A DNA stretch of 62,241 nt from a virus: positions 1 to 62,241 of IMG/VR virus record IMGVR_UViG_3300037485_001606, one strand, 5' to 3'. A program made the translations under genes and the position numbers. Of the stretch, positions 1-62,241 are shown one piece after another. The notes beneath the pieces were generated by a model. It saw only the letters and a list, made by a program, of their open reading frames with translations. It was not told where the DNA came from and did not search any database. Positions within the stretch are counted from its first letter, which is position 1; the number at the start of each line of letters is the position of its first letter.

Positions 1-127
1 GAGCTCTTCCCCGGTATGACCCTGTCTGTGGACTCTAAGGCTGCTGGTCGGTGGAACACGGCCCAAGGCGGTGAAGCCTTCTTCATTGGTAAGGGCGGCG
101 CGATGACCGGGCGCGGCGGTAATATTG
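1..127. repeat. Terminal direct repeat, left copy (circular assembly overlap)
   Basis: Bases 1-127 are identical to 62115-62241. The terL reading frame continues correctly when the two copies are merged. A 127-base overlap equals a common maximal k-mer length in de Bruijn assemblers, so this is most simply an assembly overlap that proves circular closure. It is less likely to be a biological terminal repeat. Confidence 0.95.
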
Positions 128-1098
128 TCATCTTGGACGATATTTTGGATGAGCAGGATGCTCTGTCCGATACGGCTATGGAGAATACGTGGGAGTGGTA
201 CACCTCGGGCCCCCGTCAGCGGCTCCAGCCCGGGGGTGCGATCATCGTGATTAATACTCGGTGGAAGACCGATGACCTGTCTGGTCGTTTGCTCAAGCAG
301 CAGGGTTACCTAAAGTCGGACCAGTGGGAGGTGCTGGAGTTCCCCGCCATCCTCCCGTCAGGCAACCCCCTCTGGCCGGAGTATTGGCCCATCGATGAAT
401 TGGAGAAGGTGAAGGTTTCGATTGGTTTGAAGAAGTGGAACGCGCAGTGGCAGCAGCAGCCCACGAACGACGAGGGGGCAGTCTTGAAGCGCAACTGGTG
501 GCGCAAGTGGCAGCACACGGAACCACCTGAGTGTGAGTACATTTTGCAGACTATGGATACGGCGTACTCGAAGAAAGAGACTGCTGACTTCTCGGTCATC
601 GCAACGTGGGGCGTGTTCACTCCTGATTTTGACTCTGGCCCGAATTTGATTCTGTTGAATGTGCGCAAGGGGCGCTGGGACTTTCCGGAGCTTAAGCGCG
701 TTGCGCGGGACGAGTACATGTATTGGAAACCCGATAACGTCCTGATTGAAGCCAAGGCCACCGGCACGCCACTCCAGCAGGAGCTCCGTCGGATCGGGGT
801 CCCCGTGACGATGTTCTCACCCGGTGGACGGCGCTTGAATCAGGATAAGTTGAGCCGTGCCAATGCCGTGGCCCCGATGCTCGAATCGGGAATGGTGTGG
901 TATCCGGAAGGGTTGGAGTGCGCCGAGGAGCTGGTGGAAGAGTGCGCTGCTTTTCCGAATGGCCCGCATGACGATCAGGTGGACGTGACGACCATGGCTC
1001 TGCAGAGGTTTCGTCAGGGCAATTTTATTGCTTTGGATACGGATGATCAGGAGGAGACTCCTGCACAGTCTGATCGGGGGGAGGTTGAGTATTACTGA
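1..1098 (+). CDS. terL: Terminase large subunit (C-terminal 365 residues; 5' part at 61737-62241)
   Basis: This is the continuation of the gene starting at 61737 once the circle is closed; the merged product is 491 residues. TerL is the ATP-driven packaging motor and nuclease that fills the prohead. This part holds the Walker B stretch IVILDD (about residues 168-173), an ATPase coupling region around INTRWKTDDLSGRLL, and the RNase H-like nuclease domain with acidic residues in MDTAYSKK (about 311) and a terminal DDQVD (about 450). The first ATG inside the window (16) is internal and not the start. The transglycosylase gene follows after 44 bases. Family assignment is firm; the packaging mode (cos, pac or headful) cannot be read from the protein alone. 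Confidence 0.96.
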   Translation, partial: ELFPGMTLSVDSKAAGRWNTAQGGEAFFIGKGGAMTGRGGNIVILDDILDEQDALSDTAMENTWEWYTSGPRQRLQPGGAIIVINTRWKTDDLSGRLLKQQGYLKSDQWEVLEFPAILPSGNPLWPEYWPIDELEKVKVSIGLKKWNAQWQQQPTNDEGAVLKRNWWRKWQHTEPPECEYILQTMDTAYSKKETADFSVIATWGVFTPDFDSGPNLILLNVRKGRWDFPELKRVARDEYMYWKPDNVLIEAKATGTPLQQELRRIGVPVTMFSPGGRRLNQDKLSRANAVAPMLESGMVWYPEGLECAEELVEECAAFPNGPHDDQVDVTTMALQRFRQGNFIALDTDDQEETPAQSDRGEVEYY

Positions 1099-1142
1099 GA
1101 GCGGGTCTAAAATGGCTAATCTATTTCCACGGACCGCGAATC

Positions 1143-4100
1143 ATGTCCCAAGAACTCTCTGACAAAATCCGTGCTGCGGCACAGGCTAAAGGTATTGACC
1201 CCGAGGTGGCACTGCGAATCGCAGGCGCGGAGAGTACGTACAACCCCAAGGCCCAGTCCAAGACATCCTCTGCTGGCGGATTGTTTCAGGTGGTGGATAA
1301 GACGTGGAAAGATTTTGGCGGGGCTCCGGGCAAGAAGATGGACCCTGTTGAGAATATCCGCGTGGGTACGGATATTATTGCTAAGAACACAGAATCGCTT
1401 AAGGGGTTCTTGAACCGCGATCCGCGGCCCGCGGAGGTTTATGCCGCTCATTACTTCGGGGCCACCGGAGCCAAGGGCGTCTTGTCCGCGGACCCCAATA
1501 CCCCTGCTATAGATGTTTTGGGCGCAAGGGTGATTCGGGACAATCCGAATTTAAAGGGGAAGACCACGGGTCAGGTGATGGCTCAGTTGGAGAAGAAGAT
1601 GGGGGGAACTGCGGTGGCAGCCCCTGTTGTCTCACGTGAACCAATTCCTGAACAGACCCCTGCCGAGCAGATGATGGAACCGGCGTTGCGCTCTGGCATG
1701 ACTGCTCAAGCACCAGCAACTCCTGAAGTCCCGGCCGCCGCAGAACGGACCGCGAGCCTCGGCCCTAGTTATCAGGCAGCGCTTGCTTTGTCTTTCTTGT
1801 CGGATACGGATGATAAGGAAGACCGAGACATTGACCGCGAACCGGGCATCGCGGAGAAGTGGTTGGCCGAGCAGCCAGAAAAGCAAACAACGCTGGCCGG
1901 ATTCTCTGACATCAGTATTAAGTCTCCTTTTGCAGAACCGGCACAGCCTCAGATGCTGGCCGATGGCGGCGAGGTAGGGGAGCCCGCCCCTGTCCGGGAG
2001 CCCGGGCAGGTCACCGGGATAAATAAATTTCTTGATTTTGTGGCGCAGCGCTTGCCTGCGGAGAAGTTCCCGACAGCGGGAAGAGTATTCCTTGAGTCGG
2101 TTCAGGGTAAGCAGGAGCCAATCACTGAGTCTCATTTTTCTCCCCAAGAACTGGATACTATCCGCGAGATGGTGAATCTTAAGGGTGGGGAGTCGGGCGC
2201 GATTAGCTATCAGGATTACGGTAAGTTGGGTAAGGAAATGCGCAAAAGGGGCGAGCTTCCCACGTCGCTTTCCCCCAGTTTGTTTTCCATGTCTGATCCC
2301 TTGGGCAACGTGCAGACCACCTTGGGTCGGTTTAAGTATTCCCGCGATCCAAGTGGCAATCTGCAGGTCACAGACAGCTATGACTTCAATCCCCCTAACG
2401 AGATGGCCACGCAAGAAGCGCGGACCGGGGACTACGGTGCTTTGGGCCCCTACGGCTTGATCCGTGATTACGCGGGGGAAAAACTACCACCGGGCAAGGG
2501 TCGCAAGGTCCAAATCAATCTTGGTATGCCCGTTAAGCGGGCCGGTGGCGGTGAAGCCGAGCCAACTCCCGAGGAATTGGAAGCAGCTTCGCGCCCGGCC
2601 ACAGTCAATCCGATGATTCAACGGCAGGGTGAGGCCGCTCGGAGGTTGGCGGCCATGCGGGACGTGAATACGCTCCCCGATCCGCGGACCTATGCTGCTG
2701 TTTCTGGTTTTATGGGCATTGCCCCTGATGAAATGGGCTTCTCCGCCATGCATCAGGACCTTCCCGGCATCAAAAAAGCAGGTGAAGCTGGTTTTTACGC
2801 AGGAACCGCGGCCCAAGTGGCCCCGCTGGTCGGTCCTGCTGCCAAAATGCTTGGGAAATTTGCCGGAAGTGCGCTTAATGAGCGTATCTTGGCAGGCAAG
2901 CCCCCCGTTCCCGGGTTAGGGATGCCCTCCCCACTGGCTTTTGCGGTCAAACCGCGCGGCGGCGTGTCGGCCTACACCGGCCAGACCCCCGGTATCTCTG
3001 ATGTGGACCATGTAATCCTTAATTACACTAAGGCAGCAGAACAATTAAGGGCTCCGGACGAGGTTCAGGAGTTCTTGAGGGCCAAAGCGCCCAAATACTT
3101 TGCCTCAAACTATGGAACAGCGGATGACCCGTTGCGTACGGCGTTGCGCGAGCGTCGTATCGAGCCTTTTGGCCGGGATCAACCAAAACTGCCCCCATAT
3201 CTGATTGATACGGCAGGCCAGCCCGAGGCCCGTGGATATTTGCAGGCCAAAACTGATCTGGAACGTGTATACGACGAAATGACGGGCATCCGCCCCTTTG
3301 CGTTGAAGCCAGAGGGGGTTACAAACATGGGGTCCGAAGCAAGCATACGAAAAATGCTTTCGGAGAAGATGGGGGAAGAGGGCGTGCCTATCGAAGCGCG
3401 GAACGTGCCTTCGGTCAATAGTTATTCTCAGGAAGACTTTGCCAAGTACCCTTCCAGCTCCAGAATGTTGAGCCAATTTGTGGAAAACCAAGAAAAGCTG
3501 CCTTCATCGATTCAGCATGCGCTAAAAACAGGCGAGCCCATCTTTGATGTCAACCCAAACATGGAAATGCTGTCTCCGCTCAACGTGGTGCAAGCCCTGC
3601 AAGAAGTTCCGGCCAACAAGCTTAAGAACATGAGCTTCCCAGAAGCGTTGATTCAGGGGGCTAAAGCATTGGCCCCGATCCGCGATTACCGCACCGCGAT
3701 AGATTTAGCGGACAGAGGCGCAAGTGTCCCACGTAAAGCGTTGGACTTGTACACCCGGCCCGTGGTCGATGCTCCTTCGGTAGGCGGCCAGTGGGTTCAG
3801 CTTACCAAACCGGTGGCCACGGAGCTTGAAGGCAAATTGATGAAGCACTCGATTGGTGGATATGGCGCGGGGGACTACTACGGCACCGCGTACACTCAGT
3901 TACCCTATGGAGGTAAAAAGGCTTTTGACGATGGCTTGGTTCGCGTGTACTCTCTCCGGGATAAGCAGGGCTTGCCTGAGGTCTCTGTTGAGATGGCTAA
4001 GTCCAGTGCGGGCAAGGGAGATACTTGGAACGTGTCCCAGATTCGAGGTCGATTTAATTCTGAGCCCTCACTAGAAACGCATGGGGATATCTTCAATTTG

Positions 4101-4241
4101 TTGAGTAAGATCGACAAGACAGACGGGTTAAACGATGTCAAGGCAAATAGCTATACAAGATCGGCTACAGGTGATACCGTAGAAGGTTCTGCAGTGGACT
4201 GGGGCCGGGAATATCGTCTGTGGAAACAAAGCGCTGAATAA
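1143..4241 (+). CDS. Large virion protein with N-terminal lytic transglycosylase domain
   Basis: 1032 residues. Residues 1-130 form an SLT-type lytic transglycosylase domain: catalytic Glu about residue 30 in AGAESTYNP, then SAGGLFQV and AAHYFGATGAK. Such domains open the peptidoglycan during genome entry. The middle is low-complexity and carries two GG motifs (MLADGGEVG, RAGGGEAE) that resemble motifs in other proteins of this phage. The C-terminal 200 residues carry KHSIGGYG, YSLRD and QIRGRFN. These resemble the PcfJ-like module of phage polyvalent proteins, with Ser where Cys is usual. The gene sits between terL and portal, so a virion-associated or ejected role is likely. The function of the C-terminal half is unknown. 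Confidence 0.85.
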   Translation: MSQELSDKIRAAAQAKGIDPEVALRIAGAESTYNPKAQSKTSSAGGLFQVVDKTWKDFGGAPGKKMDPVENIRVGTDIIAKNTESLKGFLNRDPRPAEVYAAHYFGATGAKGVLSADPNTPAIDVLGARVIRDNPNLKGKTTGQVMAQLEKKMGGTAVAAPVVSREPIPEQTPAEQMMEPALRSGMTAQAPATPEVPAAAERTASLGPSYQAALALSFLSDTDDKEDRDIDREPGIAEKWLAEQPEKQTTLAGFSDISIKSPFAEPAQPQMLADGGEVGEPAPVREPGQVTGINKFLDFVAQRLPAEKFPTAGRVFLESVQGKQEPITESHFSPQELDTIREMVNLKGGESGAISYQDYGKLGKEMRKRGELPTSLSPSLFSMSDPLGNVQTTLGRFKYSRDPSGNLQVTDSYDFNPPNEMATQEARTGDYGALGPYGLIRDYAGEKLPPGKGRKVQINLGMPVKRAGGGEAEPTPEELEAASRPATVNPMIQRQGEAARRLAAMRDVNTLPDPRTYAAVSGFMGIAPDEMGFSAMHQDLPGIKKAGEAGFYAGTAAQVAPLVGPAAKMLGKFAGSALNERILAGKPPVPGLGMPSPLAFAVKPRGGVSAYTGQTPGISDVDHVILNYTKAAEQLRAPDEVQEFLRAKAPKYFASNYGTADDPLRTALRERRIEPFGRDQPKLPPYLIDTAGQPEARGYLQAKTDLERVYDEMTGIRPFALKPEGVTNMGSEASIRKMLSEKMGEEGVPIEARNVPSVNSYSQEDFAKYPSSSRMLSQFVENQEKLPSSIQHALKTGEPIFDVNPNMEMLSPLNVVQALQEVPANKLKNMSFPEALIQGAKALAPIRDYRTAIDLADRGASVPRKALDLYTRPVVDAPSVGGQWVQLTKPVATELEGKLMKHSIGGYGAGDYYGTAYTQLPYGGKKAFDDGLVRVYSLRDKQGLPEVSVEMAKSSAGKGDTWNVSQIRGRFNSEPSLETHGDIFNLLSKIDKTDGLNDVKANSYTRSATGDTVEGSAVDWGREYRLWKQSAE

Positions 4242-4250
4242 GGAATAAAA

Positions 4251-6668
4251 ATGCCTATCGAGAAAAACAACGACCTGCCTGCAGGTAATGTGGATATTGA
4301 AATAGAGGATATCTTGCCCGGAGATATGCCCGATATTGAAATCACACTTGATCCTGAAACAGGCGGAGCCGATGTGACGTTGGGCGAGGAGGATGAAGAA
4401 GTTCCCTTTGATGCCAACTTGGCCGAGGTCCTTGACCCGGGCGTCTTGGCACAGATCAGCTCCGAGCTGATGCCCCTGTTCGAGGCAGATCAGTCTTCGC
4501 GTAAGGATTGGGAAGAGCAGTATGGCAAGGGCCTGAAGCTCTTGGGCTTTACCTTTGACGAGCGCACCAAACCATTCAAGGGCGCGGCTGCGGCCACGCA
4601 TCCTCTGCTCACAGAAGCCATTGTCCAGTTTCAAGCGCAGGCGCTCAAAGAGCTGCTGCCAGCAGAAGGCCCTGTCCGCACACAGGTGATGGGCAAGGAG
4701 ACGCGCGAGAGGCTCATGCAGGCTGACCGCGTGCGCGACTTCATGAACTACCAGATCACTTCGGTGATGGAAGAGTACACCCCGGATTTCGACCAGCTCC
4801 TGTTCTATGCGGGCTACGGCGGCTCGGCATTCAAGAAGGTCTACTACGACGAGGACAAAGGACGCATGGTCAGCAAGCTGATCCTGCCTGACAACCTGTA
4901 CATCCCATACAACGGTTCAAGCGTCATGAGTGAATGCGCTCGCATTACTCACGTGGTTCCAATGTCGGTCAACGATTACCGCAAGGCCGTGCTCCGCGGT
5001 CAGTATTTGGACAATGCCGAAGAACGCAGCAGTGTGGACATGGGCAACAACATCATCCAGAAGGAGACTGACCGTGTCACCAAGATTACTCCTAATGCGG
5101 ATGACGAGGAAATGGAACTGCTGGAGTTTCAGATCGACTGGGACTTAGAAGGCTTTGAGCATTGCGACGAGGACGATGAGCCAACAGGCTTGCGCCTGCC
5201 GTACGTCATCACTGTGGACAAGACATCAGCTTCTGTTATTGGCGTTCGTCGTAACTGGAAAGAAGGCGACGAGCTGTACCGCCGTAAGCAGTACTACGTG
5301 CACTACATGCTGGTGCAGGGCTTGGGTTCCTACGGCTTGGGCTTCCTACATCTGGTGGGAGGCCTGAGTCAGGCCGCAACGGCCGCGCTGCGCCAGTTAA
5401 TCGATGCCGGTACGCTGGTCAATCTCCCTGCAGGCTTCAAAGCCAAGGGCGCTCGCATCATGAACGACGATGTGCCGCTGCAGCCGGGCGAGTTCCGGGA
5501 TATTGACGCGGGCGGCGTGGAGCTGAGCCAGACGCTCATGCCCCTGCCCTACAAGGAACCAAGTCAGACGCTGTTCTCCCTGCTGGGCTTCTGTGCAGAC
5601 GCGGGCCGCCGCTTGGCCAGCGTTACGGACATGCAGGTGGGCGACAGCAACCAGAACGCGGCCGTGGGCACCACGATTGCTTTGTTGGAAAAAGGCGGAC
5701 AGGTCATGTCGGCCATCCACAAGCGCCTGCACTACGCACAGAAGATTGAATTCAACCTGTTGGCCAAAGGATTCGGGGAGTATCTCCCTGACGAGTACCC
5801 GTACGACGTGCCCGGCGAGAGCCGCACCATCAAGCGCAAGGACTTTGATGACCGCATTGACGTGTTGCCGGTTTCTGACCCCAACATCTTCTCTGTGGCC
5901 CAGCGCATTACCATGGCCCAGACGCAGTTGCAGCTTGCACAGAGCAACCCGCAGATGCACAACATGTATGAGGCCTATCGCCGCATGTACCAAGCCATTG
6001 GCGTGCGGGATATCGACCAAATCTTGAACACGCAGAACGTGGACAAACCCAAGGACCCGGCCAGCGAGAATTCGCAAGCTTTGGACGGTTCGCCGCTCAA
6101 GGCATTTGCTGGCCAGCAGCACGACGCGCACATCATGAACCACATCATGTTCGGCATGTCGCCCATAGTGGGTTCAATGCCTCAGGTGGCAACTACACTG
6201 CAAAAACACATCTTTGAACACATCCGTTTGAAGGCAGAAGAGTCCACAGAAGCAGAGCTCTTCACCCAATACGGTACGGACCCTGACAGCATGGTCTCTG
6301 CGCTCCAGCGCGAGGCGATGATTGCTATCAAGGTGGCCGAGTACTACCAAGAAGCCAAGAAGCTTCAGACAGACTTGCAAGGACCTCCTCAGGACGACCC
6401 ACTGGTCAAGGTCAAGGAGCAGGAAATTCAAGCTGGCGCTGCTGCCGATCAGGCAAAGGACCAGAACGAGAAGACCCGTATCCAGATCGAAGGCCAAAAG
6501 GTGCAGGGCGACATCGCCATGGACCGGGCCAAACTCGCGCTCGATTCCCAGAAACTACAGCAGCAAGGAACTCACAATGCAGCCCAAAACAGACAAGCCC
6601 GCGAAAGCTCCCAACTCCAAGCGTTTACCAAGTCCCAAAAGAGTGGCAACCCCAACAGACAAACCTAA
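4251..6668 (+). CDS. Portal protein (P22-like)
   Basis: 805 residues, as expected for a P22-type portal. The portal is the dodecameric ring at the packaging vertex that docks terminase and later the tail. The acidic N-terminus (1-60) is followed by a core with KDWEEQYGKGLKLLGF, KPFKGAAAATHPLLTEA and the YAGYGGSAFKKVYYD region typical of this family. The C-terminal 120 residues are Gln/Lys-rich and helical (QEIQAGAAADQAKDQ), like the P22 barrel region. An AAGGAATAAAA ribosome site precedes the ATG. Position directly downstream of terminase and upstream of the scaffold and capsid genes supports the call. Confidence 0.93.
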   Translation: MPIEKNNDLPAGNVDIEIEDILPGDMPDIEITLDPETGGADVTLGEEDEEVPFDANLAEVLDPGVLAQISSELMPLFEADQSSRKDWEEQYGKGLKLLGFTFDERTKPFKGAAAATHPLLTEAIVQFQAQALKELLPAEGPVRTQVMGKETRERLMQADRVRDFMNYQITSVMEEYTPDFDQLLFYAGYGGSAFKKVYYDEDKGRMVSKLILPDNLYIPYNGSSVMSECARITHVVPMSVNDYRKAVLRGQYLDNAEERSSVDMGNNIIQKETDRVTKITPNADDEEMELLEFQIDWDLEGFEHCDEDDEPTGLRLPYVITVDKTSASVIGVRRNWKEGDELYRRKQYYVHYMLVQGLGSYGLGFLHLVGGLSQAATAALRQLIDAGTLVNLPAGFKAKGARIMNDDVPLQPGEFRDIDAGGVELSQTLMPLPYKEPSQTLFSLLGFCADAGRRLASVTDMQVGDSNQNAAVGTTIALLEKGGQVMSAIHKRLHYAQKIEFNLLAKGFGEYLPDEYPYDVPGESRTIKRKDFDDRIDVLPVSDPNIFSVAQRITMAQTQLQLAQSNPQMHNMYEAYRRMYQAIGVRDIDQILNTQNVDKPKDPASENSQALDGSPLKAFAGQQHDAHIMNHIMFGMSPIVGSMPQVATTLQKHIFEHIRLKAEESTEAELFTQYGTDPDSMVSALQREAMIAIKVAEYYQEAKKLQTDLQGPPQDDPLVKVKEQEIQAGAAADQAKDQNEKTRIQIEGQKVQGDIAMDRAKLALDSQKLQQQGTHNAAQNRQARESSQLQAFTKSQKSGNPNRQT

Positions 6669-6720
6669 GAAAACGTATGTTTATCGCAAGGATGCGTTCA
6701 ATAAGGTGTTGATTACGTAA
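6577..6720 (+). CDS. Small basic protein overlapping portal 3' end
   Basis: 47 residues, reading in another frame through the last 92 bases of the portal gene and ending 52 bases beyond it. A good ribosome site (AAGGAA at 6565-6570) lies six bases before the ATG. The product is Lys/Pro-rich, beginning MQPKTDKPAKAPNSKR and ending YRKDAFNKVLIT. No family is recognised. The ribosome site and an end point exactly filling the gap before the next leader make it plausible. The overlap with portal coding sequence weakens codon-based evidence. Confidence 0.5.
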   Translation: MQPKTDKPAKAPNSKRLPSPKRVATPTDKPKKTYVYRKDAFNKVLIT

Positions 6721-6789
6721 CAAAAAGGTGCATAATGCACCCAAGCCCACGGACAGGGGTCTCATCTGTCTGCTTCATTGGAATAATCC
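6721..6789 (+). promoter_or_regulatory. Structured leader between portal and capsid-assembly genes
   Basis: 69 non-coding bases. They hold a perfect inverted repeat GGTGCA-TAA-TGCACC (6727-6741) and a second weak stem GACAG/CTGTC (6752-6770). The first hairpin has no following T-run, so it is not a classical terminator. It may be an operator, a processing site or part of a late promoter (CATAAT lies inside it). Function is inferred only. Confidence 0.35.
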
Positions 6790-6975
6790 ATGCTTGAATT
6801 TGCTGAAAGAACGCTGTTGGTTATCAAAGGACTTCGTCGCCAGACGGAGGACATTTTGGTGAGTGGCAGTGTGAAGGATATGGAGCAGTATCGGTTCCTG
6901 ATGGGACGCCTTGAAGGCTACAAGTTTGTTGAGATGGAAATTCAAAACCTACTCGGCAAAAACCAAGAGCAATAA
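6790..6975 (+). CDS. Small conserved phage protein
   Basis: 61 residues, mostly alpha-helical (LEFAERTLLVIKGLRRQTED, QYRFLMGRLEGYKFVEMEI). Small helical proteins of this type commonly lie between portal and GroES/scaffold genes in environmental podoviruses, but I know no function. A GGAATAATCC ribosome site precedes the ATG. The next gene starts 9 bases after its stop with an AAGGAG site, so they are probably co-transcribed. A capsid-assembly accessory role is only suggested by position. Confidence 0.75.
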   Translation: MLEFAERTLLVIKGLRRQTEDILVSGSVKDMEQYRFLMGRLEGYKFVEMEIQNLLGKNQEQ

Positions 6976-6984
6976 GGAGTTTTT

Positions 6985-7437
6985 ATGGAAATGACTGCGC
7001 TGGAGAAGAAGTGGGCAGACGAAGCCGTTGCCCACGTGCCGTCCCTAGACGATGCTTATGACAAAGAGGGAAGCCTCGATGTCCAGAAGATCGAACAGAC
7101 GGTAATGGATCGTATTCCCACCCCCACGGGCTGGCGAATCATCATCCTGCCCTACCGAGGGGCTGAAAAATCCAAAGGTGGCATTGTGCTGTCAGAACAA
7201 ACCCGCCAGCGCGAGCAAGCGGCAACGGTCTGTGGCTATGTGTTATCTGTGGGCGAACTTGCCTATGCTGACCAAGGGAAATTCCCAACAGGTCCGTGGT
7301 GCAAGAAGGGGGACTGGGTTGTCTTTGGTCGCTACGCGGGCGCACGCTTGCCAATTGATGAAGGCGAAATCCGAATCCTCAACGATGATGAGATTTTGGC
7401 TACGATCAACAATCCTGAAGATATCATTCACCTATAA
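6985..7437 (+). CDS. Phage-encoded GroES-like co-chaperonin
   Basis: 150 residues. The Cpn10 fold is seen from about residue 45: PTGWRIIILPYRGAEKSKGG matches the first strand and the start of the GroES mobile loop. KKGDWVVFGRYAGARLP and ILNDDEILATI match the closing strands. The N-terminal 40 residues are an added helical extension. Phage co-chaperonins such as T4 gp31 pair with host GroEL to fold the major capsid protein. Its position just before scaffold and capsid genes fits that job. Start is supported by AAGGAG ahead of the ATG. Confidence 0.88.
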   Translation: MEMTALEKKWADEAVAHVPSLDDAYDKEGSLDVQKIEQTVMDRIPTPTGWRIIILPYRGAEKSKGGIVLSEQTRQREQAATVCGYVLSVGELAYADQGKFPTGPWCKKGDWVVFGRYAGARLPIDEGEIRILNDDEILATINNPEDIIHL

Positions 7438-7445
7438 GGCATGAC

Positions 7446-8363
7446 ATGAACAATGACATGAACCACGATCAGTTGGAGTTCGACCTTGGACAAGGCGAAA
7501 AAGAAGCCACGGTGACGTTTGAAAACGACGAAGCCGAAGGCAAGCAAGAACAACCGGTAGTTGAACAGAAGGAAACATCAGTTCATTCGGATGAGCTAGG
7601 CTCTGTCAACGAGGCCGTTCAGAAACGAATCGCCAAGCTGACCGCTAAGATGCGCGAGGCCGAGCGCCGCGAGCAGGCCGCCGTGGAGTATGCCAAGGGA
7701 TTGCAATCCCAGACGCAGAACCTCCAGCAACGACTAGTCAACACTGACTACAGCCGTCTAAGCGAAGCCAAAGCTCGATTGGAGTCTCAGCAGTCATCAC
7801 TGCGCCAGATTATCCAAAAGGCACGGGAAGAGAGTGACCTCGACACCGAAATGGAAGCACAAGAGCGCTTGGCCAGCCTGATACAGGAAAAAGGTCAAGT
7901 CTCTCAATGGCTAAATCAACAAGAGCACGCTGCTCGTAACCAACCTGCTCAACAGGAAGTTCCGCAACAGCGTCAACAACCAAAGCAAGCAGCCCCTGAT
8001 CCGCGTGCGGAAGACTGGGCTGCTAAAAACGAGTGGTTTGGACAAAATCGGGTAATGACTTACGCTGCATGGGGAATCCATCAGGATTTAATTGAGCGTG
8101 AGGGTGTTGACCCCCAGACCGACGAGTACTATACTGAATTGAATCGAAGAGTCAGGGAAGAATTTCCCCGGCATTTTGCAGGCGAGCAATCGTCTACTCA
8201 ATCAACCAGACAACAGCGTTCCGCGCCTGCTGTTGCCCCTGCATCCCGGAGTTCCGGAATAAATAGTGCGCGCCGAACTGTCCGGCTATCGCCGAGTCAG
8301 GTTGCTATTGCAAAGAAACTGGGTGTACCTCTTGAAGAGTATGCCAAGTACGTAAAGGAGTAA
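7446..8363 (+). CDS. Putative scaffolding protein
   Basis: 305 residues. It has an acidic N-terminus and a long predicted coiled coil (about 60-175, rich in E/Q/R: KLTAKMREAERREQ, RLESQQSSLRQIIQKARE). A Gln/Pro linker follows, then a short basic tail. This composition and the position upstream of the capsid gene are typical of internal scaffolds that guide prohead assembly and then leave. The C-terminal residues contain QVAIAKKLGVPLEEYAKY. A near-identical motif recurs in the unrelated protein at 51408-51932. Start chosen at the ATG at 7446, because the ATG at 7441 runs into a stop after two codons. Confidence 0.75.
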   Translation: MNNDMNHDQLEFDLGQGEKEATVTFENDEAEGKQEQPVVEQKETSVHSDELGSVNEAVQKRIAKLTAKMREAERREQAAVEYAKGLQSQTQNLQQRLVNTDYSRLSEAKARLESQQSSLRQIIQKAREESDLDTEMEAQERLASLIQEKGQVSQWLNQQEHAARNQPAQQEVPQQRQQPKQAAPDPRAEDWAAKNEWFGQNRVMTYAAWGIHQDLIEREGVDPQTDEYYTELNRRVREEFPRHFAGEQSSTQSTRQQRSAPAVAPASRSSGINSARRTVRLSPSQVAIAKKLGVPLEEYAKYVKE

Positions 8364-8366
8364 GTC

Positions 8367-8846
8367 ATGAGCGAAAAAATTACTATCGATAGAGCCAGCC
8401 GTTCCGCCGAAAGCCGGGACAAAGAAGTTCGTCGCAAGCCATGGCGTCCACCTTCACGTCTGGATGCACCACCTGCCCCCGAAGGGTATAAGTACCGTTG
8501 GATTCGTGCTGAAGTCAACGGGAACCTCGATAACCAAAACGTGTACAGCAAACTGCGTGAGGGATACGAACTTGTTCGTCCTGAAAATATTCCTGAGGAA
8601 TATCGTGCGACGCTGCCCACTATGGACGACGGCAAACATGCTGGCGTGATCTCCGTTGGTGGACTCTTGCTTGCCAAGATACCCGATGAGACCATTGAGG
8701 AACGAAATACTTATTTCCGCCAGAGGGCACAGGAACAGTTACATGCTGTGGACAACGAGATGATGCGTGAGAACGCCCACTCTTCAATGCGAATCCAGTC
8801 TCCGGACCGGAGTTCCCGCACAACATTCCGTCAGCCACAAGGCTGA
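8367..8846 (+). CDS. Conserved capsid-cluster protein
   Basis: 159 residues, starting three bases after the scaffold stop. The N-terminus is strongly basic (RKPWRPPSRL), followed by YKYRWIRAEVNGNLDNQNV and EGYELVRPENIPEEYR. Proteins with this Y-K-Y-R-W-I-R pattern are commonly found just upstream of the capsid gene in environmental podoviruses, but their role is not established to my knowledge. The C-terminal third is helical and polar. A virion or assembly role is inferred from position only. Confidence 0.75.
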   Translation: MSEKITIDRASRSAESRDKEVRRKPWRPPSRLDAPPAPEGYKYRWIRAEVNGNLDNQNVYSKLREGYELVRPENIPEEYRATLPTMDDGKHAGVISVGGLLLAKIPDETIEERNTYFRQRAQEQLHAVDNEMMRENAHSSMRIQSPDRSSRTTFRQPQG

Positions 8847-8872
8847 TATCTTTAATCCTGTAGGAAATTCAA

Positions 8873-9460
8873 ATGGCAAATACTATTAAGCCTTTTGGTC
8901 TGCGTCCGTCGGGTAATCTTTCTGCTACCGGTGCTCAAAAGCAATACGGTTATCAGATCGAAGACAACTACAACACAGCCATTTTTCAAGGTGATCTCGT
9001 CGTCGTATTTGACGGTTACATCATCAAGTACGCCGCCGCTACACATGCCGCTCCAACTGGTGTGTTTAACGGTGTTCAGTACAACGACCCCACTCGAGCT
9101 AACAAGCCCACGTGGAAAAACTACTACCCCGGTAGCATCAACATCACCACAGGCATCATTGCTTGCGAAGTGTTGGACGATCCGTCGCAGTTGTTCTTGG
9201 TCCAAACTGATGGTGCATTTGTTCAAGCCAACATTGGCAAGAACGCTGACCCAACATCAGGAACCACAGGCAGTGTGAACTCTGGCGTATCGAATGGCTC
9301 TTTGGCCTCCTCGAGTATCGACAAAGCCTCCGGCCTGACTTTCAAAATCGTTGGCCTCTACGAGTCCCCAGAAAATGATCTGGGTGCAAATGCAGTGGTC
9401 GTTGTTAAACTCAATCAACACGTGTACGGTAGCGTCGGTGTTGCTGCAGATGGGATTTAA
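8873..9460 (+). CDS. Putative head decoration/stabilisation protein
   Basis: 195 residues, beta-rich, with low charge. It begins MANTIKPFGLRPSGN and contains FQGDLVVVFDGYIIKYAAATHA, GVFNGVQYNDP and KIVGLYESPEN. Proteins with such an N-terminus are often encoded immediately before the capsid gene and are annotated as head or decoration proteins. The stop is followed two bases later by the capsid gene start, indicating tight co-translation. It is not itself a good match to the HK97 capsid fold. Exact role is inferred. Confidence 0.65.
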   Translation: MANTIKPFGLRPSGNLSATGAQKQYGYQIEDNYNTAIFQGDLVVVFDGYIIKYAAATHAAPTGVFNGVQYNDPTRANKPTWKNYYPGSINITTGIIACEVLDDPSQLFLVQTDGAFVQANIGKNADPTSGTTGSVNSGVSNGSLASSSIDKASGLTFKIVGLYESPENDLGANAVVVVKLNQHVYGSVGVAADGI

Positions 9461-9462
9461 TC

Positions 9463-10377
9463 ATGGCAATTACCCGTTCCCAACTAGTTAAAGAACTCGA
9501 ACCCGGCTTAAATGCCCTGTTTGGTCTGGAATACAAGCGTTACGAAAACGAGCACGAAGAGATTTTCTCTATCGAAACCTCGGATCGTGCGTTTGAAGAA
9601 GAGGTCATGCTGACGGGCTTCGGCTCCGCTCCAGTGAAGACCGAGGGCGCTGGCTTGGCATACGATACCGCTTTGGAATCGTTCACTGCTCGCTACACCC
9701 ACGAAACCATCGCTATGGCGTTTGCGCTGACGGAAGAAGCCGTTGAGGACAACCTCTATGACCGTCTTTCTGCTCGTTACACCAAAGCTTTGGCTCGCTC
9801 CATGGCCAACACTCGTCAGGTAAAAGCTGCCTCTGTGTTGAACAATGGCTTCACTGGCGGTCAGTATGCTGGTGGTGATGGCGTGGCCTTGATGGCCCTC
9901 GACCACCCCACTGCATTGGGCCCCAACTTTGCTAACCGTCCAGTAGTTGCTGCTGACTTGAACGAGACATCCCTCGAGCAAGGCATCATCGACATCGCAT
10001 CGTTCACAGACGAGCGCGGCCTGAAGGTTGCTTTGACAGCCCGCAAGATGATTGTTCCTAAGGAACTGCAGTTCACTGCAGAACGCCTGATGAAGAGCAC
10101 CTTGCGTACTTCCACTGCTGACAACGATATCAACGCAATCAAGTCCATGGGCCTGATTCCCGAAGGTTACGCTGTCAACCACTACCTGACTGACGTGGAT
10201 GCATGGTTCCTGATCACCGACGCGCCTAACGGCCTGAAGATGTTCAACCGTTCACCCATCAAGACAGCCTTCGAAGGTGACTTCGATACAGGTAACGTCC
10301 GTTACAAGGCCCGCGAGCGTTATAGCTTCGGCTGGTCTGACCCACGTGGTATCTACGGTTCACCCGGCGCGGCCTAA
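9463..10377 (+). CDS. Major capsid protein
   Basis: 304 residues. The sequence resembles the Mu gpT-like/HK97-fold major head subunits: MAITRSQLVKELEPGLNALFG, then EYKRYENEHEEIF, FTARYTHETIAMAFALTEEA, a central MALDHPT stretch and a C-terminal domain with RYKARERYSFGWSDPRG. Size, position after scaffold and a strong intrinsic terminator immediately downstream fit the most abundant virion protein. Third positions are C/T-rich in a consistent way, suggesting high expression. No N-terminal delta domain is seen, which fits a separate scaffold. Confidence 0.92.
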   Translation: MAITRSQLVKELEPGLNALFGLEYKRYENEHEEIFSIETSDRAFEEEVMLTGFGSAPVKTEGAGLAYDTALESFTARYTHETIAMAFALTEEAVEDNLYDRLSARYTKALARSMANTRQVKAASVLNNGFTGGQYAGGDGVALMALDHPTALGPNFANRPVVAADLNETSLEQGIIDIASFTDERGLKVALTARKMIVPKELQFTAERLMKSTLRTSTADNDINAIKSMGLIPEGYAVNHYLTDVDAWFLITDAPNGLKMFNRSPIKTAFEGDFDTGNVRYKARERYSFGWSDPRGIYGSPGAA

Positions 10378-10393
10378 GCGTTGAAGAAAATGG

Positions 10394-10419
10394 AAAAGGG
10401 GCCTTGTGCCCCTTTTTCT
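10394..10419 (+). terminator. Intrinsic terminator after the capsid gene
   Basis: Stem AAAAGGGGC (10394-10402) pairs with GCCCCTTTTT (10408-10417) around a five-base loop and is followed by TCTT. This is a classical rho-independent terminator 17 bases after the capsid stop. It probably lets capsid mRNA exceed downstream messages. Confidence 0.88.
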
Positions 10420-10522
10420 TTTGGGGTATATTGTCACCATCCCCGGACTTCCGGTGTATCTGACGGCTCCGGGCCGACGACATGCAGACAGATACGCCTA
10501 ACTTGCATGTAAGGAACCTATC
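10420..10522 (+). promoter_or_regulatory. Structured leader/possible promoter after capsid terminator
   Basis: Non-coding. It contains a -10-like TATATT (10427-10432), a tight hairpin CCGGA/TCCGG (10443-10454), and a longer stem GTATCTG (10456-10462) pairing with CAGATAC (10489-10495). A ribosome site AAGGAA precedes the next ATG. It likely restarts transcription for the neck/tail genes. The promoter call is weak because no clear -35 is seen. Confidence 0.4.
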
Positions 10523-11125
10523 ATGGCATTGACCACCTTCTCCGGCCCAGTCCGATCCCTCAATGGTTTTATCTCCGGCACCGCTACCGACCCCGTGTCT
10601 GTAACCACCGCGGGCAACATTACCAGCGCATACGGCACCACTTCAGCCACAACCGGCGACACCCGCTTGGTCTATGACAAGCTGACCTTCACAAGCACAG
10701 GCTCTGGCGAAACTCTCCGTGCTCTCTCTGTTGTAACTGGCGCAGGCGCTGCCGCCGCGGGCACGATTAACGGGGCACACATCAGCACTGAAATTGACAC
10801 CCCCGGAACCATCTCCGGCGCTGCTAATGCACTTCGCGCTACTTTGGGCGGCACGTCAGTTGCCCCCGGTGGCACCTTGGCTGCTCTCCAGTTGGACACC
10901 AACTTTGCATCTGGCGTGACAACCCCCGCCACATCATCGTTCATTCGCATCTCCGACAGCGGCGCGGGCACAGGCAAGATCAATAACTTCCTGAACATTG
11001 AAGCAGGCCCTGCGGCTACTATTGTTGCCACAGGCGGCGCTACTGCCAGCGGCACGATCAAGAAAATCCCAATTCTCATCGCTGGTGTTACGTATTACCT
11101 CCAAGCCGCCACGGTTTATAGTTAA
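10523..11125 (+). CDS. Putative capsid/neck beta-rich structural protein
   Basis: 200 residues, Ala/Gly/Thr-rich and nearly free of charged residues, consistent with a beta-sandwich virion protein. Recognisable segments are SGPVRSLNGFISG, GTLAALQLDTNF and IPILIAGVTYYLQAATVYS. Proteins with the same start and end are common after the capsid gene in uncultured freshwater phages. The stop codon overlaps the next ATG (TAATG). A decoration or fibre role is inferred; no catalytic motif is visible. Confidence 0.75.
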   Translation: MALTTFSGPVRSLNGFISGTATDPVSVTTAGNITSAYGTTSATTGDTRLVYDKLTFTSTGSGETLRALSVVTGAGAAAAGTINGAHISTEIDTPGTISGAANALRATLGGTSVAPGGTLAALQLDTNFASGVTTPATSSFIRISDSGAGTGKINNFLNIEAGPAATIVATGGATASGTIKKIPILIAGVTYYLQAATVYS

Positions 11126-11292
11126 TGCAAATTACCAAGGAATTCTTGGAAACTGAGATTTGTGACCTAGAAGCAGAAGCCCAGAAAGCCCAAAACTTTC
11201 TGGTCCAAGCTCAGGGCACAATCCAAGCGTACAAGATGCTGATTAATAGATTGGACGCGCCAGAAGTGGACGACGCCCAGAAAGGAGCCTGA
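11125..11292 (+). CDS. Small helical conserved phage protein
   Basis: 55 residues, one continuous amphipathic helix beginning MQITKEFLETEICDLEAEAQ and ending with LINRLDAPEVDDAQKGA. The ATG overlaps the previous stop (TAATG) and its stop lies one base before the next gene, so it is well embedded. Short proteins of this pattern recur at this place in many environmental phages. Function unknown; coiled-coil assembly factor is a guess. Confidence 0.82.
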   Translation: MQITKEFLETEICDLEAEAQKAQNFLVQAQGTIQAYKMLINRLDAPEVDDAQKGA

Positions 11293-11293
11293 T

Positions 11294-11584
11294 ATGTTTC
11301 AGTTTGACGTAAGAGCGAAGACGATGACTTCGACTGCTGCCACAGGCATCGGTCAACCACGTGCTCGTATCAAAGCAATTTACTACGTTGCAGGCACAGC
11401 AGGGTCAATTTCTTTCAAAGATGGCGATGCCAGTGGCGAAGAGAAGATTCTTTTGGCCACCCCTGCCAGTACCGCAGGTAATGGCTCCACTTATGTTCTG
11501 GTCCCCGGCGACGGCGTAGTGTTCAAGGGCGACCCCTATCTCACCATCACTGGTCCCACCTCGGTGACCTTCTTTTACGGTTAA
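11294..11584 (+). CDS. Small beta-rich structural protein
   Basis: 96 residues. It begins MFQFDVRAKTM and contains RARIKAIYYVAGTAGSISF and a C-terminal ITGPTSVTFFYG, suggesting a small beta-sandwich. Ribosome site AAAGGAG precedes the ATG. It is a conserved small protein of this gene block, probably virion-associated, with no known enzymatic motif. Confidence 0.75.
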   Translation: MFQFDVRAKTMTSTAATGIGQPRARIKAIYYVAGTAGSISFKDGDASGEEKILLATPASTAGNGSTYVLVPGDGVVFKGDPYLTITGPTSVTFFYG

Positions 11585-11594
11585 GGAGTCCATC

Positions 11595-11780
11595 ATGGGA
11601 CGTGCAGCAAAAATGGCAATTGATCAGTACCAAGGCGAAGTTCAGCCCGGTGCCAACAAACAGGACATGTCTAAGGGCGGTCCAAAACAAACTCCTCGCA
11701 AGGATTACCAGAAGCCTTTTGCTTCTCCATCCCCACGCGGCGTTGGGGAAGCCCGGAACAAGCCCTGTAAAATGTACTAA
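11595..11780 (+). CDS. Small basic hypothetical protein
   Basis: 61 residues, Lys/Gly/Pro-rich and probably disordered (GANKQDMSKGGPKQTPRKDY). AAGGAG lies six bases before the ATG. It ends with NKPCKMY. The next gene starts two bases downstream. No family recognised. Confidence 0.7.
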   Translation: MGRAAKMAIDQYQGEVQPGANKQDMSKGGPKQTPRKDYQKPFASPSPRGVGEARNKPCKMY

Positions 11781-11782
11781 TC

Positions 11783-12043
11783 ATGGCTAAAACTCCTGCT
11801 TGGCAACGTAAGGAGGGCAAGTCCGAAAAAGGCGGGTTGAACGCCAAAGGACGTGCCTCTGCAAAGGCTCAAGGAATGAACTTGAAGCCACCGGCACCTG
11901 CGCCTAAGACCAAGGAAGCAAAAGGACGCAAGGCGTCCTTTTGTGCAAGGATGGAAGGCATGAAGTCCAAATTGACAAGCGAGAAAACAGCCCGTGATCC
12001 AGACAGCCGAATCAATAAAAGCCTTAGGGCATGGAAATGTTAG
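11783..12043 (+). CDS. Small basic conserved phage protein (DUF6321-like)
   Basis: 86 residues, strongly basic. The stretch AWQRKEGKSEKGGLNAKGRA is a hallmark of a widespread small phage family that I believe is catalogued as DUF6321. The C-terminus FCARMEGMKSKLTSEKTARD is also typical. It may bind nucleic acid or protect packaged DNA, but that is inferred from charge only. The family name is from memory and uncertain. Confidence 0.75.
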   Translation: MAKTPAWQRKEGKSEKGGLNAKGRASAKAQGMNLKPPAPAPKTKEAKGRKASFCARMEGMKSKLTSEKTARDPDSRINKSLRAWKC

Positions 12044-12046
12044 ACC

Positions 12047-12292
12047 ATGGAAATGATGATCTGGAACGTCGTTCTCACGGCAATCGTAGGAATGCTCGGA
12101 TTCGTCGTCAAAGAGAAGTTTGCCGAGTTAAGCCGGATCAGCATTTTATTAAACAGAACACGGGAAGAAGTGGCGCGGGATCACATCACCCGTTCTGAGT
12201 TTAGAGCGGACATGCAGCAGCTACTTGATCGTTTTGATCGTATTGAACGAAAAATTGATGCAATAGGAGCGCATGATGCCCGCAGTAAGTAA
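12047..12292 (+). CDS. Small membrane-anchored coiled-coil protein
   Basis: 81 residues. Residues 4-22 (MIWNVVLTAIVGMLGFVVKE) form one membrane span. The rest is a charged coiled coil (SEFRADMQQLLDRFDRIERK). This architecture suits a lysis accessory, an i-spanin-like protein or a membrane-tethered virion factor. No partner outer-membrane lipoprotein gene is nested nearby, so a spanin role is not supported. Its 3' end overlaps the next gene by 17 bases. Confidence 0.7.
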   Translation: MEMMIWNVVLTAIVGMLGFVVKEKFAELSRISILLNRTREEVARDHITRSEFRADMQQLLDRFDRIERKIDAIGAHDARSK

Positions 12293-12686
12293 GAAGCAAA
12301 AACGCTTGATGGATGCAGCGGCACACAACCCTGCATTTGCCAAAAAAGTCGGGATTCCTGTTTCCGTTGCTAAGGATTACAGTGAGTCGAGCAAGGGTAG
12401 AAAATTTAGGAAAGGCGGTGACGCTATGAAATCATGTGGAACTAAAGCATACGCTAAGGGCGGACTGGCAATGAAGGGCGAGGGCATTGCCAAAAAAGGC
12501 TTTGCCAAGGGCGGCATGGCCATGTCTGGCGTGCCTAAAAAAGGTCAAATCAGTGCTTCCGGCCCTGATATGGCAGGCCCCCAAGGTAAGACTCTGAGCC
12601 AACCTGTCAAGAAGTCTGTTACAGGCGACAGCGTGCAGGTTCGGGGTGTTGGCGCAGCTCGCGCACGTACCGCAAAAATCTACTAA
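12276..12686 (+). CDS. Small basic phage protein with repeated KGG motifs
   Basis: 136 residues. The N-terminus VSKKQKRLMDAAAHNP plus KKVGIPVSVAKDY is a common phage small-protein signature of unknown function. The middle carries KGG repeats (RKGGDAMK, AKGGLAMK, AKGGMAMS) like motifs in other virion proteins here. Start chosen at 12276 because AGGAG then lies six bases upstream; the ATG at 12273 leaves only three. It overlaps the preceding gene by 17 bases. Confidence 0.7.
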   Translation: MPAVSKKQKRLMDAAAHNPAFAKKVGIPVSVAKDYSESSKGRKFRKGGDAMKSCGTKAYAKGGLAMKGEGIAKKGFAKGGMAMSGVPKKGQISASGPDMAGPQGKTLSQPVKKSVTGDSVQVRGVGAARARTAKIY

Positions 12687-12689
12687 GCC

Positions 12690-13370
12690 ATGACCACTTC
12701 CGGCGTTTCTGCCTACAACCTTGACTTCGATGAGATCATCCTCGAAGCGTATGAGCGTTGTGGCCTTCAAGTTAGGGATGGCTACGATGCCAGAACTGCC
12801 CGCCGGTCGATAAATTTGATGTTTGCAGAGTGGGCTAATCGCGGCCTGAATCTGTGGACTATTGAGCAGCGGCAGGTGATATTGGAAGCCAACGTGCATG
12901 AGTACGATCTGCCTGCGGATACGGTAGATGCCTTGTCTGCGGTAATTCGCACCAATGCAGGTACTTCCAATCAGCAAGACATCACCATTGACCGGATTGG
13001 CAGTGCTGAGTACCTGCATGTGCCCAACAAATATACGCCCTCGCGCCCTGCACAGTTTTATGTCCAGCGCACGGTCCCGGCCAAGCTATTCTTGTACCCT
13101 GCTCCTGATGCCACCCAGACTTACATCTTCCGGTACTATGCCATTCGGCGCATACAGGAAACTGGGGCGTTTACAAATACCGCGGACATCTCTTTCCGGT
13201 TTTTGCCTTGTTTAATCGCAGGGTTATCGTACTACTTGGCCATCAAGAAGGCTCCAGACCGGATTCAGATTCTCAAGCAGTTCTATGAGGAAGAGTTTGC
13301 CCGGGCTGCAGCAGAGGACCGTGAACGGTCAAGCTACTTCGCGGTGCCTACTTATACGGGGAACTACTAA
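12690..13370 (+). CDS. Head-to-tail adaptor-like protein
   Basis: 226 residues. It resembles the P22 gp4/T7 gp11-type connector proteins: helical N-terminus FDEIILEAYERCGLQVRDG, ARRSINLMFAEWANRGLNLW, then a beta region with LPADTVDALSAVIR and RPAQFYVQR, and a helical C-terminus IQILKQFYEEEFARAAAEDR. Such rings extend the portal and bind the tail. The stop overlaps the next start (TAATGG). Confident as a neck protein; the exact homology class is inferred. Confidence 0.8.
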   Translation: MTTSGVSAYNLDFDEIILEAYERCGLQVRDGYDARTARRSINLMFAEWANRGLNLWTIEQRQVILEANVHEYDLPADTVDALSAVIRTNAGTSNQQDITIDRIGSAEYLHVPNKYTPSRPAQFYVQRTVPAKLFLYPAPDATQTYIFRYYAIRRIQETGAFTNTADISFRFLPCLIAGLSYYLAIKKAPDRIQILKQFYEEEFARAAAEDRERSSYFAVPTYTGNY

Positions 13371-13705
13371 TGGCCGCTGGTTACGCATCAGGCAAATTTG
13401 CAATTGCCCTGTGTGACCAGTGCGGGCAGAGGTTTAAGCTAAATTTGCTCATCAAGGACTGGAAGGGTTTTAAAGTATGCACAGAGTGCTACGAACCCAA
13501 ACACCCTCAGTTGGAGCCCAAGCGCAACATTAACGAGCCTCAGGCCCTGCTGCAGCCGCGTCCGGAGGCTCGTATGGGCGTCACGGTGTATGTAGGCTTC
13601 ACAGTAGACACTTCTTTTGCTAGTATTGGTATGCAACCAATGCCCCCTGCACGGCCTTTGGCCGCTGGAGCCATGCTTGGAGCGGTAACGACGAGCATCA
13701 CATGA
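13370..13705 (+). CDS. Zinc-ribbon small protein
   Basis: 111 residues. Two Cys pairs (LCDQCGQRF and VCTECYEPK) form a clear four-Cys zinc ribbon within residues 15-45. The following region is Pro/Ala-rich. It is translationally coupled at both ends (TAATG start; the 3' end overlaps the next ATG by four bases). Such proteins often sit between the two adaptor genes in related phages. The role is unknown; structural zinc stabilising the neck is possible. Confidence 0.78.
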   Translation: MAAGYASGKFAIALCDQCGQRFKLNLLIKDWKGFKVCTECYEPKHPQLEPKRNINEPQALLQPRPEARMGVTVYVGFTVDTSFASIGMQPMPPARPLAAGAMLGAVTTSIT

Positions 13706-14553
13706 ACTACACCCAATTAAGCAATGCCATTCAGGCATACACCAACAATACTGATCCCACCTTCATTGCGGAGATTCCAGTGTTTGTGCAGCAAACTGAG
13801 CAGCGCGTTTATAACGCTGTTCAGATTGCCAATCTACGCAAGAACATGACGGGCGGGCTTACTGCGGGCAATAAATACCTGACTTGCCCTACTGATTTCC
13901 TATCGGCGTATTCCCTTGCCGTCTATCCCCAAGCCAGCACAACTGCCACCGGGCTATCAGGCGCATTGACGATCACAGTGGCCAGTGCCACCAACCTTGT
14001 CATAGGCATGTATGTCACTGGGACAAATATTGCCACAGGCGCGGTAATTGTCTTGATTGTGGGCACGACGGTGACGCTAAGTTTGGCCAATACGGGCGCA
14101 GTCGCAGGAGCGGTGGATTTCCAAGGGGATTACACATATCTGTTGAATCGGGATGTGAATTACATCCGAGAGGTGTATCCAAACCCTGCTTATTTGGCTC
14201 TTCCAAAGTATTACGCCATCTTCGGACCAAATTCCAGCGACGTGAACGAGCTTACGTTCATCGTAGGCCCCACTCCAGATGTTTCCTATAGAGCGGAGCT
14301 TCATTTCTACTATTACCCAGCGTCCATTACGACTGTGACGAGTGGCACAACATGGCTGGGCGACAACTTTGATTCTGTCCTTTTGTATGGCTCCTTGGTT
14401 GAGGCATATACATGGATGAAGGGCGAGCAGGACATGATGGCGTTGTACGATGGCAAGTTTAAAGAGGCCGTTGGGCTACTCAAGAACTTGGGAGATGGCA
14501 AGCAGCGGGGCGATGCCTATCAAGATGGCCAAGTCAAACTTCCAGTAAGGTAA
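13702..14553 (+). CDS. Neck/tail adaptor protein with inserted beta domain
   Basis: 283 residues. The framework is a gp6/adaptor-like fold: MNYTQLSNAIQAYTNN, FVQQTEQRVYNAVQIANLRK and a helical end DSVLLYGSLVEAYTWMKGE. Residues about 78-145 are a Thr/Val/Ala-rich insertion (SGALTITVASATNLVIGMYV) absent from minimal adaptors, probably an Ig-like decoration. It overlaps the zinc-ribbon gene by four bases. A completion or adaptor role is inferred from neighbours and length. Confidence 0.75.
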   Translation: MNYTQLSNAIQAYTNNTDPTFIAEIPVFVQQTEQRVYNAVQIANLRKNMTGGLTAGNKYLTCPTDFLSAYSLAVYPQASTTATGLSGALTITVASATNLVIGMYVTGTNIATGAVIVLIVGTTVTLSLANTGAVAGAVDFQGDYTYLLNRDVNYIREVYPNPAYLALPKYYAIFGPNSSDVNELTFIVGPTPDVSYRAELHFYYYPASITTVTSGTTWLGDNFDSVLLYGSLVEAYTWMKGEQDMMALYDGKFKEAVGLLKNLGDGKQRGDAYQDGQVKLPVR

Positions 14554-14556
14554 CCC

Positions 14557-14973
14557 ATGATCACAGCAGGATTGACCAACAGTTTCAAGGAGCAGCTCCT
14601 TTTGGGGATACACGACTTCAGCACAGACGTGATGAAGATTGCCTTGTACACCTCTGCTGCTGAATTGGGGCCAAATACTTTGGAGTATACGACCGTAGGC
14701 GAAGTATCTGGTACAGCTTATGTTGCCACGGGCCAAGTGCTAACGGGAACCATAGTTCAACGAACGTCCTATGTCGCATACGTTTCATTTGACAACCCCG
14801 CGTGGAATGCAGCTACGTTTACAACCCGTGGGGCCTTAATCTATAACTCTTCCAAGAGCAACCGATCAGTGGGCGTATTGAATTTTGGACTGGACCAGAC
14901 AATGCTGAGTCAGCAGTTCCAGATTCAGTTTCCTCCAGACAACGCGGACACTGCGCTTATCCGTATTGGATAA
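14557..14973 (+). CDS. Tail-associated structural protein
   Basis: 138 residues, starting four bases after the adaptor. It opens MITAGLTNSFKEQLLLGIHD and continues MKIALYTSAAELGP and RGALIYNSSKSNRSVG. This pattern is common in phage tail or baseplate-edge proteins of unknown detailed role. Mostly beta. No enzymatic motif is visible. A structured non-coding gap follows. Confidence 0.72.
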   Translation: MITAGLTNSFKEQLLLGIHDFSTDVMKIALYTSAAELGPNTLEYTTVGEVSGTAYVATGQVLTGTIVQRTSYVAYVSFDNPAWNAATFTTRGALIYNSSKSNRSVGVLNFGLDQTMLSQQFQIQFPPDNADTALIRIG

Positions 14974-15077
14974 GCAGCGAGATAAAGACATGGCCATCCC
15001 TCAACCCAGAAGTAATAGCAATCAGGCCGTGTGCATGCTAGACTTTGGCAATCATCAGACTTGGATAAGGAACAATC
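14974..15077 (+). promoter_or_regulatory. Intergenic gap with candidate extended -10 promoter for tail-fibre block
   Basis: 104 non-coding bases. TGCTAGACT (15036-15044) fits an extended -10 (TGn plus TAGACT) inside GTGCATGCTAG. No convincing -35 is seen. A ribosome site AAGGAA precedes the ATG at 15078. A similar GCATGATACGAT lies before the ejection genes at about 30650. Low-confidence late promoter. Confidence 0.35.
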
Positions 15078-15683
15078 ATGACAAAAGAACTCTCAAACTT
15101 TGGCGATAGCGCCATAGCTACTATGCAGTCCAACGTAGCTGGGTCAGAAACCGTAGGCGTCGAAGGCTACTACCATGTAGTGTGCAAGGATGCAGACGGC
15201 CAAGTGAAGTGGGAAGACAGCTTCCCCAACTTGGTAAATGCAATTGGCAAAGAGCTGATGCTGGACACGTTGCTATCAGGTACTTCATACACCACAGTCG
15301 GCCCGTTCTTGGGTTTGATTTCCGGAGCCAGCCCTACATTCGCGGCCGCAAACACCATGACCTCCCACAGCGGATGGACAGAGTTTGTTGACTACACCGT
15401 GGGCGGTTCCGCAGTACGGGGCACGGCAGTCTTTGGCGCAGCCTCTTCTACTGGTACCACTCCGACCAACGTGACCACAAAAACAGCCTCTTCCATCACC
15501 TACACCATCACTGGCGCAGGCGGAACAGTTGGCGGATGCTTCTTGGTCACAGGTTCTGGCGCATCGGCTACTTTAAGCAATACTGGCGGTTCTTTGTATA
15601 GCGCGGGTGCTTTCGCAGTGGCTAAGGTCACTACGGCAGGTGACACAGTCAGCGTCACATACAGCACGACTGCAACTTCTTAA
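15078..15683 (+). CDS. Putative tail/fibre structural protein
   Basis: 201 residues. The N-terminal 90 residues (YHVVCKDADGQVKWEDSFPN, VNAIGKELMLDTLL) resemble the attachment domain found in many phage tail-edge proteins. The C-terminal half is Ser/Thr/Gly-rich and beta (TYTITGAGGTVGGCFLVTG). It starts the run of fibre-like genes. Function is inferred from composition and position. Confidence 0.72.
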   Translation: MTKELSNFGDSAIATMQSNVAGSETVGVEGYYHVVCKDADGQVKWEDSFPNLVNAIGKELMLDTLLSGTSYTTVGPFLGLISGASPTFAAANTMTSHSGWTEFVDYTVGGSAVRGTAVFGAASSTGTTPTNVTTKTASSITYTITGAGGTVGGCFLVTGSGASATLSNTGGSLYSAGAFAVAKVTTAGDTVSVTYSTTATS

Positions 15684-15695
15684 AAGGAGTCCTAG

Positions 15696-16952
15696 ATGGC
15701 TCTGGTTTTAGCTGATCGCGTCCAAGAGACGACGACAACGGCAGGCACTGGAACCCTCACCCTCGGTGGAGCGGTGAATGGGTTTCAAACCTTTGCCATT
15801 ATCGGTAACTCCAATACATGCTACTACACCATCGTAGATGGTTCGGCATGGGAAGTGGGCATTGGCACGTACTCAACTACGGGGCCTAGTCTTGCGCGTA
15901 CTACCGTTTTGTCGAACTCCAATGGCAATACTACTCCGATTACGCTTTCAGCAGCTTCCAAGCCAGTCTTTGTTACCTACCCGGCAGAGAAGTCCGTCAA
16001 TGTGGATGACGGCAGTACCGTTGTACTTTCTGGGGGTTTGAAGATAAATGGCACTCTTGAGACCAACAGTAACCCGTATGTTGGTGGAAGTTATGGCGGC
16101 AATCAGTTCTACCCGACCAATGGGGGCGGGGCGCAAGTTAATAGTTTGTACGATGGTGTCGCCACCGTCAATGTAGGCACTGTAGGCACTATTGCAAAGA
16201 CGTTTACGTTTGACATCAATGGAAACTTTCGTGCGAACAATGTGTTTACGGGGTTTACCAGCACCACTACCACTGGTGGGACCACCACGCTTACGGTGGC
16301 ATCGGCGGCATACCAAAGGTTTACAGGGACACTGACTCAGGTAGTCCAACTGCCTGATGCGACCACGCTATCAACTGGGTTTGTTTTCACCCTTGATTGC
16401 GACAGCACCGTAGCCATTACCGTCGTCAACGCCGCTTCCGGCGCACTTGACACAATCTACCCCGGGGGCGTAGCAAACTTCGTCGTGATCAGTAATGCCA
16501 CGGTGGCGGGCACATGGGTCGCGCATGGCTTAGTTCCCTCTGATGTTGATTGGGGCACAAACACTCTACGTTTATCCACCACGGTGGTCACTGGTGGAAC
16601 TTGGCAAGGCGGCACAATTGCCGGGGGCTTTGGCGGTACGGGCCTGACTAGTTTCTCGGCTGCCAATAATGCCCTCTATTCCACGGGCACGACCACACTG
16701 ACCGCGGGCACTCTCCCAATTCTGGCGGGCGGCACGGGCACCACAACAGGTACTTCGCCCTATGCAACAAATATTGCAGGAGGTGGTGCGTACCAAGTGG
16801 TATATCAAACATCGGCAGGAGTGACAGCCTTTGTTACAAATGGCACAACAGGGCAGGTTCTGACTGCCAATACAGGTGCTGCACCAACCTTCCAGACATC
16901 CACTGCGGCGTCTAAGTCCTATGCGCAGGCAATGCGTATTATGGGTATCTAA
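15696..16952 (+). CDS. Putative tail fibre protein
   Basis: 418 residues, very rich in Thr, Gly, Ser and Asn and poor in charge. Residues about 1-90 (ALVLADRVQETTTTAGTGT, YYTIVDGSAWEVGIGTY) form a recurrent phage fibre N-terminal module. Residues about 270-370 carry GGTWQGGTIAGGFGGTG and LPILAGGTGTT, the GG-T-G pattern of trimeric fibres. It likely contributes to the receptor-binding apparatus. AAGGAG precedes the ATG. Confidence 0.75.
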   Translation: MALVLADRVQETTTTAGTGTLTLGGAVNGFQTFAIIGNSNTCYYTIVDGSAWEVGIGTYSTTGPSLARTTVLSNSNGNTTPITLSAASKPVFVTYPAEKSVNVDDGSTVVLSGGLKINGTLETNSNPYVGGSYGGNQFYPTNGGGAQVNSLYDGVATVNVGTVGTIAKTFTFDINGNFRANNVFTGFTSTTTTGGTTTLTVASAAYQRFTGTLTQVVQLPDATTLSTGFVFTLDCDSTVAITVVNAASGALDTIYPGGVANFVVISNATVAGTWVAHGLVPSDVDWGTNTLRLSTTVVTGGTWQGGTIAGGFGGTGLTSFSAANNALYSTGTTTLTAGTLPILAGGTGTTTGTSPYATNIAGGGAYQVVYQTSAGVTAFVTNGTTGQVLTANTGAAPTFQTSTAASKSYAQAMRIMGI

Positions 16953-16963
16953 CAGAGACAGCT

Positions 16964-17830
16964 ATGTTTGGAATCTCCAGCTTTGCTCAAGCCCCCTTTG
17001 CTTCACTTGCAAGCACGGGATATGCTTTTACGCTGGTGGAGAATGTTGGAGTTGAGGATGCAAACTCGCAGCGATATGACTACGCTCAATCGATGGTCGA
17101 GGCCTTCACCTCAGGGGATGTCAACTCTCAGGCGTCCATCTATTTTGTAACGCTAAACGAGAACTTCTCCGCCGAAGATTTCAGCGCACAGGTCTCCGCT
17201 TATTTACAGGCGCTATCCGAAAACGTCAGGTTGGCAGACAGTGTGGCTATCGTAGCCGGTTTCTCCCAGTCTCAGACGGAAGCCAGTTCTATAGCGGACT
17301 CGTTTGCCGTGTATACGGCGTTACTAGAAGCCCGGGTAGAGAATGCAACCATGGCGGATTTCAGCACTCAAACATCTGCTTTTTCCCAGAGTAAAACAGA
17401 AAATAGCGGGCTGGGGGATTTCAGCACACAGGCTTCTGCCTATCTCCAGTCCATTGTGGAAAACTCAACATTGGGGTCAGTGCAGGCCAATACAGCGCAA
17501 CTTCTGCAGTCCATCATTGAAAATGTTGTATCAGGGGACTCTTCTGCTGCCGGGCTGGTCTTCATTACCTCGATCATCGAAGAATTATCGTCCGCAGCAA
17601 ATCAAGTAGCAGTTGCCCAGCTTTTCCAAAGCGTTGTGGAGCGGCTGACCAGTGCAGAAGTAATATTGACGCAGACAACATTTAGAGCGGCAGTTGTTGA
17701 AAACATGGCATTGTTGGATAATCCAGCGGTGTCCGCATGGATAAAGATCATCGATACGCAGGCCTCGGATTGGGTGGTAATCAGCGATACTCAAAGTAGC
17801 GACTGGACTTTAATCTCTAATGACCAGTAA
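16964..17830 (+). CDS. Tail protein built of twelve 20-residue repeats
   Basis: 288 residues. Residues 26-265 are twelve repeats of exactly 20 residues, each beginning E-N/E-A/E-E/E-R, with Asp or Gly near position 7 and a hydrophobic/Gln second half (such as ENSGLGDFSTQASAYLQSIV). The C-terminus has a second short repeat, IDTQASDWVVISDTQSSDW. The regular length suggests a solenoid or fibrous shaft. It lies among fibre genes, so a tail-fibre shaft or linker is likely. No enzyme motif. Confidence 0.78.
   Translation: MFGISSFAQAPFASLASTGYAFTLVENVGVEDANSQRYDYAQSMVEAFTSGDVNSQASIYFVTLNENFSAEDFSAQVSAYLQALSENVRLADSVAIVAGFSQSQTEASSIADSFAVYTALLEARVENATMADFSTQTSAFSQSKTENSGLGDFSTQASAYLQSIVENSTLGSVQANTAQLLQSIIENVVSGDSSAAGLVFITSIIEELSSAANQVAVAQLFQSVVERLTSAEVILTQTTFRAAVVENMALLDNPAVSAWIKIIDTQASDWVVISDTQSSDWTLISNDQ
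17039..17758 (+). repeat. Twelve tandem 60-bp coding repeats
   Basis: Within the gene at 16964-17830, the protein repeats every 20 residues (60 bases) without a single length deviation across 720 bases. The repeats are diverged at the DNA level, so they are old but length-constrained, which points to a structural solenoid period. Confidence 0.85.
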
Positions 17831-17839
17831 GGAAACACT

Positions 17840-18592
17840 ATGGCAGTAACCAATTTCTCGCCTCTACTTGGCCTTGCGCTACCCACCACGGGTGACCTGC
17901 AGGGTACGTGGGGCACTATCGTCAATACCTCAATTACGAGCTTGATTGATTCCGCAGTTGCGGGGACGACTACGCTTTCTGCGGATGCCGACGTCACGCT
18001 GTCCACGACGCTCGGCGCTGCCAATACGTCCCGTGAGGCTATCATTCTGTGGACCGCTACGGGCACCGTTACGCGTAACATCACAGCCCCTGCCCAATCC
18101 AAATCCTACATTGTCATCAATGCCACGGGCGGAACGCAGTCCATCGTGATCCGCGGCGCGGGTCCGACAACAGGCGTTACCATTCCTGCCGGTGTACGCG
18201 CTTTGGTGGTATGGAACGGAACTGATTTTGTTAAGGTTGTCAGCCCTATCACGCTCACCACCGACGTAATAGGTATCCTTCCTGTAGCCAACGGAGGCAC
18301 AGGGACATCATCAACTACGTTTGTTAATCTGGCAACTAATGTGACGGGCACTCTTCCTGTGGCCAACGGAGGCACAGGAACAACATCCACTACGTTTGTT
18401 AATCTGGCAACTAACGTCACGGGTACTCTCCCTGTGGTAAATGGTGGTACTGGAACTGCTACTCCCACGCTGGTAGAGGGGGCTAATGTCACCATCACCG
18501 GGACATGGCCCAATCAAACTATTGCGACCACGGACACCAGTGGTATCACCGCTGGTAAATCTATCTCATTTGCAATGATCTTCGGCTTCTAA
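17840..18592 (+). CDS. Putative tail fibre with LPVANGGTG repeats
   Basis: 250 residues. After an N-terminal domain (NFSPLLGLALPTTGDLQGTWG) seen in many fibre proteins, residues about 145-210 hold three near-repeats ending LPVANGGTG or LPVVNGGTG, two of them preceded by VNLATNVTG. This module is frequent in phage tail-fibre shafts. The DNA of the repeats is still highly similar, so copy number may change by recombination. It lies in tandem with the other fibre genes. Confidence 0.78.
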   Translation: MAVTNFSPLLGLALPTTGDLQGTWGTIVNTSITSLIDSAVAGTTTLSADADVTLSTTLGAANTSREAIILWTATGTVTRNITAPAQSKSYIVINATGGTQSIVIRGAGPTTGVTIPAGVRALVVWNGTDFVKVVSPITLTTDVIGILPVANGGTGTSSTTFVNLATNVTGTLPVANGGTGTTSTTFVNLATNVTGTLPVVNGGTGTATPTLVEGANVTITGTWPNQTIATTDTSGITAGKSISFAMIFGF

Positions 18593-18601
18593 GGAAACAA
18601 A

Positions 18602-18979
18602 ATGGCAAACCCCAATATAGTCAACGTAACGTCAATTCTTGGCACTACAACGTACCTCACACCCGCTAACACTACGGCCAACACACTGCTGTCTAATGCT
18701 GCGTCTTCAGGCTTGGTCTACAAAATCAACCAGATAGTATGCGCTAACGTCAACGGTGCTTCTGCTGTAAACGCAACTGTGGCAATCAACAGCGCAGCGG
18801 CTGGTGCTGGTACGAACTACCCTGTCATCTCCACCATCTCAGTGCCAGCTAGTGCGTCTGTGATTGCTGTGGATAAGACGACAAGTATCTACCTGATGGA
18901 GAATAGCTCCATCGTAGTGACCTCTGGCACGTCAAGCGGCATCACTTACACCTTGAGCTACGAATCCATAGCAGCGTGA
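18602..18979 (+). CDS. Small beta-rich fibre-cluster protein
   Basis: 125 residues, Ser/Thr/Ala/Val-rich. Segments include NVTSILGTTTYLTPANTTAN and VYKINQIVCANVNGASAVNA. It looks like a small beta-sandwich virion protein that often accompanies fibre genes. Starts 9 bases after the previous stop with an AAGGAAACAAA site. Function unknown. Confidence 0.7.
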   Translation: MANPNIVNVTSILGTTTYLTPANTTANTLLSNAASSGLVYKINQIVCANVNGASAVNATVAINSAAAGAGTNYPVISTISVPASASVIAVDKTTSIYLMENSSIVVTSGTSSGITYTLSYESIAA

Positions 18980-18989
18980 GGGTAGCCCC

Positions 18990-20138
18990 ATGAGCATTAG
19001 ACAACATAATCTGGGCAGCATTGTCAAGCCGGGGTTCAATGCGCTTGGGCCACAGACAAGTGTCATTACTTACCAGCCGTACCTGTATTCGTGGGGAAAT
19101 AACGAATACGGGCAGCTTGGGCTAGGCGATATGACATATTACTCATCACCTAAACAAGTAGGTGCGCTTACTAACTGGTTGAACTTAGCGGGTGGGTATA
19201 AACACAGCATCGCTACTAAATCAGACGGAACACTTTGGACATGGGGATATAACATCAATGGTGCATTAGGTCTAGGTAACACCACTAACTATTCAAGCCC
19301 TAAACAAGTTGGTTCTTTAACTACTTGGTCGTATGTAACTGCTGGATATAACTTTTCGGCGGCTATTAAAACTGATGGTACTCTTTGGACATGGGGTGTA
19401 GGCACTAATGGACAGTTGGGACATGGTAATACAACTAATCGTTCTTCACCTGTTCAAGTTGGTGCTTTAACAACGTGGCTCACTGTTGCTGCCGGATATA
19501 GACAGACTGGGGCTGTTAAGACTGATGGAACTCTATGGATGTGGGGTGGTAACGATCAAGGACAACTAGGTCTAGGCAACACAACAACCTACTCAAGCCC
19601 TAAACAAGTAGGCGCATTGACTAATTGGAAAGATATACGAGTTGGCTATTACTCCTCTGTAGCCACTAAAACTGATGGAACTATCTGGACATGGGGAGCT
19701 AGTTTAGATGGGGCGTTAGGATTAGGCAACACCACATACTACTCCAGCCCTAAACAAGTAGGTGCATTAACTACTTGGCTGACAGGATTTACCTCTAATA
19801 ATAGCGCTTTCACTGTAGCTACTAAAACAGATGGTACTCTTTGGTCGTGGGGGTATAACGGCATAGGTCAACTAGGGTTAGGTAACACCACCAACTTTTC
19901 AAGTCCTAAACAAGTAGGATTACTCACTAATTGGAAATCTGTAACTCTTGGAATGAGGCAAAACTACACCGTAGCTACTAAAACAGATGGCACTTTATGG
20001 ACATGGGGGTATAACGTTCATGGACAATTAGGTCTAGGCAACACTACTCACTACTCTAGCCCTAAACAAGTAGGTGCATTAACTAATTGGCTGACAATAG
20101 CAAGTGGAACCGGCCATGTCCTAGCCACCCTCTATTAA
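18990..20138 (+). CDS. RCC1-repeat beta-propeller protein 1 (type A N-terminus)
   Basis: 382 residues: a 36-residue leader with the motif KPGFNALGPQTS, then seven RCC1/ATS1-like repeats of about 50 residues. The repeats are built on LWTWGYN-GQLGLGNTT-YSSPKQVGALTNW and end with KTDGT. Seven repeats make one closed propeller. The residues after the NW or TW of each repeat vary strongly, as expected for exposed surface loops. RCC1 proteins are best known from eukaryotes, but related repeats occur in phage tail regions. A receptor-binding or surface-display role is inferred from neighbouring fibres. Base use is more A/T-rich than in flanking genes. Confidence 0.85.
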   Translation: MSIRQHNLGSIVKPGFNALGPQTSVITYQPYLYSWGNNEYGQLGLGDMTYYSSPKQVGALTNWLNLAGGYKHSIATKSDGTLWTWGYNINGALGLGNTTNYSSPKQVGSLTTWSYVTAGYNFSAAIKTDGTLWTWGVGTNGQLGHGNTTNRSSPVQVGALTTWLTVAAGYRQTGAVKTDGTLWMWGGNDQGQLGLGNTTTYSSPKQVGALTNWKDIRVGYYSSVATKTDGTIWTWGASLDGALGLGNTTYYSSPKQVGALTTWLTGFTSNNSAFTVATKTDGTLWSWGYNGIGQLGLGNTTNFSSPKQVGLLTNWKSVTLGMRQNYTVATKTDGTLWTWGYNVHGQLGLGNTTHYSSPKQVGALTNWLTIASGTGHVLATLY

Positions 20139-20147
20139 GAACACACT

Positions 20148-21305
20148 ATGCCATCAACAACACTCGTATCAGGCGTCCAATACTCCGGCATCTGGACAAT
20201 GCAACAGGTGAATGCCGCTGTAGCTGCGGGGACTTGGCCGGGGCTGCCACAGTTGTGGGTTTGGGGTGCGAATAATGCGGGTCAGTTGGGTCTTGGCAAC
20301 ACTACCGACTACTCATCCCCCAAACAAGTTGGTGCGTTAACTAATTGGTCTAAACTTGCGGCCGGTAATGGTCACAGTCTGGTTATTAAAACAGATAATA
20401 CTTTGTGGGCGTGGGGGCAAGGTAATCAAGGTCGATTAGGTTTGGGGAATACAACATACTACTCATCCCCTAAGCAAGTCGGTGCTCTGACAAATTGGTT
20501 AAAAATTTCTACGGGTTCAGGTGCTACTGGTAGTATTAAAACCGATGGAACTTTGTGGTTATGGGGAGCCGCTAACTATGGACAATTAGGGCGTGGTAAC
20601 ACTACAGATTATTCGTCACCAGTCCAATTGGGTGCTTTAACTACATGGTCAGCGTTGTCTTTAGGTAATGGTTTTACAATGGCCATTACAACTAGCGGAG
20701 CTTTATATGCGTGGGGTATAAATAATACGGGTCAATTAGGTTTAGGTAATACAACAAGCTACTCAAGCCCCAAACAAGTTGGTTTATTAACAACATGGGC
20801 AACAATTTCTGCTGGCAATTCAATGAATGTTGCAGTAAAAACAGATGGAACCATGTGGACTTGGGGGGCAAACCCTTTTGGTGATCTAGGCTTAGGCAAC
20901 ACTACATACTACTCAAGCCCTAAACAAGTTGGCGCACTGACTACTTGGAGCCAAGTAACAAACGGGCAATATCAATGCGCGGCTATAAAGACAGATGGTA
21001 CTCTTTGGGCTTGGGGTTACAACGAAAGCGGAAGACTTGGTTTGGGTGATATTGTTAATCGTTCTAGTCCGGTGCAAGTTGGTGCGCTTACTAATTGGTT
21101 AGTGGTGGATTCGTTAAGCACCTCTACGAAAGCTATCAAAACAGATGGAACACTGTGGTCATGGGGTAAGGGGAACGGTGGTCAATCTGGTTTAGGAAAC
21201 ACCACCAATTATTCCAGTCCTAAACAAGTTGGAACCTTGACAACATGGACAACCATTGGTTGTGGTTGGGGCGGTAGTTTTGTATTAGCAATCAAGACCA
21301 CTTGA
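20148..21305 (+). CDS. RCC1-repeat beta-propeller protein 2 (type B N-terminus)
   Basis: 385 residues. The N-terminal module SGVQYSGIWTMQQVNAAVAA is a recurrent attachment-like motif in environmental phage tail proteins. Seven RCC1 repeats follow (LWVWGANNAGQLGLGNTT and so on), forming one seven-blade propeller. It starts 9 bases after protein 1. The A-B pair is duplicated as the pair at 23092 and 24238. Loops at the end of each blade (such as LAAGNGHSLV, STGSGATGS) differ from those of the other copies. Probably a virion surface protein. Confidence 0.85.
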   Translation: MPSTTLVSGVQYSGIWTMQQVNAAVAAGTWPGLPQLWVWGANNAGQLGLGNTTDYSSPKQVGALTNWSKLAAGNGHSLVIKTDNTLWAWGQGNQGRLGLGNTTYYSSPKQVGALTNWLKISTGSGATGSIKTDGTLWLWGAANYGQLGRGNTTDYSSPVQLGALTTWSALSLGNGFTMAITTSGALYAWGINNTGQLGLGNTTSYSSPKQVGLLTTWATISAGNSMNVAVKTDGTMWTWGANPFGDLGLGNTTYYSSPKQVGALTTWSQVTNGQYQCAAIKTDGTLWAWGYNESGRLGLGDIVNRSSPVQVGALTNWLVVDSLSTSTKAIKTDGTLWSWGKGNGGQSGLGNTTNYSSPKQVGTLTTWTTIGCGWGGSFVLAIKTT

Positions 21306-21323
21306 TCCAGAGTTAGAATTTAA
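21306..21323 (+). repeat. 18-bp flank repeat, copy 1
   Basis: TCCAGAGTTAGAATTTAA directly follows the stop of propeller protein 2 and recurs exactly at 25408-25425 after propeller protein 4. It marks the conserved downstream edge of the duplicated A-B propeller cassette. Confidence 0.9.
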
Positions 21324-21325
21324 CA

Positions 21326-23095
21326 ATGAACAAAACACTCCACTTCCTTTCTGGCATCCCTCGTTCCGGCTCTACGGTGCTTGCTGCCATCCTCAACCAG
21401 AACCCAATGACTCACGTTTCAACAACGTCTGGTCTGGTTCATGCGCTTGATGGATTGGCGAACACTTGGCATTCTGCTGGGCTGCTGAACGAGAACGACC
21501 CTGAGAGAACTAAGCTGGCTCAGACAATGCGTGGTGCGATTGATGCGTTCTACGAGGATGAGACTGCCCCTGTCATCATCGACAAGTCCCGTGGCTGGCC
21601 TATCGCGCAGATTATGGCGGCTATGTCTCAAGTGCTGGGCAAGCAGCCTAAAATCATCGCTACGGTTCGTTCAGTGCCAGACTGTGCTGCGTCCTTTGTG
21701 CGTGTGGCAAAGCCTGAGAACCTTGACGAGTTCATGTACTCCGGTCAGTTGATGGATCACCTCAAAGCTGCTTACATCTCCCTCCAGAACGGCTACAACT
21801 TCGCTCCTGAGAACTTCTTGTTCGTTGAGTATGAAGACCTCTTGGCTGACCCCAAAGCGCAGTTGGCCCGTATCCATGCGTTCCTTGAACTGCCTGAGTT
21901 CAGCTACGACTTCGACAACATTGACGGTTCTACAGTGGCTGAAGATGACGAGAACTTACACGGTCATGCGGGGATGCACGATGTCAAGCCCAAGCTGGAA
22001 GCACAGCACAAGCAAGACCCCAAAGACTTGCTGAAATCCCACTACTCTTCATTCTGTCAGCCTGAGTTCTGGCTAGACACACCGCGCACAACACCAGAGC
22101 TTCATGCACTGGATATGCAGCTTGCAGCCTCTACTACAGGTGACTTCGCTGAAGGCTGGCGCTTGGCTCAACAACTGGAAGCTGACGAACCCACGAACCA
22201 CCGCGCAGCCTACAACCGTGGCTGGTATCTGCTGCGTCAAGGCCAGATTCAAAAGGGTTATCAACTGATGGACAGAGGTCGTGTGGCTGGTGTGTTTGGC
22301 AACAAGAAGCCTGATGTACCCACACCACAATGGGACGGTAAGACTAAAGGCATTGTCCTGCTTAACCTAGAAGGTGGCTTGGGTGACCAGATTCACCAAG
22401 TGCGTTATGCCAAGTACATCGCTGCCCGTGGCTGTAAAGTCATTGTGGCTTGCACAGGTTCACTCGCTTCTTTGTTTGTTGACGTTGAAGGCGTGTCCTC
22501 CGTGATTCAACATGAAGCTGTGTTCGGCATCTACCACGACTTCTGGGTGGCTGGTATGTCGGCTGTAGTGCCACTAGGCTTTGATTTGGCAGATATCTCT
22601 GGTGCGCCCTACCTGACTAAGCCTACGACGATTAAAGGCCGTAAGAAGCGCATTGGCTTGCGCTGGCAAGGGTCTACTCAGTTTGAACATGAGCATCACA
22701 AAGCCTTCCCATACGAGTTGATGTTTGCGGCTGTCAAGGACGCAGATGCTGAGTTCATTAGCTTACAACGTGACGAAGGCGCAGACGCTGCTCCTGCTTG
22801 GGTAAAGCAAGTACCTCTGAATAGCTGGGAAGACACCCGCGCTGCCGCTGCCAGTTGCGACTTGGTGATTAGCTCTTGCACGTCAGTCAGTCACATCGCT
22901 GCTGCTATGGGAGTTGAGACTTGGGTGATAACCCCCGTTATGCCATACTTCCTGTACGCCCTTGAAGGCGAGAGCACACCGTACTACGACAGCATGAAGC
23001 TGATGCGCCAAGAAGTGTTTGGCGACTGGCAAGCTCCGTTCGACCACATCAAAGACCGCTTGGGTGAGAAGCCCATGCTAAGGAGTGTTGCATGA
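21326..23095 (+). CDS. Sulfotransferase / GT9-like glycosyltransferase fusion
   Basis: 589 residues. Residues 1-245 are a sulfotransferase domain: the PAPS 5'-phosphosulfate loop GIPRSGSTVL (10-19), the 3'-phosphate region ATVRSVPDCAASFVR, and VEYEDLLADPKAQLARIHAF. A short TPR-like helical linker (about 265-315, RAAYNRGWYLLRQGQ) leads to a C-terminal domain like GT9/heptosyltransferases (VLLNLEGGLGDQIHQVRYAK; KRIGLRWQGS; CDLVISSCTSVSHIAAAMG). It would transfer sulfate from PAPS and perhaps a sugar. The stop overlaps the start of propeller protein 3 (ATGA), so expression is coupled. Acceptor unknown. Confidence 0.85.
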   Translation: MNKTLHFLSGIPRSGSTVLAAILNQNPMTHVSTTSGLVHALDGLANTWHSAGLLNENDPERTKLAQTMRGAIDAFYEDETAPVIIDKSRGWPIAQIMAAMSQVLGKQPKIIATVRSVPDCAASFVRVAKPENLDEFMYSGQLMDHLKAAYISLQNGYNFAPENFLFVEYEDLLADPKAQLARIHAFLELPEFSYDFDNIDGSTVAEDDENLHGHAGMHDVKPKLEAQHKQDPKDLLKSHYSSFCQPEFWLDTPRTTPELHALDMQLAASTTGDFAEGWRLAQQLEADEPTNHRAAYNRGWYLLRQGQIQKGYQLMDRGRVAGVFGNKKPDVPTPQWDGKTKGIVLLNLEGGLGDQIHQVRYAKYIAARGCKVIVACTGSLASLFVDVEGVSSVIQHEAVFGIYHDFWVAGMSAVVPLGFDLADISGAPYLTKPTTIKGRKKRIGLRWQGSTQFEHEHHKAFPYELMFAAVKDADAEFISLQRDEGADAAPAWVKQVPLNSWEDTRAAAASCDLVISSCTSVSHIAAAMGVETWVITPVMPYFLYALEGESTPYYDSMKLMRQEVFGDWQAPFDHIKDRLGEKPMLRSVA

Positions 23096-24228
23096 GTTTT
23101 AGATACAGTTCGGGGATAAACAAGCCGGGGTTTAATCCGCTGGGGGTGCAGACGAGTACGAATACATACTTCCCATACTTATATAGCTGGGGAACTAATA
23201 GTTCTGGGCAACTTGGTTTAAATGATGGCACAAACCGTTCAAGCCCAACTCAAGTTGGCAGTTTATATGATTGGACTACTGTTTCTGCTGGGGGTAATTT
23301 CGGTGCGGCTGTTAAAACTAATGGTACTTTGTGGACGTGGGGTGATAATACAAGTGGTAAATTAGGTCTTGGAAATACAACATCTTACTCATCACCAAAA
23401 CAAGTTGGGGCACTGACAAATTGGGCAAAAGTTCAGGCCTGTAGTGCTTGTTGTTTTGCTATTAAAACCAATGGAACTTTATGGTCTTGGGGTGCTGGAT
23501 CAGGGGGAAGACTGGGGCTAAGTACGGCATTTAGTTATTCTTCTCCTGTACAAGTAGGTACTTTAACAAACTGGTTACATATTGCTAATACCTATGATTC
23601 AGGAACGGCAATTAAAACCGATGGCACTTTATGGTCTTGGGGAACTAACGCAATAGGACAGTTGGGGTTAGGTGATACTACCAATAGAAATAGCCCAGTT
23701 CAGGTTGGTACTTTAACAAATTGGTCGCAAGTAAATACAACCCCAAGAGAAGCTGTTATAGCTACTAAAACGGATGGAACTCTTTGGTCTTGGGGGCGAA
23801 ATAACAACGGTAGGCTTGGGCTTGGTAATACCACAAGTTACTCTAGTCCAAAACAAGTAGGTACATTAACAAACTGGCTATCTGCATTTGGTGGATATAG
23901 ATTTGGTTTGGCTATTAAAACCGATGGGACACTATGGTCTTGGGGTATGAATACTAGCGGTGAATTGGGTCTTAATAGTGCAACACCCTCTTTCTCCAGC
24001 CCTCAACAAGTAGGTACGCTAACTAATTGGCTCAGTGTTGCAGGAGGGTACTATCATAGCGTAGCGGTAAGCACTGATAATAAACTATGGTCTTGGGGAA
24101 AAAATAATATAGGACAGCTTGGTCTTGGTAATACAACTAACTATTCATCCCCAAAACAAGTTGGCGCAGCTACACAGTGGGTTTCTGCGTATGCTCAAGG
24201 CGCATATTCTTTTGCCACATTTTATTAA
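23092..24228 (+). CDS. RCC1-repeat beta-propeller protein 3 (type A N-terminus)
   Basis: 378 residues. Its leader (INKPGFNPLGVQTST) matches that of protein 1, followed by seven RCC1 repeats. Its ATG overlaps the sulfotransferase stop (ATGA), so it is translated right after the modifying enzyme. Variable blade loops include a Cys cluster in repeat 2 (QACSACCFAI). DNA is markedly A/T-rich with Thr/Asn/Ser-rich loops that offer many possible sulfation or glycosylation acceptors. Inferred receptor-binding or decoy surface protein. Confidence 0.84.
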   Translation: MSFRYSSGINKPGFNPLGVQTSTNTYFPYLYSWGTNSSGQLGLNDGTNRSSPTQVGSLYDWTTVSAGGNFGAAVKTNGTLWTWGDNTSGKLGLGNTTSYSSPKQVGALTNWAKVQACSACCFAIKTNGTLWSWGAGSGGRLGLSTAFSYSSPVQVGTLTNWLHIANTYDSGTAIKTDGTLWSWGTNAIGQLGLGDTTNRNSPVQVGTLTNWSQVNTTPREAVIATKTDGTLWSWGRNNNGRLGLGNTTSYSSPKQVGTLTNWLSAFGGYRFGLAIKTDGTLWSWGMNTSGELGLNSATPSFSSPQQVGTLTNWLSVAGGYYHSVAVSTDNKLWSWGKNNIGQLGLGNTTNYSSPKQVGAATQWVSAYAQGAYSFATFY

Positions 24229-24237
24229 AAGAACACT

Positions 24238-25407
24238 ATGCCAGTAACAACATCAGTATCAGGCGTTCAATACTCCGGCATCTGGAGTCTCGCAGGGCAA
24301 GCTAACGCTAAGGCGTTGGGGACTTGGCCTATCGCTTATGGGCCTCAAGGTTTATGGAGTTGGGGCAGTAACGGTCTAGGAAAATTAGGCTTAGGAAATC
24401 TTACCGCGTATTCCTCCCCTAAACAAATAGGAAGTTTAACAGCTTGGAAATCTATATCCGCTGGGGATGTACAAGGTTTAGCCATTAAATTAGACGGCAC
24501 ACTTTGGTCTTGGGGCGCAGGCGCTAATGGTGTACTGGGTCTTGGCAATACAACCAACTATTCCTCACCTAAACAAGTGGGCGCATTAACCAATTGGTTA
24601 AAAGTTTCAGCAGGGTATGATAAATTCAATTTAGCAACAAAGACTGACGGTACGCTATGGGCTTGGGGAAAAAATAATAATGGTCAACTCGGTTTAAGTA
24701 ACACCACCTATTATTCATCACCAAAGCAAATCGGCTCTGGGACTACTTGGTCAGACATAGCCGCCGCAGGATATTGTTCATTAGCTATCAAAACAGACGG
24801 AACTTTATGGTCGTGGGGATACAACGGTGCGGGTCAACTAGGTTTGGGCAACACAACTAGTTATTCTTCTCCTAAGCAAGTTGGAGCTTTAACTACTTGG
24901 TCTAAAGTAAATGGCGGCACTGCTCATAGTTTAGCTATCAAAACAGACGGAACGCTTTGGTCTTGGGGTGATGGAGCCTATGGTAAATTGGGCTTAGGCA
25001 ATACAACTTATTACTCATCCCCTAAGCAAGTTGGTGCATTAACTACGTGGTCAAATTCTGTTGGAGCTGCTTACCGAACTTTAGCTGTTAAAACCGATGG
25101 AACGCTTTGGTCTTGGGGGTTTGGATACGCAGGTGAACTAGGTTTAGGTAACACTACAGATTATTCTTCGCCTAAACAAATAGGCGCATTAACAAGTTGG
25201 GCTATTGTTCCTACTGGGTGCGGAAATACATTTTCTATGGCAATTAAGACGGATAAAACATTATGGGTTTGGGGTAGAAATGCTGGAGGTTATTTGGGAC
25301 TTGGAAATACAACCAACTATTCCTCACCTAAACAAGTTGGATCATTGACCACTTGGCTTAATATAAGCAATGGCGCAGACTCTACATTAGCAATCCAAAC
25401 AGCATAG
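24238..25407 (+). CDS. RCC1-repeat beta-propeller protein 4 (type B N-terminus)
   Basis: 389 residues. N-terminal SGVQYSGIWSLAGQANAKAL matches protein 2, with seven RCC1 repeats after it (LWSWGSNGLGKLGLGN and onward). It follows protein 3 by 9 bases, the same spacing as between proteins 1 and 2, showing that the pair duplicated as a unit. Codon choice between repeats differs, so nucleotide identity is lower than protein identity. Likely virion surface. Confidence 0.84.
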   Translation: MPVTTSVSGVQYSGIWSLAGQANAKALGTWPIAYGPQGLWSWGSNGLGKLGLGNLTAYSSPKQIGSLTAWKSISAGDVQGLAIKLDGTLWSWGAGANGVLGLGNTTNYSSPKQVGALTNWLKVSAGYDKFNLATKTDGTLWAWGKNNNGQLGLSNTTYYSSPKQIGSGTTWSDIAAAGYCSLAIKTDGTLWSWGYNGAGQLGLGNTTSYSSPKQVGALTTWSKVNGGTAHSLAIKTDGTLWSWGDGAYGKLGLGNTTYYSSPKQVGALTTWSNSVGAAYRTLAVKTDGTLWSWGFGYAGELGLGNTTDYSSPKQIGALTSWAIVPTGCGNTFSMAIKTDKTLWVWGRNAGGYLGLGNTTNYSSPKQVGSLTTWLNISNGADSTLAIQTA

Positions 25408-25425
25408 TCCAGAGTTAGAATTTAA
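25408..25425 (+). repeat. 18-bp flank repeat, copy 2
   Basis: Exact match to 21306-21323, again directly after the stop of a type B propeller gene. Supports duplication of the propeller cassette including its downstream edge. Confidence 0.9.
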
Positions 25426-25444
25426 TTTTTAAAAAGGAAAAATC

Positions 25445-25834
25445 ATGTCATTATTCGTACGCATTCAAAACAATCTCGTAACCGACTGCTGGGATACACC
25501 TCCCCCTGCTGGTCAAGATGGTTGGAAATCAGCCGTTGAAGTTCGTCCTTCAATCACAGCGCATCGTCAAGGCTACACAGCCCACACGTTTAATCTGTCC
25601 ACTGACCCCGTGCAGATTGTGTACAACACCTACGACATCCCTGTCGAAGACCGCAAAGCTGGCATGAAAGCCAATGCCTCGTTCAGCTTCCAGCAAGTTG
25701 TCCAAGAGCAAATGCGTGACCCATCTAAGTACGACCCCGCTGCTGTTGCTGCTGCACAAGCTGCCGTTGCTCCAAAGGTTGCTGCCATCGAAGCTGCCAC
25801 AACGCACGACGAACTTGATACACTGATGGGATGA
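25445..25834 (+). CDS. Hypothetical protein of fibre/lysis junction
   Basis: 129 residues. N-terminal half is beta-like (MSLFVRIQNNLVTDCWD), and the C-terminal third is an Ala-rich helix (AAVAAAQAAVAPKVAAIEAA). Similar small proteins occur next to fibre genes and may be fibre-assembly or attachment proteins, but I do not recognise a family. The ATG has a strong AAAAAGGAAAAATC site. Its stop overlaps the APS kinase start (ATGA). G+C returns to the phage average here after the A/T-rich propeller gene. Confidence 0.7.
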   Translation: MSLFVRIQNNLVTDCWDTPPPAGQDGWKSAVEVRPSITAHRQGYTAHTFNLSTDPVQIVYNTYDIPVEDRKAGMKANASFSFQQVVQEQMRDPSKYDPAAVAAAQAAVAPKVAAIEAATTHDELDTLMG

Positions 25835-26268
25835 AAATCCTCATCCTCGGTTTACCCGGAACTGGCAAAACCACACTAGCAGAAGCTCTCGCAAGGGAGC
25901 TTCAGTGCGTTCACTTCAACGCTGACGACATACGCAAGCACATCAACAAGGACTTGGGCTTCTCTGAAGCTGACCGGGTTGAGCAAGCTAGGCGTATGGG
26001 TCATCTGTGCAACATCACAAGTAAGTGGGGCGCTAACGTCATTGCTGACTTCGTTTGCCCTACAGAGGAAACTCGTAAGGCTTTCGACGCAGACTTTGTT
26101 ATATGGGTAGACCGTATCAAAGAGGGACGCTTTGCTGACACAAACAAGATATTTGTACCACCAGTAAAGTTCAACTCTAGGGTGACAGGTGCTTTCGATA
26201 ACTGCTTCCCAACGTATCAGGCAGAGCAACTAGCTGGGATGATTCGCAGCTTTAGAAAGACGTTATGA
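25831..26268 (+). CDS. cysC: Adenylylsulfate (APS) kinase-like protein
   Basis: 145 residues. P-loop GLPGTGKTTLAEALA (7-21), then HFNADDIRKHINKDLGFSEA and DRVEQARRMG, which match the APS-binding D-x-x-R...DLGFS..DR-E--RR-G pattern of CysC. ADFVCPTEETR and WVDRIKEGRFADTNKIFVPP also match CysC-type proteins. It would make PAPS (ATP + APS), the donor for the sulfotransferase 2.7 kb upstream. It is shorter than bacterial CysC (about 200). It overlaps both neighbours by four bases (ATGA), tying it to the holin and endolysin genes. It could phosphorylate another substrate, but the APS signature is good. Confidence 0.82.
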   Translation: MKILILGLPGTGKTTLAEALARELQCVHFNADDIRKHINKDLGFSEADRVEQARRMGHLCNITSKWGANVIADFVCPTEETRKAFDADFVIWVDRIKEGRFADTNKIFVPPVKFNSRVTGAFDNCFPTYQAEQLAGMIRSFRKTL

Positions 26269-26654
26269 GTGATATTACTGGCCTTGGTGCTGTAACTGAA
26301 CTCGCTTCCACGGTCATCAATAAAATTTGGCCCGACAAGAGCGAAGCGGAAAGGCAGCAGCTTGCAGCAGCCGTGATGGTTGTCCAAGGCCAGATTGATA
26401 TAAACAAGGTTGAAGCCGCAAGCCCCTCTGTCTTCGTGAGTGGCTGGAGACCTTTTATAGGGTGGGTATGCGGTGTAGCCTGCGCTTGGAACTGGATTGG
26501 GCTAAAGGTAGCCCTATTTGTCGCTGCGTACTTGGGTCACCCCTTGGATATGCAACCCGCAGATGTATCTGAAATGATGCCCGTCTTGCTGGGTATGCTG
26601 GGCCTAAGCGGATTTAGAACAGTGGAAAAGATCAAGGGTGTAAACAGGTTATGA
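26265..26654 (+). CDS. Holin (3-TM family)
   Basis: 129 residues. Hydrophobic segments around 57-75 (GWRPFIGWVCGVACAWNW), 78-92 and 105-118 (MPVLLGMLGLSGF) match the three-TM holin family found in phages and gene transfer agents (GWRPFIGW...GLSGFRTVEK). It would permeabilise the inner membrane to release or activate the endolysin encoded next. ATGA overlaps join it to the genes on both sides. Confidence 0.86.
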   Translation: MSDITGLGAVTELASTVINKIWPDKSEAERQQLAAAVMVVQGQIDINKVEAASPSVFVSGWRPFIGWVCGVACAWNWIGLKVALFVAAYLGHPLDMQPADVSEMMPVLLGMLGLSGFRTVEKIKGVNRL

Positions 26655-27163
26655 AAGAGAACTTCCTAAACTCATTAAAAGCGGTTCTTGTTCACGAAGG
26701 AGGATTCGTAAATCACCCAAAGGACCCCGGGGGGATGACCAATTTAGGTTGTACCAAGGCCGTTTGGGAAGAGCACTGTGGTCACCCCGTAGATGAAAAA
26801 GCCATGCGGGCGCTGGTCGTCGCTGATGTAGCCCCTCTGTATAAGCATAAGTACTGGGACAAGGTCCGCGGCGATGAGCTTCCTTCCGGGGTAGACTTCT
26901 GCGTTTTCGATGCGGCCATCAACAGCGGTCCGCGCTACGCGGCCAAATGGCTGCAAGCCTGTGTAGGCGCTGAAGTAGATGGAAGCATTGGACCTAAAAC
27001 CCTGACCGCGGCCCGCGCCATGGACCCTAAACAACTGATTGACGACTACAGCCGCCGACGCTTGTCGTTCTTGACTGATCTAGCTCATTGGGATACATTT
27101 GGTAGAGGCTGGACGCGCCGTGTGAACGAGGTCACCAGTACCGCATCGACAATGACCGCATGA
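26651..27163 (+). CDS. Endolysin, glycoside hydrolase family 108
   Basis: 170 residues. The N-terminal GH108 domain has the catalytic HEGGFVNHPKDPGGMTNLG motif (Glu about residue 16) and DAAINSGPRYAAKWLQ. A peptidoglycan-binding stretch follows (GAEVDGSIGPKTLTAARAMD, about 106-125) and an R-R-L-F-like C-terminal helix. The enzyme cleaves the glycan strand as an N-acetylmuramidase. No signal peptide is seen, so release through the adjacent holin is expected. ATGA overlap with the holin gene. Confidence 0.93.
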   Translation: MKENFLNSLKAVLVHEGGFVNHPKDPGGMTNLGCTKAVWEEHCGHPVDEKAMRALVVADVAPLYKHKYWDKVRGDELPSGVDFCVFDAAINSGPRYAAKWLQACVGAEVDGSIGPKTLTAARAMDPKQLIDDYSRRRLSFLTDLAHWDTFGRGWTRRVNEVTSTASTMTA

Positions 27164-27171
27164 GGTAGACC

Positions 27172-29274
27172 GTGCCATTACAAAAAGTACTGCTAAAACC
27201 CGGTATCAACCGGGAAAATACACGATATACCACCGAAGGCGGCTGGTATGAGTGCGACAAAATCCGTTTTCGTCAGGGCACGCCTGAAAAGATTGGGGGC
27301 TGGGTTCAGTTTTCCATCAGCACCTTCACAGGTGTTTGCCGTGCTCTTTGGGACTGGGCCACGCTGGCCAACGTCAATCTCTTGGGCGTGGGCACCAATC
27401 TGAAGTACTACATCTGCCGTGGCGGTTCGTTCTACGACATCACCCCCATTCGCAGCACCGTTGTTTTGACCAACCCCTTTAGTGTGGCCAGCGCGGGCGT
27501 TTCCCTCGTCAATGTCTATGACGTGGCGCACGGCGCTACTTCTTTAAGCTATGTCACGTTTAGCGGCGCGGGGCTCACGGGTCTGGGCGGGAATATTACT
27601 GCTGCCAAGCTGACCGGGGAGTTTCAGGTTACGGTTATTGACGTCGATAACTACACCATTACCGTGGACGCCATAAGCAACGCAACGGATGTCTCTGGCT
27701 CTCCCGGCGGCGGTACGGTGGTCACGCAATACCAAGTCAACGCAGGACCTGCTTTTCAGGTGCCCTATACCGGTTGGAGTTCTGGCCCATGGGGCGAGGG
27801 CACTTGGGGCAACGGCGTAGCTGAAGCCAATGCATTACAGCTATGGAATGCACGGAACTTTGGTCAAGATTTGATTTACGGGGCCCGTGGCCAAGGCGTT
27901 TATTACTGGAACGCCAACAAGGAACTGACGCCCATTCAGATCACCATCTCAATCGCCGCACCCGGGGTCATCTCACTGCCCTCGGGGTTTAGCTTTGGGA
28001 ACGGCACATTGATCCAGTTTGAATCCACTGGGGCGCTGCCCACGGGCCTGACTGTAGGCACCACTTACTTTGTCCGTGACTCGGTGACCAATACTTTTAG
28101 TGTTGCTGCCACGATCAGCGGCCCGGCCATTACCACCAGCGGCACACAGTCGGGCTTGCAGTACATCTCCCAGCGCGGAGTGAGCATCTACGGCGTCGAA
28201 GACCCCAATGCGCCCATCGTTCACAACTACCTTTTGGTGTCAGACGTTTCGCGGTTCGTGATTTTGTTTGGGACAAACGAGTTCCAGAGCACGGTCCTCG
28301 ACCCCATGTTAATCCGCTGGAGTGACCAAGAGAGCCCCTTTGTTTGGGAACCACTGGCCACCAATCAGGCAGGCAGCATCCGTTTGTCCCTTGGGTCACA
28401 GATTGTTACTGCTGTTCAAACCCGGCAGGAGATTGTGGTTCTGACCGATTCCTCTGTGTATTCGCTCCAGTACCTCGGACCGCCCTTTGTTTGGGGTGCT
28501 CAACCACTGGGAGATAACATTTCTGTCATCAGCCCTAATGCAGCAATTGTTGCATCGGGTGTGGTGTACTGGATGGGCGTGGACAAGTTCTACATGTATG
28601 ACGGCCGGGTGCAGACGCTCAACTGTGACCTGCGCCGGTTTGTCTACAACAACATCAATTTGGAGCAAAACCAACAGGTATTTGCGGGAACCAATGAAGG
28701 TTTCAACGAGATTTGGTGGTTCTATTGCTCTAAGAACAGCACAGCAGTTGACCGTTATGTTGTTTTCAACTACCTTGAAAATGCTTGGTACTACGGCACT
28801 ATGGCACGAACAGCGTGGCTGGACACTGGGTTACTGGACAGCCCAATTGCGGCCACCTACAACTACAAAATCCTGTCGCATGAAGTGGGTGTGGATGACA
28901 ACGAGACGAACGATCCGGCTCCAATCGCTGCTTACATTTCATCTTCAGAGTTTGATATTGAAGACGGCCATAACTTTGCGCAGGTCTGGCGCATGCTTCC
29001 TGACTTGACCTTTGAGGGGTCTACAGAGAACTCTAGCCCGGAGGTGACAATGACGCTGTATGGTCTGACAAACTCAGGCTCTGGCGTCACCAGTTCCGAA
29101 GCGCGGGCCGTGCTCCAAGGCTCTTCATATGTCATCACGGAAGAATTTACTGGCCAGATTTATACCCGGGTCCGTGGTCGCCAGATGATCCTGAAGAATG
29201 AATCCAGTAAGCTGGGGACCACATGGCAGCTTGGCGCTCCCCGTCTTGATATTCGTAAGGATGGCCGTCGATGA
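27172..29274 (+). CDS. Tail hub/stabilisation protein (P22 gp10-like)
   Basis: 700 residues from a GTG start; no in-frame ATG lies near the homologous N-terminus. It begins PLQKVLLKPGINRENTRYTT and continues WYECDKIRFRQGTPEKIGG, a highly conserved start in environmental podoviruses and similar to the P22 gp10 tail-accessory family. The middle has beta repeats and an insert around 100-190. Late segments VVYWMGVDKFYMYDG and YVVFNYLENAWYYGT fit a propeller-like tail hub. Its stop overlaps the next ATG. Confidence 0.8.
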   Translation: MPLQKVLLKPGINRENTRYTTEGGWYECDKIRFRQGTPEKIGGWVQFSISTFTGVCRALWDWATLANVNLLGVGTNLKYYICRGGSFYDITPIRSTVVLTNPFSVASAGVSLVNVYDVAHGATSLSYVTFSGAGLTGLGGNITAAKLTGEFQVTVIDVDNYTITVDAISNATDVSGSPGGGTVVTQYQVNAGPAFQVPYTGWSSGPWGEGTWGNGVAEANALQLWNARNFGQDLIYGARGQGVYYWNANKELTPIQITISIAAPGVISLPSGFSFGNGTLIQFESTGALPTGLTVGTTYFVRDSVTNTFSVAATISGPAITTSGTQSGLQYISQRGVSIYGVEDPNAPIVHNYLLVSDVSRFVILFGTNEFQSTVLDPMLIRWSDQESPFVWEPLATNQAGSIRLSLGSQIVTAVQTRQEIVVLTDSSVYSLQYLGPPFVWGAQPLGDNISVISPNAAIVASGVVYWMGVDKFYMYDGRVQTLNCDLRRFVYNNINLEQNQQVFAGTNEGFNEIWWFYCSKNSTAVDRYVVFNYLENAWYYGTMARTAWLDTGLLDSPIAATYNYKILSHEVGVDDNETNDPAPIAAYISSSEFDIEDGHNFAQVWRMLPDLTFEGSTENSSPEVTMTLYGLTNSGSGVTSSEARAVLQGSSYVITEEFTGQIYTRVRGRQMILKNESSKLGTTWQLGAPRLDIRKDGRR

Positions 29275-30641
29275 CTTTGATTGTTACTTCCGATTTCGCG
29301 CTCAACCGTGTTGCTGCGCCCAACTTACCGCTTGCGACGAACCAATATTCCAGAGAGTATCAGGAGCAATTAAATAATGTCCTGCGCCTGTACTTCAACC
29401 GCTTGCAAAATATTTTGGGGCAACTTGTGACCACTATCGATACCCTCCCTGTCTCTATTGGCGGCACAAACGTAGACGCATTCGGGCGCATTCGAGTTAG
29501 CCAACCCTACACGCTGTTTGATAGCCAGAACCGATACACCCAAGACACCCAGTACGACACTGCTTTAACAGGCACTGGCACGACCACATACGTGACGAAT
29601 GAGTCAGCGGTGAACATGGCGGTGACTGCGGGCGGCGTAGGTTCAGTAATCCGGCAGACTTACCGCAGCTTTCCGTACCAGCCCGGGAAGGGCCTCTTGA
29701 TGTTGGCTACGTTCTGCATGGACGGCAGTCAGAGCTTGAACCTGACTCAGCGAGTTGGGTACTTCAATACCCAGAATGGGGTATTCTTCCAGCGCATTGA
29801 TGGTACCAATTCCTTTGTCCTACGCTCTTATGTCACGGGCACGGTCAGCGATGCGCGGACCGTGAATCAATCCTTGTGGAACGGGGACAAGTTGGATGGA
29901 ACAGGCCCTTCTGGCATCACACTGGATTCTGCAAAATCTCAGATTCTGTGGATGGACTTTGAATGGCTCGGCGTGGGGTCGGTGCGCTGTGGCTTCATCA
30001 TCAACGGCGAGTACATCGTCTGCCACACCTTCACCAACGCCAATGAGATCACCAGCACGTACATGACCACGGCCATTTTGCCGATCAGGTATGAGATCAC
30101 TTCGACTTCCGCAGTGGCTGCAACGCTCAAGCAGATTTGCTCCTCGGTCATGTCTGAGGGCGGATATGACGCCCAGTCGGCAAACTACACAGCGGCAAGA
30201 ACGACACGGCGAAATGCGTTTAGCACCACGTTTGTTCCGCTGATGTCCATCCGGTTAGCCACGGGGCGCTCGGGTGCCGTAGTGCTGGTAAAGCTGGCAC
30301 AGGCACTCCCAACCGTTACACAGAACTACGAGGTGGTGCTGCTCAAAAATGCTACCCTAACAGGCCCCTCATGGGCTACATCAGTATCCACCAATGTGGA
30401 CTACGACCAAGCCGCAACTGCTTTGACCGGGGGTATTGTCGTGGCGCAAGATTATGTAACATCAACTTCACAAGGTCGAAGTGCTGCGCGAGTGGATGCC
30501 GGGTACAACTGGGACTTGCAGCTTGGCTCTACGATTGCAGGAGTAAGTGATGTTTACACGCTTGCTATCCGAACACTTGATGCCACCCCTACCGGCGATG
30601 CCTGGGGCGCTATCTCCTTTTTTGATCTGACCACTCAATAA
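29271..30641 (+). CDS. Large tail/virion structural protein
   Basis: 456 residues. N-terminal helical stretch YSREYQEQLNNVLRLYFNRL, then DAFGRIRVSQPYTLFDSQNR, a segment common in phage structural proteins that starts a beta-sandwich region (about 85-300). It overlaps the hub gene by four bases, suggesting a fixed ratio in the tail. No catalytic motif. Probably part of the tail or its tip. Confidence 0.75.
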   Translation: MTLIVTSDFALNRVAAPNLPLATNQYSREYQEQLNNVLRLYFNRLQNILGQLVTTIDTLPVSIGGTNVDAFGRIRVSQPYTLFDSQNRYTQDTQYDTALTGTGTTTYVTNESAVNMAVTAGGVGSVIRQTYRSFPYQPGKGLLMLATFCMDGSQSLNLTQRVGYFNTQNGVFFQRIDGTNSFVLRSYVTGTVSDARTVNQSLWNGDKLDGTGPSGITLDSAKSQILWMDFEWLGVGSVRCGFIINGEYIVCHTFTNANEITSTYMTTAILPIRYEITSTSAVAATLKQICSSVMSEGGYDAQSANYTAARTTRRNAFSTTFVPLMSIRLATGRSGAVVLVKLAQALPTVTQNYEVVLLKNATLTGPSWATSVSTNVDYDQAATALTGGIVVAQDYVTSTSQGRSAARVDAGYNWDLQLGSTIAGVSDVYTLAIRTLDATPTGDAWGAISFFDLTTQ

Positions 30642-30704
30642 GGGTCGGGCATGATACGATTTCAATACTTTTTACCTCTGCTGTTCACGGCGTAAGGAAC
30701 TCAC
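30642..30704 (+). promoter_or_regulatory. Candidate promoter and ribosome site before ejection genes
   Basis: 63 non-coding bases. TGATACGAT (30652-30660) fits an extended -10 promoter, followed by a pyrimidine-rich leader and AAGGAA before the ATG at 30705. It resembles the TGCTAGACT element at 15036. The -35 is unclear; low confidence. Confidence 0.35.
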
Positions 30705-33700
30705 ATGGCAAATGAAGAAATGGGCATGGCTGCGGCTCCTGCTCCCTCCGGAGCTCAGGCAGGTATCTCCCCTGATCAAATGGCCATCTATGAGCAGATG
30801 CGCCAAAACATTTCCCCCAAGGAATTCTCTGATGAGATGCTGGCAGGGGCAGAACAAGTTGACCCGCAGGCGGTGGCCACGTTCCGCAAGGAGCTGGATG
30901 CCCTAGACGTTCCCATGGAAGTCTTGGACGCACTGAATAACCTAGTGGACGAGATTCTGGCCAACCCAGAAAACTACGACGAGATTCGTCAGCGCTACAT
31001 GGATCAGGGCATTCCTGAGGACATTCTCCCCGAGCAGTTTGACCCGAACTTTTTTGCTGCCCTGAACATGGCTATCGATCAGATGATCGCTGAGCCCGCT
31101 GGCCCTCAAGCCTTTGCCAAGGGGGGTATTGCAGAGCTGTCCCCCATTTCCAAAGCAGTTGCGGACTATGGCCGCAATGGCGACACCATGCTGGCACACA
31201 TTACTCCAGCAGAAGCTCGCATGCTGCGCCGTCGCGGCGGGGCGGGCACTACCAATCCAAAGACAGGACTGCCTGAGTTCTTTAGTTTGGGGGGTATTTT
31301 TAAGTCAATTGGAAATGCGGTCAAAGGCTTCGTCAACAGTACCGTGGGCAAAGTTGTAACAACCGTGGCCCTAGGCTTTTTCTTAGGCCCCGCCGCTGCT
31401 AACTTCTTGGGCGTGACTTCTGCCGCGGGTGTCGCCGCTGTGGGAGGTTTCATCGGATCAGCCGGTTCCACCCTATTGGGCGGCGGTAATTTGCGGGATG
31501 CCTTAAAAGCAGGTGCAATGGGCGGCCTCACTGCCGGTGCGTTAGGTGGAGTCACTCAAGGCTTTGACACCGCTTATGCAGGCCCTACAACAGTTGGCGG
31601 GCAGGTAGATGCCTTCAAGGGAATGCTGCCCGGCGGTACTCCCCCTGTTCCCGCAACCGCTCCAATTCCCACTACTGCGGCACCGCTGCCTAATGCACCT
31701 GCGGATTCTCTTCTGGCTGCCCCCGGAGGAGCCCCTGTTCCCACCGCCCCACCAATGGGCGTTGATGCAACCGAGTTTCAAGGCTCACTGGCCAAGGGTA
31801 ATGTCCCGGCCGCTGAACCCAGCTTGTTTGAGCAGGGCAAAGACCTTTATAACAAGAATATTTCTCCCGGAGGAATTAAAGCTGCCGCTGAACCCGCAGC
31901 GCAAAAAGCAGGAGCCGATGCTGTAACTGCTCTTCAAACCCGCGTTCCGTCTGCTACTCCAGCTATGCTGGAAACAGCCTACCAAGGGGCTTACAAATCC
32001 GCGATGCCCGGCATGTTCAGCACCTACGGCCCTGCCGTAGGTCTAGGAATTGGGGCACTTGGCATGGCCGGAGCCTTTACTCCTTCCGAAACAGAAACAG
32101 AGGGGCTTCCTGCATCAGCTACTGAATCGCCTTCTGACCGAATCAAGAGGGAAGGCACTCAGAAGAAATACTACGTTCAAGGATTGCCCGGCGTCCAGTA
32201 TGACGAATATGGGGCCCCTATTGCAGGGGGGTATAACCCATTCCCCTCCGCTGGCCTACCTGACTACAACGCAGGGGGCATGCGTATGCCCGCAACCATC
32301 GGCGGCATCCAAGGCATCATGCCTCGTCAAGCGCTATACGCCACACCTTCGGGTTCCATCGGGGGCAACCGCACGGTGGCTCAGCCTTACAACAATTCAA
32401 ACATGTACAGCAACTTGATTCCCCGGGGGTATAAAGAAGGAGGCGATGTTGATTCGTCCACTGGCGGAAGCGCTTCAGGGGCCTTGGACAGAAACACAGC
32501 TATGACTGCTCAACAGCAGCAAATCATTAGAGACATGGCAATAGCGCGTTCAAAAGCTCCCGGCGGAAAATCCCCAGAGCAAGAGCTGTATGACTATGCT
32601 AAGACTCAAAACTTATCCAATGCCCAAATTGACACCATGATGGGTTTTCCCACAGGCGCAACAGATAAGTGGTTCGCGGGCCAATCCACGGTTTCCCCTC
32701 CTTATGTGTTTACTGGGGATGAAAAAATACCCTTCGTAGGAGGAGTTGCTGGCCCAACAGTAGACAAACCTTGGACTCCGGATCAAGTAGATGTTGTTAG
32801 AACTATAGCCGGACCGGGGACCGTGGCCAATCCCGGAGGAGTGGCTACTGGAACAGGCACTACTGTCGCACAGCAGCAAACGGCTAGAAATAAAGTTGCC
32901 CAGAACAAGGCCATGCGCCGGGCCGCGGGCAGCGGAACGATGTATGCCAATATCAATGCAGGGCTCTCGGCTCTCGCGCCAGAAGACTACCCCGGTGGTC
33001 CCGTGACGCTGTCTCCTGATCGTTCCAGATTCATGATCGATGCCGTTAATGCAGCAAAGCCTACCTCTGACATTGATTACGCGCGTCTGATGGAGCAGCA
33101 GGGTATCCGTCCTGAAGAAACAGCGGCCATGTCCGGCCGTACCTATGGCGACATCAACCGCCGGGTACAGACTGCCAATCGTCAAAGCGCTTATGCGCCT
33201 ATGCTTGAAGGCCAACGTAATGCCTTGACTCAACAAGCAGGAGTCGCGGCCAGCGGGCAGTTACCAAGCGACCTTTCAGGGTACAGCGGCCAAGACATGG
33301 CGGGGCTATACCGCGGACTGGGCCAGCAAGGTTTGAATGATGCTCAAATCCGCGCGGCTGCGGGTAACCGTTACGGCATGCAGACGGACACCAACTGGCA
33401 AGCATTACAGAATGCTGTGGCCAATCCTTCGTTGTACACCGAACGCCCCACGACAGTTCCGCCTCCTGCAGGTATCCGTGCCGGAAACAATCCCTCAAAC
33501 CCAGAGCAAAACAGAGCCCAACCTTTCAACCCGTATTCAAACATCACGAACGCCCCATCGGCATATACCGGGCCAAATCTGTACTCACAGGCTTTGGCTA
33601 CAGGAATGATGCCCTCGGCGGACGCCATGATGGCAGGGTATCAGCGCATGAATCAGCAAGGTGCCACAGATGCGCAGATCAGGAACGCGGCTGAAACCAT

Positions 33701-34025
33701 GTTTGGGCCACAAGGGAACGTGGGGTGGAACACTTTGACAGCGGGAGCCAGTGCGCTTACACAGGCTCCTCCTCCGCGGCCCGAGCGCCTTATGAACACC
33801 GGAGGTATTGCCGGTTTGGCTCAAGGCGGTTATCCTCGACGTACTGGTCAAATCAGTGGTCCGGGGACCGAGAAATCCGATTCAATCCCTGCAATGCTTT
33901 CTGACGGGGAATTCGTTATGACAGCGAAAGCGGTGCGGGCAGCGGGCAAAGGTGACCGCCGCGCAGGTGCAAAACGTATGTACAAGCTGATGCATCAGCT
34001 TGAAAAGAACTCAGGACGGGGCTAA
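30705..34025 (+). CDS. Large internal virion/ejection protein 1
   Basis: 1106 residues. An acidic helical N-terminus (1-140) is followed by FAKGGIAEL and a Gly/Ala-rich hydrophobic region (about 205-300, VTTVALGFFLGPAAANFLG; GGLTAGALGGV) able to enter membranes. Pro/Ala-rich linkers and helical repeats come next. The C-terminus DSIPAMLSDGEFVMTAKAV resembles the end of many tape-measure or internal proteins. GG motifs recur (YKEGGDVD, NTGGIAGLAQGGY). Likely ejected to help DNA cross the envelope. The role is inferred from size, composition and neighbours. Confidence 0.75.
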   Translation: MANEEMGMAAAPAPSGAQAGISPDQMAIYEQMRQNISPKEFSDEMLAGAEQVDPQAVATFRKELDALDVPMEVLDALNNLVDEILANPENYDEIRQRYMDQGIPEDILPEQFDPNFFAALNMAIDQMIAEPAGPQAFAKGGIAELSPISKAVADYGRNGDTMLAHITPAEARMLRRRGGAGTTNPKTGLPEFFSLGGIFKSIGNAVKGFVNSTVGKVVTTVALGFFLGPAAANFLGVTSAAGVAAVGGFIGSAGSTLLGGGNLRDALKAGAMGGLTAGALGGVTQGFDTAYAGPTTVGGQVDAFKGMLPGGTPPVPATAPIPTTAAPLPNAPADSLLAAPGGAPVPTAPPMGVDATEFQGSLAKGNVPAAEPSLFEQGKDLYNKNISPGGIKAAAEPAAQKAGADAVTALQTRVPSATPAMLETAYQGAYKSAMPGMFSTYGPAVGLGIGALGMAGAFTPSETETEGLPASATESPSDRIKREGTQKKYYVQGLPGVQYDEYGAPIAGGYNPFPSAGLPDYNAGGMRMPATIGGIQGIMPRQALYATPSGSIGGNRTVAQPYNNSNMYSNLIPRGYKEGGDVDSSTGGSASGALDRNTAMTAQQQQIIRDMAIARSKAPGGKSPEQELYDYAKTQNLSNAQIDTMMGFPTGATDKWFAGQSTVSPPYVFTGDEKIPFVGGVAGPTVDKPWTPDQVDVVRTIAGPGTVANPGGVATGTGTTVAQQQTARNKVAQNKAMRRAAGSGTMYANINAGLSALAPEDYPGGPVTLSPDRSRFMIDAVNAAKPTSDIDYARLMEQQGIRPEETAAMSGRTYGDINRRVQTANRQSAYAPMLEGQRNALTQQAGVAASGQLPSDLSGYSGQDMAGLYRGLGQQGLNDAQIRAAAGNRYGMQTDTNWQALQNAVANPSLYTERPTTVPPPAGIRAGNNPSNPEQNRAQPFNPYSNITNAPSAYTGPNLYSQALATGMMPSADAMMAGYQRMNQQGATDAQIRNAAETMFGPQGNVGWNTLTAGASALTQAPPPRPERLMNTGGIAGLAQGGYPRRTGQISGPGTEKSDSIPAMLSDGEFVMTAKAVRAAGKGDRRAGAKRMYKLMHQLEKNSGRG

Positions 34026-34027
34026 AA

Positions 34028-35482
34028 ATGGTTGATACCACCAGACAAGAATCAATTCTCCGGGAACTTCCGGAGATCGAAGACTACAAAACAGGCCTTT
34101 TAACCTCTGGCAAAGGCCTAGTTGACGCTGCCAACCAGAATGCATTACTTGGGAACTATTTAACCCCTGACTATGAAGTCGCGGGCATGAGCCCTGACCA
34201 GTTGACGGCCCTTCAGATGGGCCGTCAGGGCATTGGGGCCTACCAGCCGTATATGACTGCTGCAGGCCGGGATGTCACCGCAGGTGGAGGCACTTTAGGC
34301 GAAGCCGCAAATGTGTTGCGCGGGGCAGATACCCGTGGACAATTTGAAGCAGCTCAGGGTGCGATGAATCAGGCTGCGGTTCCCATCCAGCAAATGGGTC
34401 AATATGCGCAGATGGCGGGGGCAGGAGTACCGTTGATTGGGCTTGGTGCCCAACAGATGGCGAATGCCAGAAACCAAGCCCAACAGTATTCACAAGCAAA
34501 CATGGGTGAATCCATGAATGCACTGGGGCAAGGGATCACGTCATTGCAGGGCGCGGCGGGCCTGTATAACCCCGCTGGGATTGAACAATCCTTTAAGGAC
34601 TACCAGAATCCTTATCAACAGCAAGTGATCGATGAGTCCATTCGACAAATCAATCGGCAGGGAGATATCTCTCGCCAAGGCCTGCAGGCTCAAGCCACGC
34701 GGGCCGGGGCTTTTGGTGGAAGCCGCGAAGGTGTACAACGAGCTGAGCTAGAACGGGGCTTGGCTGAGCAGAAGAACGCTGCCATTGTGGGCGGTCTGTC
34801 GCAGGGCTATGGCCAAGCGCAGTCTCAGGCACAGCAGGCTTTTGAGCAGCAGCAGGGCCGCCAACTGGCACAAGCTCAAGGCTTTCAAGGGATTGGTGGA
34901 GCCTATGGGCAACAGTCGCTTCAGCAAGCTCAGCTTGGCCAAAGCGCCGCGGGTCTGCAAGGAAGTCTGGCAGGGCAACAAGCCGGATTGGCAAGTTTGT
35001 ACGGCAACGTCGCGGGCCAGCAAGCCAACATCTCCGGACAGCAGTCACAGCTTGGTCAGCAACTTGGCCAAGGGATTGGCAATCTGGCAGGACAGCAGTT
35101 TGGTATTGGGTCACAGATTGCCTCGGGCCTCGGCTCTCTGGGCACGCAGCAGGCCAACATTGGTATGCAGCAATCGGCTCTTGGCCAGCAAGCTCAATCA
35201 CAGGGCCAGCAAGACACAAACTTCTTGTACAACATCGGTTCTTCCCAACAGAAACAGTTACAGTCAGAGATGGATGCTTCTCGGCAGAACGAATTGCAGC
35301 AAAATATGCAGCCGTATCAGCAGCTTGGTTTCCTGTCGGATATCTACAAAGGGGCTCCGTCTACACAGATGGGGGTCACAACACAGGCAGCGCCTTCTGC
35401 AAGCCCATTTCAGCAAGCCGCGGGCTTAGGTATTGCGGGGCTAAGCGCCGCCGCTGCCGGTTCTCGGGCAGGTATTATTTAA
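34028..35482 (+). CDS. Gln/Ala-rich internal virion protein 2
   Basis: 484 residues. The region about 200-400 is very rich in Gln, Ala and Gly, with short repeats around AGQQA, SGQQSQLGQQLG and TQQANIGMQQSALGQQ, probably a long helical or coiled assembly. The C-terminus YQQLGFLSDIYKGAPS is a recurrent motif in environmental podoviruses. It follows protein 1 by two bases, in the typical order of ejection proteins. No enzyme motif. Confidence 0.75.
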   Translation: MVDTTRQESILRELPEIEDYKTGLLTSGKGLVDAANQNALLGNYLTPDYEVAGMSPDQLTALQMGRQGIGAYQPYMTAAGRDVTAGGGTLGEAANVLRGADTRGQFEAAQGAMNQAAVPIQQMGQYAQMAGAGVPLIGLGAQQMANARNQAQQYSQANMGESMNALGQGITSLQGAAGLYNPAGIEQSFKDYQNPYQQQVIDESIRQINRQGDISRQGLQAQATRAGAFGGSREGVQRAELERGLAEQKNAAIVGGLSQGYGQAQSQAQQAFEQQQGRQLAQAQGFQGIGGAYGQQSLQQAQLGQSAAGLQGSLAGQQAGLASLYGNVAGQQANISGQQSQLGQQLGQGIGNLAGQQFGIGSQIASGLGSLGTQQANIGMQQSALGQQAQSQGQQDTNFLYNIGSSQQKQLQSEMDASRQNELQQNMQPYQQLGFLSDIYKGAPSTQMGVTTQAAPSASPFQQAAGLGIAGLSAAAAGSRAGII

Positions 35483-35491
35483 GGACAAAGT

Positions 35492-37954
35492 ATGAAAGAA
35501 GAAATCCTCAAGCGGGCCATGTTCGCAATGCCCTTGTCCAAAGAAGCCCGCAGTTCCGGGATCATGGCCGGATTTGACATGGAAGATGAGGGGGAAGACC
35601 CCGAGATGCAAGATGAGGATGCAAATGCTGACTTGGAGGAACTACCTCCAATGTCTCGCACTCCTCAGAATCCTGAAATCCTGATGAATACTCTGCGGGG
35701 CGACATGCGCTCAGTGGATGCACGGTATCAAGAACTGGCCCAGATGGTAGGTGAGCAAGCGGCTCAGGATACACCGCCAGAAGTTTTGGCTATGCTTCAA
35801 CCCCAGTTGGCTGCTCAGCAGGGAGGCATTGGTGCTCTTCCTCAAGGACAAGGCATGGCTCCCCCCGGAGCTATGCCCCCCGGTCCAATGGGTGCTCCTC
35901 AACCTGCTCCGGCCATGCCTCAGGGTGGTATTTCCATGCCTCAGGGCATGGAGAGTGCTCCCCCTTTTTCCCCGGGGGCTGAAGCCCCCCAAGGTTTCTC
36001 GCACGGCGGCGCAGTAGAGCCGCCCACTCACGACGGCATGCCCCCGATGCACGCGGCGCTCGGCGCGTTTATCAACCCCGCCATGCGTGCTGCCCAGTTT
36101 GTTGGAGGCAAAGCAGGTCAATACGGCACCGCGGCCAACGCGGCGCTTGGTCGGATGTTCATGAATCCTCAAGGCATTTCCCAGCCTTTTGTCGAGAACC
36201 TCCGGGGCCCGGGCGGCCGGTTCACGGCTGAACAGGTCAACCGCGGAGGTGATCTACTGACGCCTACCTTTACACAAGGTATCTCGCAGGGCGTTTCGCG
36301 GCTCGCGGAGCAATACCCTCGCACGGCGCAGATGGTAGGCGCAGGGGCCGCTGCAATGGGAGTTTCCAACATTCCCCGCGGCGGTTCTAATCAAGACGCC
36401 ATGAACTCTGCAATGAGCCAGATTCCTTTGGATACTGCAGAAGACCGGGCACAACGGGTGGAGCTTTTAAACCGCCCTCCTATGGTGTCTTACGACATCA
36501 GCAATCCCGATGCAGAGCAGTGGACAATGCAAGAGCGCGGACAGCCCACTCGTCCTATTCCAATGGCGGCTCCCACTGCCGAGGAAAATCTGGTGGAAGA
36601 ACAGCGGATGCTTGGCCGAGGAGTCCCTTCTGCCCCTGTGGCAACTGGAGCTGCTCCCTCAGACAGCTTAGGCGCGTTCATCAGTGACAAACTGAAAGCG
36701 TATGACAAGCGCGAGGCGGATGCCGGGTTGGCCGGAGCGCTTAAAGAAGCGGTCAAGGAAAAGACCAAGATGCAACGCATTCGGGAAGGACAGGCGGAGT
36801 ACGCCCCCTTGTACGAAGAGCTCCTTGGCGGCGATAAAGAGTCGGCCAAGATCAACGCATTGCTGCTGTTGTCTGAAGCCGGTTTGAAACTGGCCAGTAC
36901 CCGCAAGCCAACCTTTGCCATGGCAGTTGGCGAGGCTTTTGCTGGTATTCCAAAGGGCTTTGCTGCCATCGCTGCTCAAGAGCGCGAGCTGGGCATGAAA
37001 GTCAAGGCAGCTTCTCTGCAACAGGCCATTGGCGATGTGGAGTCTCAAGACAAGTACGCTCAGGCCATGAAGCTGCAGATGCTCAAGGGAGACTACGACA
37101 TTCTCAAGGAACAGCAAAAACAAGGCGGCACTGTCACCGAGGACGGCGGCGCGGGCTTACGCGTTGTCAAGACCAAGGGCGGCTCGTTTGTGGGCACTGG
37201 TATTGATGCGGAAGACCCAACAGTCAAGTCAGCTATCGGCAGCCGCTTTACGCTGCGCGATACGGACAACCCGTTTGTCGAGAACCGCGGTCAGGCTCCG
37301 ACTACCATTGAGACCGACAAGGCTGAGCGCATCAAGCTGACCAATACTCTCCGGTCATTGGACAACAGCTTGGCAACCATGGACAACCTCAAGGGCGTCT
37401 ACACCAGTGCCTACGGCCCCGGTGCGTGGTTCTCGGACAAAGTCAATAACTTGCTGGTGCCTATTGATCCCACTGGCATGGTCAAGCCAAACTTTGACAC
37501 AGCCGATGCAGCGACACGGATTAGCACGGGCATGAACTCGATGTTGAAGAGCATCGCCTCTGCCAATGATGGTGGCCGCGTGGCGGTGCAGGAACAGGAA
37601 TGGGCCCGAGAGACTGCTAAAGGCATTTCCGATCCCACCAAGTTCTTTGCTGACAAGGAACTTGCAGCACAGCAGTTTGGCAGCATGGAAGCTATGCTTC
37701 GTAATGCTCGCCAGCAGGCGCTTACTCAGTTGGGCTACGAGAAGAACGACTATGTCATGCGTACTCCCAACACCGGTACAAAGAATGACCCGTTCTCAAT
37801 CCCTACCGATCCGGCACAACAGCAGTCGATGTTCACCTTCTTGGGAAGCACCGTGGGCAAGCTCCAAGACCCGCGGGCCGTGGTGTATTTGAGGCTGCCA
37901 AATGGTAAAGTGGATGCATTCAATCCCACCCAACTCCGAGGCCTGATTAAATAA
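35492..37954 (+). CDS. Large internal virion/ejection protein 3
   Basis: 820 residues. An acidic start is followed by a Pro/Gly/Met/Gln-rich linker (about 110-170, APPGAMPPGPMGAPQPAP). A GG motif (FSHGGAVEPP) and a mostly helical C-terminal half (KLKAYDKREADAGLAGALKE; YAPLYEELLGGDKESAKI) come next. The stop overlaps the next ATG (TAATG). Composition and order suggest an internal core or ejection protein. No catalytic motif recognised. Confidence 0.72.
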   Translation: MKEEILKRAMFAMPLSKEARSSGIMAGFDMEDEGEDPEMQDEDANADLEELPPMSRTPQNPEILMNTLRGDMRSVDARYQELAQMVGEQAAQDTPPEVLAMLQPQLAAQQGGIGALPQGQGMAPPGAMPPGPMGAPQPAPAMPQGGISMPQGMESAPPFSPGAEAPQGFSHGGAVEPPTHDGMPPMHAALGAFINPAMRAAQFVGGKAGQYGTAANAALGRMFMNPQGISQPFVENLRGPGGRFTAEQVNRGGDLLTPTFTQGISQGVSRLAEQYPRTAQMVGAGAAAMGVSNIPRGGSNQDAMNSAMSQIPLDTAEDRAQRVELLNRPPMVSYDISNPDAEQWTMQERGQPTRPIPMAAPTAEENLVEEQRMLGRGVPSAPVATGAAPSDSLGAFISDKLKAYDKREADAGLAGALKEAVKEKTKMQRIREGQAEYAPLYEELLGGDKESAKINALLLLSEAGLKLASTRKPTFAMAVGEAFAGIPKGFAAIAAQERELGMKVKAASLQQAIGDVESQDKYAQAMKLQMLKGDYDILKEQQKQGGTVTEDGGAGLRVVKTKGGSFVGTGIDAEDPTVKSAIGSRFTLRDTDNPFVENRGQAPTTIETDKAERIKLTNTLRSLDNSLATMDNLKGVYTSAYGPGAWFSDKVNNLLVPIDPTGMVKPNFDTADAATRISTGMNSMLKSIASANDGGRVAVQEQEWARETAKGISDPTKFFADKELAAQQFGSMEAMLRNARQQALTQLGYEKNDYVMRTPNTGTKNDPFSIPTDPAQQQSMFTFLGSTVGKLQDPRAVVYLRLPNGKVDAFNPTQLRGLIK

Positions 37955-40900
37955 TGACTACGCTGACCAATGCCCGTGGAGAAGTTGTTGACCTGACAAC
38001 AGGAGAAGTTGTCGGCCGTACTGAAGAGGCCCCAACGGCAGTCGATCCTCGTAAGGCCGGGGTAGAAATGCCCGCGCCCGAAGGCAAGACTGCCCAAGGC
38101 CTGATCAACAACTTTTCATGGGGCTTCAACAGCGCCCTGTTCGCGCTCCCCGACTTTGTAACCAGAAAGATTGGTCAGGGTTTGGGCATGCAGGAGGACC
38201 AAGTTGCCACATTGTCAAAGTTCTTTAATAAAGGCGAACGCGCCCCTGTTAATTCAACTGAGCGGTATACCCGCGCCGTAGGCGAAGGCATTGGTGGCAC
38301 GTTGCCCTTTACCGGGATTCTGGCCTACGCTGCGAAAGCTGCCCCACTGGTCAAGGCTGCTGAGCCGAGCGCCGGGCTCCTCAAATCAATCGCCAATTCC
38401 GCTGTTCAGTACGCCCAGAAAAGCCCTATGGCGGCCGCTGCCACTGACATTGCCTTTGGTGCAGGTTACGAAGGCCTGCGTCAGGCGGTGGAAGAGAATG
38501 TGGGCGAGGACAACCCGTACAAGAGCATGTACAAGGAACTGCTTCCTGCCGCTGCATTTATGGGCCTTCCTTTGGCTGCCTCCAGTCTGCCCAGCGTCAA
38601 GGCCGCGGGCTGGACAATTGACAAGATCAAGGGCGCTGCAGGCGGCTTGGGAACGGTGGAGAAAGAAGCCATCGCCGGGCTGCCTAGGGGCTATCAACTC
38701 CCACTGATCAACATCATTCCAAAAGTCCTCGTCAAGCGGGCCGAAGGCAAGCTGGCTCAAGTGTTTGGCCCTATCAATGAGAGCCCCGAAGCACAGCAAG
38801 CGCTTAAGCAGTTGGAAGCCGCGTTGGCCGATCCGCGCATCTCGCAGGCTGGGTTTATGTTTGACGTGTCCGAGCGCACGATGTACGCCCCCTTGCTCAA
38901 GCGCAAAGCAGAACTGTTGGACCAGCTTGGGCCAAAAGAGTTGGAATCCGTCAAGGCTCGTATCAACGAGAACCAGCAACGACTATCCTCCCTGTTTGAT
39001 TCATTCTCCCCCGATGCAAGAAAACCCATTGAAGAAGCCTTCATGGCTGCCCAACAGGAACGCCAGACTTTCTTTGAGGGGCTGGTGCGCCAGAAGAAAG
39101 ATGTAACTGAAGCAGAAATGACGGCGCTGTCCGAGCGCTTGGGCCCACAGAACCTAGACATGCTCAACAACGAGTTGCGCGGTGTTTTGATGGCCGACAT
39201 GGAAGCTGACTTTGGCATGCGCCAGAAGATTCTGTCCCGGCTTGGAATGAAGCGGGCGGTCAACCCTGACGGTACTTTGGCGGATACCCGGTTCCGGGAA
39301 GGCCCTGATGCTGGGAAGAGCTTGCCTGAATACACTGCGTATGACATTGAGCAGGCTGCCCGTGGGTTGGTGGAGAAGTACACCCCCGCGCGCGCGACAG
39401 GAGTCAAAGGCGGACCAATGCCTGAGCCCATCCGCATACTGCAGTCCATGGTAGCCACCACAGACAAGGCCCGGGCAGAAGCCCTGAAACAAGCCACTGA
39501 ATCCCTGATCCAGCAACGGGTGAATGAGCAGCTTGCGGGCTACCCATTGGATCAAGCGCTGCGCGAGCAGGTGGTCTCCAACGTGCGTGCCTTGGTTACC
39601 CCCTCTGGCACTAAAGGCCAGAAGGCTGCCAGTGAACTGGCTCGTCAGATGAACCTGCAGAAAGCTTCAGGCATAGCGACCAAAGGCGGAGCCAAGGGCG
39701 AAGTGGCTGTGGCCACCGGAATCCCCGGCCGTCCTATCTATCTGAATCCCGAGCAGATCAAAACAGATGCCGCGATGATTGCCCGGGAAGGCACCAACAT
39801 CGACATCAACATCCCTGAGGCGCTGGACTTGCTGGCCGCTGCGCAGCGCTCGCGCCACGACGCCATCAACTCGTTCAATAGCTCACTGATGTCGGGCCGC
39901 GGAACGCGGATCGCGGACGCCCAACTGAAATTGGATCGGGGCAACGCAGGCTACAAGGATGTGGAGAACCTAGTTCTCAGCTCAGTGCCCAAAGTCAGCC
40001 GTGAGCATGAGGCCATGAAAATGGCTTTGGATGACTACAACGCGGGATTTGAGCAGCGCCTGCCCCTGCTGATGACCACGCAGAAGTCCGGGGGCCGAGA
40101 ATTCTTGTTGCCCAACGAAGACTTGATGCGTACGGCGTTCAAGACAGCGGACAATCTGCGCCAACTCAACGTCACCTTGGGCAATAACCCCGCCAAAGAG
40201 GAGCTGTTGACCAAAGGCGCTATTGATTGGGTACGCAGCAAGGGGGCGGTCACCCCAGAAGGACTGGTTGACCCCCGGAAGATTCGCAACATCTTGGACA
40301 ACAACAAGAACATTGTGGATAACCTTCCTGCCCCTGTGCAACAGCGCCTGCGCGACGAGGTGGCCAACGCCGATGACTTTGCCAAGCGGATGGGGGACAT
40401 TGACCGCCGCCGGGTGGATGCCACCAACAATGAACTTGATGGGCTACTGGCCAAGGCCAGCCGCCCTGATGCTGACCCACAACAGATTCTGACTACCGCC
40501 CTGCGTGACCCGGCCACCATGCGGGTACTGGTGGATCAGGTGGGTAAAGACCCAGAGAGCCTCGCAGCATTGCGCCGTAAGGTATGGGAAATTGCCACCG
40601 GCGGTGCTCAAGGGGGCGGTGCGCTGGAATCCTTCCTAAAAGGAAATGAAAAATCACTAGGTGTTCTATTTAAGAATACTTCGCATTTGAACGATCTCAA
40701 GACCTTGGCTGACCTGCAGCGCCGCGTCAACGCATTCTCCGATATCACCGGGCAGATTCCCGCGTTTGATTCTTTGGATGAGTCGATGAAGCGGCTGTTC
40801 GGCTCTGGTGTGCAGTTTTTGACTACCACCATGCGCGAAGCGGCAGTGGGCCGTATCAATCCAAGTACCGGTGCTCTAGCATTGATGCTTCGTTTGACGG

Positions 40901-41346
40901 GCAGTATCGAGAATCAACTGTATCAGCGCATCTTTACCAAGGCACTGGAAGACCCCATATTTGCCAAGTCGATCACGAACATTGGCACGCCTGCCGACGC
41001 CAAGAAAGTGGCGGCCATGCTGCAAGACATCGGCATCTCGCCGACAGCCTATGCGTCTCGCCCTGCGCGTGTCGCGGGCCTAGAGGCGTCCAAGCTGGCC
41101 CGCGGTGAGCAAGAGCTGCCCACGGAAGCCGCAGGACGTCCCGTGGCCCCCGGAACTGCTGCACAGATGCTGCGCAAGCTGCCACCAGCGCCGCAGACTC
41201 GCGGAATGCCAAATCTGCGCATGGGACCTCCACCAACTGGGCCTGCTGCGCCAACATCAAACCTGATGTACCCGTCGCTGTTCCCGAATGATCCGATCAG
41301 CCAGATGCTGCTTCAACGTCAACAACAAATTGGAGCTCCGAAATGA
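37954..41346 (+). CDS. Large internal virion/ejection protein 4
   Basis: 1130 residues, the largest product. N-terminal region with SWGFNSALFALPDFVTRKIG and hydrophobic Ala/Gly stretches (about 100-215) that could insert in membranes. A very long helical middle follows (about 280-1000, for example RINENQQRLSSLFDSFS). The C-terminus is Pro-rich and ends LMYPSLFPNDPISQMLLQ. It comes last in the ejection block, like T7 gp16 or P22 ejection proteins by position, though I see no transglycosylase domain here; that function may be supplied by the gene at 1143. Confidence 0.75.
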   Translation: MTTLTNARGEVVDLTTGEVVGRTEEAPTAVDPRKAGVEMPAPEGKTAQGLINNFSWGFNSALFALPDFVTRKIGQGLGMQEDQVATLSKFFNKGERAPVNSTERYTRAVGEGIGGTLPFTGILAYAAKAAPLVKAAEPSAGLLKSIANSAVQYAQKSPMAAAATDIAFGAGYEGLRQAVEENVGEDNPYKSMYKELLPAAAFMGLPLAASSLPSVKAAGWTIDKIKGAAGGLGTVEKEAIAGLPRGYQLPLINIIPKVLVKRAEGKLAQVFGPINESPEAQQALKQLEAALADPRISQAGFMFDVSERTMYAPLLKRKAELLDQLGPKELESVKARINENQQRLSSLFDSFSPDARKPIEEAFMAAQQERQTFFEGLVRQKKDVTEAEMTALSERLGPQNLDMLNNELRGVLMADMEADFGMRQKILSRLGMKRAVNPDGTLADTRFREGPDAGKSLPEYTAYDIEQAARGLVEKYTPARATGVKGGPMPEPIRILQSMVATTDKARAEALKQATESLIQQRVNEQLAGYPLDQALREQVVSNVRALVTPSGTKGQKAASELARQMNLQKASGIATKGGAKGEVAVATGIPGRPIYLNPEQIKTDAAMIAREGTNIDINIPEALDLLAAAQRSRHDAINSFNSSLMSGRGTRIADAQLKLDRGNAGYKDVENLVLSSVPKVSREHEAMKMALDDYNAGFEQRLPLLMTTQKSGGREFLLPNEDLMRTAFKTADNLRQLNVTLGNNPAKEELLTKGAIDWVRSKGAVTPEGLVDPRKIRNILDNNKNIVDNLPAPVQQRLRDEVANADDFAKRMGDIDRRRVDATNNELDGLLAKASRPDADPQQILTTALRDPATMRVLVDQVGKDPESLAALRRKVWEIATGGAQGGGALESFLKGNEKSLGVLFKNTSHLNDLKTLADLQRRVNAFSDITGQIPAFDSLDESMKRLFGSGVQFLTTTMREAAVGRINPSTGALALMLRLTGSIENQLYQRIFTKALEDPIFAKSITNIGTPADAKKVAAMLQDIGISPTAYASRPARVAGLEASKLARGEQELPTEAAGRPVAPGTAAQMLRKLPPAPQTRGMPNLRMGPPPTGPAAPTSNLMYPSLFPNDPISQMLLQRQQQIGAPK

Positions 41347-41723
41347 TGGAAGAACTCATCGCCACCCTATTTCTCAGCCGGGAGTTTGCCCATCGCCGCC
41401 ATCTGGCGGTGACCGGGCCGGGCAGTTACGCGGCTCATCAAGCGCTGGGCTCGTTCTATGACGACATCATTGACAACGCAGATGCCATTGCCGAAGCCTA
41501 TCAGGGCCGCCACGGCCTCATGGATGAGATTCCATACCTGCCATGCCCCACGGCAAAGAAAACCATTGCAGCCACGGCTACGTGGCTTGAGAGCCAGATG
41601 AACAAGGTAGGTGAGCTGCGGTATGGCGCCTGCCCCAAGACAGAGACTGCAGTTCAGAATCTGATTGATGAGGCAGTGGCCACGTACCTGTCTACCCTCT
41701 ACAAACTTCGCAACTTGGAATAA
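41343..41723 (+). CDS. Small helical protein (DUF5856-like)
   Basis: 126 residues. The pattern LFLSREFAHRRHLAVTGPGS, then HQALGSFYDDIIDNAD and EAYQGRHGLMDEIPYL, matches a widespread phage family that I recall as DUF5856. It is all-helical with spaced His/Glu/Asp residues that look ferritin- or Dps-like, so metal binding or DNA protection is possible but inferred. The start overlaps the previous stop (ATGA). It is the last rightward gene of the structural arm. Confidence 0.75.
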   Translation: MMEELIATLFLSREFAHRRHLAVTGPGSYAAHQALGSFYDDIIDNADAIAEAYQGRHGLMDEIPYLPCPTAKKTIAATATWLESQMNKVGELRYGACPKTETAVQNLIDEAVATYLSTLYKLRNLE

Positions 41724-41745
41724 TTTATGACAATGCAGTTGCCGT

Positions 41746-42483
41746 CTACGCCGAAGGCAGGGATTCTCCACCCCCGGCGGCACTTGGGCTCGGGGTTAGA
41801 CCCGGGTCCTTTTTTGCATGTGCCTCGACCCTTCGCCACCACTGGTCCTTGTAGCCATCAAACTCCCTACCGACAGAGACAAATTCCTGCACTTCTCCGT
41901 CCTGCGCAACCATCAAGATAACGCCTTGGTTGATGGTGGTCCCATGCTGGTGGTTGTGGGCCACCGCATAGGCCGCAAGTTGGACAAAGTAGTCCTCGAT
42001 CCACGCGCGGCGCTTCATCTTGTTGGTCTGCTTAAAGTCAACAATTGAGGGCACGCCCTTGTACACGCCAATGAAGTCCGAGGTTCCCGCATAGCGGCCC
42101 GCGTACAGCAGGGGAATCTCCGTGCCCCACGCTTCGTTGACCGCGGGCATGAACTTCTCGATCAGTGTGTAGCCCATGCGGTAGCCTTTGACCTGCAGCC
42201 ACGTGCGCGGCGTCTCCAACGGCCTGTTAAGCAGGAGTCTTTCCACCACTGAGTGCATGTGCGTGCCTACCAGCGCCGCCTCATTCTTGATCCGATCCGC
42301 TTCCTCTGCGCCTATCCGGTTGGCCCAGTCATCCAAGTGCTTGGTGTCCTTGGTGCTGGACAGAATGGTGGTGACGCTGGGCACTGGGTCAGTGCCGTCC
42401 AATGTATAAACGCGGCCCGTGGGTAGGTCCAAACGCTTGAGCTTGGAATAGACGAATTTCTTTCTGATGGGGATGAGTTGCAT
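41746..42483 (-). CDS. PD-(D/E)XK family exonuclease (RecB/Cas4-like)
   Basis: 245 residues from the ATG at 42483, which shares its A with the helicase stop (TAATG). An upstream ATG at 42495 is unlikely, because the AAGGA would touch it. The nuclease core shows GTHMHSVVERLL, YAGTSDFIGVYKG (catalytic Asp) and IVDFKQTNKMKRRAW (D-x-K), then QLAAYAVAHN, as in RecB-like exonucleases. It probably degrades or processes DNA during recombination-dependent replication. Coupled to the SNF2 helicase. Confidence 0.85.
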   Translation of the reverse strand: MQLIPIRKKFVYSKLKRLDLPTGRVYTLDGTDPVPSVTTILSSTKDTKHLDDWANRIGAEEADRIKNEAALVGTHMHSVVERLLLNRPLETPRTWLQVKGYRMGYTLIEKFMPAVNEAWGTEIPLLYAGRYAGTSDFIGVYKGVPSIVDFKQTNKMKRRAWIEDYFVQLAAYAVAHNHQHGTTINQGVILMVAQDGEVQEFVSVGREFDGYKDQWWRRVEAHAKKDPGLTPSPSAAGGGESLPSA

Positions 42484-43934
42484 TATTTGATCCATTCCTT
42501 AAGCGCTTCTCCAAGCACTGCATTAGCGATATTGATTTTGTTGCGCAGGGCCTTGACGATGTGCTCGTCCACGGTCCCCGGGCTGATGAAGTCGATGTAG
42601 GTCACTTTGTCGGTCTGGCCGATACGGTGAGCGCGGTCCTCGGACTGCAAGCGCTTCTCCAAGTCAAAAGAGTTGCTGTAGTAGATGACGGTCTTCGCCT
42701 CGGTAAGCGTGATGCCGTAGCCCCCAGTGCTGGGATTGCCAACAAAGAAGCGCAGTCCACTGTCTGGGTCTTGGAACCTTGTCACGATGTCCTGCCGCTC
42801 TTCTGCTTCTGTGTCGCCAAAGTAAGTGGCCACCGCCGTCATGCCATATTCCTTTTGGATGGCCAGCTTGATGTTGTCAATGTCTCGCCGGTAGTTGGCC
42901 CAGATGATGACCTTGCCTTGGCATTCTTCAAGCGTAGCCATCAGCTCGTTGACGCGGTTGTTGGGGATATCGATCTGAGTGCCATCATCAAACTTGGCAT
43001 GGCCACAGACAATCTGGTGTAGCCGCATGATCTGGGTCAGAGCGTTGTTGGTGGACATGAGGTTGCCGTCCACCAGCGCCAGCGCCGTCTGCTTCATCTG
43101 GTCGTAGTACTTCTTCTGCTCTGAGGTGAGTTCAATCTCACGGCGCAAGAACACCTTGTCAGGGAGGTCCAAGCATTCGTCCTTGGTCACCCGGAAGGCA
43201 AAGTCCTCCAGTTTTTTCTGCAATTCATCCAAGTGCCGGTAGCCCACAATCTGTTTGAAGGTGTGGGTGGACAGGCGGCGTTCAACGAGGACCGCGTACC
43301 GCGCTTGAAAAGCAAAGTAGCTGTTGTAGTTCAGGTAGCCCGGGCCGAGGAACTCGCACTGGCTGTAGACATCCAAGGGTGACTTGGTGACCGGGGACCC
43401 CGTGGCAATGCGCCTGTACCGCGCCTCTTTGCCTACCTTCACAATAGCCTTGGTCCGCTTGGCCTTGGAGTTCTTGATGGTGGTTGATTCATCAATCGCC
43501 ATGAAAGCATTGGTGACGCGCAGGAAGGTGCGAGCAAACGCGGTGCCCTTCTCCGTGCTGAAGGCCTCCACATTCATGATCAGGATGCGCAGCCCATGCA
43601 CATCATTGAGCATCTTCTCCATCTCCATCTTCTCTGCCTTGCGAGGAGTCGGGGACCACGCTGCCATGCTATAAGGAACGTGCTCCGGCATGTGCTTGGG
43701 AATCTCGGATGTATACCAATTGCGGTATACGCCCTTGGGTGCTACGATAAGCAGCGCATTTATCTTGCCTTTGTCATAGAGCATCGAAGCATTGTTGATA
43801 AGCATAAAGCTCTTGCCTGTGCCCATCTCAGCAAACAACGCGACACCTTCGTCCTCCCAGAAACGCTGTAGATATGCAGCTTGGTGGACGAACGGTTTGT
43901 TCTTAAAGGGGTACTGATTTAAAAAATAATCCAT
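42483..43934 (-). CDS. SNF2-type (SF2) DNA helicase/translocase
   Basis: 483 residues. Motifs in order: Walker A FAEMGTGKSF, Ia IVAPKGVYRNW, DEST box FMAIDESTTIKN, III IATGSPVTKSP, IV VIIWANYRRDIDN, V GGYGITLTEAKTVIYY and VI RLQSEDRAHRIGQ. These define an SNF2-like translocase of the small phage type. Start set at 43934 (MDYFLNQYPF) after a purine-rich AAGAAAGAAAGAAAGC site. A longer reading to 44126 would overlap the divergent promoter and gene. Likely used in replication, repair or recombination with the adjoining nuclease. Confidence 0.92.
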   Translation of the reverse strand: MDYFLNQYPFKNKPFVHQAAYLQRFWEDEGVALFAEMGTGKSFMLINNASMLYDKGKINALLIVAPKGVYRNWYTSEIPKHMPEHVPYSMAAWSPTPRKAEKMEMEKMLNDVHGLRILIMNVEAFSTEKGTAFARTFLRVTNAFMAIDESTTIKNSKAKRTKAIVKVGKEARYRRIATGSPVTKSPLDVYSQCEFLGPGYLNYNSYFAFQARYAVLVERRLSTHTFKQIVGYRHLDELQKKLEDFAFRVTKDECLDLPDKVFLRREIELTSEQKKYYDQMKQTALALVDGNLMSTNNALTQIMRLHQIVCGHAKFDDGTQIDIPNNRVNELMATLEECQGKVIIWANYRRDIDNIKLAIQKEYGMTAVATYFGDTEAEERQDIVTRFQDPDSGLRFFVGNPSTGGYGITLTEAKTVIYYSNSFDLEKRLQSEDRAHRIGQTDKVTYIDFISPGTVDEHIVKALRNKINIANAVLGEALKEWIK

Positions 43935-43960
43935 TGCTTTCTTTCTTTCTTGTAAAAGGG

Positions 43961-44020
43961 TTGACGCCCTTGGAAAGTAGTGTACACTAAATGCACGTTT
44001 AAAGAAAGGATAGCGTAAAC
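43961..44020 (+). promoter_or_regulatory. Early promoter and leader for the replication block
   Basis: TTGACG (43961-43966), 16-base spacer, TACACT (43983-43988). The -10 lies inside a perfect 10-bp palindrome AGTGTACACT (43979-43988), a possible operator in this divergent region. The leader carries AAAGAAAGGATAGCG, the same ribosome-site style as the cassettes at 58-61 kb. Confidence 0.75.
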
Positions 44021-44350
44021 ATGGCAACAGTCTATATTGTTCAAGAGATGCCGAATCACGATCTGGCCCCTGCAATGAAGTACGGTGAGATGAAAGTCTT
44101 GCTTCCTCCGCATACACAGATCGCATTTAGCACTGCCCCCACCATACGAAGCTTGCGCCATAAACTGCGTAACTTCTCTGACGATGATTTCCTGCTTCTG
44201 GCAGGAGACCCCGTAGCAATAGGCTTGGCCTGCTCTATTGCTGTATTTTTTAATAGTGGCCGCTATACAGCGTTGAAGTGGGACCGCCGCGAACGTATGT
44301 ACATCCCTGTCAAAATTGACATCACCCAGAAAGGAGAAAGCGATGAGTAA
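44021..44350 (+). CDS. Hypothetical early protein
   Basis: 109 residues. Mixed alpha/beta with VYIVQEMPNHDLAPAMKYGE, SDDDFLLLAGDPVAIGLACS and a C-terminal VKIDITQKGESDE. Proteins with this DD-L-L-x-G-D-P pattern often start phage replication operons; the function is not known to me. First gene after the TTGACG/TACACT promoter, with a strong AAAGGA ribosome site. The 3' end overlaps the next gene by eight bases. Confidence 0.75.
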   Translation: MATVYIVQEMPNHDLAPAMKYGEMKVLLPPHTQIAFSTAPTIRSLRHKLRNFSDDDFLLLAGDPVAIGLACSIAVFFNSGRYTALKWDRRERMYIPVKIDITQKGESDE

Positions 44351-44900
44351 TTTAAATTCAATGTTCGAAGAGGACGCAGGTGCCCTGACCGTTAAGGATG
44401 AGGACCTGTCTTCAGTTGCAGCGTTGGCCAAGCGGGCCAAGATGCTGGAGAAAGAAATCGAAGAAGTCGAGTCCGTACTCAAAGAGCGCAAAGAACAACT
44501 GCGTAAGCTTGAGGAAGAGTCCATTCCCAATATGCTCAATGAGCTGGGCATGAAAGACTTCACCATGGCCGATGGCAGCAAGATCACAGTCAAACCCTTT
44601 TACTCTGCATCCATCAAGGAAGAGAACCGGGCTCAGGCTTATGAGTGGCTGCGTGACCATGGTTACGACGACATTATCAAGAATACCGTGTCTGTGCGTT
44701 TTGGTAGGGGAGAAGACCAATTGTGCGAGACGCTACTGAATCTGCTGCGTGAGCAAAGCTACCCTGTGGAGCAAGCGCAGAAGATCGAATCCCAGACTCT
44801 CAAGGCTTGGGTTCGTGAGCAAACGGAGCGCGGCAGCGCGTTCCCCTCTGAACTTTTTGGCGTCTATATCGGCCAAAAAGCGACTATTAAATCAGCCTAA
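44343..44900 (+). CDS. Coiled-coil replication-block protein
   Basis: 185 residues from the ATG at 44343, which has AAAGGAG eight bases upstream; an ATG at 44316 is less likely. Residues about 25-70 form a charged coiled coil (KMLEKEIEEVESVLKERKEQ). Then come MKDFTMADGSKITVK, SVRFGRGEDQ and TLKAWVREQTERG followed by FGVYIGQKA. It is common in environmental phage replication modules, but with no known activity. Co-transcribed with the next two genes. Confidence 0.75.
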   Translation: MSNLNSMFEEDAGALTVKDEDLSSVAALAKRAKMLEKEIEEVESVLKERKEQLRKLEEESIPNMLNELGMKDFTMADGSKITVKPFYSASIKEENRAQAYEWLRDHGYDDIIKNTVSVRFGRGEDQLCETLLNLLREQSYPVEQAQKIESQTLKAWVREQTERGSAFPSELFGVYIGQKATIKSA

Positions 44901-44913
44901 AGGAAATTGAATC

Positions 44914-45690
44914 ATGAGCAAGACACAAGTAGCAGTCCAAGAGACTAAGCAATACGCAGTTGCATTGGGCAACGTATTTGAAGATGACGCCAACATCGGT
45001 TTCGATGGCATGGGACAGGATGACTTTGCGCTTCCGTTCCTGCGCCTGTTGACCAACACCAGCCCAGAGGTAGGTGTGATGGATGGAGCCATGCCCGGCA
45101 TGATCATGAACACCGTTACTGGTGAGCTGTTCAACGGCAAAGAAGGCATCAGCGTGATCCCCGTGACCTATATTCGTCAGTACATTGAATGGGCACCACG
45201 TGGCTCGGGCAGTGGAGCACCTATCACGGTCTACCCCGCTACCTCTGACATTCTGAGCCGCACGCACCGCGAACCGGGCGACAACAAAGACTACTTGGAT
45301 AACGGTAATTACATTGAGAACACCGCCAATCACTACGTGATGGTGCTCAATGACGCAGGTATCCCTGAGCCCGCGCTCATCACCATGAAGTCCACTCAGC
45401 TTAAGAAGAGCCGCAAGTGGAACAGCATGCTGATGTCCACGAAGCTGATGGGCAAGAACGGTCCGTTCACGCCTCCCATGTACAGCCACATCTATCGCCT
45501 GTCCACACAAGCTGAGTCCAACGACAAAGGCAAGTGGTTTGGTTGGGAGATCGAAAAGGTTGGTGCCGTGGAAGACATGAATACTTATGCCGCTGCCAAA
45601 GCATTTGCATTACAGATTAACTCTGGCGAAGTGAAGGTCAAGCACGAACACGCTGAAGGCACTGTCGAATCAAGCGCTGCCCCGTTCTGA
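44914..45690 (+). CDS. Conserved replication-block protein, possible ssDNA-binding role
   Basis: 258 residues. Contains DDFALPFLRLLTNTSPEVG, a beta core with GISVIPVTYIRQYIEWAPR, NHYVMVLNDAGIPEPALITM, and KKSRKWNSMLM. The C-terminus is acidic-terminal and ends AAPF, a tail style common in single-stranded DNA-binding proteins. Position between an early coiled-coil gene and the primase fits a gp2.5-like job. The binding role is inference; I do not recognise an OB-fold signature with certainty. Confidence 0.7.
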   Translation: MSKTQVAVQETKQYAVALGNVFEDDANIGFDGMGQDDFALPFLRLLTNTSPEVGVMDGAMPGMIMNTVTGELFNGKEGISVIPVTYIRQYIEWAPRGSGSGAPITVYPATSDILSRTHREPGDNKDYLDNGNYIENTANHYVMVLNDAGIPEPALITMKSTQLKKSRKWNSMLMSTKLMGKNGPFTPPMYSHIYRLSTQAESNDKGKWFGWEIEKVGAVEDMNTYAAAKAFALQINSGEVKVKHEHAEGTVESSAAPF

Positions 45691-45789
45691 GTTTAGGGGC
45701 CGAAAGCGGATGCTGGCACAAACACCCCATAGGCAGTCAGAGACGACAGCCAGTGCAGCGAGTAGGCCCCACCTTCCATAGAGAGTTGT
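45691..45789 (+). other. Non-coding leader before the primase gene
   Basis: 99 bases without a credible gene. GGGGCC near the left end can pair with GGCCCC near the right end, giving a long closing stem. No clear promoter or terminator. The ribosome site before 45790 is weak (AGAGAGTTGT), so the fold could limit primase translation. Confidence 0.35.
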
Positions 45790-47322
45790 ATGACTGATAT
45801 CACCAGATTCAAAGCCATATTTAGCGGCCTCGACATCGCTTATGGCACCTATAGAATTAAATCGGAGCGTGGCGATGGTAAGCAGGCGGGACAAGCTACG
45901 GTGGTTCGTAAGCCGCCAACTGACGCCCTATGGGTTCAACATTTTGCTGGTGTGGACCCTTCCTTGGGAATTATTCCGATACGGTCTGACAACACTTGTA
46001 TCTGGGGCTGCATCGATATTGACCAGTACCCACTGGACCATAAAGGCTTGGTGGAAAAGGTTGCGCAGCTAAAGCTGCCAATGGTTGTTTGCCGTAGCAA
46101 ATCAGGAGGCGCACATGTGTTTTTATTTACTAAAGAGCCTGCGCCAGCACGTGACTTCCAAACGTACCTCAAGAATGCGGCTGCGCTCCTTGGTGAGGCT
46201 GGCCGAGAAATATTTCCCAAGCAAGCAGAGATACTTGTCGAGCGTGGAGACACCGGCAATTTCCTCAACCTGCCGTACTTTGGCGGTGATTCGGGGACGC
46301 GGTACGCGTTCAATGCCGATGGCTCAGCAGCAAGCCTTGAGGAGTTCTACGCGCTGCACGCGGCAAACGTACAAAGCCTTCCCCTTGACTTCCCTGAGCC
46401 GCCTAAGCAAGCAGAGAGCCCTATCAAAGATGGCCCGCCTTGCCTGCAGGCGCTTTGTGCGCAAGGGTTTCCAGAAGGCACCCGCAATAACGGATTATTC
46501 AACATTGGTGTCTATCTCAAACGCGCTCACCCCGGCGCGTGGGAAGACAGGATGGTTGAGTACAACCTCAAGTACGTTTCCCCTCCTCTCCCAAACAATG
46601 AAGTCCAGCTCATCATCAAGCAGGCAGGGAAGAAGGACTACCAGTACAAGTGCAAGGATGCCCCTCTCAACAGTTTTTGCAATTCTGGGCTGTGCCGTTC
46701 CCGCAAGTTTGGCATCGGTGCACACGCCCCTGATTCAGCGCAGATAGCCAGCCTGTCCAAGTACGCCAGTGACCCGCCCCTGTGGTTTCTGGATGTGAAC
46801 GGCAAGCGTGTCGAGCTGGAAACAGAGATGCTCTACAACCAAGCTGCTTTCCAAAAGGCCTGCCTCGAGAAAATCAATGTGGTGCCGCCTACCCTGCGCA
46901 AGCAGGACTGGGAGAACATGTTGAACGCCCTTTTGAAAGAGATGGTGGAGACTGAGCAAATCACCGTTGCATCGGAAGACACCAGCGTGGTTGGCCGCTT
47001 CATGGACCTCTTGGAAGAGTTTACGACCCATATGCAGCAGGCCTTGGCCCGCGAAGAGATGCTCATGGGCCGCCCATGGACCGATGAGGATGAAGCCAAG
47101 ACATACTTCCGGATCAAGGACCTTGACGCGCACTTGTTGCGTAATAACTTTAAGGCACTGACTGCTCCCAAGATGGCCCAGCGCCTGCGCGACATTGGCG
47201 GAGAGCCCATTAGTTTGTTTCTTAAAGGTAGAGCAGTCCGCTGCTGGCGCATTCCACGCTTTGGAAAGCAAGAAGCTCCGTTTGAAACACAAACGCAGCG
47301 CAAAGAAGGGAGTCCGTTTTGA
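45790..47322 (+). CDS. Archaeo-eukaryotic-type primase (PrimPol-like)
   Basis: 510 residues. AEP motifs: D-x-D in WGCIDIDQYPLDH (about 77-79), then VCRSKSGGAHVFLF (S-x-x-G-x-H) and a later FPKQAEILVERGDTGNFLNL. A Cys-rich zinc motif lies in KCKDAPLNSFCNSGLCRSRK (about 280-305). The helical C-terminus resembles primase C-terminal domains. It would start DNA synthesis for the family A polymerase downstream. Phage primases of this class replace DnaG-type enzymes. Confidence 0.85.
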   Translation: MTDITRFKAIFSGLDIAYGTYRIKSERGDGKQAGQATVVRKPPTDALWVQHFAGVDPSLGIIPIRSDNTCIWGCIDIDQYPLDHKGLVEKVAQLKLPMVVCRSKSGGAHVFLFTKEPAPARDFQTYLKNAAALLGEAGREIFPKQAEILVERGDTGNFLNLPYFGGDSGTRYAFNADGSAASLEEFYALHAANVQSLPLDFPEPPKQAESPIKDGPPCLQALCAQGFPEGTRNNGLFNIGVYLKRAHPGAWEDRMVEYNLKYVSPPLPNNEVQLIIKQAGKKDYQYKCKDAPLNSFCNSGLCRSRKFGIGAHAPDSAQIASLSKYASDPPLWFLDVNGKRVELETEMLYNQAAFQKACLEKINVVPPTLRKQDWENMLNALLKEMVETEQITVASEDTSVVGRFMDLLEEFTTHMQQALAREEMLMGRPWTDEDEAKTYFRIKDLDAHLLRNNFKALTAPKMAQRLRDIGGEPISLFLKGRAVRCWRIPRFGKQEAPFETQTQRKEGSPF

Positions 47323-47579
47323 AAAAATGGGACGGTTTTGATGAGGCCATTATTGGCCCCGCTATGGTCTGGGCTCGAAGAGGCGGCCAGATTGAGATTT
47401 TGGTTTACAACGGCGAAATCATCCGCAATATCCTGATGTCTCGGGACGGCATGGAGTTTTCGGAAGCACGGGAGTTCATCGAGTTCAACCTTGAAGGGGC
47501 GTACATCGGCATAGATGGCCCGCTTCTGGTCTGGCCCCACGATATGTATAGAGTGACCAACCATGACACCGAGCATTGA
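47319..47579 (+). CDS. Small conserved phage protein
   Basis: 86 residues from a TTG start overlapping the primase stop (TTGA), with GGAG upstream. It opens KKWDGFDEAIIGPAMVWARR and contains RDGMEFSEAREFIEFNLEGA and GPLLVWP. The W-D-G-x-D-E-A-I-I-G pattern is widespread in phages; the function is unknown. Both ends overlap neighbours, so it is part of the replication operon. Confidence 0.75.
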   Translation: MKKWDGFDEAIIGPAMVWARRGGQIEILVYNGEIIRNILMSRDGMEFSEAREFIEFNLEGAYIGIDGPLLVWPHDMYRVTNHDTEH

Positions 47580-49065
47580 AAAGGTCTTCGGGCCTCCGGG
47601 CACCGGCAAGACGACCTATTTGCTCAATGTCGTAGACAAAGAACTGGAGGCGGGGGTTTCCTCTGAAAGGATTGGCTACTTTTCTTTCACCAGAAAGGCT
47701 GCCAACGAAGCAAGAGACCGCGCCGTCACCAAATTCCCCAATCTGATACCCAAGACAGACTTCCCGTTCTTCAGAACACTGCACAGTCTTGCGTACCACG
47801 TGCTGGCCGTCAAGCCCGACTTGATCATGCAACCCGAGAACTATCGGGAGTTTGCAGAGCAGGCAGGGATTGAGATCAAACTCAATTCCGAAGACGACAC
47901 TGAGGTGTCCAAAGCAGACAACCCCATCCTGAATGAAATCAATCTGGCTCGTATTCGGGGCATTGACTTGCGCCAGCACTACAACGAATCAGGGTTGGAC
48001 ATCGAGTGGTATCATTTTGAGTTTGTAGAGCGCACTTACCGCCACTACAAGCGCAGCAGGGACCTGTTGGACTTCACGGATTTGCTGGAGATGGCCGTCA
48101 CCTCCTCGGACCAGCTCCCCTCCTTGGAGGTCCTGATCGTGGACGAAGCACAGGACCTCTCCCGTCTCCAATGGCAGCTTGTGGAAGCGCTGGCCGCCAA
48201 GGCCAAGCGCGTGTATCTGGCAGGGGATGACGACCAAGCGGTCTTCACTTGGGCAGGGGCCGATGTCAAAAGCTTTCTGTCCTTTCAAGGGACCATCAAG
48301 ATTCTTCAGCAGTCGTACCGCGTACCGAGCGCCGTGCACCAATTGGCAGACAAGATTGTTCACCGCATCCGTTCTCGCCAAAGCAAGGAGTGGAAGCCCC
48401 GCGAGTTCGAGGGCTCAGTCACCACCTATGACCGGTTTGAGGACGTGGATGTCAGCCAAGGGCAATGGCTCATCTTGGCCAGCACCAATTACCTGCTCAA
48501 TCCCATCGGGGAGTGGCTCAAGAGCCACGGACTATTGTTTGAGCGCAGCGGTATTCCCAGCGTGGGCCCCACCATCTTGAAGGCGGTTGTCAACTGGGAG
48601 CGCCTGCGCCAAGGCCAGATGATCCCGGGGGAAGAGATGGTCAACATCTACCGGTATCTGGACTCGGATTACGTGGCCCGAGGACACCGCAGCTTCAAGG
48701 GTGAGCGCAGTGAACTGTTCACCATGGCCCAGTTACAAACGGATTACGGCCTGCTGTCCGCGCCCATCTGGCATGAGGCTTTGGGCAAGATTGCACACGA
48801 CAAACGGGAGTATTTAATCTCTGTTTTGCGCCGCGGCTCTAGGCTCTCGGACGGTGCGCGGATAAAGTTATCCACAATCCACGGAGCCAAAGGTGGAGAG
48901 GCCGACAACGTCCTGCTGCTCATGGATATTTCCACAAGATTTGCCAAGGAATTACAGAAAAACGGTGACGACGTGCACAGGCTTTTCTATGTGGGCGTTA
49001 CCCGAGCGAAGAAATCATTGCACTTAGTGCTCCCCAAGTTTCAAGATAAAGGCTTCATGCTGTGA
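47563..49065 (+). CDS. UvrD/Rep-like superfamily 1 DNA helicase
   Basis: 500 residues. Motifs: Walker A FGPPGTGKTTYLL, Ia YFSFTRKAANEA, FFRTLHSLAY, Walker B VLIVDEAQDLSRLQW, III YLAGDDDQAVFTWAGAD, IV LQQSYRVPSAV, V KLSTIHGAKGGEADNVLL and VI RLFYVGVTRAKKSLH. This is a 3'-5' SF1A helicase. No DnaB-like replicative helicase is seen in the genome, so it may unwind the fork with the primase and polymerase. Overlaps both neighbouring genes. Confidence 0.93.
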   Translation: MTPSIEKVFGPPGTGKTTYLLNVVDKELEAGVSSERIGYFSFTRKAANEARDRAVTKFPNLIPKTDFPFFRTLHSLAYHVLAVKPDLIMQPENYREFAEQAGIEIKLNSEDDTEVSKADNPILNEINLARIRGIDLRQHYNESGLDIEWYHFEFVERTYRHYKRSRDLLDFTDLLEMAVTSSDQLPSLEVLIVDEAQDLSRLQWQLVEALAAKAKRVYLAGDDDQAVFTWAGADVKSFLSFQGTIKILQQSYRVPSAVHQLADKIVHRIRSRQSKEWKPREFEGSVTTYDRFEDVDVSQGQWLILASTNYLLNPIGEWLKSHGLLFERSGIPSVGPTILKAVVNWERLRQGQMIPGEEMVNIYRYLDSDYVARGHRSFKGERSELFTMAQLQTDYGLLSAPIWHEALGKIAHDKREYLISVLRRGSRLSDGARIKLSTIHGAKGGEADNVLLLMDISTRFAKELQKNGDDVHRLFYVGVTRAKKSLHLVLPKFQDKGFML

Positions 49066-50927
49066 GAACGATTCCAATGTTTCCAACCACCACTGAGTGG
49101 GTTTCCCCAGAAACTTTCCCCAACTTATCCACAGCCAAAGAGATCGCCATCGACCTCGAAACCTGTGACCCCAATCTGGAGTCTTTTGGGCCCGGATGGC
49201 CACGCAATGATGGCTTTGTTGTTGGGTATGCGGTGGCCGTGGACGGCTGGTCAGGCTACTACCCTGTCGCCCATGCGGGTGGGGGAAACCTTGACAAGAA
49301 GCGAGTGGAGGCTTGGATCAAGGATGTCTTGGCCACCCCGGCCGACAAGATTATGCATAACGCGGCCTACGATTGCGGCTGGCTTGGAGCCACGGGCTTC
49401 ACTGTCAATGGACGTATCTACGACACCATGCTGGCCGCTCCGCTGCTTGACGAGAATCGGTTCTCCTTCAGTCTCAACTCCCTTGGTTTTGAATACCTCA
49501 AGGAAATCAAAAGTGAGCAGGGGCTCAAGCAGGCCGCAGCCGACTTCGGTGTCCATCCTAAAAAGGAGCTATGGAAGCTCCCGGCCATGTATGTGGGTGA
49601 GTACGCCGAGCAGGATGCGGCGCTGACCCTGAAGTTGTGGCAGCACTTCAAAATCAAGATGCGTCAGGATGAAGTCGAATCCATCTTTGCGCTGGAGACT
49701 GATGTGTTCCCTGTCCTGTTGGAGATGACCCGCCGGGGCATTCGCTTTAACCGGGAAAAGTGTGCACTGATGATCGACAACATGAAGGTGCGTGAACAGC
49801 AACTGCTCCGGGAGATGAAGGAGCAGGCAGGGGTCAAGATTGACATCTGGGCCGCGCAATCCATTGCGATTGCCTTTGACCGTCTGGGCATCCAATACAC
49901 CAAGACAGAGAATGGTCTGCCAAGCTTCACCAAGCAGTTTCTTGACAACCATCCCCACCCTCTGGCCAAGATGATCATCGAGGCGCGGGAGACCAACAAG
50001 ACGCACAGCACCTTTCTCCAACCTTACATGTCCTTCAGCGCCAAGACAGGGCGCATTCATCCCCACGTCAATCAGATGCGTTCTGATGATGGAGGCACGG
50101 TCACCGGCCGTCTGTCCATGGCCAACCCCAACTTGCAGCAGGTGCCTGCCCGTCATGAAATCATCGGGCCCATGGTCCGTGGCTTGTTCATGCCGGAAGA
50201 TGGACAGTTGTGGGCCTCAAACGACTTTAGCTCTCAGGAGCCGCGCCTCTTGGTGCATTACGCGAGCCTCTTGGGCCTGCCCGGTGCCGATACCATGGTT
50301 GATGCCTACAACAACGACCCCAACACCGACTTCCACCAGATGGTGGCGGACATGGCGGGAATCAAACGTAAGGCGGCCAAGACCATTGGTTTGGGCCTGA
50401 TGTACGGCATGGGCAAGAATAAGTTGGCTGCCCAGTTGGATTTGGCGCTGAGCGAAGCGGATGAGCTAATCACCCGCTTCCACCAGAATGTGCCCTTCCT
50501 TAAAGGCACCGTCAACGCGGTGATGAAGCGCATTGATAACCCGGCAGCAGGCGGAGCAATTCGCACCTTGTTAGGACGCAAGTGCCGGTTCCCACTTTGG
50601 GAGCCGATGGAGTGGGGCGTGAACAAAGCATTGCCGCGCGAGCAGGCGGCGCTTGAATATGGCCCGCGGATCAAGCGAGCAGGTACTTACAAGGGCTTGA
50701 ACCGATTGATTCAGGGGTCAGCAGCCGACCAGACCAAAGCGGCCATGGTGGCCCTGAAGAAAGCGGGCTATGATCCTATCCTGCAGGTCCATGATGAAGT
50801 AGCGCTGTCCGTGAACCGGAGAGCCGATGCAGAGGAGGCTGCCCACATCATGGCCACTGCCGTGAGGATGGAAGTACCCAACCGATGTGACGTGGAAGTG
50901 GGCAATAGTTGGGGTGAAGCGAAATAA
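49062..50927 (+). CDS. Family A DNA polymerase with 3'-5' exonuclease
   Basis: 621 residues from GTG overlapping the helicase stop (GTGA); an ATG at 49077 is an alternative. The exonuclease domain has AIDLETCDP (ExoI), MHNAAYDCGWL (ExoII) and VGEYAEQDAALTL (ExoIII). Polymerase motif A is ASNDFSSQEPRLL, motif B KRKAAKTIGLGLMYG and motif C LQVHDEVAL. No 5'-3' exonuclease domain. It is the replicative polymerase of the phage. A strong terminator follows at once. Confidence 0.95.
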   Translation: MRTIPMFPTTTEWVSPETFPNLSTAKEIAIDLETCDPNLESFGPGWPRNDGFVVGYAVAVDGWSGYYPVAHAGGGNLDKKRVEAWIKDVLATPADKIMHNAAYDCGWLGATGFTVNGRIYDTMLAAPLLDENRFSFSLNSLGFEYLKEIKSEQGLKQAAADFGVHPKKELWKLPAMYVGEYAEQDAALTLKLWQHFKIKMRQDEVESIFALETDVFPVLLEMTRRGIRFNREKCALMIDNMKVREQQLLREMKEQAGVKIDIWAAQSIAIAFDRLGIQYTKTENGLPSFTKQFLDNHPHPLAKMIIEARETNKTHSTFLQPYMSFSAKTGRIHPHVNQMRSDDGGTVTGRLSMANPNLQQVPARHEIIGPMVRGLFMPEDGQLWASNDFSSQEPRLLVHYASLLGLPGADTMVDAYNNDPNTDFHQMVADMAGIKRKAAKTIGLGLMYGMGKNKLAAQLDLALSEADELITRFHQNVPFLKGTVNAVMKRIDNPAAGGAIRTLLGRKCRFPLWEPMEWGVNKALPREQAALEYGPRIKRAGTYKGLNRLIQGSAADQTKAAMVALKKAGYDPILQVHDEVALSVNRRADAEEAAHIMATAVRMEVPNRCDVEVGNSWGEAK

Positions 50928-50930
50928 GAA

Positions 50931-50955
50931 AAAGGGCCCCGAGGGGCCCTTTTTC
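50931..50955. terminator. Bidirectional intrinsic terminator
   Basis: AAAGGGCCCC (50931-50940) pairs with GGGGCCCTTT (50943-50952). A T-run follows on the plus strand and an A-run (AAGAAAAAG) on the other side. It lies between the converging polymerase gene and the leftward operon, and can stop transcripts in both directions. Confidence 0.92.
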
Positions 50956-51244
50956 ATTTGAACAGATTCTTTATCCGTTCCCAGAGAGTGAGAGGTCTCA
51001 GGTCCTCCCACAGATCGAGCTGGCGCAGGGTGAAGAGGTATTCCCCCTTGCCCTTACCAGCGACACGCTCCGCATCCAGTTGCTGGCGGTTGGATGCCAG
51101 ATACAGTGCCGCGCGGCGCACGACAGAGGACTGCAGACCAGTCCATTCCGCCAACTCCGATGTCTTGCCCTTGTAGTTGTGCGCACGTAAAGCAGCAAGG
51201 ACCGCGGTCCGCGCGTCTTCAGGCCTGACCCGCGTAGCGTTCAT
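50954..51244 (-). CDS. Small winged-helix-like protein
   Basis: 96 residues from the ATG at 51244, which overlaps the stop of the small membrane protein upstream (TGATG). N-terminal half VRPEDARTAVLAALRAHNYK, then TSELAEWTGLQSSVVRRAAL, has the helix spacing of a winged-helix DNA-binding fold. Last gene of the leftward operon before the terminator. Regulatory role inferred; no known family. Confidence 0.68.
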   Translation of the reverse strand: MNATRVRPEDARTAVLAALRAHNYKGKTSELAEWTGLQSSVVRRAALYLASNRQQLDAERVAGKGKGEYLFTLRQLDLWEDLRPLTLWERIKNLFK

Positions 51245-51411
51245 CAAAACCATCCAAACCAGATGCCCGTGCCGTGAATCCAAGCGATTGGAAACAGCAG
51301 AGCCCCAGCGACCAGAAAGCCCCAAGAGGCGGTTTTAAGGCAGACCACGACATGGGTGATCCACGCCAAGACAACCCAAGCCACACCCACAGTACCAAGT
51401 AAGCCGCTCAT
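51244..51411 (-). CDS. Small two-TM membrane protein
   Basis: 55 residues. Two hydrophobic helices (about 4-25, LLGTVGVAWVVLAWITHVVV, and 30-45, WGFLVAGALLFPIAWI) are followed by HGTGIWFGWF. The start overlaps the previous stop (ATGA) and the stop overlaps the next start (TGATG), which strongly supports translation despite its size. Small membrane proteins with this W-G-F-...-P-I-...-H-G-x-G-I-W-F-G pattern occur in many phages; superinfection exclusion is a possible role, inferred only. Confidence 0.8.
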   Translation of the reverse strand: MSGLLGTVGVAWVVLAWITHVVVCLKTASWGFLVAGALLFPIAWIHGTGIWFGWF

Positions 51412-51932
51412 CGTGCATTCCCCTCAAGGCGGTCAGCCACCAGTTTGGCGTAACCAGAGATGTCCACCCAGTGGTCCGATTTGTCAGGGTTGCCGTTGAT
51501 GATGCGCCCAAGCTTGTGGATGATCATGTCAATGGCTTCACGCTGGTCAAAGGCCAAAGGCGTGCTGCGTATGGCGATGTAGTTGTGCACCAAGCGTTTG
51601 AGCATTTGCATGATCTCTGCGCCTTCAATAAACTTGCCGTAGTCCTTGGCCCGCGCATCGAGGACCGCGTCCACATCCGTGTTGTTCTCGTCGTACTTCA
51701 AAATGCCATGTTTCAAGCCTTCCTTAACGTAGTCCTCCAATGGGACGCCCAGCTTCTTTGCAATCTCCACTTGGTTCTTTGTCACGGTGACCTTGCGTTT
51801 GCCTTCCTTTATTTTTCTGCGTAGTGCGTAGATGTAGCTGATGGATACGCTTAGCGCGTCAGCAACTTCCCTTGCCGTGGCAGTGGGGTTGTTGCGTATG
51901 TATTCCGCTGTAGTGACTTTGGTCTGTTTCAT
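51408..51932 (-). CDS. HTH plus DUF6378-like (MazG-like) protein
   Basis: 174 residues. N-terminal HTH (TAREVADALSVSISYIYALR, about 18-37). A linker motif QVEIAKKLGVPLEDYVKE is shared with the scaffold C-terminus. The C-terminal all-helical domain has RAKDYGKFIEGAEIMQ, LAFDQREAIDMIIHKLGRI and NPDKSDHWVDISGYAKL, like the DUF6378/MazG-related phage family. It may cleave or sense nucleotides, with an added DNA-binding head. AAGGAG precedes the ATG. Confidence 0.78.
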   Translation of the reverse strand: MKQTKVTTAEYIRNNPTATAREVADALSVSISYIYALRRKIKEGKRKVTVTKNQVEIAKKLGVPLEDYVKEGLKHGILKYDENNTDVDAVLDARAKDYGKFIEGAEIMQMLKRLVHNYIAIRSTPLAFDQREAIDMIIHKLGRIINGNPDKSDHWVDISGYAKLVADRLEGNAR

Positions 51933-51941
51933 AAAAACTCC

Positions 51942-52130
51942 TTATAAAAATGCTTCTTCATAATCTTCTAACGAACTGGGGTTGGTGGCCTTTACTTGCT
52001 TGGGGAACCTCTTGGGGTCCAATCGCTCAAAAGGCCACCACGCCATGAGCTCCTCTTGTGACAAAGGTCTGGTGTTATCAGTGCAGGGAGTCAAAGGCTT
52101 TATCCCACAAGATGTCTGAGTATTTTTCAT
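51942..52130 (-). CDS. Small hypothetical protein
   Basis: 62 residues from ATG 52130. A shorter 34-residue version from ATG 52046 has a better ribosome site (AAGAGGAG) and contains the core AWWPFERLDPKRFPKQ. It ends EDYEEAFL nine bases before the next gene. The long version overlaps the upstream gene by 53 bases. No family recognised; start uncertain. Confidence 0.5.
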   Translation of the reverse strand: MKNTQTSCGIKPLTPCTDNTRPLSQEELMAWWPFERLDPKRFPKQVKATNPSSLEDYEEAFL

Positions 52131-52272
52131 TTAGTTCTTCTACCTGTTCGTCTGTTAGCGACGTGCCGTCTTCAAATGTGCAATCAGCAAAGCAAGCATC
52201 GCTGAAGTCTGGGTAATCCCAAGCATGAACGTCTTGCACATTGGCTTCTACTTTTCTTCCATTGAGTTCCAT
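52078..52272 (-). CDS. Small acidic hypothetical protein
   Basis: 64 residues from ATG 52272, supported by AAAGGAGAAAGAA upstream; a longer reading has no site. It reads MELNGRKVEANVQDVHAWD, then FADCTFEDGTSLTDEQVEEL, strongly acidic and partly helical. Similar small acidic proteins occur in other phages; the function is unknown. Confidence 0.7.
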   Translation of the reverse strand: MELNGRKVEANVQDVHAWDYPDFSDACFADCTFEDGTSLTDEQVEELNEKYSDILWDKAFDSLH

Positions 52273-52283
52273 TTCTTTCTCCT

Positions 52284-52754
52284 TTATGTTGTTTCCAAAA
52301 TAACCCTTGCTCGTTTCGACGTGATGGTTTTCTCCACCATCCTGATGGCTGCTTCCAGCTCTGCTATGGTGCATGCATCCAACTGAGCGTCATGGACTTC
52401 CATGGCCAGATTGAAAATGGTGAGTTCGGGTCCGCGCAAAATAAACTTGCCAGTCTCCGCACCTCGGCGTCCCACCGCCAGAAGTGCGTCTTGCGCGGCC
52501 CGAATCTCATTCTCCCAATCGTCACCAATGCGCATGAGTGACAGCGCCTCGGTGATGTTGAACGCACCAATCAAGACATCAATGTCTTCGCGCGTACCGA
52601 TGCCAAGGCGTACGGTCTCCAAAGCTCCATGGTTCCTGATCTTCAGTGTGGTGCCAGCATTCACTGACCCCACACGTTTAAGACCACTGGAAACAAACAG
52701 CATGGTGTCCAGAATCAAGCCCCGCGGACGGTACTTACTTCGCTTCTTCATCAT
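52284..52754 (-). CDS. Conserved hypothetical phage protein
   Basis: 156 residues. It begins MKKRSKYRPRGLILDTMLF and contains LKIRNHGALETVRLG, ITEALSLMRIGDDW and LEAAIRMVEKTITSK. The K-R-S-K-Y-R-P-R start is a frequent phage hypothetical signature. Its 5' end overlaps the previous gene by 20 bases. Mostly helical; function unknown. Confidence 0.75.
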   Translation of the reverse strand: MMKKRSKYRPRGLILDTMLFVSSGLKRVGSVNAGTTLKIRNHGALETVRLGIGTREDIDVLIGAFNITEALSLMRIGDDWENEIRAAQDALLAVGRRGAETGKFILRGPELTIFNLAMEVHDAQLDACTIAELEAAIRMVEKTITSKRARVILETT

Positions 52755-53142
52755 TTTCCTCTTCTCGAATCACATCCTGCAGGTGGCCATGCATGCGCAC
52801 GGACATGTCGAATAGTTCGTTGATGGACGCCATCAGCTTGTTCTGGCGCTCGCGCCGCGTCTCCATCCAAAAGGACTTGCAGGTGGTCATCGAGCCCATG
52901 CGCAGCTTCAGGATGACTTTCGGGCCCTTGTCCTCTTCGTCCCCTTCATCCATCTCCGGGTCATACTTCATGTTGTTCATGCGAACCATGTAGACCACGC
53001 GGTCATACAGGTCAGAGACTGTCTGGGACAGGTACTCGGACCGCTCACGGCGGATGTCATTCATTTCCAGAGGAGGGATGACCACTTCTGCCTGCGCATC
53101 GAGTTCTTCAATGATGATGTGGATGTTGTCTTCAATCTTCAT
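52735..53142 (-). CDS. Charged hypothetical protein
   Basis: 135 residues from ATG 53142, which has GAAAGAACAGC upstream and overlaps the HTH gene by 11 bases. Longer readings lack a site. It opens MKIEDNIHIIIEELDAQAEV and has an acidic middle (PEMDEGDEEDKGP) and Met/Arg-rich C-terminal helices. No family recognised; position behind the repressor-like gene suggests a regulated accessory role. Confidence 0.65.
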   Translation of the reverse strand: MKIEDNIHIIIEELDAQAEVVIPPLEMNDIRRERSEYLSQTVSDLYDRVVYMVRMNNMKYDPEMDEGDEEDKGPKVILKLRMGSMTTCKSFWMETRRERQNKLMASINELFDMSVRMHGHLQDVIREEENDEEAK

Positions 53143-53386
53143 GCTGTTCTTTCGTTTCTGCGGTCTCCACCACGCCATAGATGTCCTCGTAGCTGACGCG
53201 GTGACCGCGGACCGCGGCTTCTGCAATCAGTTTGCGGGCACCGTCCGGCAGCATGGTCTGCTCGCGTAGTTCGTAGTGCCCCACGTTGCCTTGGGTGATG
53301 CCCAACATGTCAGCAAACTCTTGCTGGGTCATGCCCATGCGCTGGCGGATTTGCTTAAGTAGGTTGGTTTGCGGTAGTTCTTGCAT
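53132..53386 (-). CDS. Cro/CI-like HTH regulator
   Basis: 84 residues. A clear XRE-type HTH: LLKQIRQRMGMTQQEFADML, then GITQGNVGHYELREQTMLPD, with the Q-x-x-F-A-x-x-L-G-I-x-Q-x-x-V-x-x-Y-E pattern. Size fits a Cro-like dimeric repressor. It is the best candidate to bind the promoter palindromes in this genome. No integrase or CI partner is present, so it probably times early genes rather than lysogeny. Confidence 0.85.
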   Translation of the reverse strand: MQELPQTNLLKQIRQRMGMTQQEFADMLGITQGNVGHYELREQTMLPDGARKLIAEAAVRGHRVSYEDIYGVVETAETKEQHED

Positions 53387-53540
53387 TTTTGGCGCTCTTT
53401 ATGTCAATGTACTTTTTGTTGCTGCTTTTAAGAATGAACATGTGGTCATCATTCTTTTTGATTTCATCCACGATTTCCCCATCAGGGGCTATCAGCACCC
53501 AGTGCACGGAGCTCCGTTCTTTCCATCTCATTGGTTTCAT
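53355..53540 (-). CDS. Small hypothetical protein
   Basis: 61 residues. Start overlaps the previous stop (ATGA). Beta-rich core HWVLIAPDGEIVDEIKKNDD and IKSAKNARTT. The last 32 bases overlap the regulator gene. Possibly modulates or is co-expressed with it. No family recognised. Confidence 0.6.
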   Translation of the reverse strand: MKPMRWKERSSVHWVLIAPDGEIVDEIKKNDDHMFILKSSNKKYIDIKSAKNARTTANQPT

Positions 53541-53731
53541 TTGATTTTGTTTCCGTAGTTGTCGAATGTCCGAGGCCGTAGCGTAAACAGGACATTCAGG
53601 TTTTCCTTTGCTTCCTCTTCAGTGGCCCCGTAACCTATTGGGTCTCCGGGTTCGTAATCTTGGGCCGCGGCCCGCCAGTCGAACTTCGTGACAGGGATAG
53701 GCGGAGCAACATATTCGGTGATGATCTTCAT
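53537..53731 (-). CDS. Small conserved phage protein with shared C-terminal tail
   Basis: 64 residues. MKIITEYVAPPIPVTKFDWR and IGYGATEEEAKENLN form a common small phage family of unknown function. The C-terminal RTFDNYGNKIK is nearly the same as that of the zinc-ribbon protein at 54479-54769, also at DNA level (29 bases, two differences). ATGA overlaps at both ends. Confidence 0.75.
   Translation of the reverse strand: MKIITEYVAPPIPVTKFDWRAAAQDYEPGDPIGYGATEEEAKENLNVLFTLRPRTFDNYGNKIK
53544..53572. repeat. Module repeat A, copy 1
   Basis: 29 bases matching 54486-54514 with two differences. It encodes the shared tail R-T-F-D-(N/D)-Y-G-N-K-I of two otherwise different proteins, evidence of module shuffling. 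Confidence 0.85.
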
Positions 53732-53991
53732 GTGAGGTTTCCGTCTCGTTCAAAACAGGGCTTCTTGCACGTCCTGTACTGTTGGCAACATTCCACGGGT
53801 GGTGTGCAAGTGTGGATATCTGCAGTGATCCCCTTGAGGCGTTTCCCGCAACGCGGGCAGAAGTTGCGCTCTTGCTTGGGGTTCAGTATCGAGGCCAGCA
53901 CCTCCAGCATCGAGGCAGCCTCAAGGATGATTTCCTTTGGGCAGTGCTCATGGTTGACGCGAAGGTCTTGGATTAGTTCAGGCAGCGTCAT
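53728..53991 (-). CDS. Zinc-ribbon protein of mosaic accessory family
   Basis: 87 residues. N-terminal helices ELIQDLRVNHEHCPKEII, then NFCPRCGKRLKGITADIHTC and a second Cys cluster (CCQQYRTCKKPC). The ribbon is shared with the protein at 54479-54769, including 16 identical DNA bases (53856-53871 and 54586-54601). ATGA overlaps with neighbours on both sides. Function unknown. Confidence 0.72.
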   Translation of the reverse strand: MTLPELIQDLRVNHEHCPKEIILEAASMLEVLASILNPKQERNFCPRCGKRLKGITADIHTCTPPVECCQQYRTCKKPCFERDGNLT

Positions 53992-54134
53992 GTGTTCTTC
54001 TCCTTCAATTTTGCTTCCGTCAATCCCGTGGCAACCCCAACATTTTTCCCAATTGATGCCGTGTGTATCTCTGCGACTTCTTCATCCGTCAACCCAATCC
54101 ATGTGCGCTCGGATATCGGTGTGGTTGGAATGTC
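53988..54134 (-). pseudogene. Broken or readthrough C-terminal module in frame after the DUF551 gene
   Basis: 48 sense codons lie directly after, and in the same frame as, the TGA of the DUF551-like gene. They have no ATG. The reading contains RTWIGLTDEEVAEIHTASIG and TEAKLKEKNT, which matches the C-terminal module of the gene at 54766-55230 (QWVGLTDDEIFK, IEAKLKE). Its own TGA overlaps the next ATG in the usual ATGA way, so it was recently a real gene or gene end. An ATG overlapping the DUF551 stop lies in another frame, so a single-base frameshift or stop readthrough could explain it. Confidence 0.6.
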
Positions 54135-54482
54135 TCATTTCTTGAACGTAGGTAACGGGAACCAGTGGTCGAAAAACTTGTCAGCCGGGTAGTAGTGCCC
54201 CTTCTGGGCTACGTTGCTGCGTTTGTTAATCAGCCACATACTGACACCTCGCGGGGTATGTTCGTCTATCGGTATCCAGTGGCAGGCAGGGGCAACCGCA
54301 GCAGCACCGTCAGCAGTTATCTTGTGTTCCTGTATAGGTGCGTTAAACATAGTTGCACTAAACGAATCCAAGATTTTTGCTTTGAGTTCTTCGCGCTCAC
54401 CTTCTGGAAAGTCTTGAACTACGTTGTTTAGTATTTCCATAACGTCCTCAACCATTTGTTTTGGGGTAATGATGCTGCTCAT
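54135..54482 (-). CDS. DUF551-like accessory protein
   Basis: 115 residues from ATG 54482 (ATGA overlap with the previous stop). N-terminal helices MSSIITPKQMVEDVMEILNN are followed by a C-terminal DUF551-type domain: HWIPIDEHTPRGVSMWLINK, then DHWFPLPTFKK. DUF551 domains are frequent in phage and prophage accessory genes; their function is unknown. The reading frame continues after the TGA into a further module. Confidence 0.75.
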   Translation of the reverse strand: MSSIITPKQMVEDVMEILNNVVQDFPEGEREELKAKILDSFSATMFNAPIQEHKITADGAAAVAPACHWIPIDEHTPRGVSMWLINKRSNVAQKGHYYPADKFFDHWFPLPTFKK

Positions 54483-54769
54483 ACTATTTTGTTTCCGTAG
54501 TCGTCGAATGTTCGTCTGTTCGGTGGGCAGCAAGTGTGAAGGCTGACCGGGCCAAGCGCACCCATAAGTCGAGTCCCGCAGCGGTGGCAGAAGTTGCGCT
54601 CCTCTATCTGTGCTTGCAACTGCCCAAAGTCCGACACTGCTTGCAGATGTGCTTCTGCCTCTGGCTGTGCCAATGCTTCTTCTATTGCGGTGCGTAATGC
54701 TGTGGGGTACACAAAATTGCCTGATACAAGCCAATTAAGCGTCATGCGTAGTGCTTTTGTTTTAGTCAT
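54479..54769 (-). CDS. Zinc-ribbon protein of mosaic accessory family
   Basis: 96 residues. N-terminus KALRMTLNWLVSGNF is shared with the gene at 54766-55230, the middle NFCHRCGTRLMGALGPVSLH with 53728-53991, and the tail RTFDDYGNKIV with 53537-53731. It is therefore a composite of three modules found elsewhere in the same cluster. ATGA overlaps at both ends. Confidence 0.75.
   Translation of the reverse strand: MTKTKALRMTLNWLVSGNFVYPTALRTAIEEALAQPEAEAHLQAVSDFGQLQAQIEERNFCHRCGTRLMGALGPVSLHTCCPPNRRTFDDYGNKIV
54486..54514. repeat. Module repeat A, copy 2
   Basis: Matches 53544-53572 with two differences over 29 bases. Confidence 0.85.
54737..54756. repeat. Module repeat B, copy 1
   Basis: 20 bases identical to 55195-55214. 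They encode the shared A-L-R-M-T-L start of two neighbouring accessory proteins. Confidence 0.85.
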
Positions 54770-55230
54770 GAGTTCAACTCCTTCAGCTTGGCTTCGATGG
54801 CTTTGCCAAATGTCAAATATTGCATTGAATCAACTTGTTTATGTGTCTTAAATATCTCATCATCCGTAAGCCCAACCCACTGCTTCAAAGGTATCCCGCT
54901 GGGGTGCTGGTCATCTACCACAGTGACTCTGTAAACAGGCTCCTGCTGTGCTAATGCTGCTCTTGTCTGCTTTGTAATTCGCTCCGCATCTTCTGCAAGT
55001 GTCTTTGCTTTGATGGGGCTATAGGGGCTTTTGTAACTGCACTTCGGGCAAACCAGCCATTCTGTAAGCGGCTCCTGCTCTACGCTATCGCTGGGTGCTG
55101 CCAAGGCTTCTTCGCCCGCTGCAATGGCTGCTGCCTGCTTAGCAGCCATTGCAGCATTTAACTTGTAATTACCTGAATGTTCGTACAGCGCCGCAAGCGT
55201 CATGCGTAGTGCTTCACGTTCTTTAGTCAT
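54766..55230 (-). CDS. Zinc-ribbon plus GLTD-module accessory protein
   Basis: 154 residues. The N-terminal module EALRMTLAALYEHSG is followed by EEALAAP, a Cys pair WLVCPKCSYKSP, then a C-terminal module DDQHPSGIPLKQWVGLTDDE and AIEAKLKEL. The same C-terminal module occurs without an ATG at 53988-54134. The start overlaps the previous stop (TGATG). Function unknown; the module set is typical of fast-shuffling phage accessory genes. Confidence 0.75.
   Translation of the reverse strand: MTKEREALRMTLAALYEHSGNYKLNAAMAAKQAAAIAAGEEALAAPSDSVEQEPLTEWLVCPKCSYKSPYSPIKAKTLAEDAERITKQTRAALAQQEPVYRVTVVDDQHPSGIPLKQWVGLTDDEIFKTHKQVDSMQYLTFGKAIEAKLKELNS
55195..55214. repeat. Module repeat B, copy 2
   Basis: Identical to 54737-54756. 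Confidence 0.85.
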
Positions 55231-55520
55231 CAGAATCCCCTGCTTGGTAGTTTCATTGCGTCTTGCGACCCGGGGCGTATTTGCTGGAGTACTTCACCAT
55301 CGCCCGTGCGGTAGGTGGTCCTGTCCCAGATGTTGGATTTGTTGGGGAGGGCAGCGCCTTTGAGTTTTGGCATCAGGACAGGACCCCCTCGGACGTACCG
55401 GACAGGGTTTTTGTCATTAAGAGGTGCCAAGGCATGCGCTGGGTTGTGGCGGTTCTCGCGTAACACGGTGCGGGTGCGCTCAGCAATGGTGAGCTTTGAT
55501 TTGTCGAGCGGTTTTGTCAT
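55230..55520 (-). CDS. Small basic hypothetical protein
   Basis: 96 residues, basic and Pro/Arg-rich: TIAERTRTVLRENRHNPAHA, then YVRGGPVLMPKLKG and IWDRTTYRTGDGEVLQ. Probably partly disordered, possibly nucleic-acid binding. It starts two bases after the previous stop. No family recognised. Confidence 0.68.
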   Translation of the reverse strand: MTKPLDKSKLTIAERTRTVLRENRHNPAHALAPLNDKNPVRYVRGGPVLMPKLKGAALPNKSNIWDRTTYRTGDGEVLQQIRPGSQDAMKLPSRGF

Positions 55521-55522
55521 GG

Positions 55523-55798
55523 TTAGTCTTCAGAGTGGTCAGCGACCGATGTTTCAATCTCACCGATCATGGAATCGCGCATCACGGGGGCAAGGTCCAC
55601 GTCAGAGTTGGGGAGGTAGGCATGTTGTAGAGACCATGTGGCCGGGTAGTCGGGCTCTAATTGCAAGCCGGTGCCCCTTTCGCGTGCGCCGCGGTCCGCG
55701 GGTTCGTATTCAAACCAGCAGGTCAGATAGCAGTTGAGCTCGTCACAGTCGTAGTCGTACGACAAGAGGCCGTCATCAGAGTGGTCGGGGGATTTCAT
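55523..55798 (-). CDS. Acidic hypothetical protein
   Basis: 91 residues from ATG 55798, which overlaps the previous stop (ATGA) and has CCGGAG six bases upstream. Highly acidic with YDYDCDELNCYLTCWFEYEP and DVDLAPVMRDSMIGEIE. Such an acidic profile suits a DNA-mimic or inhibitor, but this is only a guess. No family known. Confidence 0.7.
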   Translation of the reverse strand: MKSPDHSDDGLLSYDYDCDELNCYLTCWFEYEPADRGARERGTGLQLEPDYPATWSLQHAYLPNSDVDLAPVMRDSMIGEIETSVADHSED

Positions 55799-55986
55799 AA
55801 GAATCTCCGGAAAAAGGTGGACAGGAGGCTGGGAACCACGGGGGCGGAGATTAGAGCGGTTTGCAAGTTGTAAGCACCGCGGCTCGGGGACCACGCTTGT
55901 TTTGGAAGGTACAGGAGGCCTATCTTGACCTTGCCTGTGTTGTAGGGGGTCACAGAACGGGTTGTAGGGGACTTATTGCATGACAT
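55795..55986 (-). CDS. Small hydrophobic/basic hypothetical protein
   Basis: 63 residues. KVKIGLLYLPKQAWSPSRGA, then a hydrophobic end LISAPVVPSLLSTFFRRFL that might touch membranes. Overlaps both neighbours (14 and four bases). GGGGAGGGTAGC precedes the ATG. No family recognised. Confidence 0.6.
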   Translation of the reverse strand: MSCNKSPTTRSVTPYNTGKVKIGLLYLPKQAWSPSRGAYNLQTALISAPVVPSLLSTFFRRFL

Positions 55987-56209
55987 GGTAGCTACCCTCC
56001 CCGATTGAACGATAGACGGAGTCTAGGCCCTCTAGGAGGTGTTCTAGGGGCAGTCCCATGGCCTTGGACAGGACAGCGGTGGCTGTTAGCACGGTTAGCA
56101 GGGTATGCATGGGGGTACGGTCATCGGTTTGTAGCTCGTTCAGGAGTTCTACTGCCTCGGTTATGCTGGCCGTCATCAGGTCTTTTAGTTGCTTGTCAGT
56201 TACGCTCAT
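55973..56209 (-). CDS. Small helical conserved protein, first gene of leftward operon
   Basis: 78 residues, all helical: QLKDLMTASITEAVELLNEL, then TVLTATAVLSKAMGLPLEHL and EGLDSVYRSIG. This pattern recurs in phages with no assigned job. Preceded by the ribosome site AAAGAAAGGATAGAG and the TATAAT promoter at 56249-56278, so it heads the whole 5-kb leftward operon. Confidence 0.75.
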   Translation of the reverse strand: MSVTDKQLKDLMTASITEAVELLNELQTDDRTPMHTLLTVLTATAVLSKAMGLPLEHLLEGLDSVYRSIGEGSYHVMQ

Positions 56210-56278
56210 TGCTCTATCCTTTCTTTAAGTTGCACGGAGTGTGGAAGAATTATAAGCGGTACTAGTATTACAGCGCAA
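56210..56278 (-). promoter_or_regulatory. Leftward promoter-leader cassette
   Basis: On the minus strand: TTGCGC (56278-56273), 18-base spacer, perfect TATAAT (56254-56249), then a short leader ending GAAAGGATAGAG before the ATG. The -35 overlaps the small palindrome GCGC-AAGT-GCGC. Same leader style as the rightward cassettes at 58-61 kb. Confidence 0.8.
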
Positions 56279-56581
56279 GTGCGCAAAGTGGTTGATTTTG
56301 TAGGGGTTTACCCTAAAGAGAGGGCGGTTTTGTAAGTTACGAGTAAGGCTATATATACTTTCTCCAGAAAAAAAGAAATTTTAAAAAAAAAAAACCATTT
56401 GGGCGTAATAGACGTAATAGACGTGAGAGTTACTGTTTATGCGGGTTGTGAGTACGACAGTACATCACAGTAGTGAATTAGGAGTAATGTTTTTTGACAA
56501 TTATCAGGGGAGCTCCGCGAGATACTTTTTGAAAAAACTTTTTCTTTTTTTAGTAGAAAAAAGTCTATAGAGGGGATTGCA
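56279..56581. other. A/T-rich divergent intergenic region, possible origin or control region
   Basis: 303 bases without a gene, between diverging operons. It holds a 9-bp tandem repeat CGTAATAGA twice plus a degenerate third copy (56404-56430), an A-tract of 12 around 56383-56394, a TATATATA-like stretch near 56351, and a T/A-rich inverted region ACTTTTTC/GAAAAAAGT near 56530-56570. These are features of replication origins or control regions. No direct proof. Confidence 0.45.
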
Positions 56582-56638
56582 TTGCTCTGGCCTAACACCC
56601 CTGTTACACTAGGTTCAACCGAGTACAGGACCGCACAC
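56582..56638 (+). promoter_or_regulatory. Rightward promoter for the packaging arm
   Basis: TTGCTC (56582-56587), 17-base spacer, TACACT (56605-56610) with TG one base before it (extended -10). A small stem GGTT-C-AACC follows at the start of the leader, and AGGA lies eight bases before the ATG at 56639. Confidence 0.65.
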
Positions 56639-56854
56639 ATGTTTCAAATTGATTCCAATATCGCCATGCCGATGGGCAGGACGAAGTACCCGTTCAGCGA
56701 CATGCTGCCCGGCGATTCGATTCTGTTTGTCAACGCAAGGCAGGCCAACAGCGCTCGGGTATCCGCGCTGCGCTTCGTGCGCTCGCATGCCCCTGACTGG
56801 CATTTTCAATTGCGCCGGGTAGAGAACGGCTGGCGACTGTGGAGGATTGCCTAA
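56639..56854 (+). CDS. Small conserved phage protein
   Basis: 71 residues from ATG 56639. MFQIDSNIAMPMGRTKYPFS, then DMLPGDSILFVNARQANSAR and a terminal LRRVENGWRLWRIA. This pattern is common in phages and mobile elements, often beside regulators or terminases, and looks like a small DNA-binding or regulatory fold. The stop shares a base with the next start (TAATG). Function not established. Confidence 0.78.
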   Translation: MFQIDSNIAMPMGRTKYPFSDMLPGDSILFVNARQANSARVSALRFVRSHAPDWHFQLRRVENGWRLWRIA

Positions 56855-57528
56855 TGGCTAAGCGTGACGTGTGGAACGTGCCCCCAATCATCGGGGATAA
56901 GGCCCAGAAACGCATGTCGGGCCAAGTGGCCCCCTTGCGTAAGCAAAAGGTCCTGAATGGCAAGGAATGGAAGTTCGTAACGGAGCTGGTGACCGGTGAT
57001 GGCCGGGTCACGCTGCGCGAGGCCGCTATCCGGGCGGGGTATAAGGCGACCAGTGCTTCGGTGATGGCTTGGAAACTGACAAACCCTGAGATCAACCCCC
57101 ACGTGGTGTCCGCGATTCAGGCATACCGCGCGGAGCTCAACAGCAAGTACAACACCTCGTACGAGCGGCACATGCAGGACCTGCAGAAAATACGCGACAA
57201 GGCGCTTGACGCTGGCGCATATGCTGCGGCCGTCCAAGCAGAGTATCGCCGCGGTCAGGCATTAGGCACAATCTATGTTGACCGTAAAGAGATTCGCCAC
57301 GGCACCATTGATTCAATGTCAAAAGAGGAAGTTCAGCGCAAGCTGGATGAACTACGCGCCTTGTACGGCGGGCCCCCTCCAACGGCATTGATCGACGCCA
57401 CCACTGGCCAAGTGATTGAAAGTATTGACCGTGAAATTGACCCCGCTTTTGTCTCTCCAGTGGCACAACCTCCCCTCGATATCTTTGAACGCGACAACGA
57501 CTTGGGACCCGACGATGTCAACGCCTGA
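56854..57528 (+). CDS. terS: Terminase small subunit
   Basis: 224 residues from ATG 56854, with GGAGG eight bases upstream. The HTH-bearing N-terminal domain KEWKFVTELVTGDGRVTLRE, AAIRAGYKATSASVMAWKL and NPEINPHVVSAI matches the terminase_2 small-subunit pattern. The central region is a helical oligomerisation part (YERHMQDLQKIRDKALDAGA). It would recognise the packaging start site and hand DNA to TerL, which here lies 4.2 kb away rather than adjacent. Overlaps the next gene by 14 bases. Confidence 0.82.
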   Translation: MAKRDVWNVPPIIGDKAQKRMSGQVAPLRKQKVLNGKEWKFVTELVTGDGRVTLREAAIRAGYKATSASVMAWKLTNPEINPHVVSAIQAYRAELNSKYNTSYERHMQDLQKIRDKALDAGAYAAAVQAEYRRGQALGTIYVDRKEIRHGTIDSMSKEEVQRKLDELRALYGGPPPTALIDATTGQVIESIDREIDPAFVSPVAQPPLDIFERDNDLGPDDVNA

Positions 57529-57937
57529 GGCGGCATTTGCCGCGCGCGTGCGTGACGGCCTGCGTTTGCTTGGTGTTGATACGGAGCGAATCGAAAACCG
57601 CGTCAATTTGGGAATATCAGATTTGCTGGTAGGCGCGGGTGATCGTTTTGTTTCTGTAGAGCTTAAGGCCGTCACGCGCGGACTAAAAGTATCGCTTCGA
57701 CCGCATCAAATTGCGTTTTTGACTCGCCACGCCTTGCGCGGCCGCCCCTGTTACGTGCTGGTCCACCACGTAGGCGCTATTGTCCGGCCGGGTATGGTCA
57801 TGCTTTACCACGGCAATCAGGCGCTCGCGCTCGCGGAACAGGGACTGCGCCTTGCGCCTGTGGCGTCATGGCCGAGTAGGGGCATGCCATGGCAAGAGCT
57901 GGCCGATATATTCTCAGGGAAAACCCCGATAAAATAA
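57515..57937 (+). CDS. VRR-NUC/PD-(D/E)XK-like nuclease
   Basis: 140 residues from ATG 57515. NRVNLGISDLLVGAGDRFVS supplies the catalytic Asp, and VELKAVTRGLKVSLRPHQIA supplies E-x-K and a downstream Gln, as in VRR-NUC and Holliday-junction-resolvase-like proteins. It may debranch replicated DNA before packaging, which fits its overlap with terS. A longer reading upstream is in the wrong context. Confidence 0.8.
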   Translation: MSTPEAAFAARVRDGLRLLGVDTERIENRVNLGISDLLVGAGDRFVSVELKAVTRGLKVSLRPHQIAFLTRHALRGRPCYVLVHHVGAIVRPGMVMLYHGNQALALAEQGLRLAPVASWPSRGMPWQELADIFSGKTPIK

Positions 57938-57938
57938 G

Positions 57939-58010
57939 TTGCGGCGCTGTTAATTTACCACTACAATAGTGGCACTGGTTTAAACCAGCAACCTAGAAAG
58001 GATAGAGAAA
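57939..58010 (+). promoter_or_regulatory. Promoter-hairpin cassette 1
   Basis: TTGCGG (57939-57944), 17-base spacer, TACAAT (57962-57967). The -10 sits in an inverted repeat CCACTA-CAA-TAGTGG. The leader carries the perfect palindrome CTGGTTTAAACCAG (57975-57988), then CAACC and the ribosome site GAAAGGATAGAG. Confidence 0.8.
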
Positions 58011-58712
58011 ATGTTAAAAACTGTAGCAGTAACCGCTAACCGTAAAACCGGACCTATCGCTGTCACTTATCGCAGTGGCACCCATGAAACCTATGGCACG
58101 TGTCCAACATCTTGTAAGCTTCACCCCAAAAGTGAAACCGGCACGACCTTAATTGACGTGGAATATATGGGCGCCGTGGCGGACGCGGTGCCCCGTAATG
58201 GCTTGGCTTGGACTTATTCCCACTTTGCCGCGGAAGCTTTACCGACACCTAGGCACGGAAAGACCGTTTTTAACGTATCTTGTGACACTATGGCGGAAGC
58301 AGTGCGGGCTATTGAGCTTGGCCGCCCTTCGGTTTTTGCAGCACCAAAAGAACTGGCCGGTTCTTTCCCGCTGGTGTTTCAGGGCACAAAATTTGTTCAA
58401 TGCCCTGCTGACTTGTCCGAATCGTTCACTTGCGCCCAGTGTGGTGGTGGCCGTCCACTATGCGCCCGTGGTGACCGCGATTACGTGGTGGTTTTTGTTG
58501 CTCATGGAACCGGTGCCAAGCGTGTAGGCTCGGAGCAGGGCGGCGGCTGTTATGCGGCCAGTGGTCCGACCGCGATTACGTGGCACAACACCAAAAAAAC
58601 CGGCCTAGATAATGATTCCGATGCCTTGCGTCGTTTTGCTCGCTCACTGCCGCCCGGCTCACTTCTACGCCATCATGTCGCTGGTGATATAGGGAAAGAG
58701 ACCAGAAAATGA
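58011..58712 (+). CDS. Cys-rich conserved phage protein (DUF7227-like)
   Basis: 233 residues. YGTCPTSCKLHPKSETG near the N-terminus, WTYSHFAAEALPTPRHGKTV, a central FNVSCDTMAEAV, and a C-terminal cluster FVQCPADLSESFTCAQCGGG with CAR. The Cys spacing suggests metal or Fe-S binding. I believe this family is catalogued as DUF7227; its function is unknown. It has its own promoter-hairpin cassette. The stop overlaps a 21-residue membrane peptide gene. Confidence 0.75.
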   Translation: MLKTVAVTANRKTGPIAVTYRSGTHETYGTCPTSCKLHPKSETGTTLIDVEYMGAVADAVPRNGLAWTYSHFAAEALPTPRHGKTVFNVSCDTMAEAVRAIELGRPSVFAAPKELAGSFPLVFQGTKFVQCPADLSESFTCAQCGGGRPLCARGDRDYVVVFVAHGTGAKRVGSEQGGGCYAASGPTAITWHNTKKTGLDNDSDALRRFARSLPPGSLLRHHVAGDIGKETRK

Positions 58713-58774
58713 TATTTTTGGCTTTGGGTGTTTTTCTTTTACTGTGGTGGCTAATTGATTTATTTGATAAATAA
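58709..58774 (+). CDS. 21-residue membrane peptide
   Basis: Reads MIFLALGVFLLLWWLIDLFD plus K, a single transmembrane helix with acidic tail. The ATG overlaps the previous stop (ATGA), giving translational coupling, and no separate ribosome site is needed. Such tiny membrane peptides are easily missed. No family recognised. Its composition is far from random for this region. Confidence 0.55.
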   Translation: MIFLALGVFLLLWWLIDLFDK

Positions 58775-58798
58775 ACAGCACCGCTATTTAAATTGGTA

Positions 58799-58847
58799 TA
58801 TAATTTATTCACCGGGATAAACCGGCAACCCTGAAAGGATAGAGAAA
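58799..58847 (+). promoter_or_regulatory. Promoter-hairpin cassette 2
   Basis: TATAAT (58799-58804) in an A/T-rich run; no good -35. A leader stem of CCGG (58812-58815) with CCGG (58822-58825) around GATAAA, then CAACC and GAAAGGATAGAG before the ATG at 58848. Confidence 0.65.
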
Positions 58848-59807
58848 ATGGCACATATGATTGACACCACCACCGGCACGGCCGCTATTGCTTACGCTGG
58901 CATAACCCCATGGCATGGCTTAGGCCAAGCGTTGACGCCGGACGCCTCAATCGAGACGTGGACACGCGAAGCCGGACTAAATTACACCGTGCAGGAATCA
59001 CCGGTATTGTTTCAAACCGATGCAGCTTCAGTGCCTGAGGAATTCAAGGGGCGAAAGGTCCTACACCGTAGCGACACTGGCGGAGCATTGGCCGTGGTAT
59101 CGGACGGGTACCGCGTAGTGCAGCCTTCGGACGTTATGGGGTTTTTTGGGAAACTGGTAGAGCTGGGCGGCTTTCAGATGGAAACTGCAGGCGTTCTAAG
59201 TCATGGCCGCCGGGTTTGGGCGCTGGCCAAGGTCAATCAGGGCGCGGACATTGTCGAAGGTGACACCGTCCGGCCTTATGTTTTGTTGGGCACATCCTAC
59301 GACGGCACCATGGCCACAGTGGCAAAATTTACCAGTGTGCGCGTGGTGTGCAATAACACCATAACGGCCGCCCTAGGCCGTGAAAACGCGGGAACTGTCC
59401 GCGTTTTACATTCCGAGCGATTCAACCCGGACGCCGTCCGTTTAGAGCTGGGCATTGTGGGCGATAGTTGGGAGCGTTTTTTGGTGCAATCTCGCCGCTT
59501 GTCCACCGTGGCCATGCCAAAAGCCGACGCGGACGCTTTTGTCACTGCGCTATTGACGCCTTACCATAGTTCAAAAATGGAGCTTAATGACACTCGGGGA
59601 TATCGGCGCATCATGGAGCTGTTTAATGGCCAAGCTATGGGCGCAAGCATTCCGGGTGTCGCCGGTACGCGCTGGGCTATGCTTAACGCGGTGACTGAAC
59701 TAGTGGACCATGAGCGCGGCCGGTCCGCAAATACCAGACTTGAGTCGGCATGGTTTGGAACTGGTGCCGCGCTGAAGAATAAGGCGCTTGAACTACTTAG
59801 TGCTTAA
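58848..59807 (+). CDS. DUF932 / TIGR03299-like phage-plasmid protein
   Basis: 319 residues. PWHGLGQALTPDASIETW near the N-terminus, SDGYRVVQPSDVMGFFGKLV, MATVAKFTSVRVVCNNTITA and NAVTELVDHERGR match the DUF932 family of phage and plasmid proteins. Members are often highly expressed early proteins; the function is unknown, with links suggested to replication or anti-defence. It has its own promoter-hairpin cassette. Confidence 0.9.
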   Translation: MAHMIDTTTGTAAIAYAGITPWHGLGQALTPDASIETWTREAGLNYTVQESPVLFQTDAASVPEEFKGRKVLHRSDTGGALAVVSDGYRVVQPSDVMGFFGKLVELGGFQMETAGVLSHGRRVWALAKVNQGADIVEGDTVRPYVLLGTSYDGTMATVAKFTSVRVVCNNTITAALGRENAGTVRVLHSERFNPDAVRLELGIVGDSWERFLVQSRRLSTVAMPKADADAFVTALLTPYHSSKMELNDTRGYRRIMELFNGQAMGASIPGVAGTRWAMLNAVTELVDHERGRSANTRLESAWFGTGAALKNKALELLSA

Positions 59808-59854
59808 CTATCGGATAACGGGAACCGATAGGTAATGCCTATCGAGGGGGAACT
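59808..59854 (+). promoter_or_regulatory. Switch-like alternative hairpins
   Basis: Arm A CTATCGG (59808-59814) can pair with CCGATAG (59825-59831), which overlaps CGATAGG (59826-59832), which can pair with CCTATCG (59838-59844). The two stems exclude each other. The second one lies just before the ribosome site GAGGGGG of the next gene. Attenuator-like; inferred. Confidence 0.5.
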
Positions 59855-60091
59855 ATGCAAAAAATGCATATCCCGCCCGGTTATGTTCACATTAGTAAAC
59901 CAGCCCCGCGGTCCCTGTCGCTTGACGCCTTGGACGTGGTGCGTGGTGCGTGGTCCGCGGCCCGTGGGCCGCGCTGGGCGTGGCTTGCAGCGTTAGTGAC
60001 CACTAACTTATCGTGGCGCGTGGTCTACTATCGATGGCGGGCCATCGATAGTCAAAATCAATCGGGCCGTGCCGCGGCCCGATTGATATAA
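59855..60091 (+). CDS. Hypothetical protein in palindrome-rich DNA
   Basis: 78 residues: MQKMHIPPGYVHISKPAPRS, a hydrophobic patch WAWLAALVTTNLSWRVVYY, and a basic end. GAGGGGGAACT precedes the ATG. The coding DNA carries at least four perfect inverted repeats, and the stop overlaps the next -10, so much of it may be selected as DNA or RNA structure rather than protein. Moderate doubt that it is translated. Confidence 0.42.
   Translation: MQKMHIPPGYVHISKPAPRSLSLDALDVVRGAWSAARGPRWAWLAALVTTNLSWRVVYYRWRAIDSQNQSGRAAARLI
59957..60086. repeat. Cluster of four perfect inverted repeats
   Basis: GCGGCCC/GGGCCGC (59957-59972), GTTAGTG/CACTAAC (59992-60007), CTATCGATGGC/GCCATCGATAG (60028-60051), and TCAATCGGGCCG/CGGCCCGATTGA (60058-60086, five-base loop). 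The first three have a two-base centre. They lead directly into the next promoter. Confidence 0.85.
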
Positions 60092-60142
60092 TAGTGGCAC
60101 TGGTGCAGGGCCCTGCACCGGGCAACCTGAAAGGATAGAGAA
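60084..60142 (+). promoter_or_regulatory. Promoter-hairpin cassette 3
   Basis: Extended -10 TGATATAAT (60084-60092). Leader palindrome GGTGCAGGG/CCCTGCACC (60102-60119), then CAACC and GAAAGGATAGAG. Flanking letters AATAGTGGCACTGG are the same as in cassette 1, while the stem sequence differs. Confidence 0.8.
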
Positions 60143-60346
60143 ATGAATACTGTTTCAATTGGTTTTTACCGCGAAGACGGGGATTTTGCCGTGCTCGCCG
60201 CCCTAAATAACAATGACGAACATCTGCCCGATGATGCTTTTTTGTCGCTTATCGGAATGCTGCACGCGAGCTACAAAGTGTTAATTGATTCGCCCGTGAT
60301 TGTTGTTGACCGTCAAGATATCCCCGATTACGTAACCATTGAATAG
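60143..60346 (+). CDS. Small hypothetical early protein
   Basis: 67 residues: VSIGFYREDGDFAVLAALNN, then DDAFLSLIGMLHASYKVLID and IVVDRQDIPDYVTIE. Compact alpha/beta and acidic. It has its own promoter-hairpin cassette and a strong AAAGGA site. No family recognised. Confidence 0.7.
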   Translation: MNTVSIGFYREDGDFAVLAALNNNDEHLPDDAFLSLIGMLHASYKVLIDSPVIVVDRQDIPDYVTIE

Positions 60347-60428
60347 TTGACATGAGCCCACGGGCTCATGCTATAATAGTCTCACTGCTACCGGCCGGTA
60401 GCAGTCAACCCTTAGAAAGAATAGCATC
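60347..60428 (+). promoter_or_regulatory. Promoter-hairpin cassette 4 with operator-like spacer
   Basis: TTGACA (60347-60352), 19-base spacer, TATAAT (60372-60377) with extended TG. The spacer holds ATGAGCCC/GGGCTCAT (60352-60369, centre AC). Leader palindrome ACTGCTACCGG/CCGGTAGCAGT (60384-60405), then CAACC and AGAAAGAATAG. Confidence 0.88.
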
Positions 60429-60773
60429 ATGACAATCGAAACAGCAACCCCTACCAGCGCAGAGACTTTGGCCGCATTATTTGACGCGATGATTGACGCC
60501 GTGGCGGTGCGCGTGATGGTGCAGGTTCAAGCCAAAATCGAGGGCCTAGGTGCCAGCATGGATGAGGAAAAGATTAATTTAGTAATCGACCAGAAAATTG
60601 CAGACTTCGCGTACAACGACTTCGAGACCAAAGTTAACGACTGGGCAGAAGGCAATCTACAACAACAATTTGATAAGAACGTATTGGTCAACGTGGGCGA
60701 TATGGACGGCATTCACGACGCGGTAGTTGAAGTAGTGAGTGACATGAGTTTTGAGATACGCGTGAGCCGATAA
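60429..60773 (+). CDS. Small acidic helical hypothetical protein
   Basis: 114 residues, acidic and helical: ETLAALFDAMIDAVAVRVMV, then KINLVIDQKIADFAYNDFET and MDGIHDAVVEVVSDMSFEIR. No known family. Cassette-driven with the strongest-looking promoter of the group. Probably an abundant early protein; possible anti-host factor by position only. Confidence 0.7.
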   Translation: MTIETATPTSAETLAALFDAMIDAVAVRVMVQVQAKIEGLGASMDEEKINLVIDQKIADFAYNDFETKVNDWAEGNLQQQFDKNVLVNVGDMDGIHDAVVEVVSDMSFEIRVSR

Positions 60774-60778
60774 AGTAG

Positions 60779-60860
60779 TTGACATGAGCCCACGGGCTCA
60801 TGCTATAATAGTCCCACTGCTACTAACCGGTAGCAGTTAACCCTTAGAAAGAATAGCATC
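60779..60860 (+). promoter_or_regulatory. Promoter-hairpin cassette 5 with operator-like spacer
   Basis: TTGACA (60779-60784), 19-base spacer, TATAAT (60804-60809). Same spacer palindrome ATGAGCCC/GGGCTCAT (60784-60801). Leader stem ACTGCTAC/GTAGCAGT (60816-60837), loop TAACCG, then AACCC and AGAAAGAATAG. Near-duplicate of cassette 4 with changes confined mainly to the hairpin loop. Confidence 0.88.
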
Positions 60861-61130
60861 ATGACCAAAATCATCACCATCGACAGCAACCGTTATGCCT
60901 TACCAGAAGGCATGAGCTCCAAGGACCTTCAGGCTCTGGCCGGGTTCCTCGTCACTCTAACCAGAGTAGAGTACGAATATTGCTACACCGATGACAGCGC
61001 ATACTTTGCAAGCAGTGGAGCTCAGGTCAGTATCGGAACCCAGGAGCTGGTAACCAAGGCAGAAGCCAAAGCCCAGTCCACTGCAGGACGCACAGCATAC
61101 GAGGCAAAGAAGGCAACCGAACAGGCGTGA
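60861..61130 (+). CDS. Small hypothetical early protein
   Basis: 89 residues. KIITIDSNRYALPEGMSSKD, then LQALAGFLVTLTRVEYEYCY and a Lys/Ala-rich helical end. The first 60 residues look like a small alpha/beta domain found in other phage early genes. No function known. The stop codon lies inside the next extended -10. Confidence 0.72.
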   Translation: MTKIITIDSNRYALPEGMSSKDLQALAGFLVTLTRVEYEYCYTDDSAYFASSGAQVSIGTQELVTKAEAKAQSTAGRTAYEAKKATEQA

Positions 61131-61183
61131 TATAATAGCGGTACTGGTAGCATCCGCTACCAGTACAACCTAGAAAGAATAGC
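61128..61183 (+). promoter_or_regulatory. Promoter-hairpin cassette 6
   Basis: Extended -10 TGATATAAT (61128-61136), no clear -35. Leader stem GTACTGGTAGC/GCTACCAGTAC (61141-61166, loop ATCC), then CAACC and AGAAAGAATAG before the ATG. Confidence 0.82.
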
Positions 61184-61387
61184 ATGAACCCACTTCACTA
61201 TCAGGCCAAGGTACTGGCTTCCGCCCTCCGTCTTTATGCACGTACAGGCATGAAGGCCAACTCAGCATATACACCCAGCGCGATGCTGGCCACTGCTGGC
61301 CGAATCACCGGCCAAGTGTTTAAACGGGGTCAGCATCTGGTAGCGGCAGATGCTCTAGCCAACTGGGTACGCACCCAGCACGACTAG
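61184..61387 (+). CDS. Small basic hypothetical protein
   Basis: 67 residues, basic: NPLHYQAKVLASALRLYART, then YTPSAMLATAGRITGQVFKR and AADALANWVRTQHD. Helical; might bind nucleic acid. Driven by cassette 6. Last gene before the palindrome array and terL. No family recognised. Confidence 0.7.
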   Translation: MNPLHYQAKVLASALRLYARTGMKANSAYTPSAMLATAGRITGQVFKRGQHLVAADALANWVRTQHD

Positions 61388-61398
61388 GCGAAGACTAC

Positions 61399-61537
61399 TA
61401 GGGCCACGGCCCTATCACCCTATCCTTACATCACGCTGACTGCTAGGGCCCACGGGCCCTAGCACGGCTCCCTTACGCTAGGCTGACGGCCCCGTCAGCC
61501 TATACCCAGTAGCTGGTGACCGGTAAGCCGGTCACCA
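61399..61537. repeat. Array of four different perfect palindromes
   Basis: TAGGGCC/GGCCCTA (61399-61414), TGCTAGGGCCC/GGGCCCTAGCA (61441-61464), TAGGCTGACGG/CCGTCAGCCTA (61479-61502), TGGTGACCGG/CCGGTCACCA (61514-61537). Centres are spaced about 46, 38 and 35 bases apart. The first three have a two-base centre, the last a four-base loop. None is followed by a T-run. Confidence 0.9.
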
Positions 61538-61684
61538 TTCCCCTATGCCTATACACAGAGGACATCTAAGACAGGGGGAGGGCCATAAACAGCCCAGTAG
61601 CAATAGAGTTCAGGCCTGCCCTGATTTTTGCCATGGAATTTGCCCAAGAAAACCTGATCTTGTTTTCTGGATAGGCCCCCTTGT

Positions 61685-61712
61685 TTGCAGAAACCGATTA
61701 CCCGGTTAATAT
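61685..61712 (+). promoter_or_regulatory. Candidate terL promoter
   Basis: TTGCAG (61685-61690), 16-base spacer, TAATAT (61707-61712), 24 bases before the terL ATG. The spacer contains ACCG...CGGT. No strong ribosome site follows. Confidence 0.5.
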
Positions 61713-61736
61713 TAAAAAAATTCAAAACGTGGACCT

Positions 61737-62241
61737 ATGTACAACACCCTGCCCAAAGATGCCGAAGAAGAGATGCTCCGGCTCCAGCTTCGCCTGCAAC
61801 TACTCGATGCCCATGAGAAGTCAACGACGCACTTCCTAGATTTCTGTCGGTACGTGTGGCCCGAGATGCTCGTTGGGGAACACCACAGGATCATCGCTAA
61901 AGCCTTGGACCGCGTAGTGAGCGGCGAGTGCAAGCGTCTGATGATTGCGATGCCTCCCCGTCATGGGAAATCCCAGATGGGCAGCTACCTGTTTCCTGCT
62001 TACATCATGGGCCGAAAACCCGATGCAAAGCTCATTGTCGGTTCGCATACCGCGGACCTCGCTCAGCGCTTCGGGCGCATGATTCGTAACCTTGTAGAGG
62101 ACGAGAAGTACAAAGAGCTCTTCCCCGGTATGACCCTGTCTGTGGACTCTAAGGCTGCTGGTCGGTGGAACACGGCCCAAGGCGGTGAAGCCTTCTTCAT
62201 TGGTAAGGGCGGCGCGATGACCGGGCGCGGCGGTAATATTG
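61737..62241 (+). CDS. terL: Terminase large subunit (N-terminal part, continues at 1-1098)
   Basis: N-terminal 168 residues; merging the 127-base overlap gives a 491-residue protein. Contains LDFCRYVWPEMLVGEHHRII and the Walker A-type loop MPPRHGKSQ (about 72-80), then SYLFPAYIMGRKPDAKLIVG, typical of TerL ATPases. ATG 61737 is the first start in the frame. The ribosome site is poor (ACGTGGACCT), so translation may be limited or promoter-distance dependent. The gene is separated from terS by 4.2 kb of small early genes, an unusual arrangement. Confidence 0.95.
   Translation, partial: MYNTLPKDAEEEMLRLQLRLQLLDAHEKSTTHFLDFCRYVWPEMLVGEHHRIIAKALDRVVSGECKRLMIAMPPRHGKSQMGSYLFPAYIMGRKPDAKLIVGSHTADLAQRFGRMIRNLVEDEKYKELFPGMTLSVDSKAAGRWNTAQGGEAFFIGKGGAMTGRGGNI
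62115..62241. repeat. Terminal direct repeat, right copy (circular assembly overlap)
   Basis: Exact copy of bases 1-127; see the left copy. Confidence 0.95.

Follow-up and report, generated by a model that had tools for sequence, protein, structure and literature searches.

A predicted sulfation module of an APS-kinase-like enzyme and a sulfotransferase-glycosyltransferase fusion in the tail-fibre block of a virus

Gene block and predicted enzymes

The window analysed here is a DNA stretch of 62,241 nucleotides from a bacterial virus (IMG/VR record IMGVR_UViG_3300037485_001606). Its tail-fibre block encodes RCC1 β-propellers, a fusion of sulfotransferase (ST) and glycosyltransferase (GT) domains (ST-GT), a small protein with no match in Pfam or PHROG, an APS-kinase-like enzyme and a holin (Table 1). 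The kinase start overlaps the stop of the small-protein gene. A sequence-only reading had proposed a sulfation module within this block, which the domain, fold, residue and co-occurrence tests support, the last of these strongly; the overlap that it described between the ST-GT stop and a propeller start is confirmed by the ATGA at 23092.

Table 1. Features of the gene block (window coordinates; residue numbers refer to the encoded proteins).
Feature	Positions	Strand	Basis or remark
RCC1 β-propeller, candidate acceptor or adhesin	18990–20138	+	Pfam RCC1
RCC1 β-propeller, directly upstream of ST-GT	20148–21305	+	Pfam
ST-GT, 589 aa	21326–23095	+	Pfam; AF2 and Foldseek
ST-GT domains: ST ~1–250, TPR-like linker ~260–320, GT-B ~340–580 (residues)		+	
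5'-phosphosulfate-binding loop GIPRSGSTVL, residues 10–19	21353–21382	+	GxPRSGST invariant
Presumed 3'-phosphate-binding stretch, R115 to S123	21668–21694	+	R115 and S123 invariant
GT-B motif EGGLGDQ, residues 349–355	22370–22390	+	G351–Q355 invariant
RCC1 β-propeller, start overlapping ST-GT stop	23092–24228	+	Pfam; ATGA overlap
RCC1 β-propeller	24238–25407	+	Pfam
129-aa protein between propellers and kinase	25445–25834	+	Homologue recurrent in ST-GT loci
APS-kinase-like enzyme, 145 aa	25831–26268	+	Pfam; PDB profile; AF2 and Foldseek
Kinase P-loop, residues 7–14	25849–25872	+	G7, L8, G12, K13 invariant
N30-A31-D32...R35	25918–25935	+	Counterparts of CysC D478 (now N), D480, R483
F44...R49	25960–25977	+	Counterparts of CysC F492, R497
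Family-specific lid motif DTNxxF, residues 103–108	26137–26154	+	Replaces canonical lid
Holin	26265–26654	+	GTA_holin_3TM match; start overlaps kinase stop; late operon context

The ST domain belongs to the Pfam family Sulfotransfer_3 (PF13469; E = 7.8e-17, 62.7 bits against a cut-off of 27, residues 7–190), and the ST half of the AF2 model matches TPST in Foldseek (E about 1e-7). Its nearest relatives use PAPS. The GxPRSGST loop, R115 and S123 are invariant across 23 phage STs from two clades; from established sulfotransferase knowledge, we take R115–S123 to be the 3'-phosphate-binding motif. The domain thus has the PAPS loop, R/S pair and fold of TPST1/2, members of the same family, whereas it is fused to a GT-B domain, is carried by a phage next to propeller genes and is about 20% identical to them.

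The GT half reaches 11.1 bits with the Pfam model Glyco_transf_9 (GT9), under the cut-off of 22. Since Pfam failed to recognise this half, AF2 and Foldseek were used, which matched it to TibC, WaaC, WaaF, OGT and SPY (E-values from 4e-4 to 3e-6); the earlier label "GT9-like" is correct on account of these matches. Residues G351–Q355 are invariant in 32 ST-GT proteins. The GT-B fold, the TPR-like segment and the position of the gene beside an adhesin are shared with TibC and the GT9 and GT41 (OGT, SPY) enzymes, which differ from the phage GT in that the latter is fused to a sulfotransferase and its sequence similarity to them is under family cut-offs. TibC is reportedly a heptosyltransferase that modifies the adhesin TibA. 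Judged by sequence and model, ST-GT is a PAPS-type sulfotransferase fused to a GT-B glycosyltransferase, with predicted activity; the fusion first read from the two motifs thus holds, with the 3'-phosphate residues kept.

The kinase matches Pfam APS_kinase (PF01583; E = 2.1e-16, 60.7 bits, cut-off 21.1) over residues 3–84 only, and scores 57.5 bits with NCBIfam TIGR00455 (apsK), far under the cut-off of 138.7. A PDB profile search led to APS kinases, and the top 50 Foldseek matches listed for the AF2 model (pLDDT 91.7) are without exception APS kinases or enzymes that include such a domain (fold E = 3e-9). The site residues of APS kinases include, in CysC, D478 (a Mg water ligand), D480, R483 and R497, which contact the phosphate and sulfate of APS, and F492, which stacks on the adenine; the canonical lid contributes R559, the catalytic K562 and F576 (PMC4373884). 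In the kinase family alignment, K13, D32, R35 and R49 are present in 144/144 sequences and F44 in 141/144. The LDGD motif is not kept, Asp478 being replaced by Asn (N30 in 143 of the 144 kinases). The lid motif of the family is itself nearly invariant (T104 and F108 in 144/144, D103 in 143/144). R100 (136/144) and F108 (144/144) may correspond to members of the R559, K562, F576 set, while K106 occurs in only 82/144; the family shows no invariant residue matching the catalytic lysine of the lid.

Compared with CysC and the kinase domain of PAPS synthases (PF01583), the viral enzyme therefore has the same P-loop, fold and counterparts of D480, R483, F492 and R497, whereas it differs in its length of 145 residues, its DTNxxF lid, the D478 replacement, the variable lid lysine and its apsK score. 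The APS kinase signature claimed in the sequence-only reading is borne out by the P-loop, the APS pocket and the fold, while the lid half departs from the canonical form. The protein groups with APS kinases rather than with unrelated P-loop kinases that lack the APS residues, and by sequence and model it is a divergent APS kinase predicted to form PAPS. It probably makes the sulfate donor.

Linkage of the genes in viruses

The pairing of ST-GT with the kinase recurs in dozens of related viruses, on viral contigs, far above chance. The kinase lies 0.4–4.5 kb downstream of ST-GT in 51 of 67 decidable loci, mostly directly behind a homologue of the 129-aa gene, which occupies this position in most ST-GT loci. 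Co-occurrence in relatives, which the sequence-only reading had put forward as a check, is thus strong. The other 16/67 loci have no nearby kinase, and one of these (L047) has a kinase elsewhere in its record. Kinases from several tree branches occupy the same slot, and mapping the ST-GT label onto the kinase tree takes at least 7 changes; therefore, the pairing arose repeatedly. A second arrangement has an unfused ST (26–31% identical) whose gene runs into the start codon of the kinase in 29/30 loci. Some phages have the kinase and a nucleotidyltransferase and no Sulfotransfer_3 gene. In each of the 15 virus records that have the kinase but no Sulfotransfer_3, a nucleotidyltransferase is adjacent to, near or fused to the kinase, so the kinase is not specific to STs.

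The ST adjoins receptor-binding proteins of unrelated folds, namely RCC1 propellers, C-type-lectin-like proteins and kelch propellers. An RCC1 gene is directly upstream of ST-GT in 67/73 loci, and an alternative block with C-type-lectin-like proteins, in one case with a retroelement (reverse transcriptase), fills the same genome position. In the isolate Synechococcus phage S-SKS1, the ST lies between kelch-like ORFs, and Synechococcus phage BUCT-ZZ01, which is likewise cultivated, has a tail fibre, RCC1 and TPR-GT gene. These ST and GT domains are homologous to those of the window and likewise sit beside propeller genes; however, they are unfused, no kinase adjoins them, and the C-terminus of the GT protein is methyltransferase-like (a weak match).

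Bacterial copies and the HxGH nucleotidyltransferase

An ST is found within 5.5 kb of 15/47 bacterial kinases, against 0.41 expected. Export or adhesin genes lie alongside the module in some bacteria (TPS exoproteins in L161, a PATR passenger in L158), as do type I secretion genes (L150, L159); by inspection, other copies are in polysaccharide or sugar-nucleotide clusters (L149, L164).

In many relatives, the kinase is fused to an HxGH nucleotidyltransferase domain of about 115 residues, as in Xanthomonas phage AhaSv (WRQ05410.1) and at L011:12156-12941. Its profiles match NMN adenylyltransferases, phosphopantetheine adenylyltransferases and, weakly, pantothenate synthetase; assignment as an ATP sulfurylase was rejected, with no match at E≤0.1 with two profiles. 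The order of domains resembles that of animal PAPSS (kinase, then ATP sulfurylase), whereas the second domain is NadM-type NMN adenylyltransferase-like and its activity is a prediction. A search of the window gave no HxGH nucleotidyltransferase, and the domain is also missing from the ST-coupled kinases. The window likewise lacks an ATP sulfurylase, as had been noted earlier. This virus may depend on host APS, as was deduced from this absence, whereas the HxGH domain carried by relatives might make APS.

Twelve SAR11 genomes with the kinase-HxGH pair have sulfotransferases, whereas ATP sulfurylase and canonical CysC are nearly absent from them. SAR11 copies are often in catabolic-looking clusters without an ST. 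As adjacent STs are mostly absent there, the linkage in SAR11 rests on whole-genome co-occurrence (50/71 versus 15/77, Fisher p = 3e-10, phylogeny not corrected for). A compact PAPS synthase formed by the kinase and HxGH domains is plausible but unproven, given the resemblance to NMN adenylyltransferase, and could provide a second PAPS route in bacteria such as SAR11. The wider proposal, in which such a synthase, with a second half unlike known ATP sulfurylase types, serves SAR11, other bacteria and phages and in the latter feeds STs that decorate their own host-binding proteins, is offered tentatively.

Proposed function and alternatives

We propose that the block encodes a late-expressed module that sulfates adhesins, the neighbouring RCC1 propellers being the likeliest candidate acceptors, and give this reading a probability of roughly 0.55. 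The kinase would 3'-phosphorylate APS, presumably host-derived in this virus, to PAPS, which the N-terminal domain of ST-GT would use to sulfate the acceptor, while the GT-B domain would add a sugar. For example, the propellers could first receive a sugar and then a sulfate, the latter on that sugar or on the protein itself, while they are being made during tail assembly. The recurrence of the two genes together across dozens of related viruses, and next to surface adhesins in some bacteria, makes it probable that these viruses place sulfate on their own host-binding proteins. Host recognition would then have a chemical layer in addition to changes in sequence; targeted searches of the open literature yielded no published phage sulfotransferase acting in this role. 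The kinase-free ST-GT loci, the ST-free phages, the altered lid and D478 position, and the bacterial polysaccharide clusters count against adhesin sulfation.

The sequence-only reading had left self-modification and modification of host LPS side by side. The evidence leans towards the former: the ST accompanies receptor-binding genes of several folds, and in some bacteria the module adjoins exported adhesins. That the module instead sulfates, late in infection, a glycan on the host surface (LPS, capsule or exopolysaccharide), e.g. against re-adsorption to debris or competing phages, is distinctly less probable. Glycans are common acceptors for sulfotransferases and heptosyltransferase-like GTs, and the bacterial kinase-nucleotidyltransferase copies in sugar-nucleotide clusters would suit such a role. 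However, the ST stays with the receptor-binding genes when those are swapped, its neighbours are adhesins of several unrelated folds, and the nearest solved relatives of the two halves include the protein-acting enzymes TPST and TibC/OGT.

It is unlikely that the kinase, together with any HxGH domain that accompanies it, serves NAD salvage as a NadR-like nicotinamide riboside kinase and NMN adenylyltransferase, its linkage to STs being incidental. The HxGH profile does point to NMN adenylyltransferases, T4-like and jumbo phages have the kinase and nucleotidyltransferase without an ST among replication-type genes, and the ST-free SAR11 clusters look catabolic. Against this, the kinase fold and profile point to APS kinases, the APS-pocket residues are invariant, linkage to STs is repeated in phages and bacteria, and the ST-coupled kinases have no HxGH domain.

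Least probable is that the kinase 3'-phosphorylates some other activated nucleotide and the "sulfotransferase" transfers the corresponding group from a donor resembling PAPS: the divergent lid and the cytidine diphosphoramidate kinase of Campylobacter, an APS-kinase homologue whose name occurs, by term counts, in the capsule literature, would fit, but R35 and R49, the contacts to APS phosphate and sulfate, and the adenine-stacking F44 are kept, and the closest ST relatives are PAPS enzymes.

Sulfotransferase fusion and kinase

The virus, whose record carries genes for terminase, portal, head, primase and polymerase, encodes both a fusion of a PAPS-type sulfotransferase (ST) with a glycosyltransferase (GT) and an APS (adenylyl-sulfate) kinase-like enzyme. 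Their presence in the tail-fibre block, claimed by the sequence-only reading, is borne out by family matches, fold matches and conserved site residues. Among solved structures, the best sequence relatives of the fusion are tyrosylprotein and SULT sulfotransferases. In its AlphaFold2 model (pLDDT 82.4), the first half matches TPST1/2 (E about 1e-7) and the second half GT-B enzymes (TibC, WaaC, WaaF, OGT and SPINDLY). GxPRSGST, R115 and S123 are invariant across 23 STs from two clades, about 30% identical.

The kinase model (pLDDT 91.7) matches only APS kinases, alone or as domains, among the 50 structure matches listed. Residues D32, R35, F44 and R49 reproduce the exact spacing of the APS-pocket residues D480, R483, F492 and R497 of M. 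tuberculosis CysC, taken from its complexes (PMC4373884), and are retained in 144, 144, 141 and 144 of 144 unique viral and bacterial members, respectively. However, N30 replaces D478 of CysC, the canonical lid is exchanged for a new motif (D103-T104-N105-x-x-F108), and only 82/144 members retain K106, which comes closest to being a counterpart of the catalytic lid lysine. The family is therefore APS-kinase-like, with a lid of a new kind, and distinct from standard CysC; APS is, as the best inference, its predicted substrate. Together, the two enzymes probably form a sulfation module.

Coordinates of the module and of selected related loci
Feature	Position	Length	Description
ST-GT	21326-23095	589 aa	Sulfotransfer_3, 7.8e-17, residues 7-190; weak TPR signal, 267-310
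129-aa protein	25445-25834	129 aa	matches no family; conserved, located between propeller genes and kinase
Kinase	25831-26268	145 aa	APS_kinase, 2.1e-16, confined to residues 3-84
Kinase remnant	L026:9025-9144	39 aa	degenerate, behind 129-aa gene
Kinase remnant	L067:3402-3599	65 aa	degenerate, behind 129-aa gene
DUF2061-kinase	L036:16265-16894		membrane domain fused to kinase
Retroelement	L082:1084-3574		C-type-lectin-like target, Avd-like ORF, reverse transcriptase
TPS exoprotein locus	L161:5696-20356		Sideroxydans MAG
Annotated cysteine dioxygenase	L219:3114-3809		Xanthomonas phage AhaSv; about 3 kb from kinase-nucleotidyltransferase fusion
SAR11 clusters	L173, L186, L205: about 4000-13800		conserved; kinase with HxGH nucleotidyltransferase

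Recurrence beside receptor-binding genes

A search of viral contigs returned 80 ST-GT and 60 kinase loci. Where the locus is long enough to tell, the kinase lies 0.4-4.5 kb downstream of ST-GT in 51 of 67, mostly exactly where the homologue of the 129-aa gene ends. ST-GT-associated kinases are scattered over a tree of 69 kinases, whose well-supported branches force at least 7 changes; different kinases have therefore been recruited into the same slot. Besides ST-GT, one locus (L047) contains another ST and roughly eight genes for RCC1 propellers; a kinase-nucleotidyltransferase lies elsewhere in the record.

In a second architecture (30 loci, L082-L112 and L138, some near-identical), a stand-alone ST, only 26-31% identical, is immediately upstream of the kinase. 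Its frame runs 4 or 1 nt into that of the kinase, except in L082, where 4 nt separate the two.

An RCC1 propeller gene directly precedes ST-GT in 67/73 loci and follows it in 56/76, and is found in 0/30 loci of the second architecture. There, in L083 and L109, ST and kinase share the block with fibre or C-type-lectin-like proteins and a protein of 142-144 aa; in L083 and L095 this block is flanked by homologues of the genes flanking the block of the window. Directly upstream of ST and kinase in L082 is, by inspection, a diversity-generating retroelement. A 372-kb contig (L119) carries ST, a TPR-GT-like ORF and kinase, followed by a 1208-aa fibre-like gene. Of two Synechococcus phage isolates, S-SKS1 has kelch-like ORFs on both sides of ST, the second of them recognised solely by inspection; in BUCT-ZZ01 the order is tail fibre, small protein, RCC1 propeller, GT homologue. 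The enzyme thus moves together with receptor-binding genes. The interpretation in the sequence-only reading is partly supported: of the two targets it proposed for sulfation, self-modification of adhesins, the candidate acceptors, is favoured over modification of host LPS. The 129-aa protein, whose place is held by a 141-144 aa protein in the lectin architecture, is possibly an assembly chaperone.

Source of APS and bacterial relatives

No HxGH nucleotidyltransferase domain was found in the window, and host APS would therefore be needed, in agreement with the sequence-only reading. This domain is fused to 14 distinct ST-GT-associated kinases, and is usually fused or adjacent to the kinase in Alphaproteobacteria, including SAR11, where the family is common. 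Kinase plus HxGH domain is a putative compact PAPS synthase, which would explain Pelagibacteraceae that have Sulfotransfer_3 and kinase and nearly lack sulfurylase and apsK: in 12 genomes so titled, selected for holding the kinase and including incomplete single-cell genomes, Sulfotransfer_3 matches occur in 12 and Sat in 1, whereas neither CysD nor a match to canonical apsK that reaches the cut-off was found in any. Across 148 Pelagibacteraceae genomes, kinase/Sulfotransfer_3 co-occurrence is 50/71 versus 15/77 (raw counts, ignoring kinship and completeness). However, the HxGH profile matches NMN adenylyltransferases and no ATP sulfurylase, and T4-like phages carry the kinase-HxGH pair without ST, both of which count against such a synthase.

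In 44 bacterial genomes, a Sulfotransfer_3 gene lies within 5.5 kb of 15/47 kinase genes, versus 0.41 expected under uniform placement. None adjoins the kinase in the three SAR11 clusters, whose partners are, by inspection, FAD oxidoreductase, methyltransferase, Rieske-type and SET-domain-like ORFs. Elsewhere, the kinase/ST pair has exported proteins as neighbours: it lies between two large TPS exoproteins with nearly identical N-termini (L161), or adjoins a PATR passenger (L158) or type I secretion ABC and HlyD genes (L150, L159); other copies (L149, L164) are, by inspection, within sugar-nucleotide clusters.

Follow-up and report, generated by a model that had tools for sequence, protein, structure and literature searches.

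A conserved hairpin of freely varying sequence at the predicted transcription start of single-gene phage leaders

We find that a hairpin-bearing leader is a real, conserved device that precedes single rightward genes in a widespread, uncultured and mostly aquatic group of phages. Each copy combines a -10 hexamer, a hairpin, (C/T)AACC, a GAAAGRATAG ribosome-binding site and an ATG. Comparison of related sequences gives good support to the view that the structure of the hairpin – which is based at or next to the predicted transcription start – is conserved and under selection at the RNA level.

The window that we analyzed is a 62,241-base virus record (IMG/VR IMGVR_UViG_3300037485_001606) with the gene content of a tailed phage. 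It encodes a terminase small subunit at 56.8 kb and a terminase large subunit from 61.7 kb on that continues at the window start (the part at 16-1098 was identified by search and the part at 61.7 kb from sequence reading only). Six rightward cassettes, at 57.96-61.18 kb, sit in the interval between the two subunits, and among the six cassette genes only the DUF7227 gene and the DUF932 gene have Pfam matches above cut-off. As the original prediction had claimed, all six leaders with the shared layout are present:

57962-58010, plus strand: leader 1, of the DUF7227 gene at 58011-58712; -10 TACAAT 57962-57967; predicted +1 A 57974; hairpin CTGGTTTAAACCAG 57975-57988; CAACC; GAAAGGATAG 57996-58005
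58799-58847, plus strand: leader 2, of the DUF932 gene at 58848-59807; -10 TATAAT 58799-58804; predicted +1 A 58811; hairpin CCGGGATAAACCGG 58812-58825; CAACC; GAAAGGATAG 58833-58842
60087-60142, plus strand: leader 3, of the gene at 60143-60346; extended -10 TGATATAAT with hexamer TATAAT 60087-60092; predicted +1 A 60099; hairpin CTGGTGCAGGGCCCTGCACCGG 60100-60121; CAACC; GAAAGGATAG 60129-60138
60372-60428, plus strand: leader 4, of the gene at 60429-60773; -10 TATAAT 60372-60377; predicted +1 A 60384; hairpin ACTGCTACCGGCCGGTAGCAGT 60384-60405; CAACC; GAAAGAATAG 60415-60424
60804-60860, plus strand: leader 5, of the gene at 60861-61130; -10 TATAAT 60804-60809; predicted +1 A 60816; hairpin ACTGCTACTAACCGGTAGCAGT 60816-60837; TAACC; GAAAGAATAG 60847-60856
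61131-61183, plus strand: leader 6, of the gene at 61184-61387; -10 TATAAT 61131-61136, adjoining the preceding stop; predicted +1 A 61143; palindrome 61141-61166, with the transcribed stem from 61143; CAACC; GAAAGAATAG 61173-61182

The -10 reads TATAATAG in four of the six leaders and is preceded by TGn in four of the six, in agreement with the earlier description of one usual, often extended, sequence. That description placed the hairpin 8-12 bases past the -10; the stems actually start ~5-8 bases after the hexamer, which is the predicted start site. It also had CAACC following the hairpin, which is true of five leaders but not of the one at 60.8 kb (TAACC), and it linked the leaders at 44.0 kb and 56.2 kb to the family. 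These two do have the GAAAGGATAG site in common, but they lack a hairpin and are therefore not members. At 44021-45690, three genes match Pfam families named for phage Pam3 gp32, gp33 and gp34, and they are followed by an AEP-TOTE primase domain protein at 45790-47322.

We scanned both strands of the window with a descriptor (TATAAT with at most one mismatch and a stem of at least 7 at the right offset) and obtained three forward sites, where a random sequence of 62 kb would give 0.28 over both strands. On the reverse strand, three further matches are palindromes that lie upstream of the -10, read backward. All six leaders fold; their z-scores, for leaders 1-6, are -2.6, -1.75, -2.2, -3.1, -3.0 and -5.5, and Rfam gave no matches within the window at gathering score. 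Because the two short-stem leaders are weak alone by their z-scores, it is comparison with relatives that carries the case.

As relatives we used ~230 IMG/VR loci from DUF932 searches (four queries) and one pattern scan, and collected leaders via GAAAG-type motifs or DUF932 starts, so that cassettes with other motifs are under-counted. A hairpin of -6 kcal/mol or better, first paired at the predicted +1 or +2, is present in 215 of the 261 distinct rightward leaders and in 52 after shuffling – a comparison in which related sequences are not independent and the shuffle statistics ignore relatedness. With DUF932 excluded, the hairpin is found in 164 of 190. Leftward leaders that share the -10 and GAAAGRATAG have it in only 1 of 20, which ties the hairpin to the gene set and not to the promoter type or the ribosome site. 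The 138 distinct DUF932 leaders all have folds of at most -4 kcal/mol; of these, 131 are first paired at the predicted +1 or +2, compared with 24% of shuffles.

Among annotated relatives the nearest is Phage DSL-LC04, assembled from a lake metagenome; the leader of its DUF932 gene differs in ribosome-site motif but folds a hairpin at the same offset. Pelagibacter phage HTVC023P has the same layout of terS, single genes and terL, with hairpins in some leaders. In the window, four G/C-rich palindromes occupy ~140 bases (61399-61537) between the last cassette and the terminase large subunit, and the DSL-LC04 stretch that matches this segment is likewise rich in GGCCCGTGGGCC-like repeats.

The letters of the stem are free. 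More than 60 stems occur above DUF932 (63 distinct and perfectly paired) and pairing is retained in relatives, which bears out the claim that stems differ while pairing is kept. Across 203 distinct hairpins compared, we found no constant stem or loop sequence; loops span 3-8 bases, stems 5-12 pairs, and the hairpin usually ends 5-10 bases ahead of the GAAAG motif.

MAFFT alignment of the variable-length hairpins gave no consensus fold and was replaced by an equal-length hairpin set, whose members were chosen for pairing, which makes its score partly a product of construction. In the nearly gap-free orthologue set (A3, 11 leaders), 6 of the 10 pairs are changed on both sides, and 95.5% of cells are paired versus 86.2% in shuffles. 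The covariation score is 0.513 versus 0.304 in shuffles, and none of 500 shuffles reaches it, though the shuffles ignore relatedness. The compensatory changes that the covariation check proposed with the original prediction called for are thus present. Double changes alone do not separate a hairpin from a DNA operator, however: were the +1 palindrome the binding site of a dimeric phage regulator, the symmetric changes would be half-site changes. Palindromes that surround a start site are a classical form of operator, and the window encodes an HTH_3 protein. Since double changes fit a dimer's operator too, the RNA case rests on the pairing edge, the strand bias and the change of stems within genomes.

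For the edge we picked stems without using the eight positions that directly follow the -10 (n=168). Pairing is 0.90 at +2 (0.54 shuffled), 0.63 at +1 (0.29) and 0.35 at -1 (0.22), and is at chance from -2 outward. The base at -1 is C or T in 84% and the base at +1 is A or G in 75%, which places a C/T-A/G start dinucleotide at this edge. Some stems begin 1-2 bases before the predicted +1 – hence the excess at -1 – and a model based on RNA only copes with these if the start varies. Stem mismatches are G-U in 54 cases versus A-C in 27, or 33:17 once related contexts are collapsed (one-sided p=0.016); the ratio for random inverted repeats of the same loci is 668:563. The sense strand also folds better than the antisense (p=0.0013). 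This strand bias is supportive of RNA but not decisive. Finally, the +1 stem differs between cassettes of one genome (e.g., L336 and L349) in which the palindrome upstream of the -10 is the same or one base off. Together with the variable loop and stem, these observations make an operator at +1 improbable. Selection on RNA structure, as originally proposed, is upheld by the double changes, the excess of G-U over A-C and the stop of pairing at the predicted +1.

The original prediction of a single hairpin per leader overlooked the second, upstream palindrome. The following features of the window relate to it:

60057-60087, no strand assigned: leader 3, upstream palindrome ATCAATCGGGCC...GGCCCGATTGAT, which runs up to the -10
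60351-60370, no strand assigned: leader 4, upstream palindrome CATGAGCCCACGGGCTCATG, located after TTGACA and before the -10
60783-60802, no strand assigned: leader 5, the same upstream palindrome as in leader 4
53132-53386, minus strand: small HTH_3 (Cro/CI-type) protein of 84 aa, putative binder of the upstream palindromes

Leaders 4 and 5 have a perfect TTGACA at 19-base spacing, with the palindrome between -35 and -10. Of the 158 leaders in our first set, 36 have an inverted repeat of at least 7 pairs immediately before the -10, with a gap of 0-1 base in 33; a larger set yielded 54 distinct upstream palindromes, nearly all perfect and without strand bias. Within a genome the upstream palindrome is repeated, near-identical or keeps its outer half-site, whereas the +1 hairpins differ: in L349 GCGGACAGAATGTCCGC occurs twice as the upstream palindrome, and in L015 CACGGG-N8-CCCGTG occurs three times. 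Over eleven within-genome pairs, outer-arm identity is 0.82 versus 0.65. The leader 3 palindrome, which is unlike those of leaders 4 and 5, is an exception to this sameness. Because its sequence is kept within a genome, this second palindrome, which in some leaders stands between -35 and -10, is best read as a DNA operator. The HTH_3 protein is a candidate only for the factor that would bind the upstream palindromes (e.g., the CATGAGCCC-ACGGGCTCATG dyad). On the minus strand at 60372 and 60804, TATAATA reads as TATTATA, a reverse -10-like site facing the upstream palindromes; bidirectional transcription from these sites is possible.

Palindromes that flank the -10 on both sides, as in some leaders, might suggest hairpins that form in DNA (as a cruciform or a single strand) and recruit polymerase, in the manner of N4 virion-RNAP or Frpo promoters. 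N4 hairpins, DNA elements around -11 that are read by the virion polymerase, are likewise promoter-linked and tolerate change of unconserved stem letters if the hairpin is kept (PMC4496689). The hairpins described here start at +1 or +2, downstream of the start and beside a sigma-70 -10, and are not centered near -11, so we rejected an N4-type promoter. Frpo/ssi single-strand promoters also form hairpins, drive genes expressed on entry, and have -35 and -10 within the paired structure (PMC11541004). We rejected this identity as well, as the -10 here is a consensus hexamer between the palindromes and outside both stems. The strand asymmetry would be unexpected for a DNA structure, and no RNA polymerase was found in a search without a positive control: the T7-like RNA polymerase profile PF00940 had no match, nor did it match in control genomes. 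We regard hairpin-forming DNA as very improbable.

The role that fits best is protection of the mRNA 5' end: it suits a stem based at +1 or +2 and is the only reading considered that requires this position. According to a review, a single-stranded 5' end is required by both RppH and RNase E, and mRNA is stabilized by 5' structure (PMC3997798). The B. subtilis pyrophosphohydrolase acts only if two or more 5' bases are unpaired; a stem from +1 or +2, with +1 predicted from the -10, would leave none or one. We consider it probable, though by no means assured, that the 5'-terminal hairpin shields short single-gene mRNAs from 5'-end-dependent decay. Each rightward gene between the two terminase subunits would be a separate expression cassette transcribed by the host sigma-70 RNA polymerase, and its first transcribed segment would be a hairpin based at mRNA nucleotide 1 or 2, followed by a short unpaired linker and a free ribosome-binding site. 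Such a hairpin would act as a 5' clamp, its single unpaired 5' base at most hindering RppH and 5'-end-dependent RNase E, and would prolong the life of a short mRNA while the ribosome site is kept open. Some observations count against this reading: inactivation of RppH touches only ~10% of E. coli mRNAs (PMC3997798), and about one-fifth of rightward leaders are without a hairpin.

In the window folds the linker, ribosome site and ATG are essentially unpaired, with weak 2-3 bp contacts in some, so the leader is not a ribosome-site switch. This openness, and the usual stop of the hairpin short of the GAAAG motif, would also be found if the hairpin were a translation insulator that absorbs upstream sequence and leaves linker and ribosome site open for any gene, with stability secondary. 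Nothing about an insulator would call for pairing to begin at +1 or +2, as it does here, and leftward leaders use the same ribosome site without a hairpin; we think this explanation unlikely. An intrinsic terminator or attenuator was also rejected: (C/T)AACC and no T run follows the hairpin, and a terminator scan lists no leader hairpin.

Of the roles first proposed for the hairpin, 5'-end protection is thus the one that we retain in conditional form, while we do not favor the landing site for a phage factor, since neither stem nor loop sequence is constant. Recognition by structure is still conceivable: a phage or host RNA-binding protein might use the 5' hairpin in antitermination or in the control of decay, and the hairpin is indeed specific to a gene set and near universal there. 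With 203 distinct hairpins lacking a common sequence and no candidate protein identified, we rate this prospect as slim.

The proposed 5'-end protection has precedents in the E. coli ompA and papA 5' stem-loops (cited in PMC3997798), which stand at the transcript 5' end with a free ribosome site downstream. On predicted starts, the leaders have both features, and by analogy we infer that the hairpin stabilizes mRNA in the manner of an ompA-type stem-loop. Those stem-loops lead individual genes; what would be new is a standard part, free in stem sequence, that is repeated gene by gene ahead of many unrelated phage genes. The SAS/ESAS repeats of cluster K mycobacteriophages (PMC3203893) similarly stand ahead of many non-structural genes and combine an inverted repeat with a conserved motif, downstream of it, that resembles a ribosome site. 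Their 17-bp repeat is conserved in sequence, and the authors of that study saw little to support an mRNA hairpin, whereas the stems described here vary with pairing kept, and motif and hosts differ. We rejected identity with SAS/ESAS, as the GGGATAGGAGCCC-type 13-bp repeat is absent and the motif is GAAAGRATAG. We found no description of the device in open-licence papers.

A pattern scan of genome contigs for a host returned 120 stretches, evidently mostly chance because the pattern was too loose, and yielded no host. The 16S tail UCCUUUCU occurs in many betaproteobacteria, and AGAAAGGA in the GAAAGGATAG sites would pair with it; a check of this tail among seven genomes gave no match.

It is possible, though somewhat doubtful, that the leaders embody a grammar for promoters shared by the whole phage group. 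Structure alone would be under selection in the segment transcribed first, a cap-like hairpin at the 5' end added gene by gene, and many cassettes would also have a genome-specific operator dyad just before the -10; a single module would then set both regulation and message lifetime. With their position set by the predicted transcription start, more than 200 distinct natural 5' hairpins form a library for relating 5'-end pairing to mRNA decay, and the hairpin-plus-operator unit may be reusable as an expression part in laboratory strains. In uncultured phages, the hairpins would point to transcription starts and to a group of accessory genes with one promoter each.
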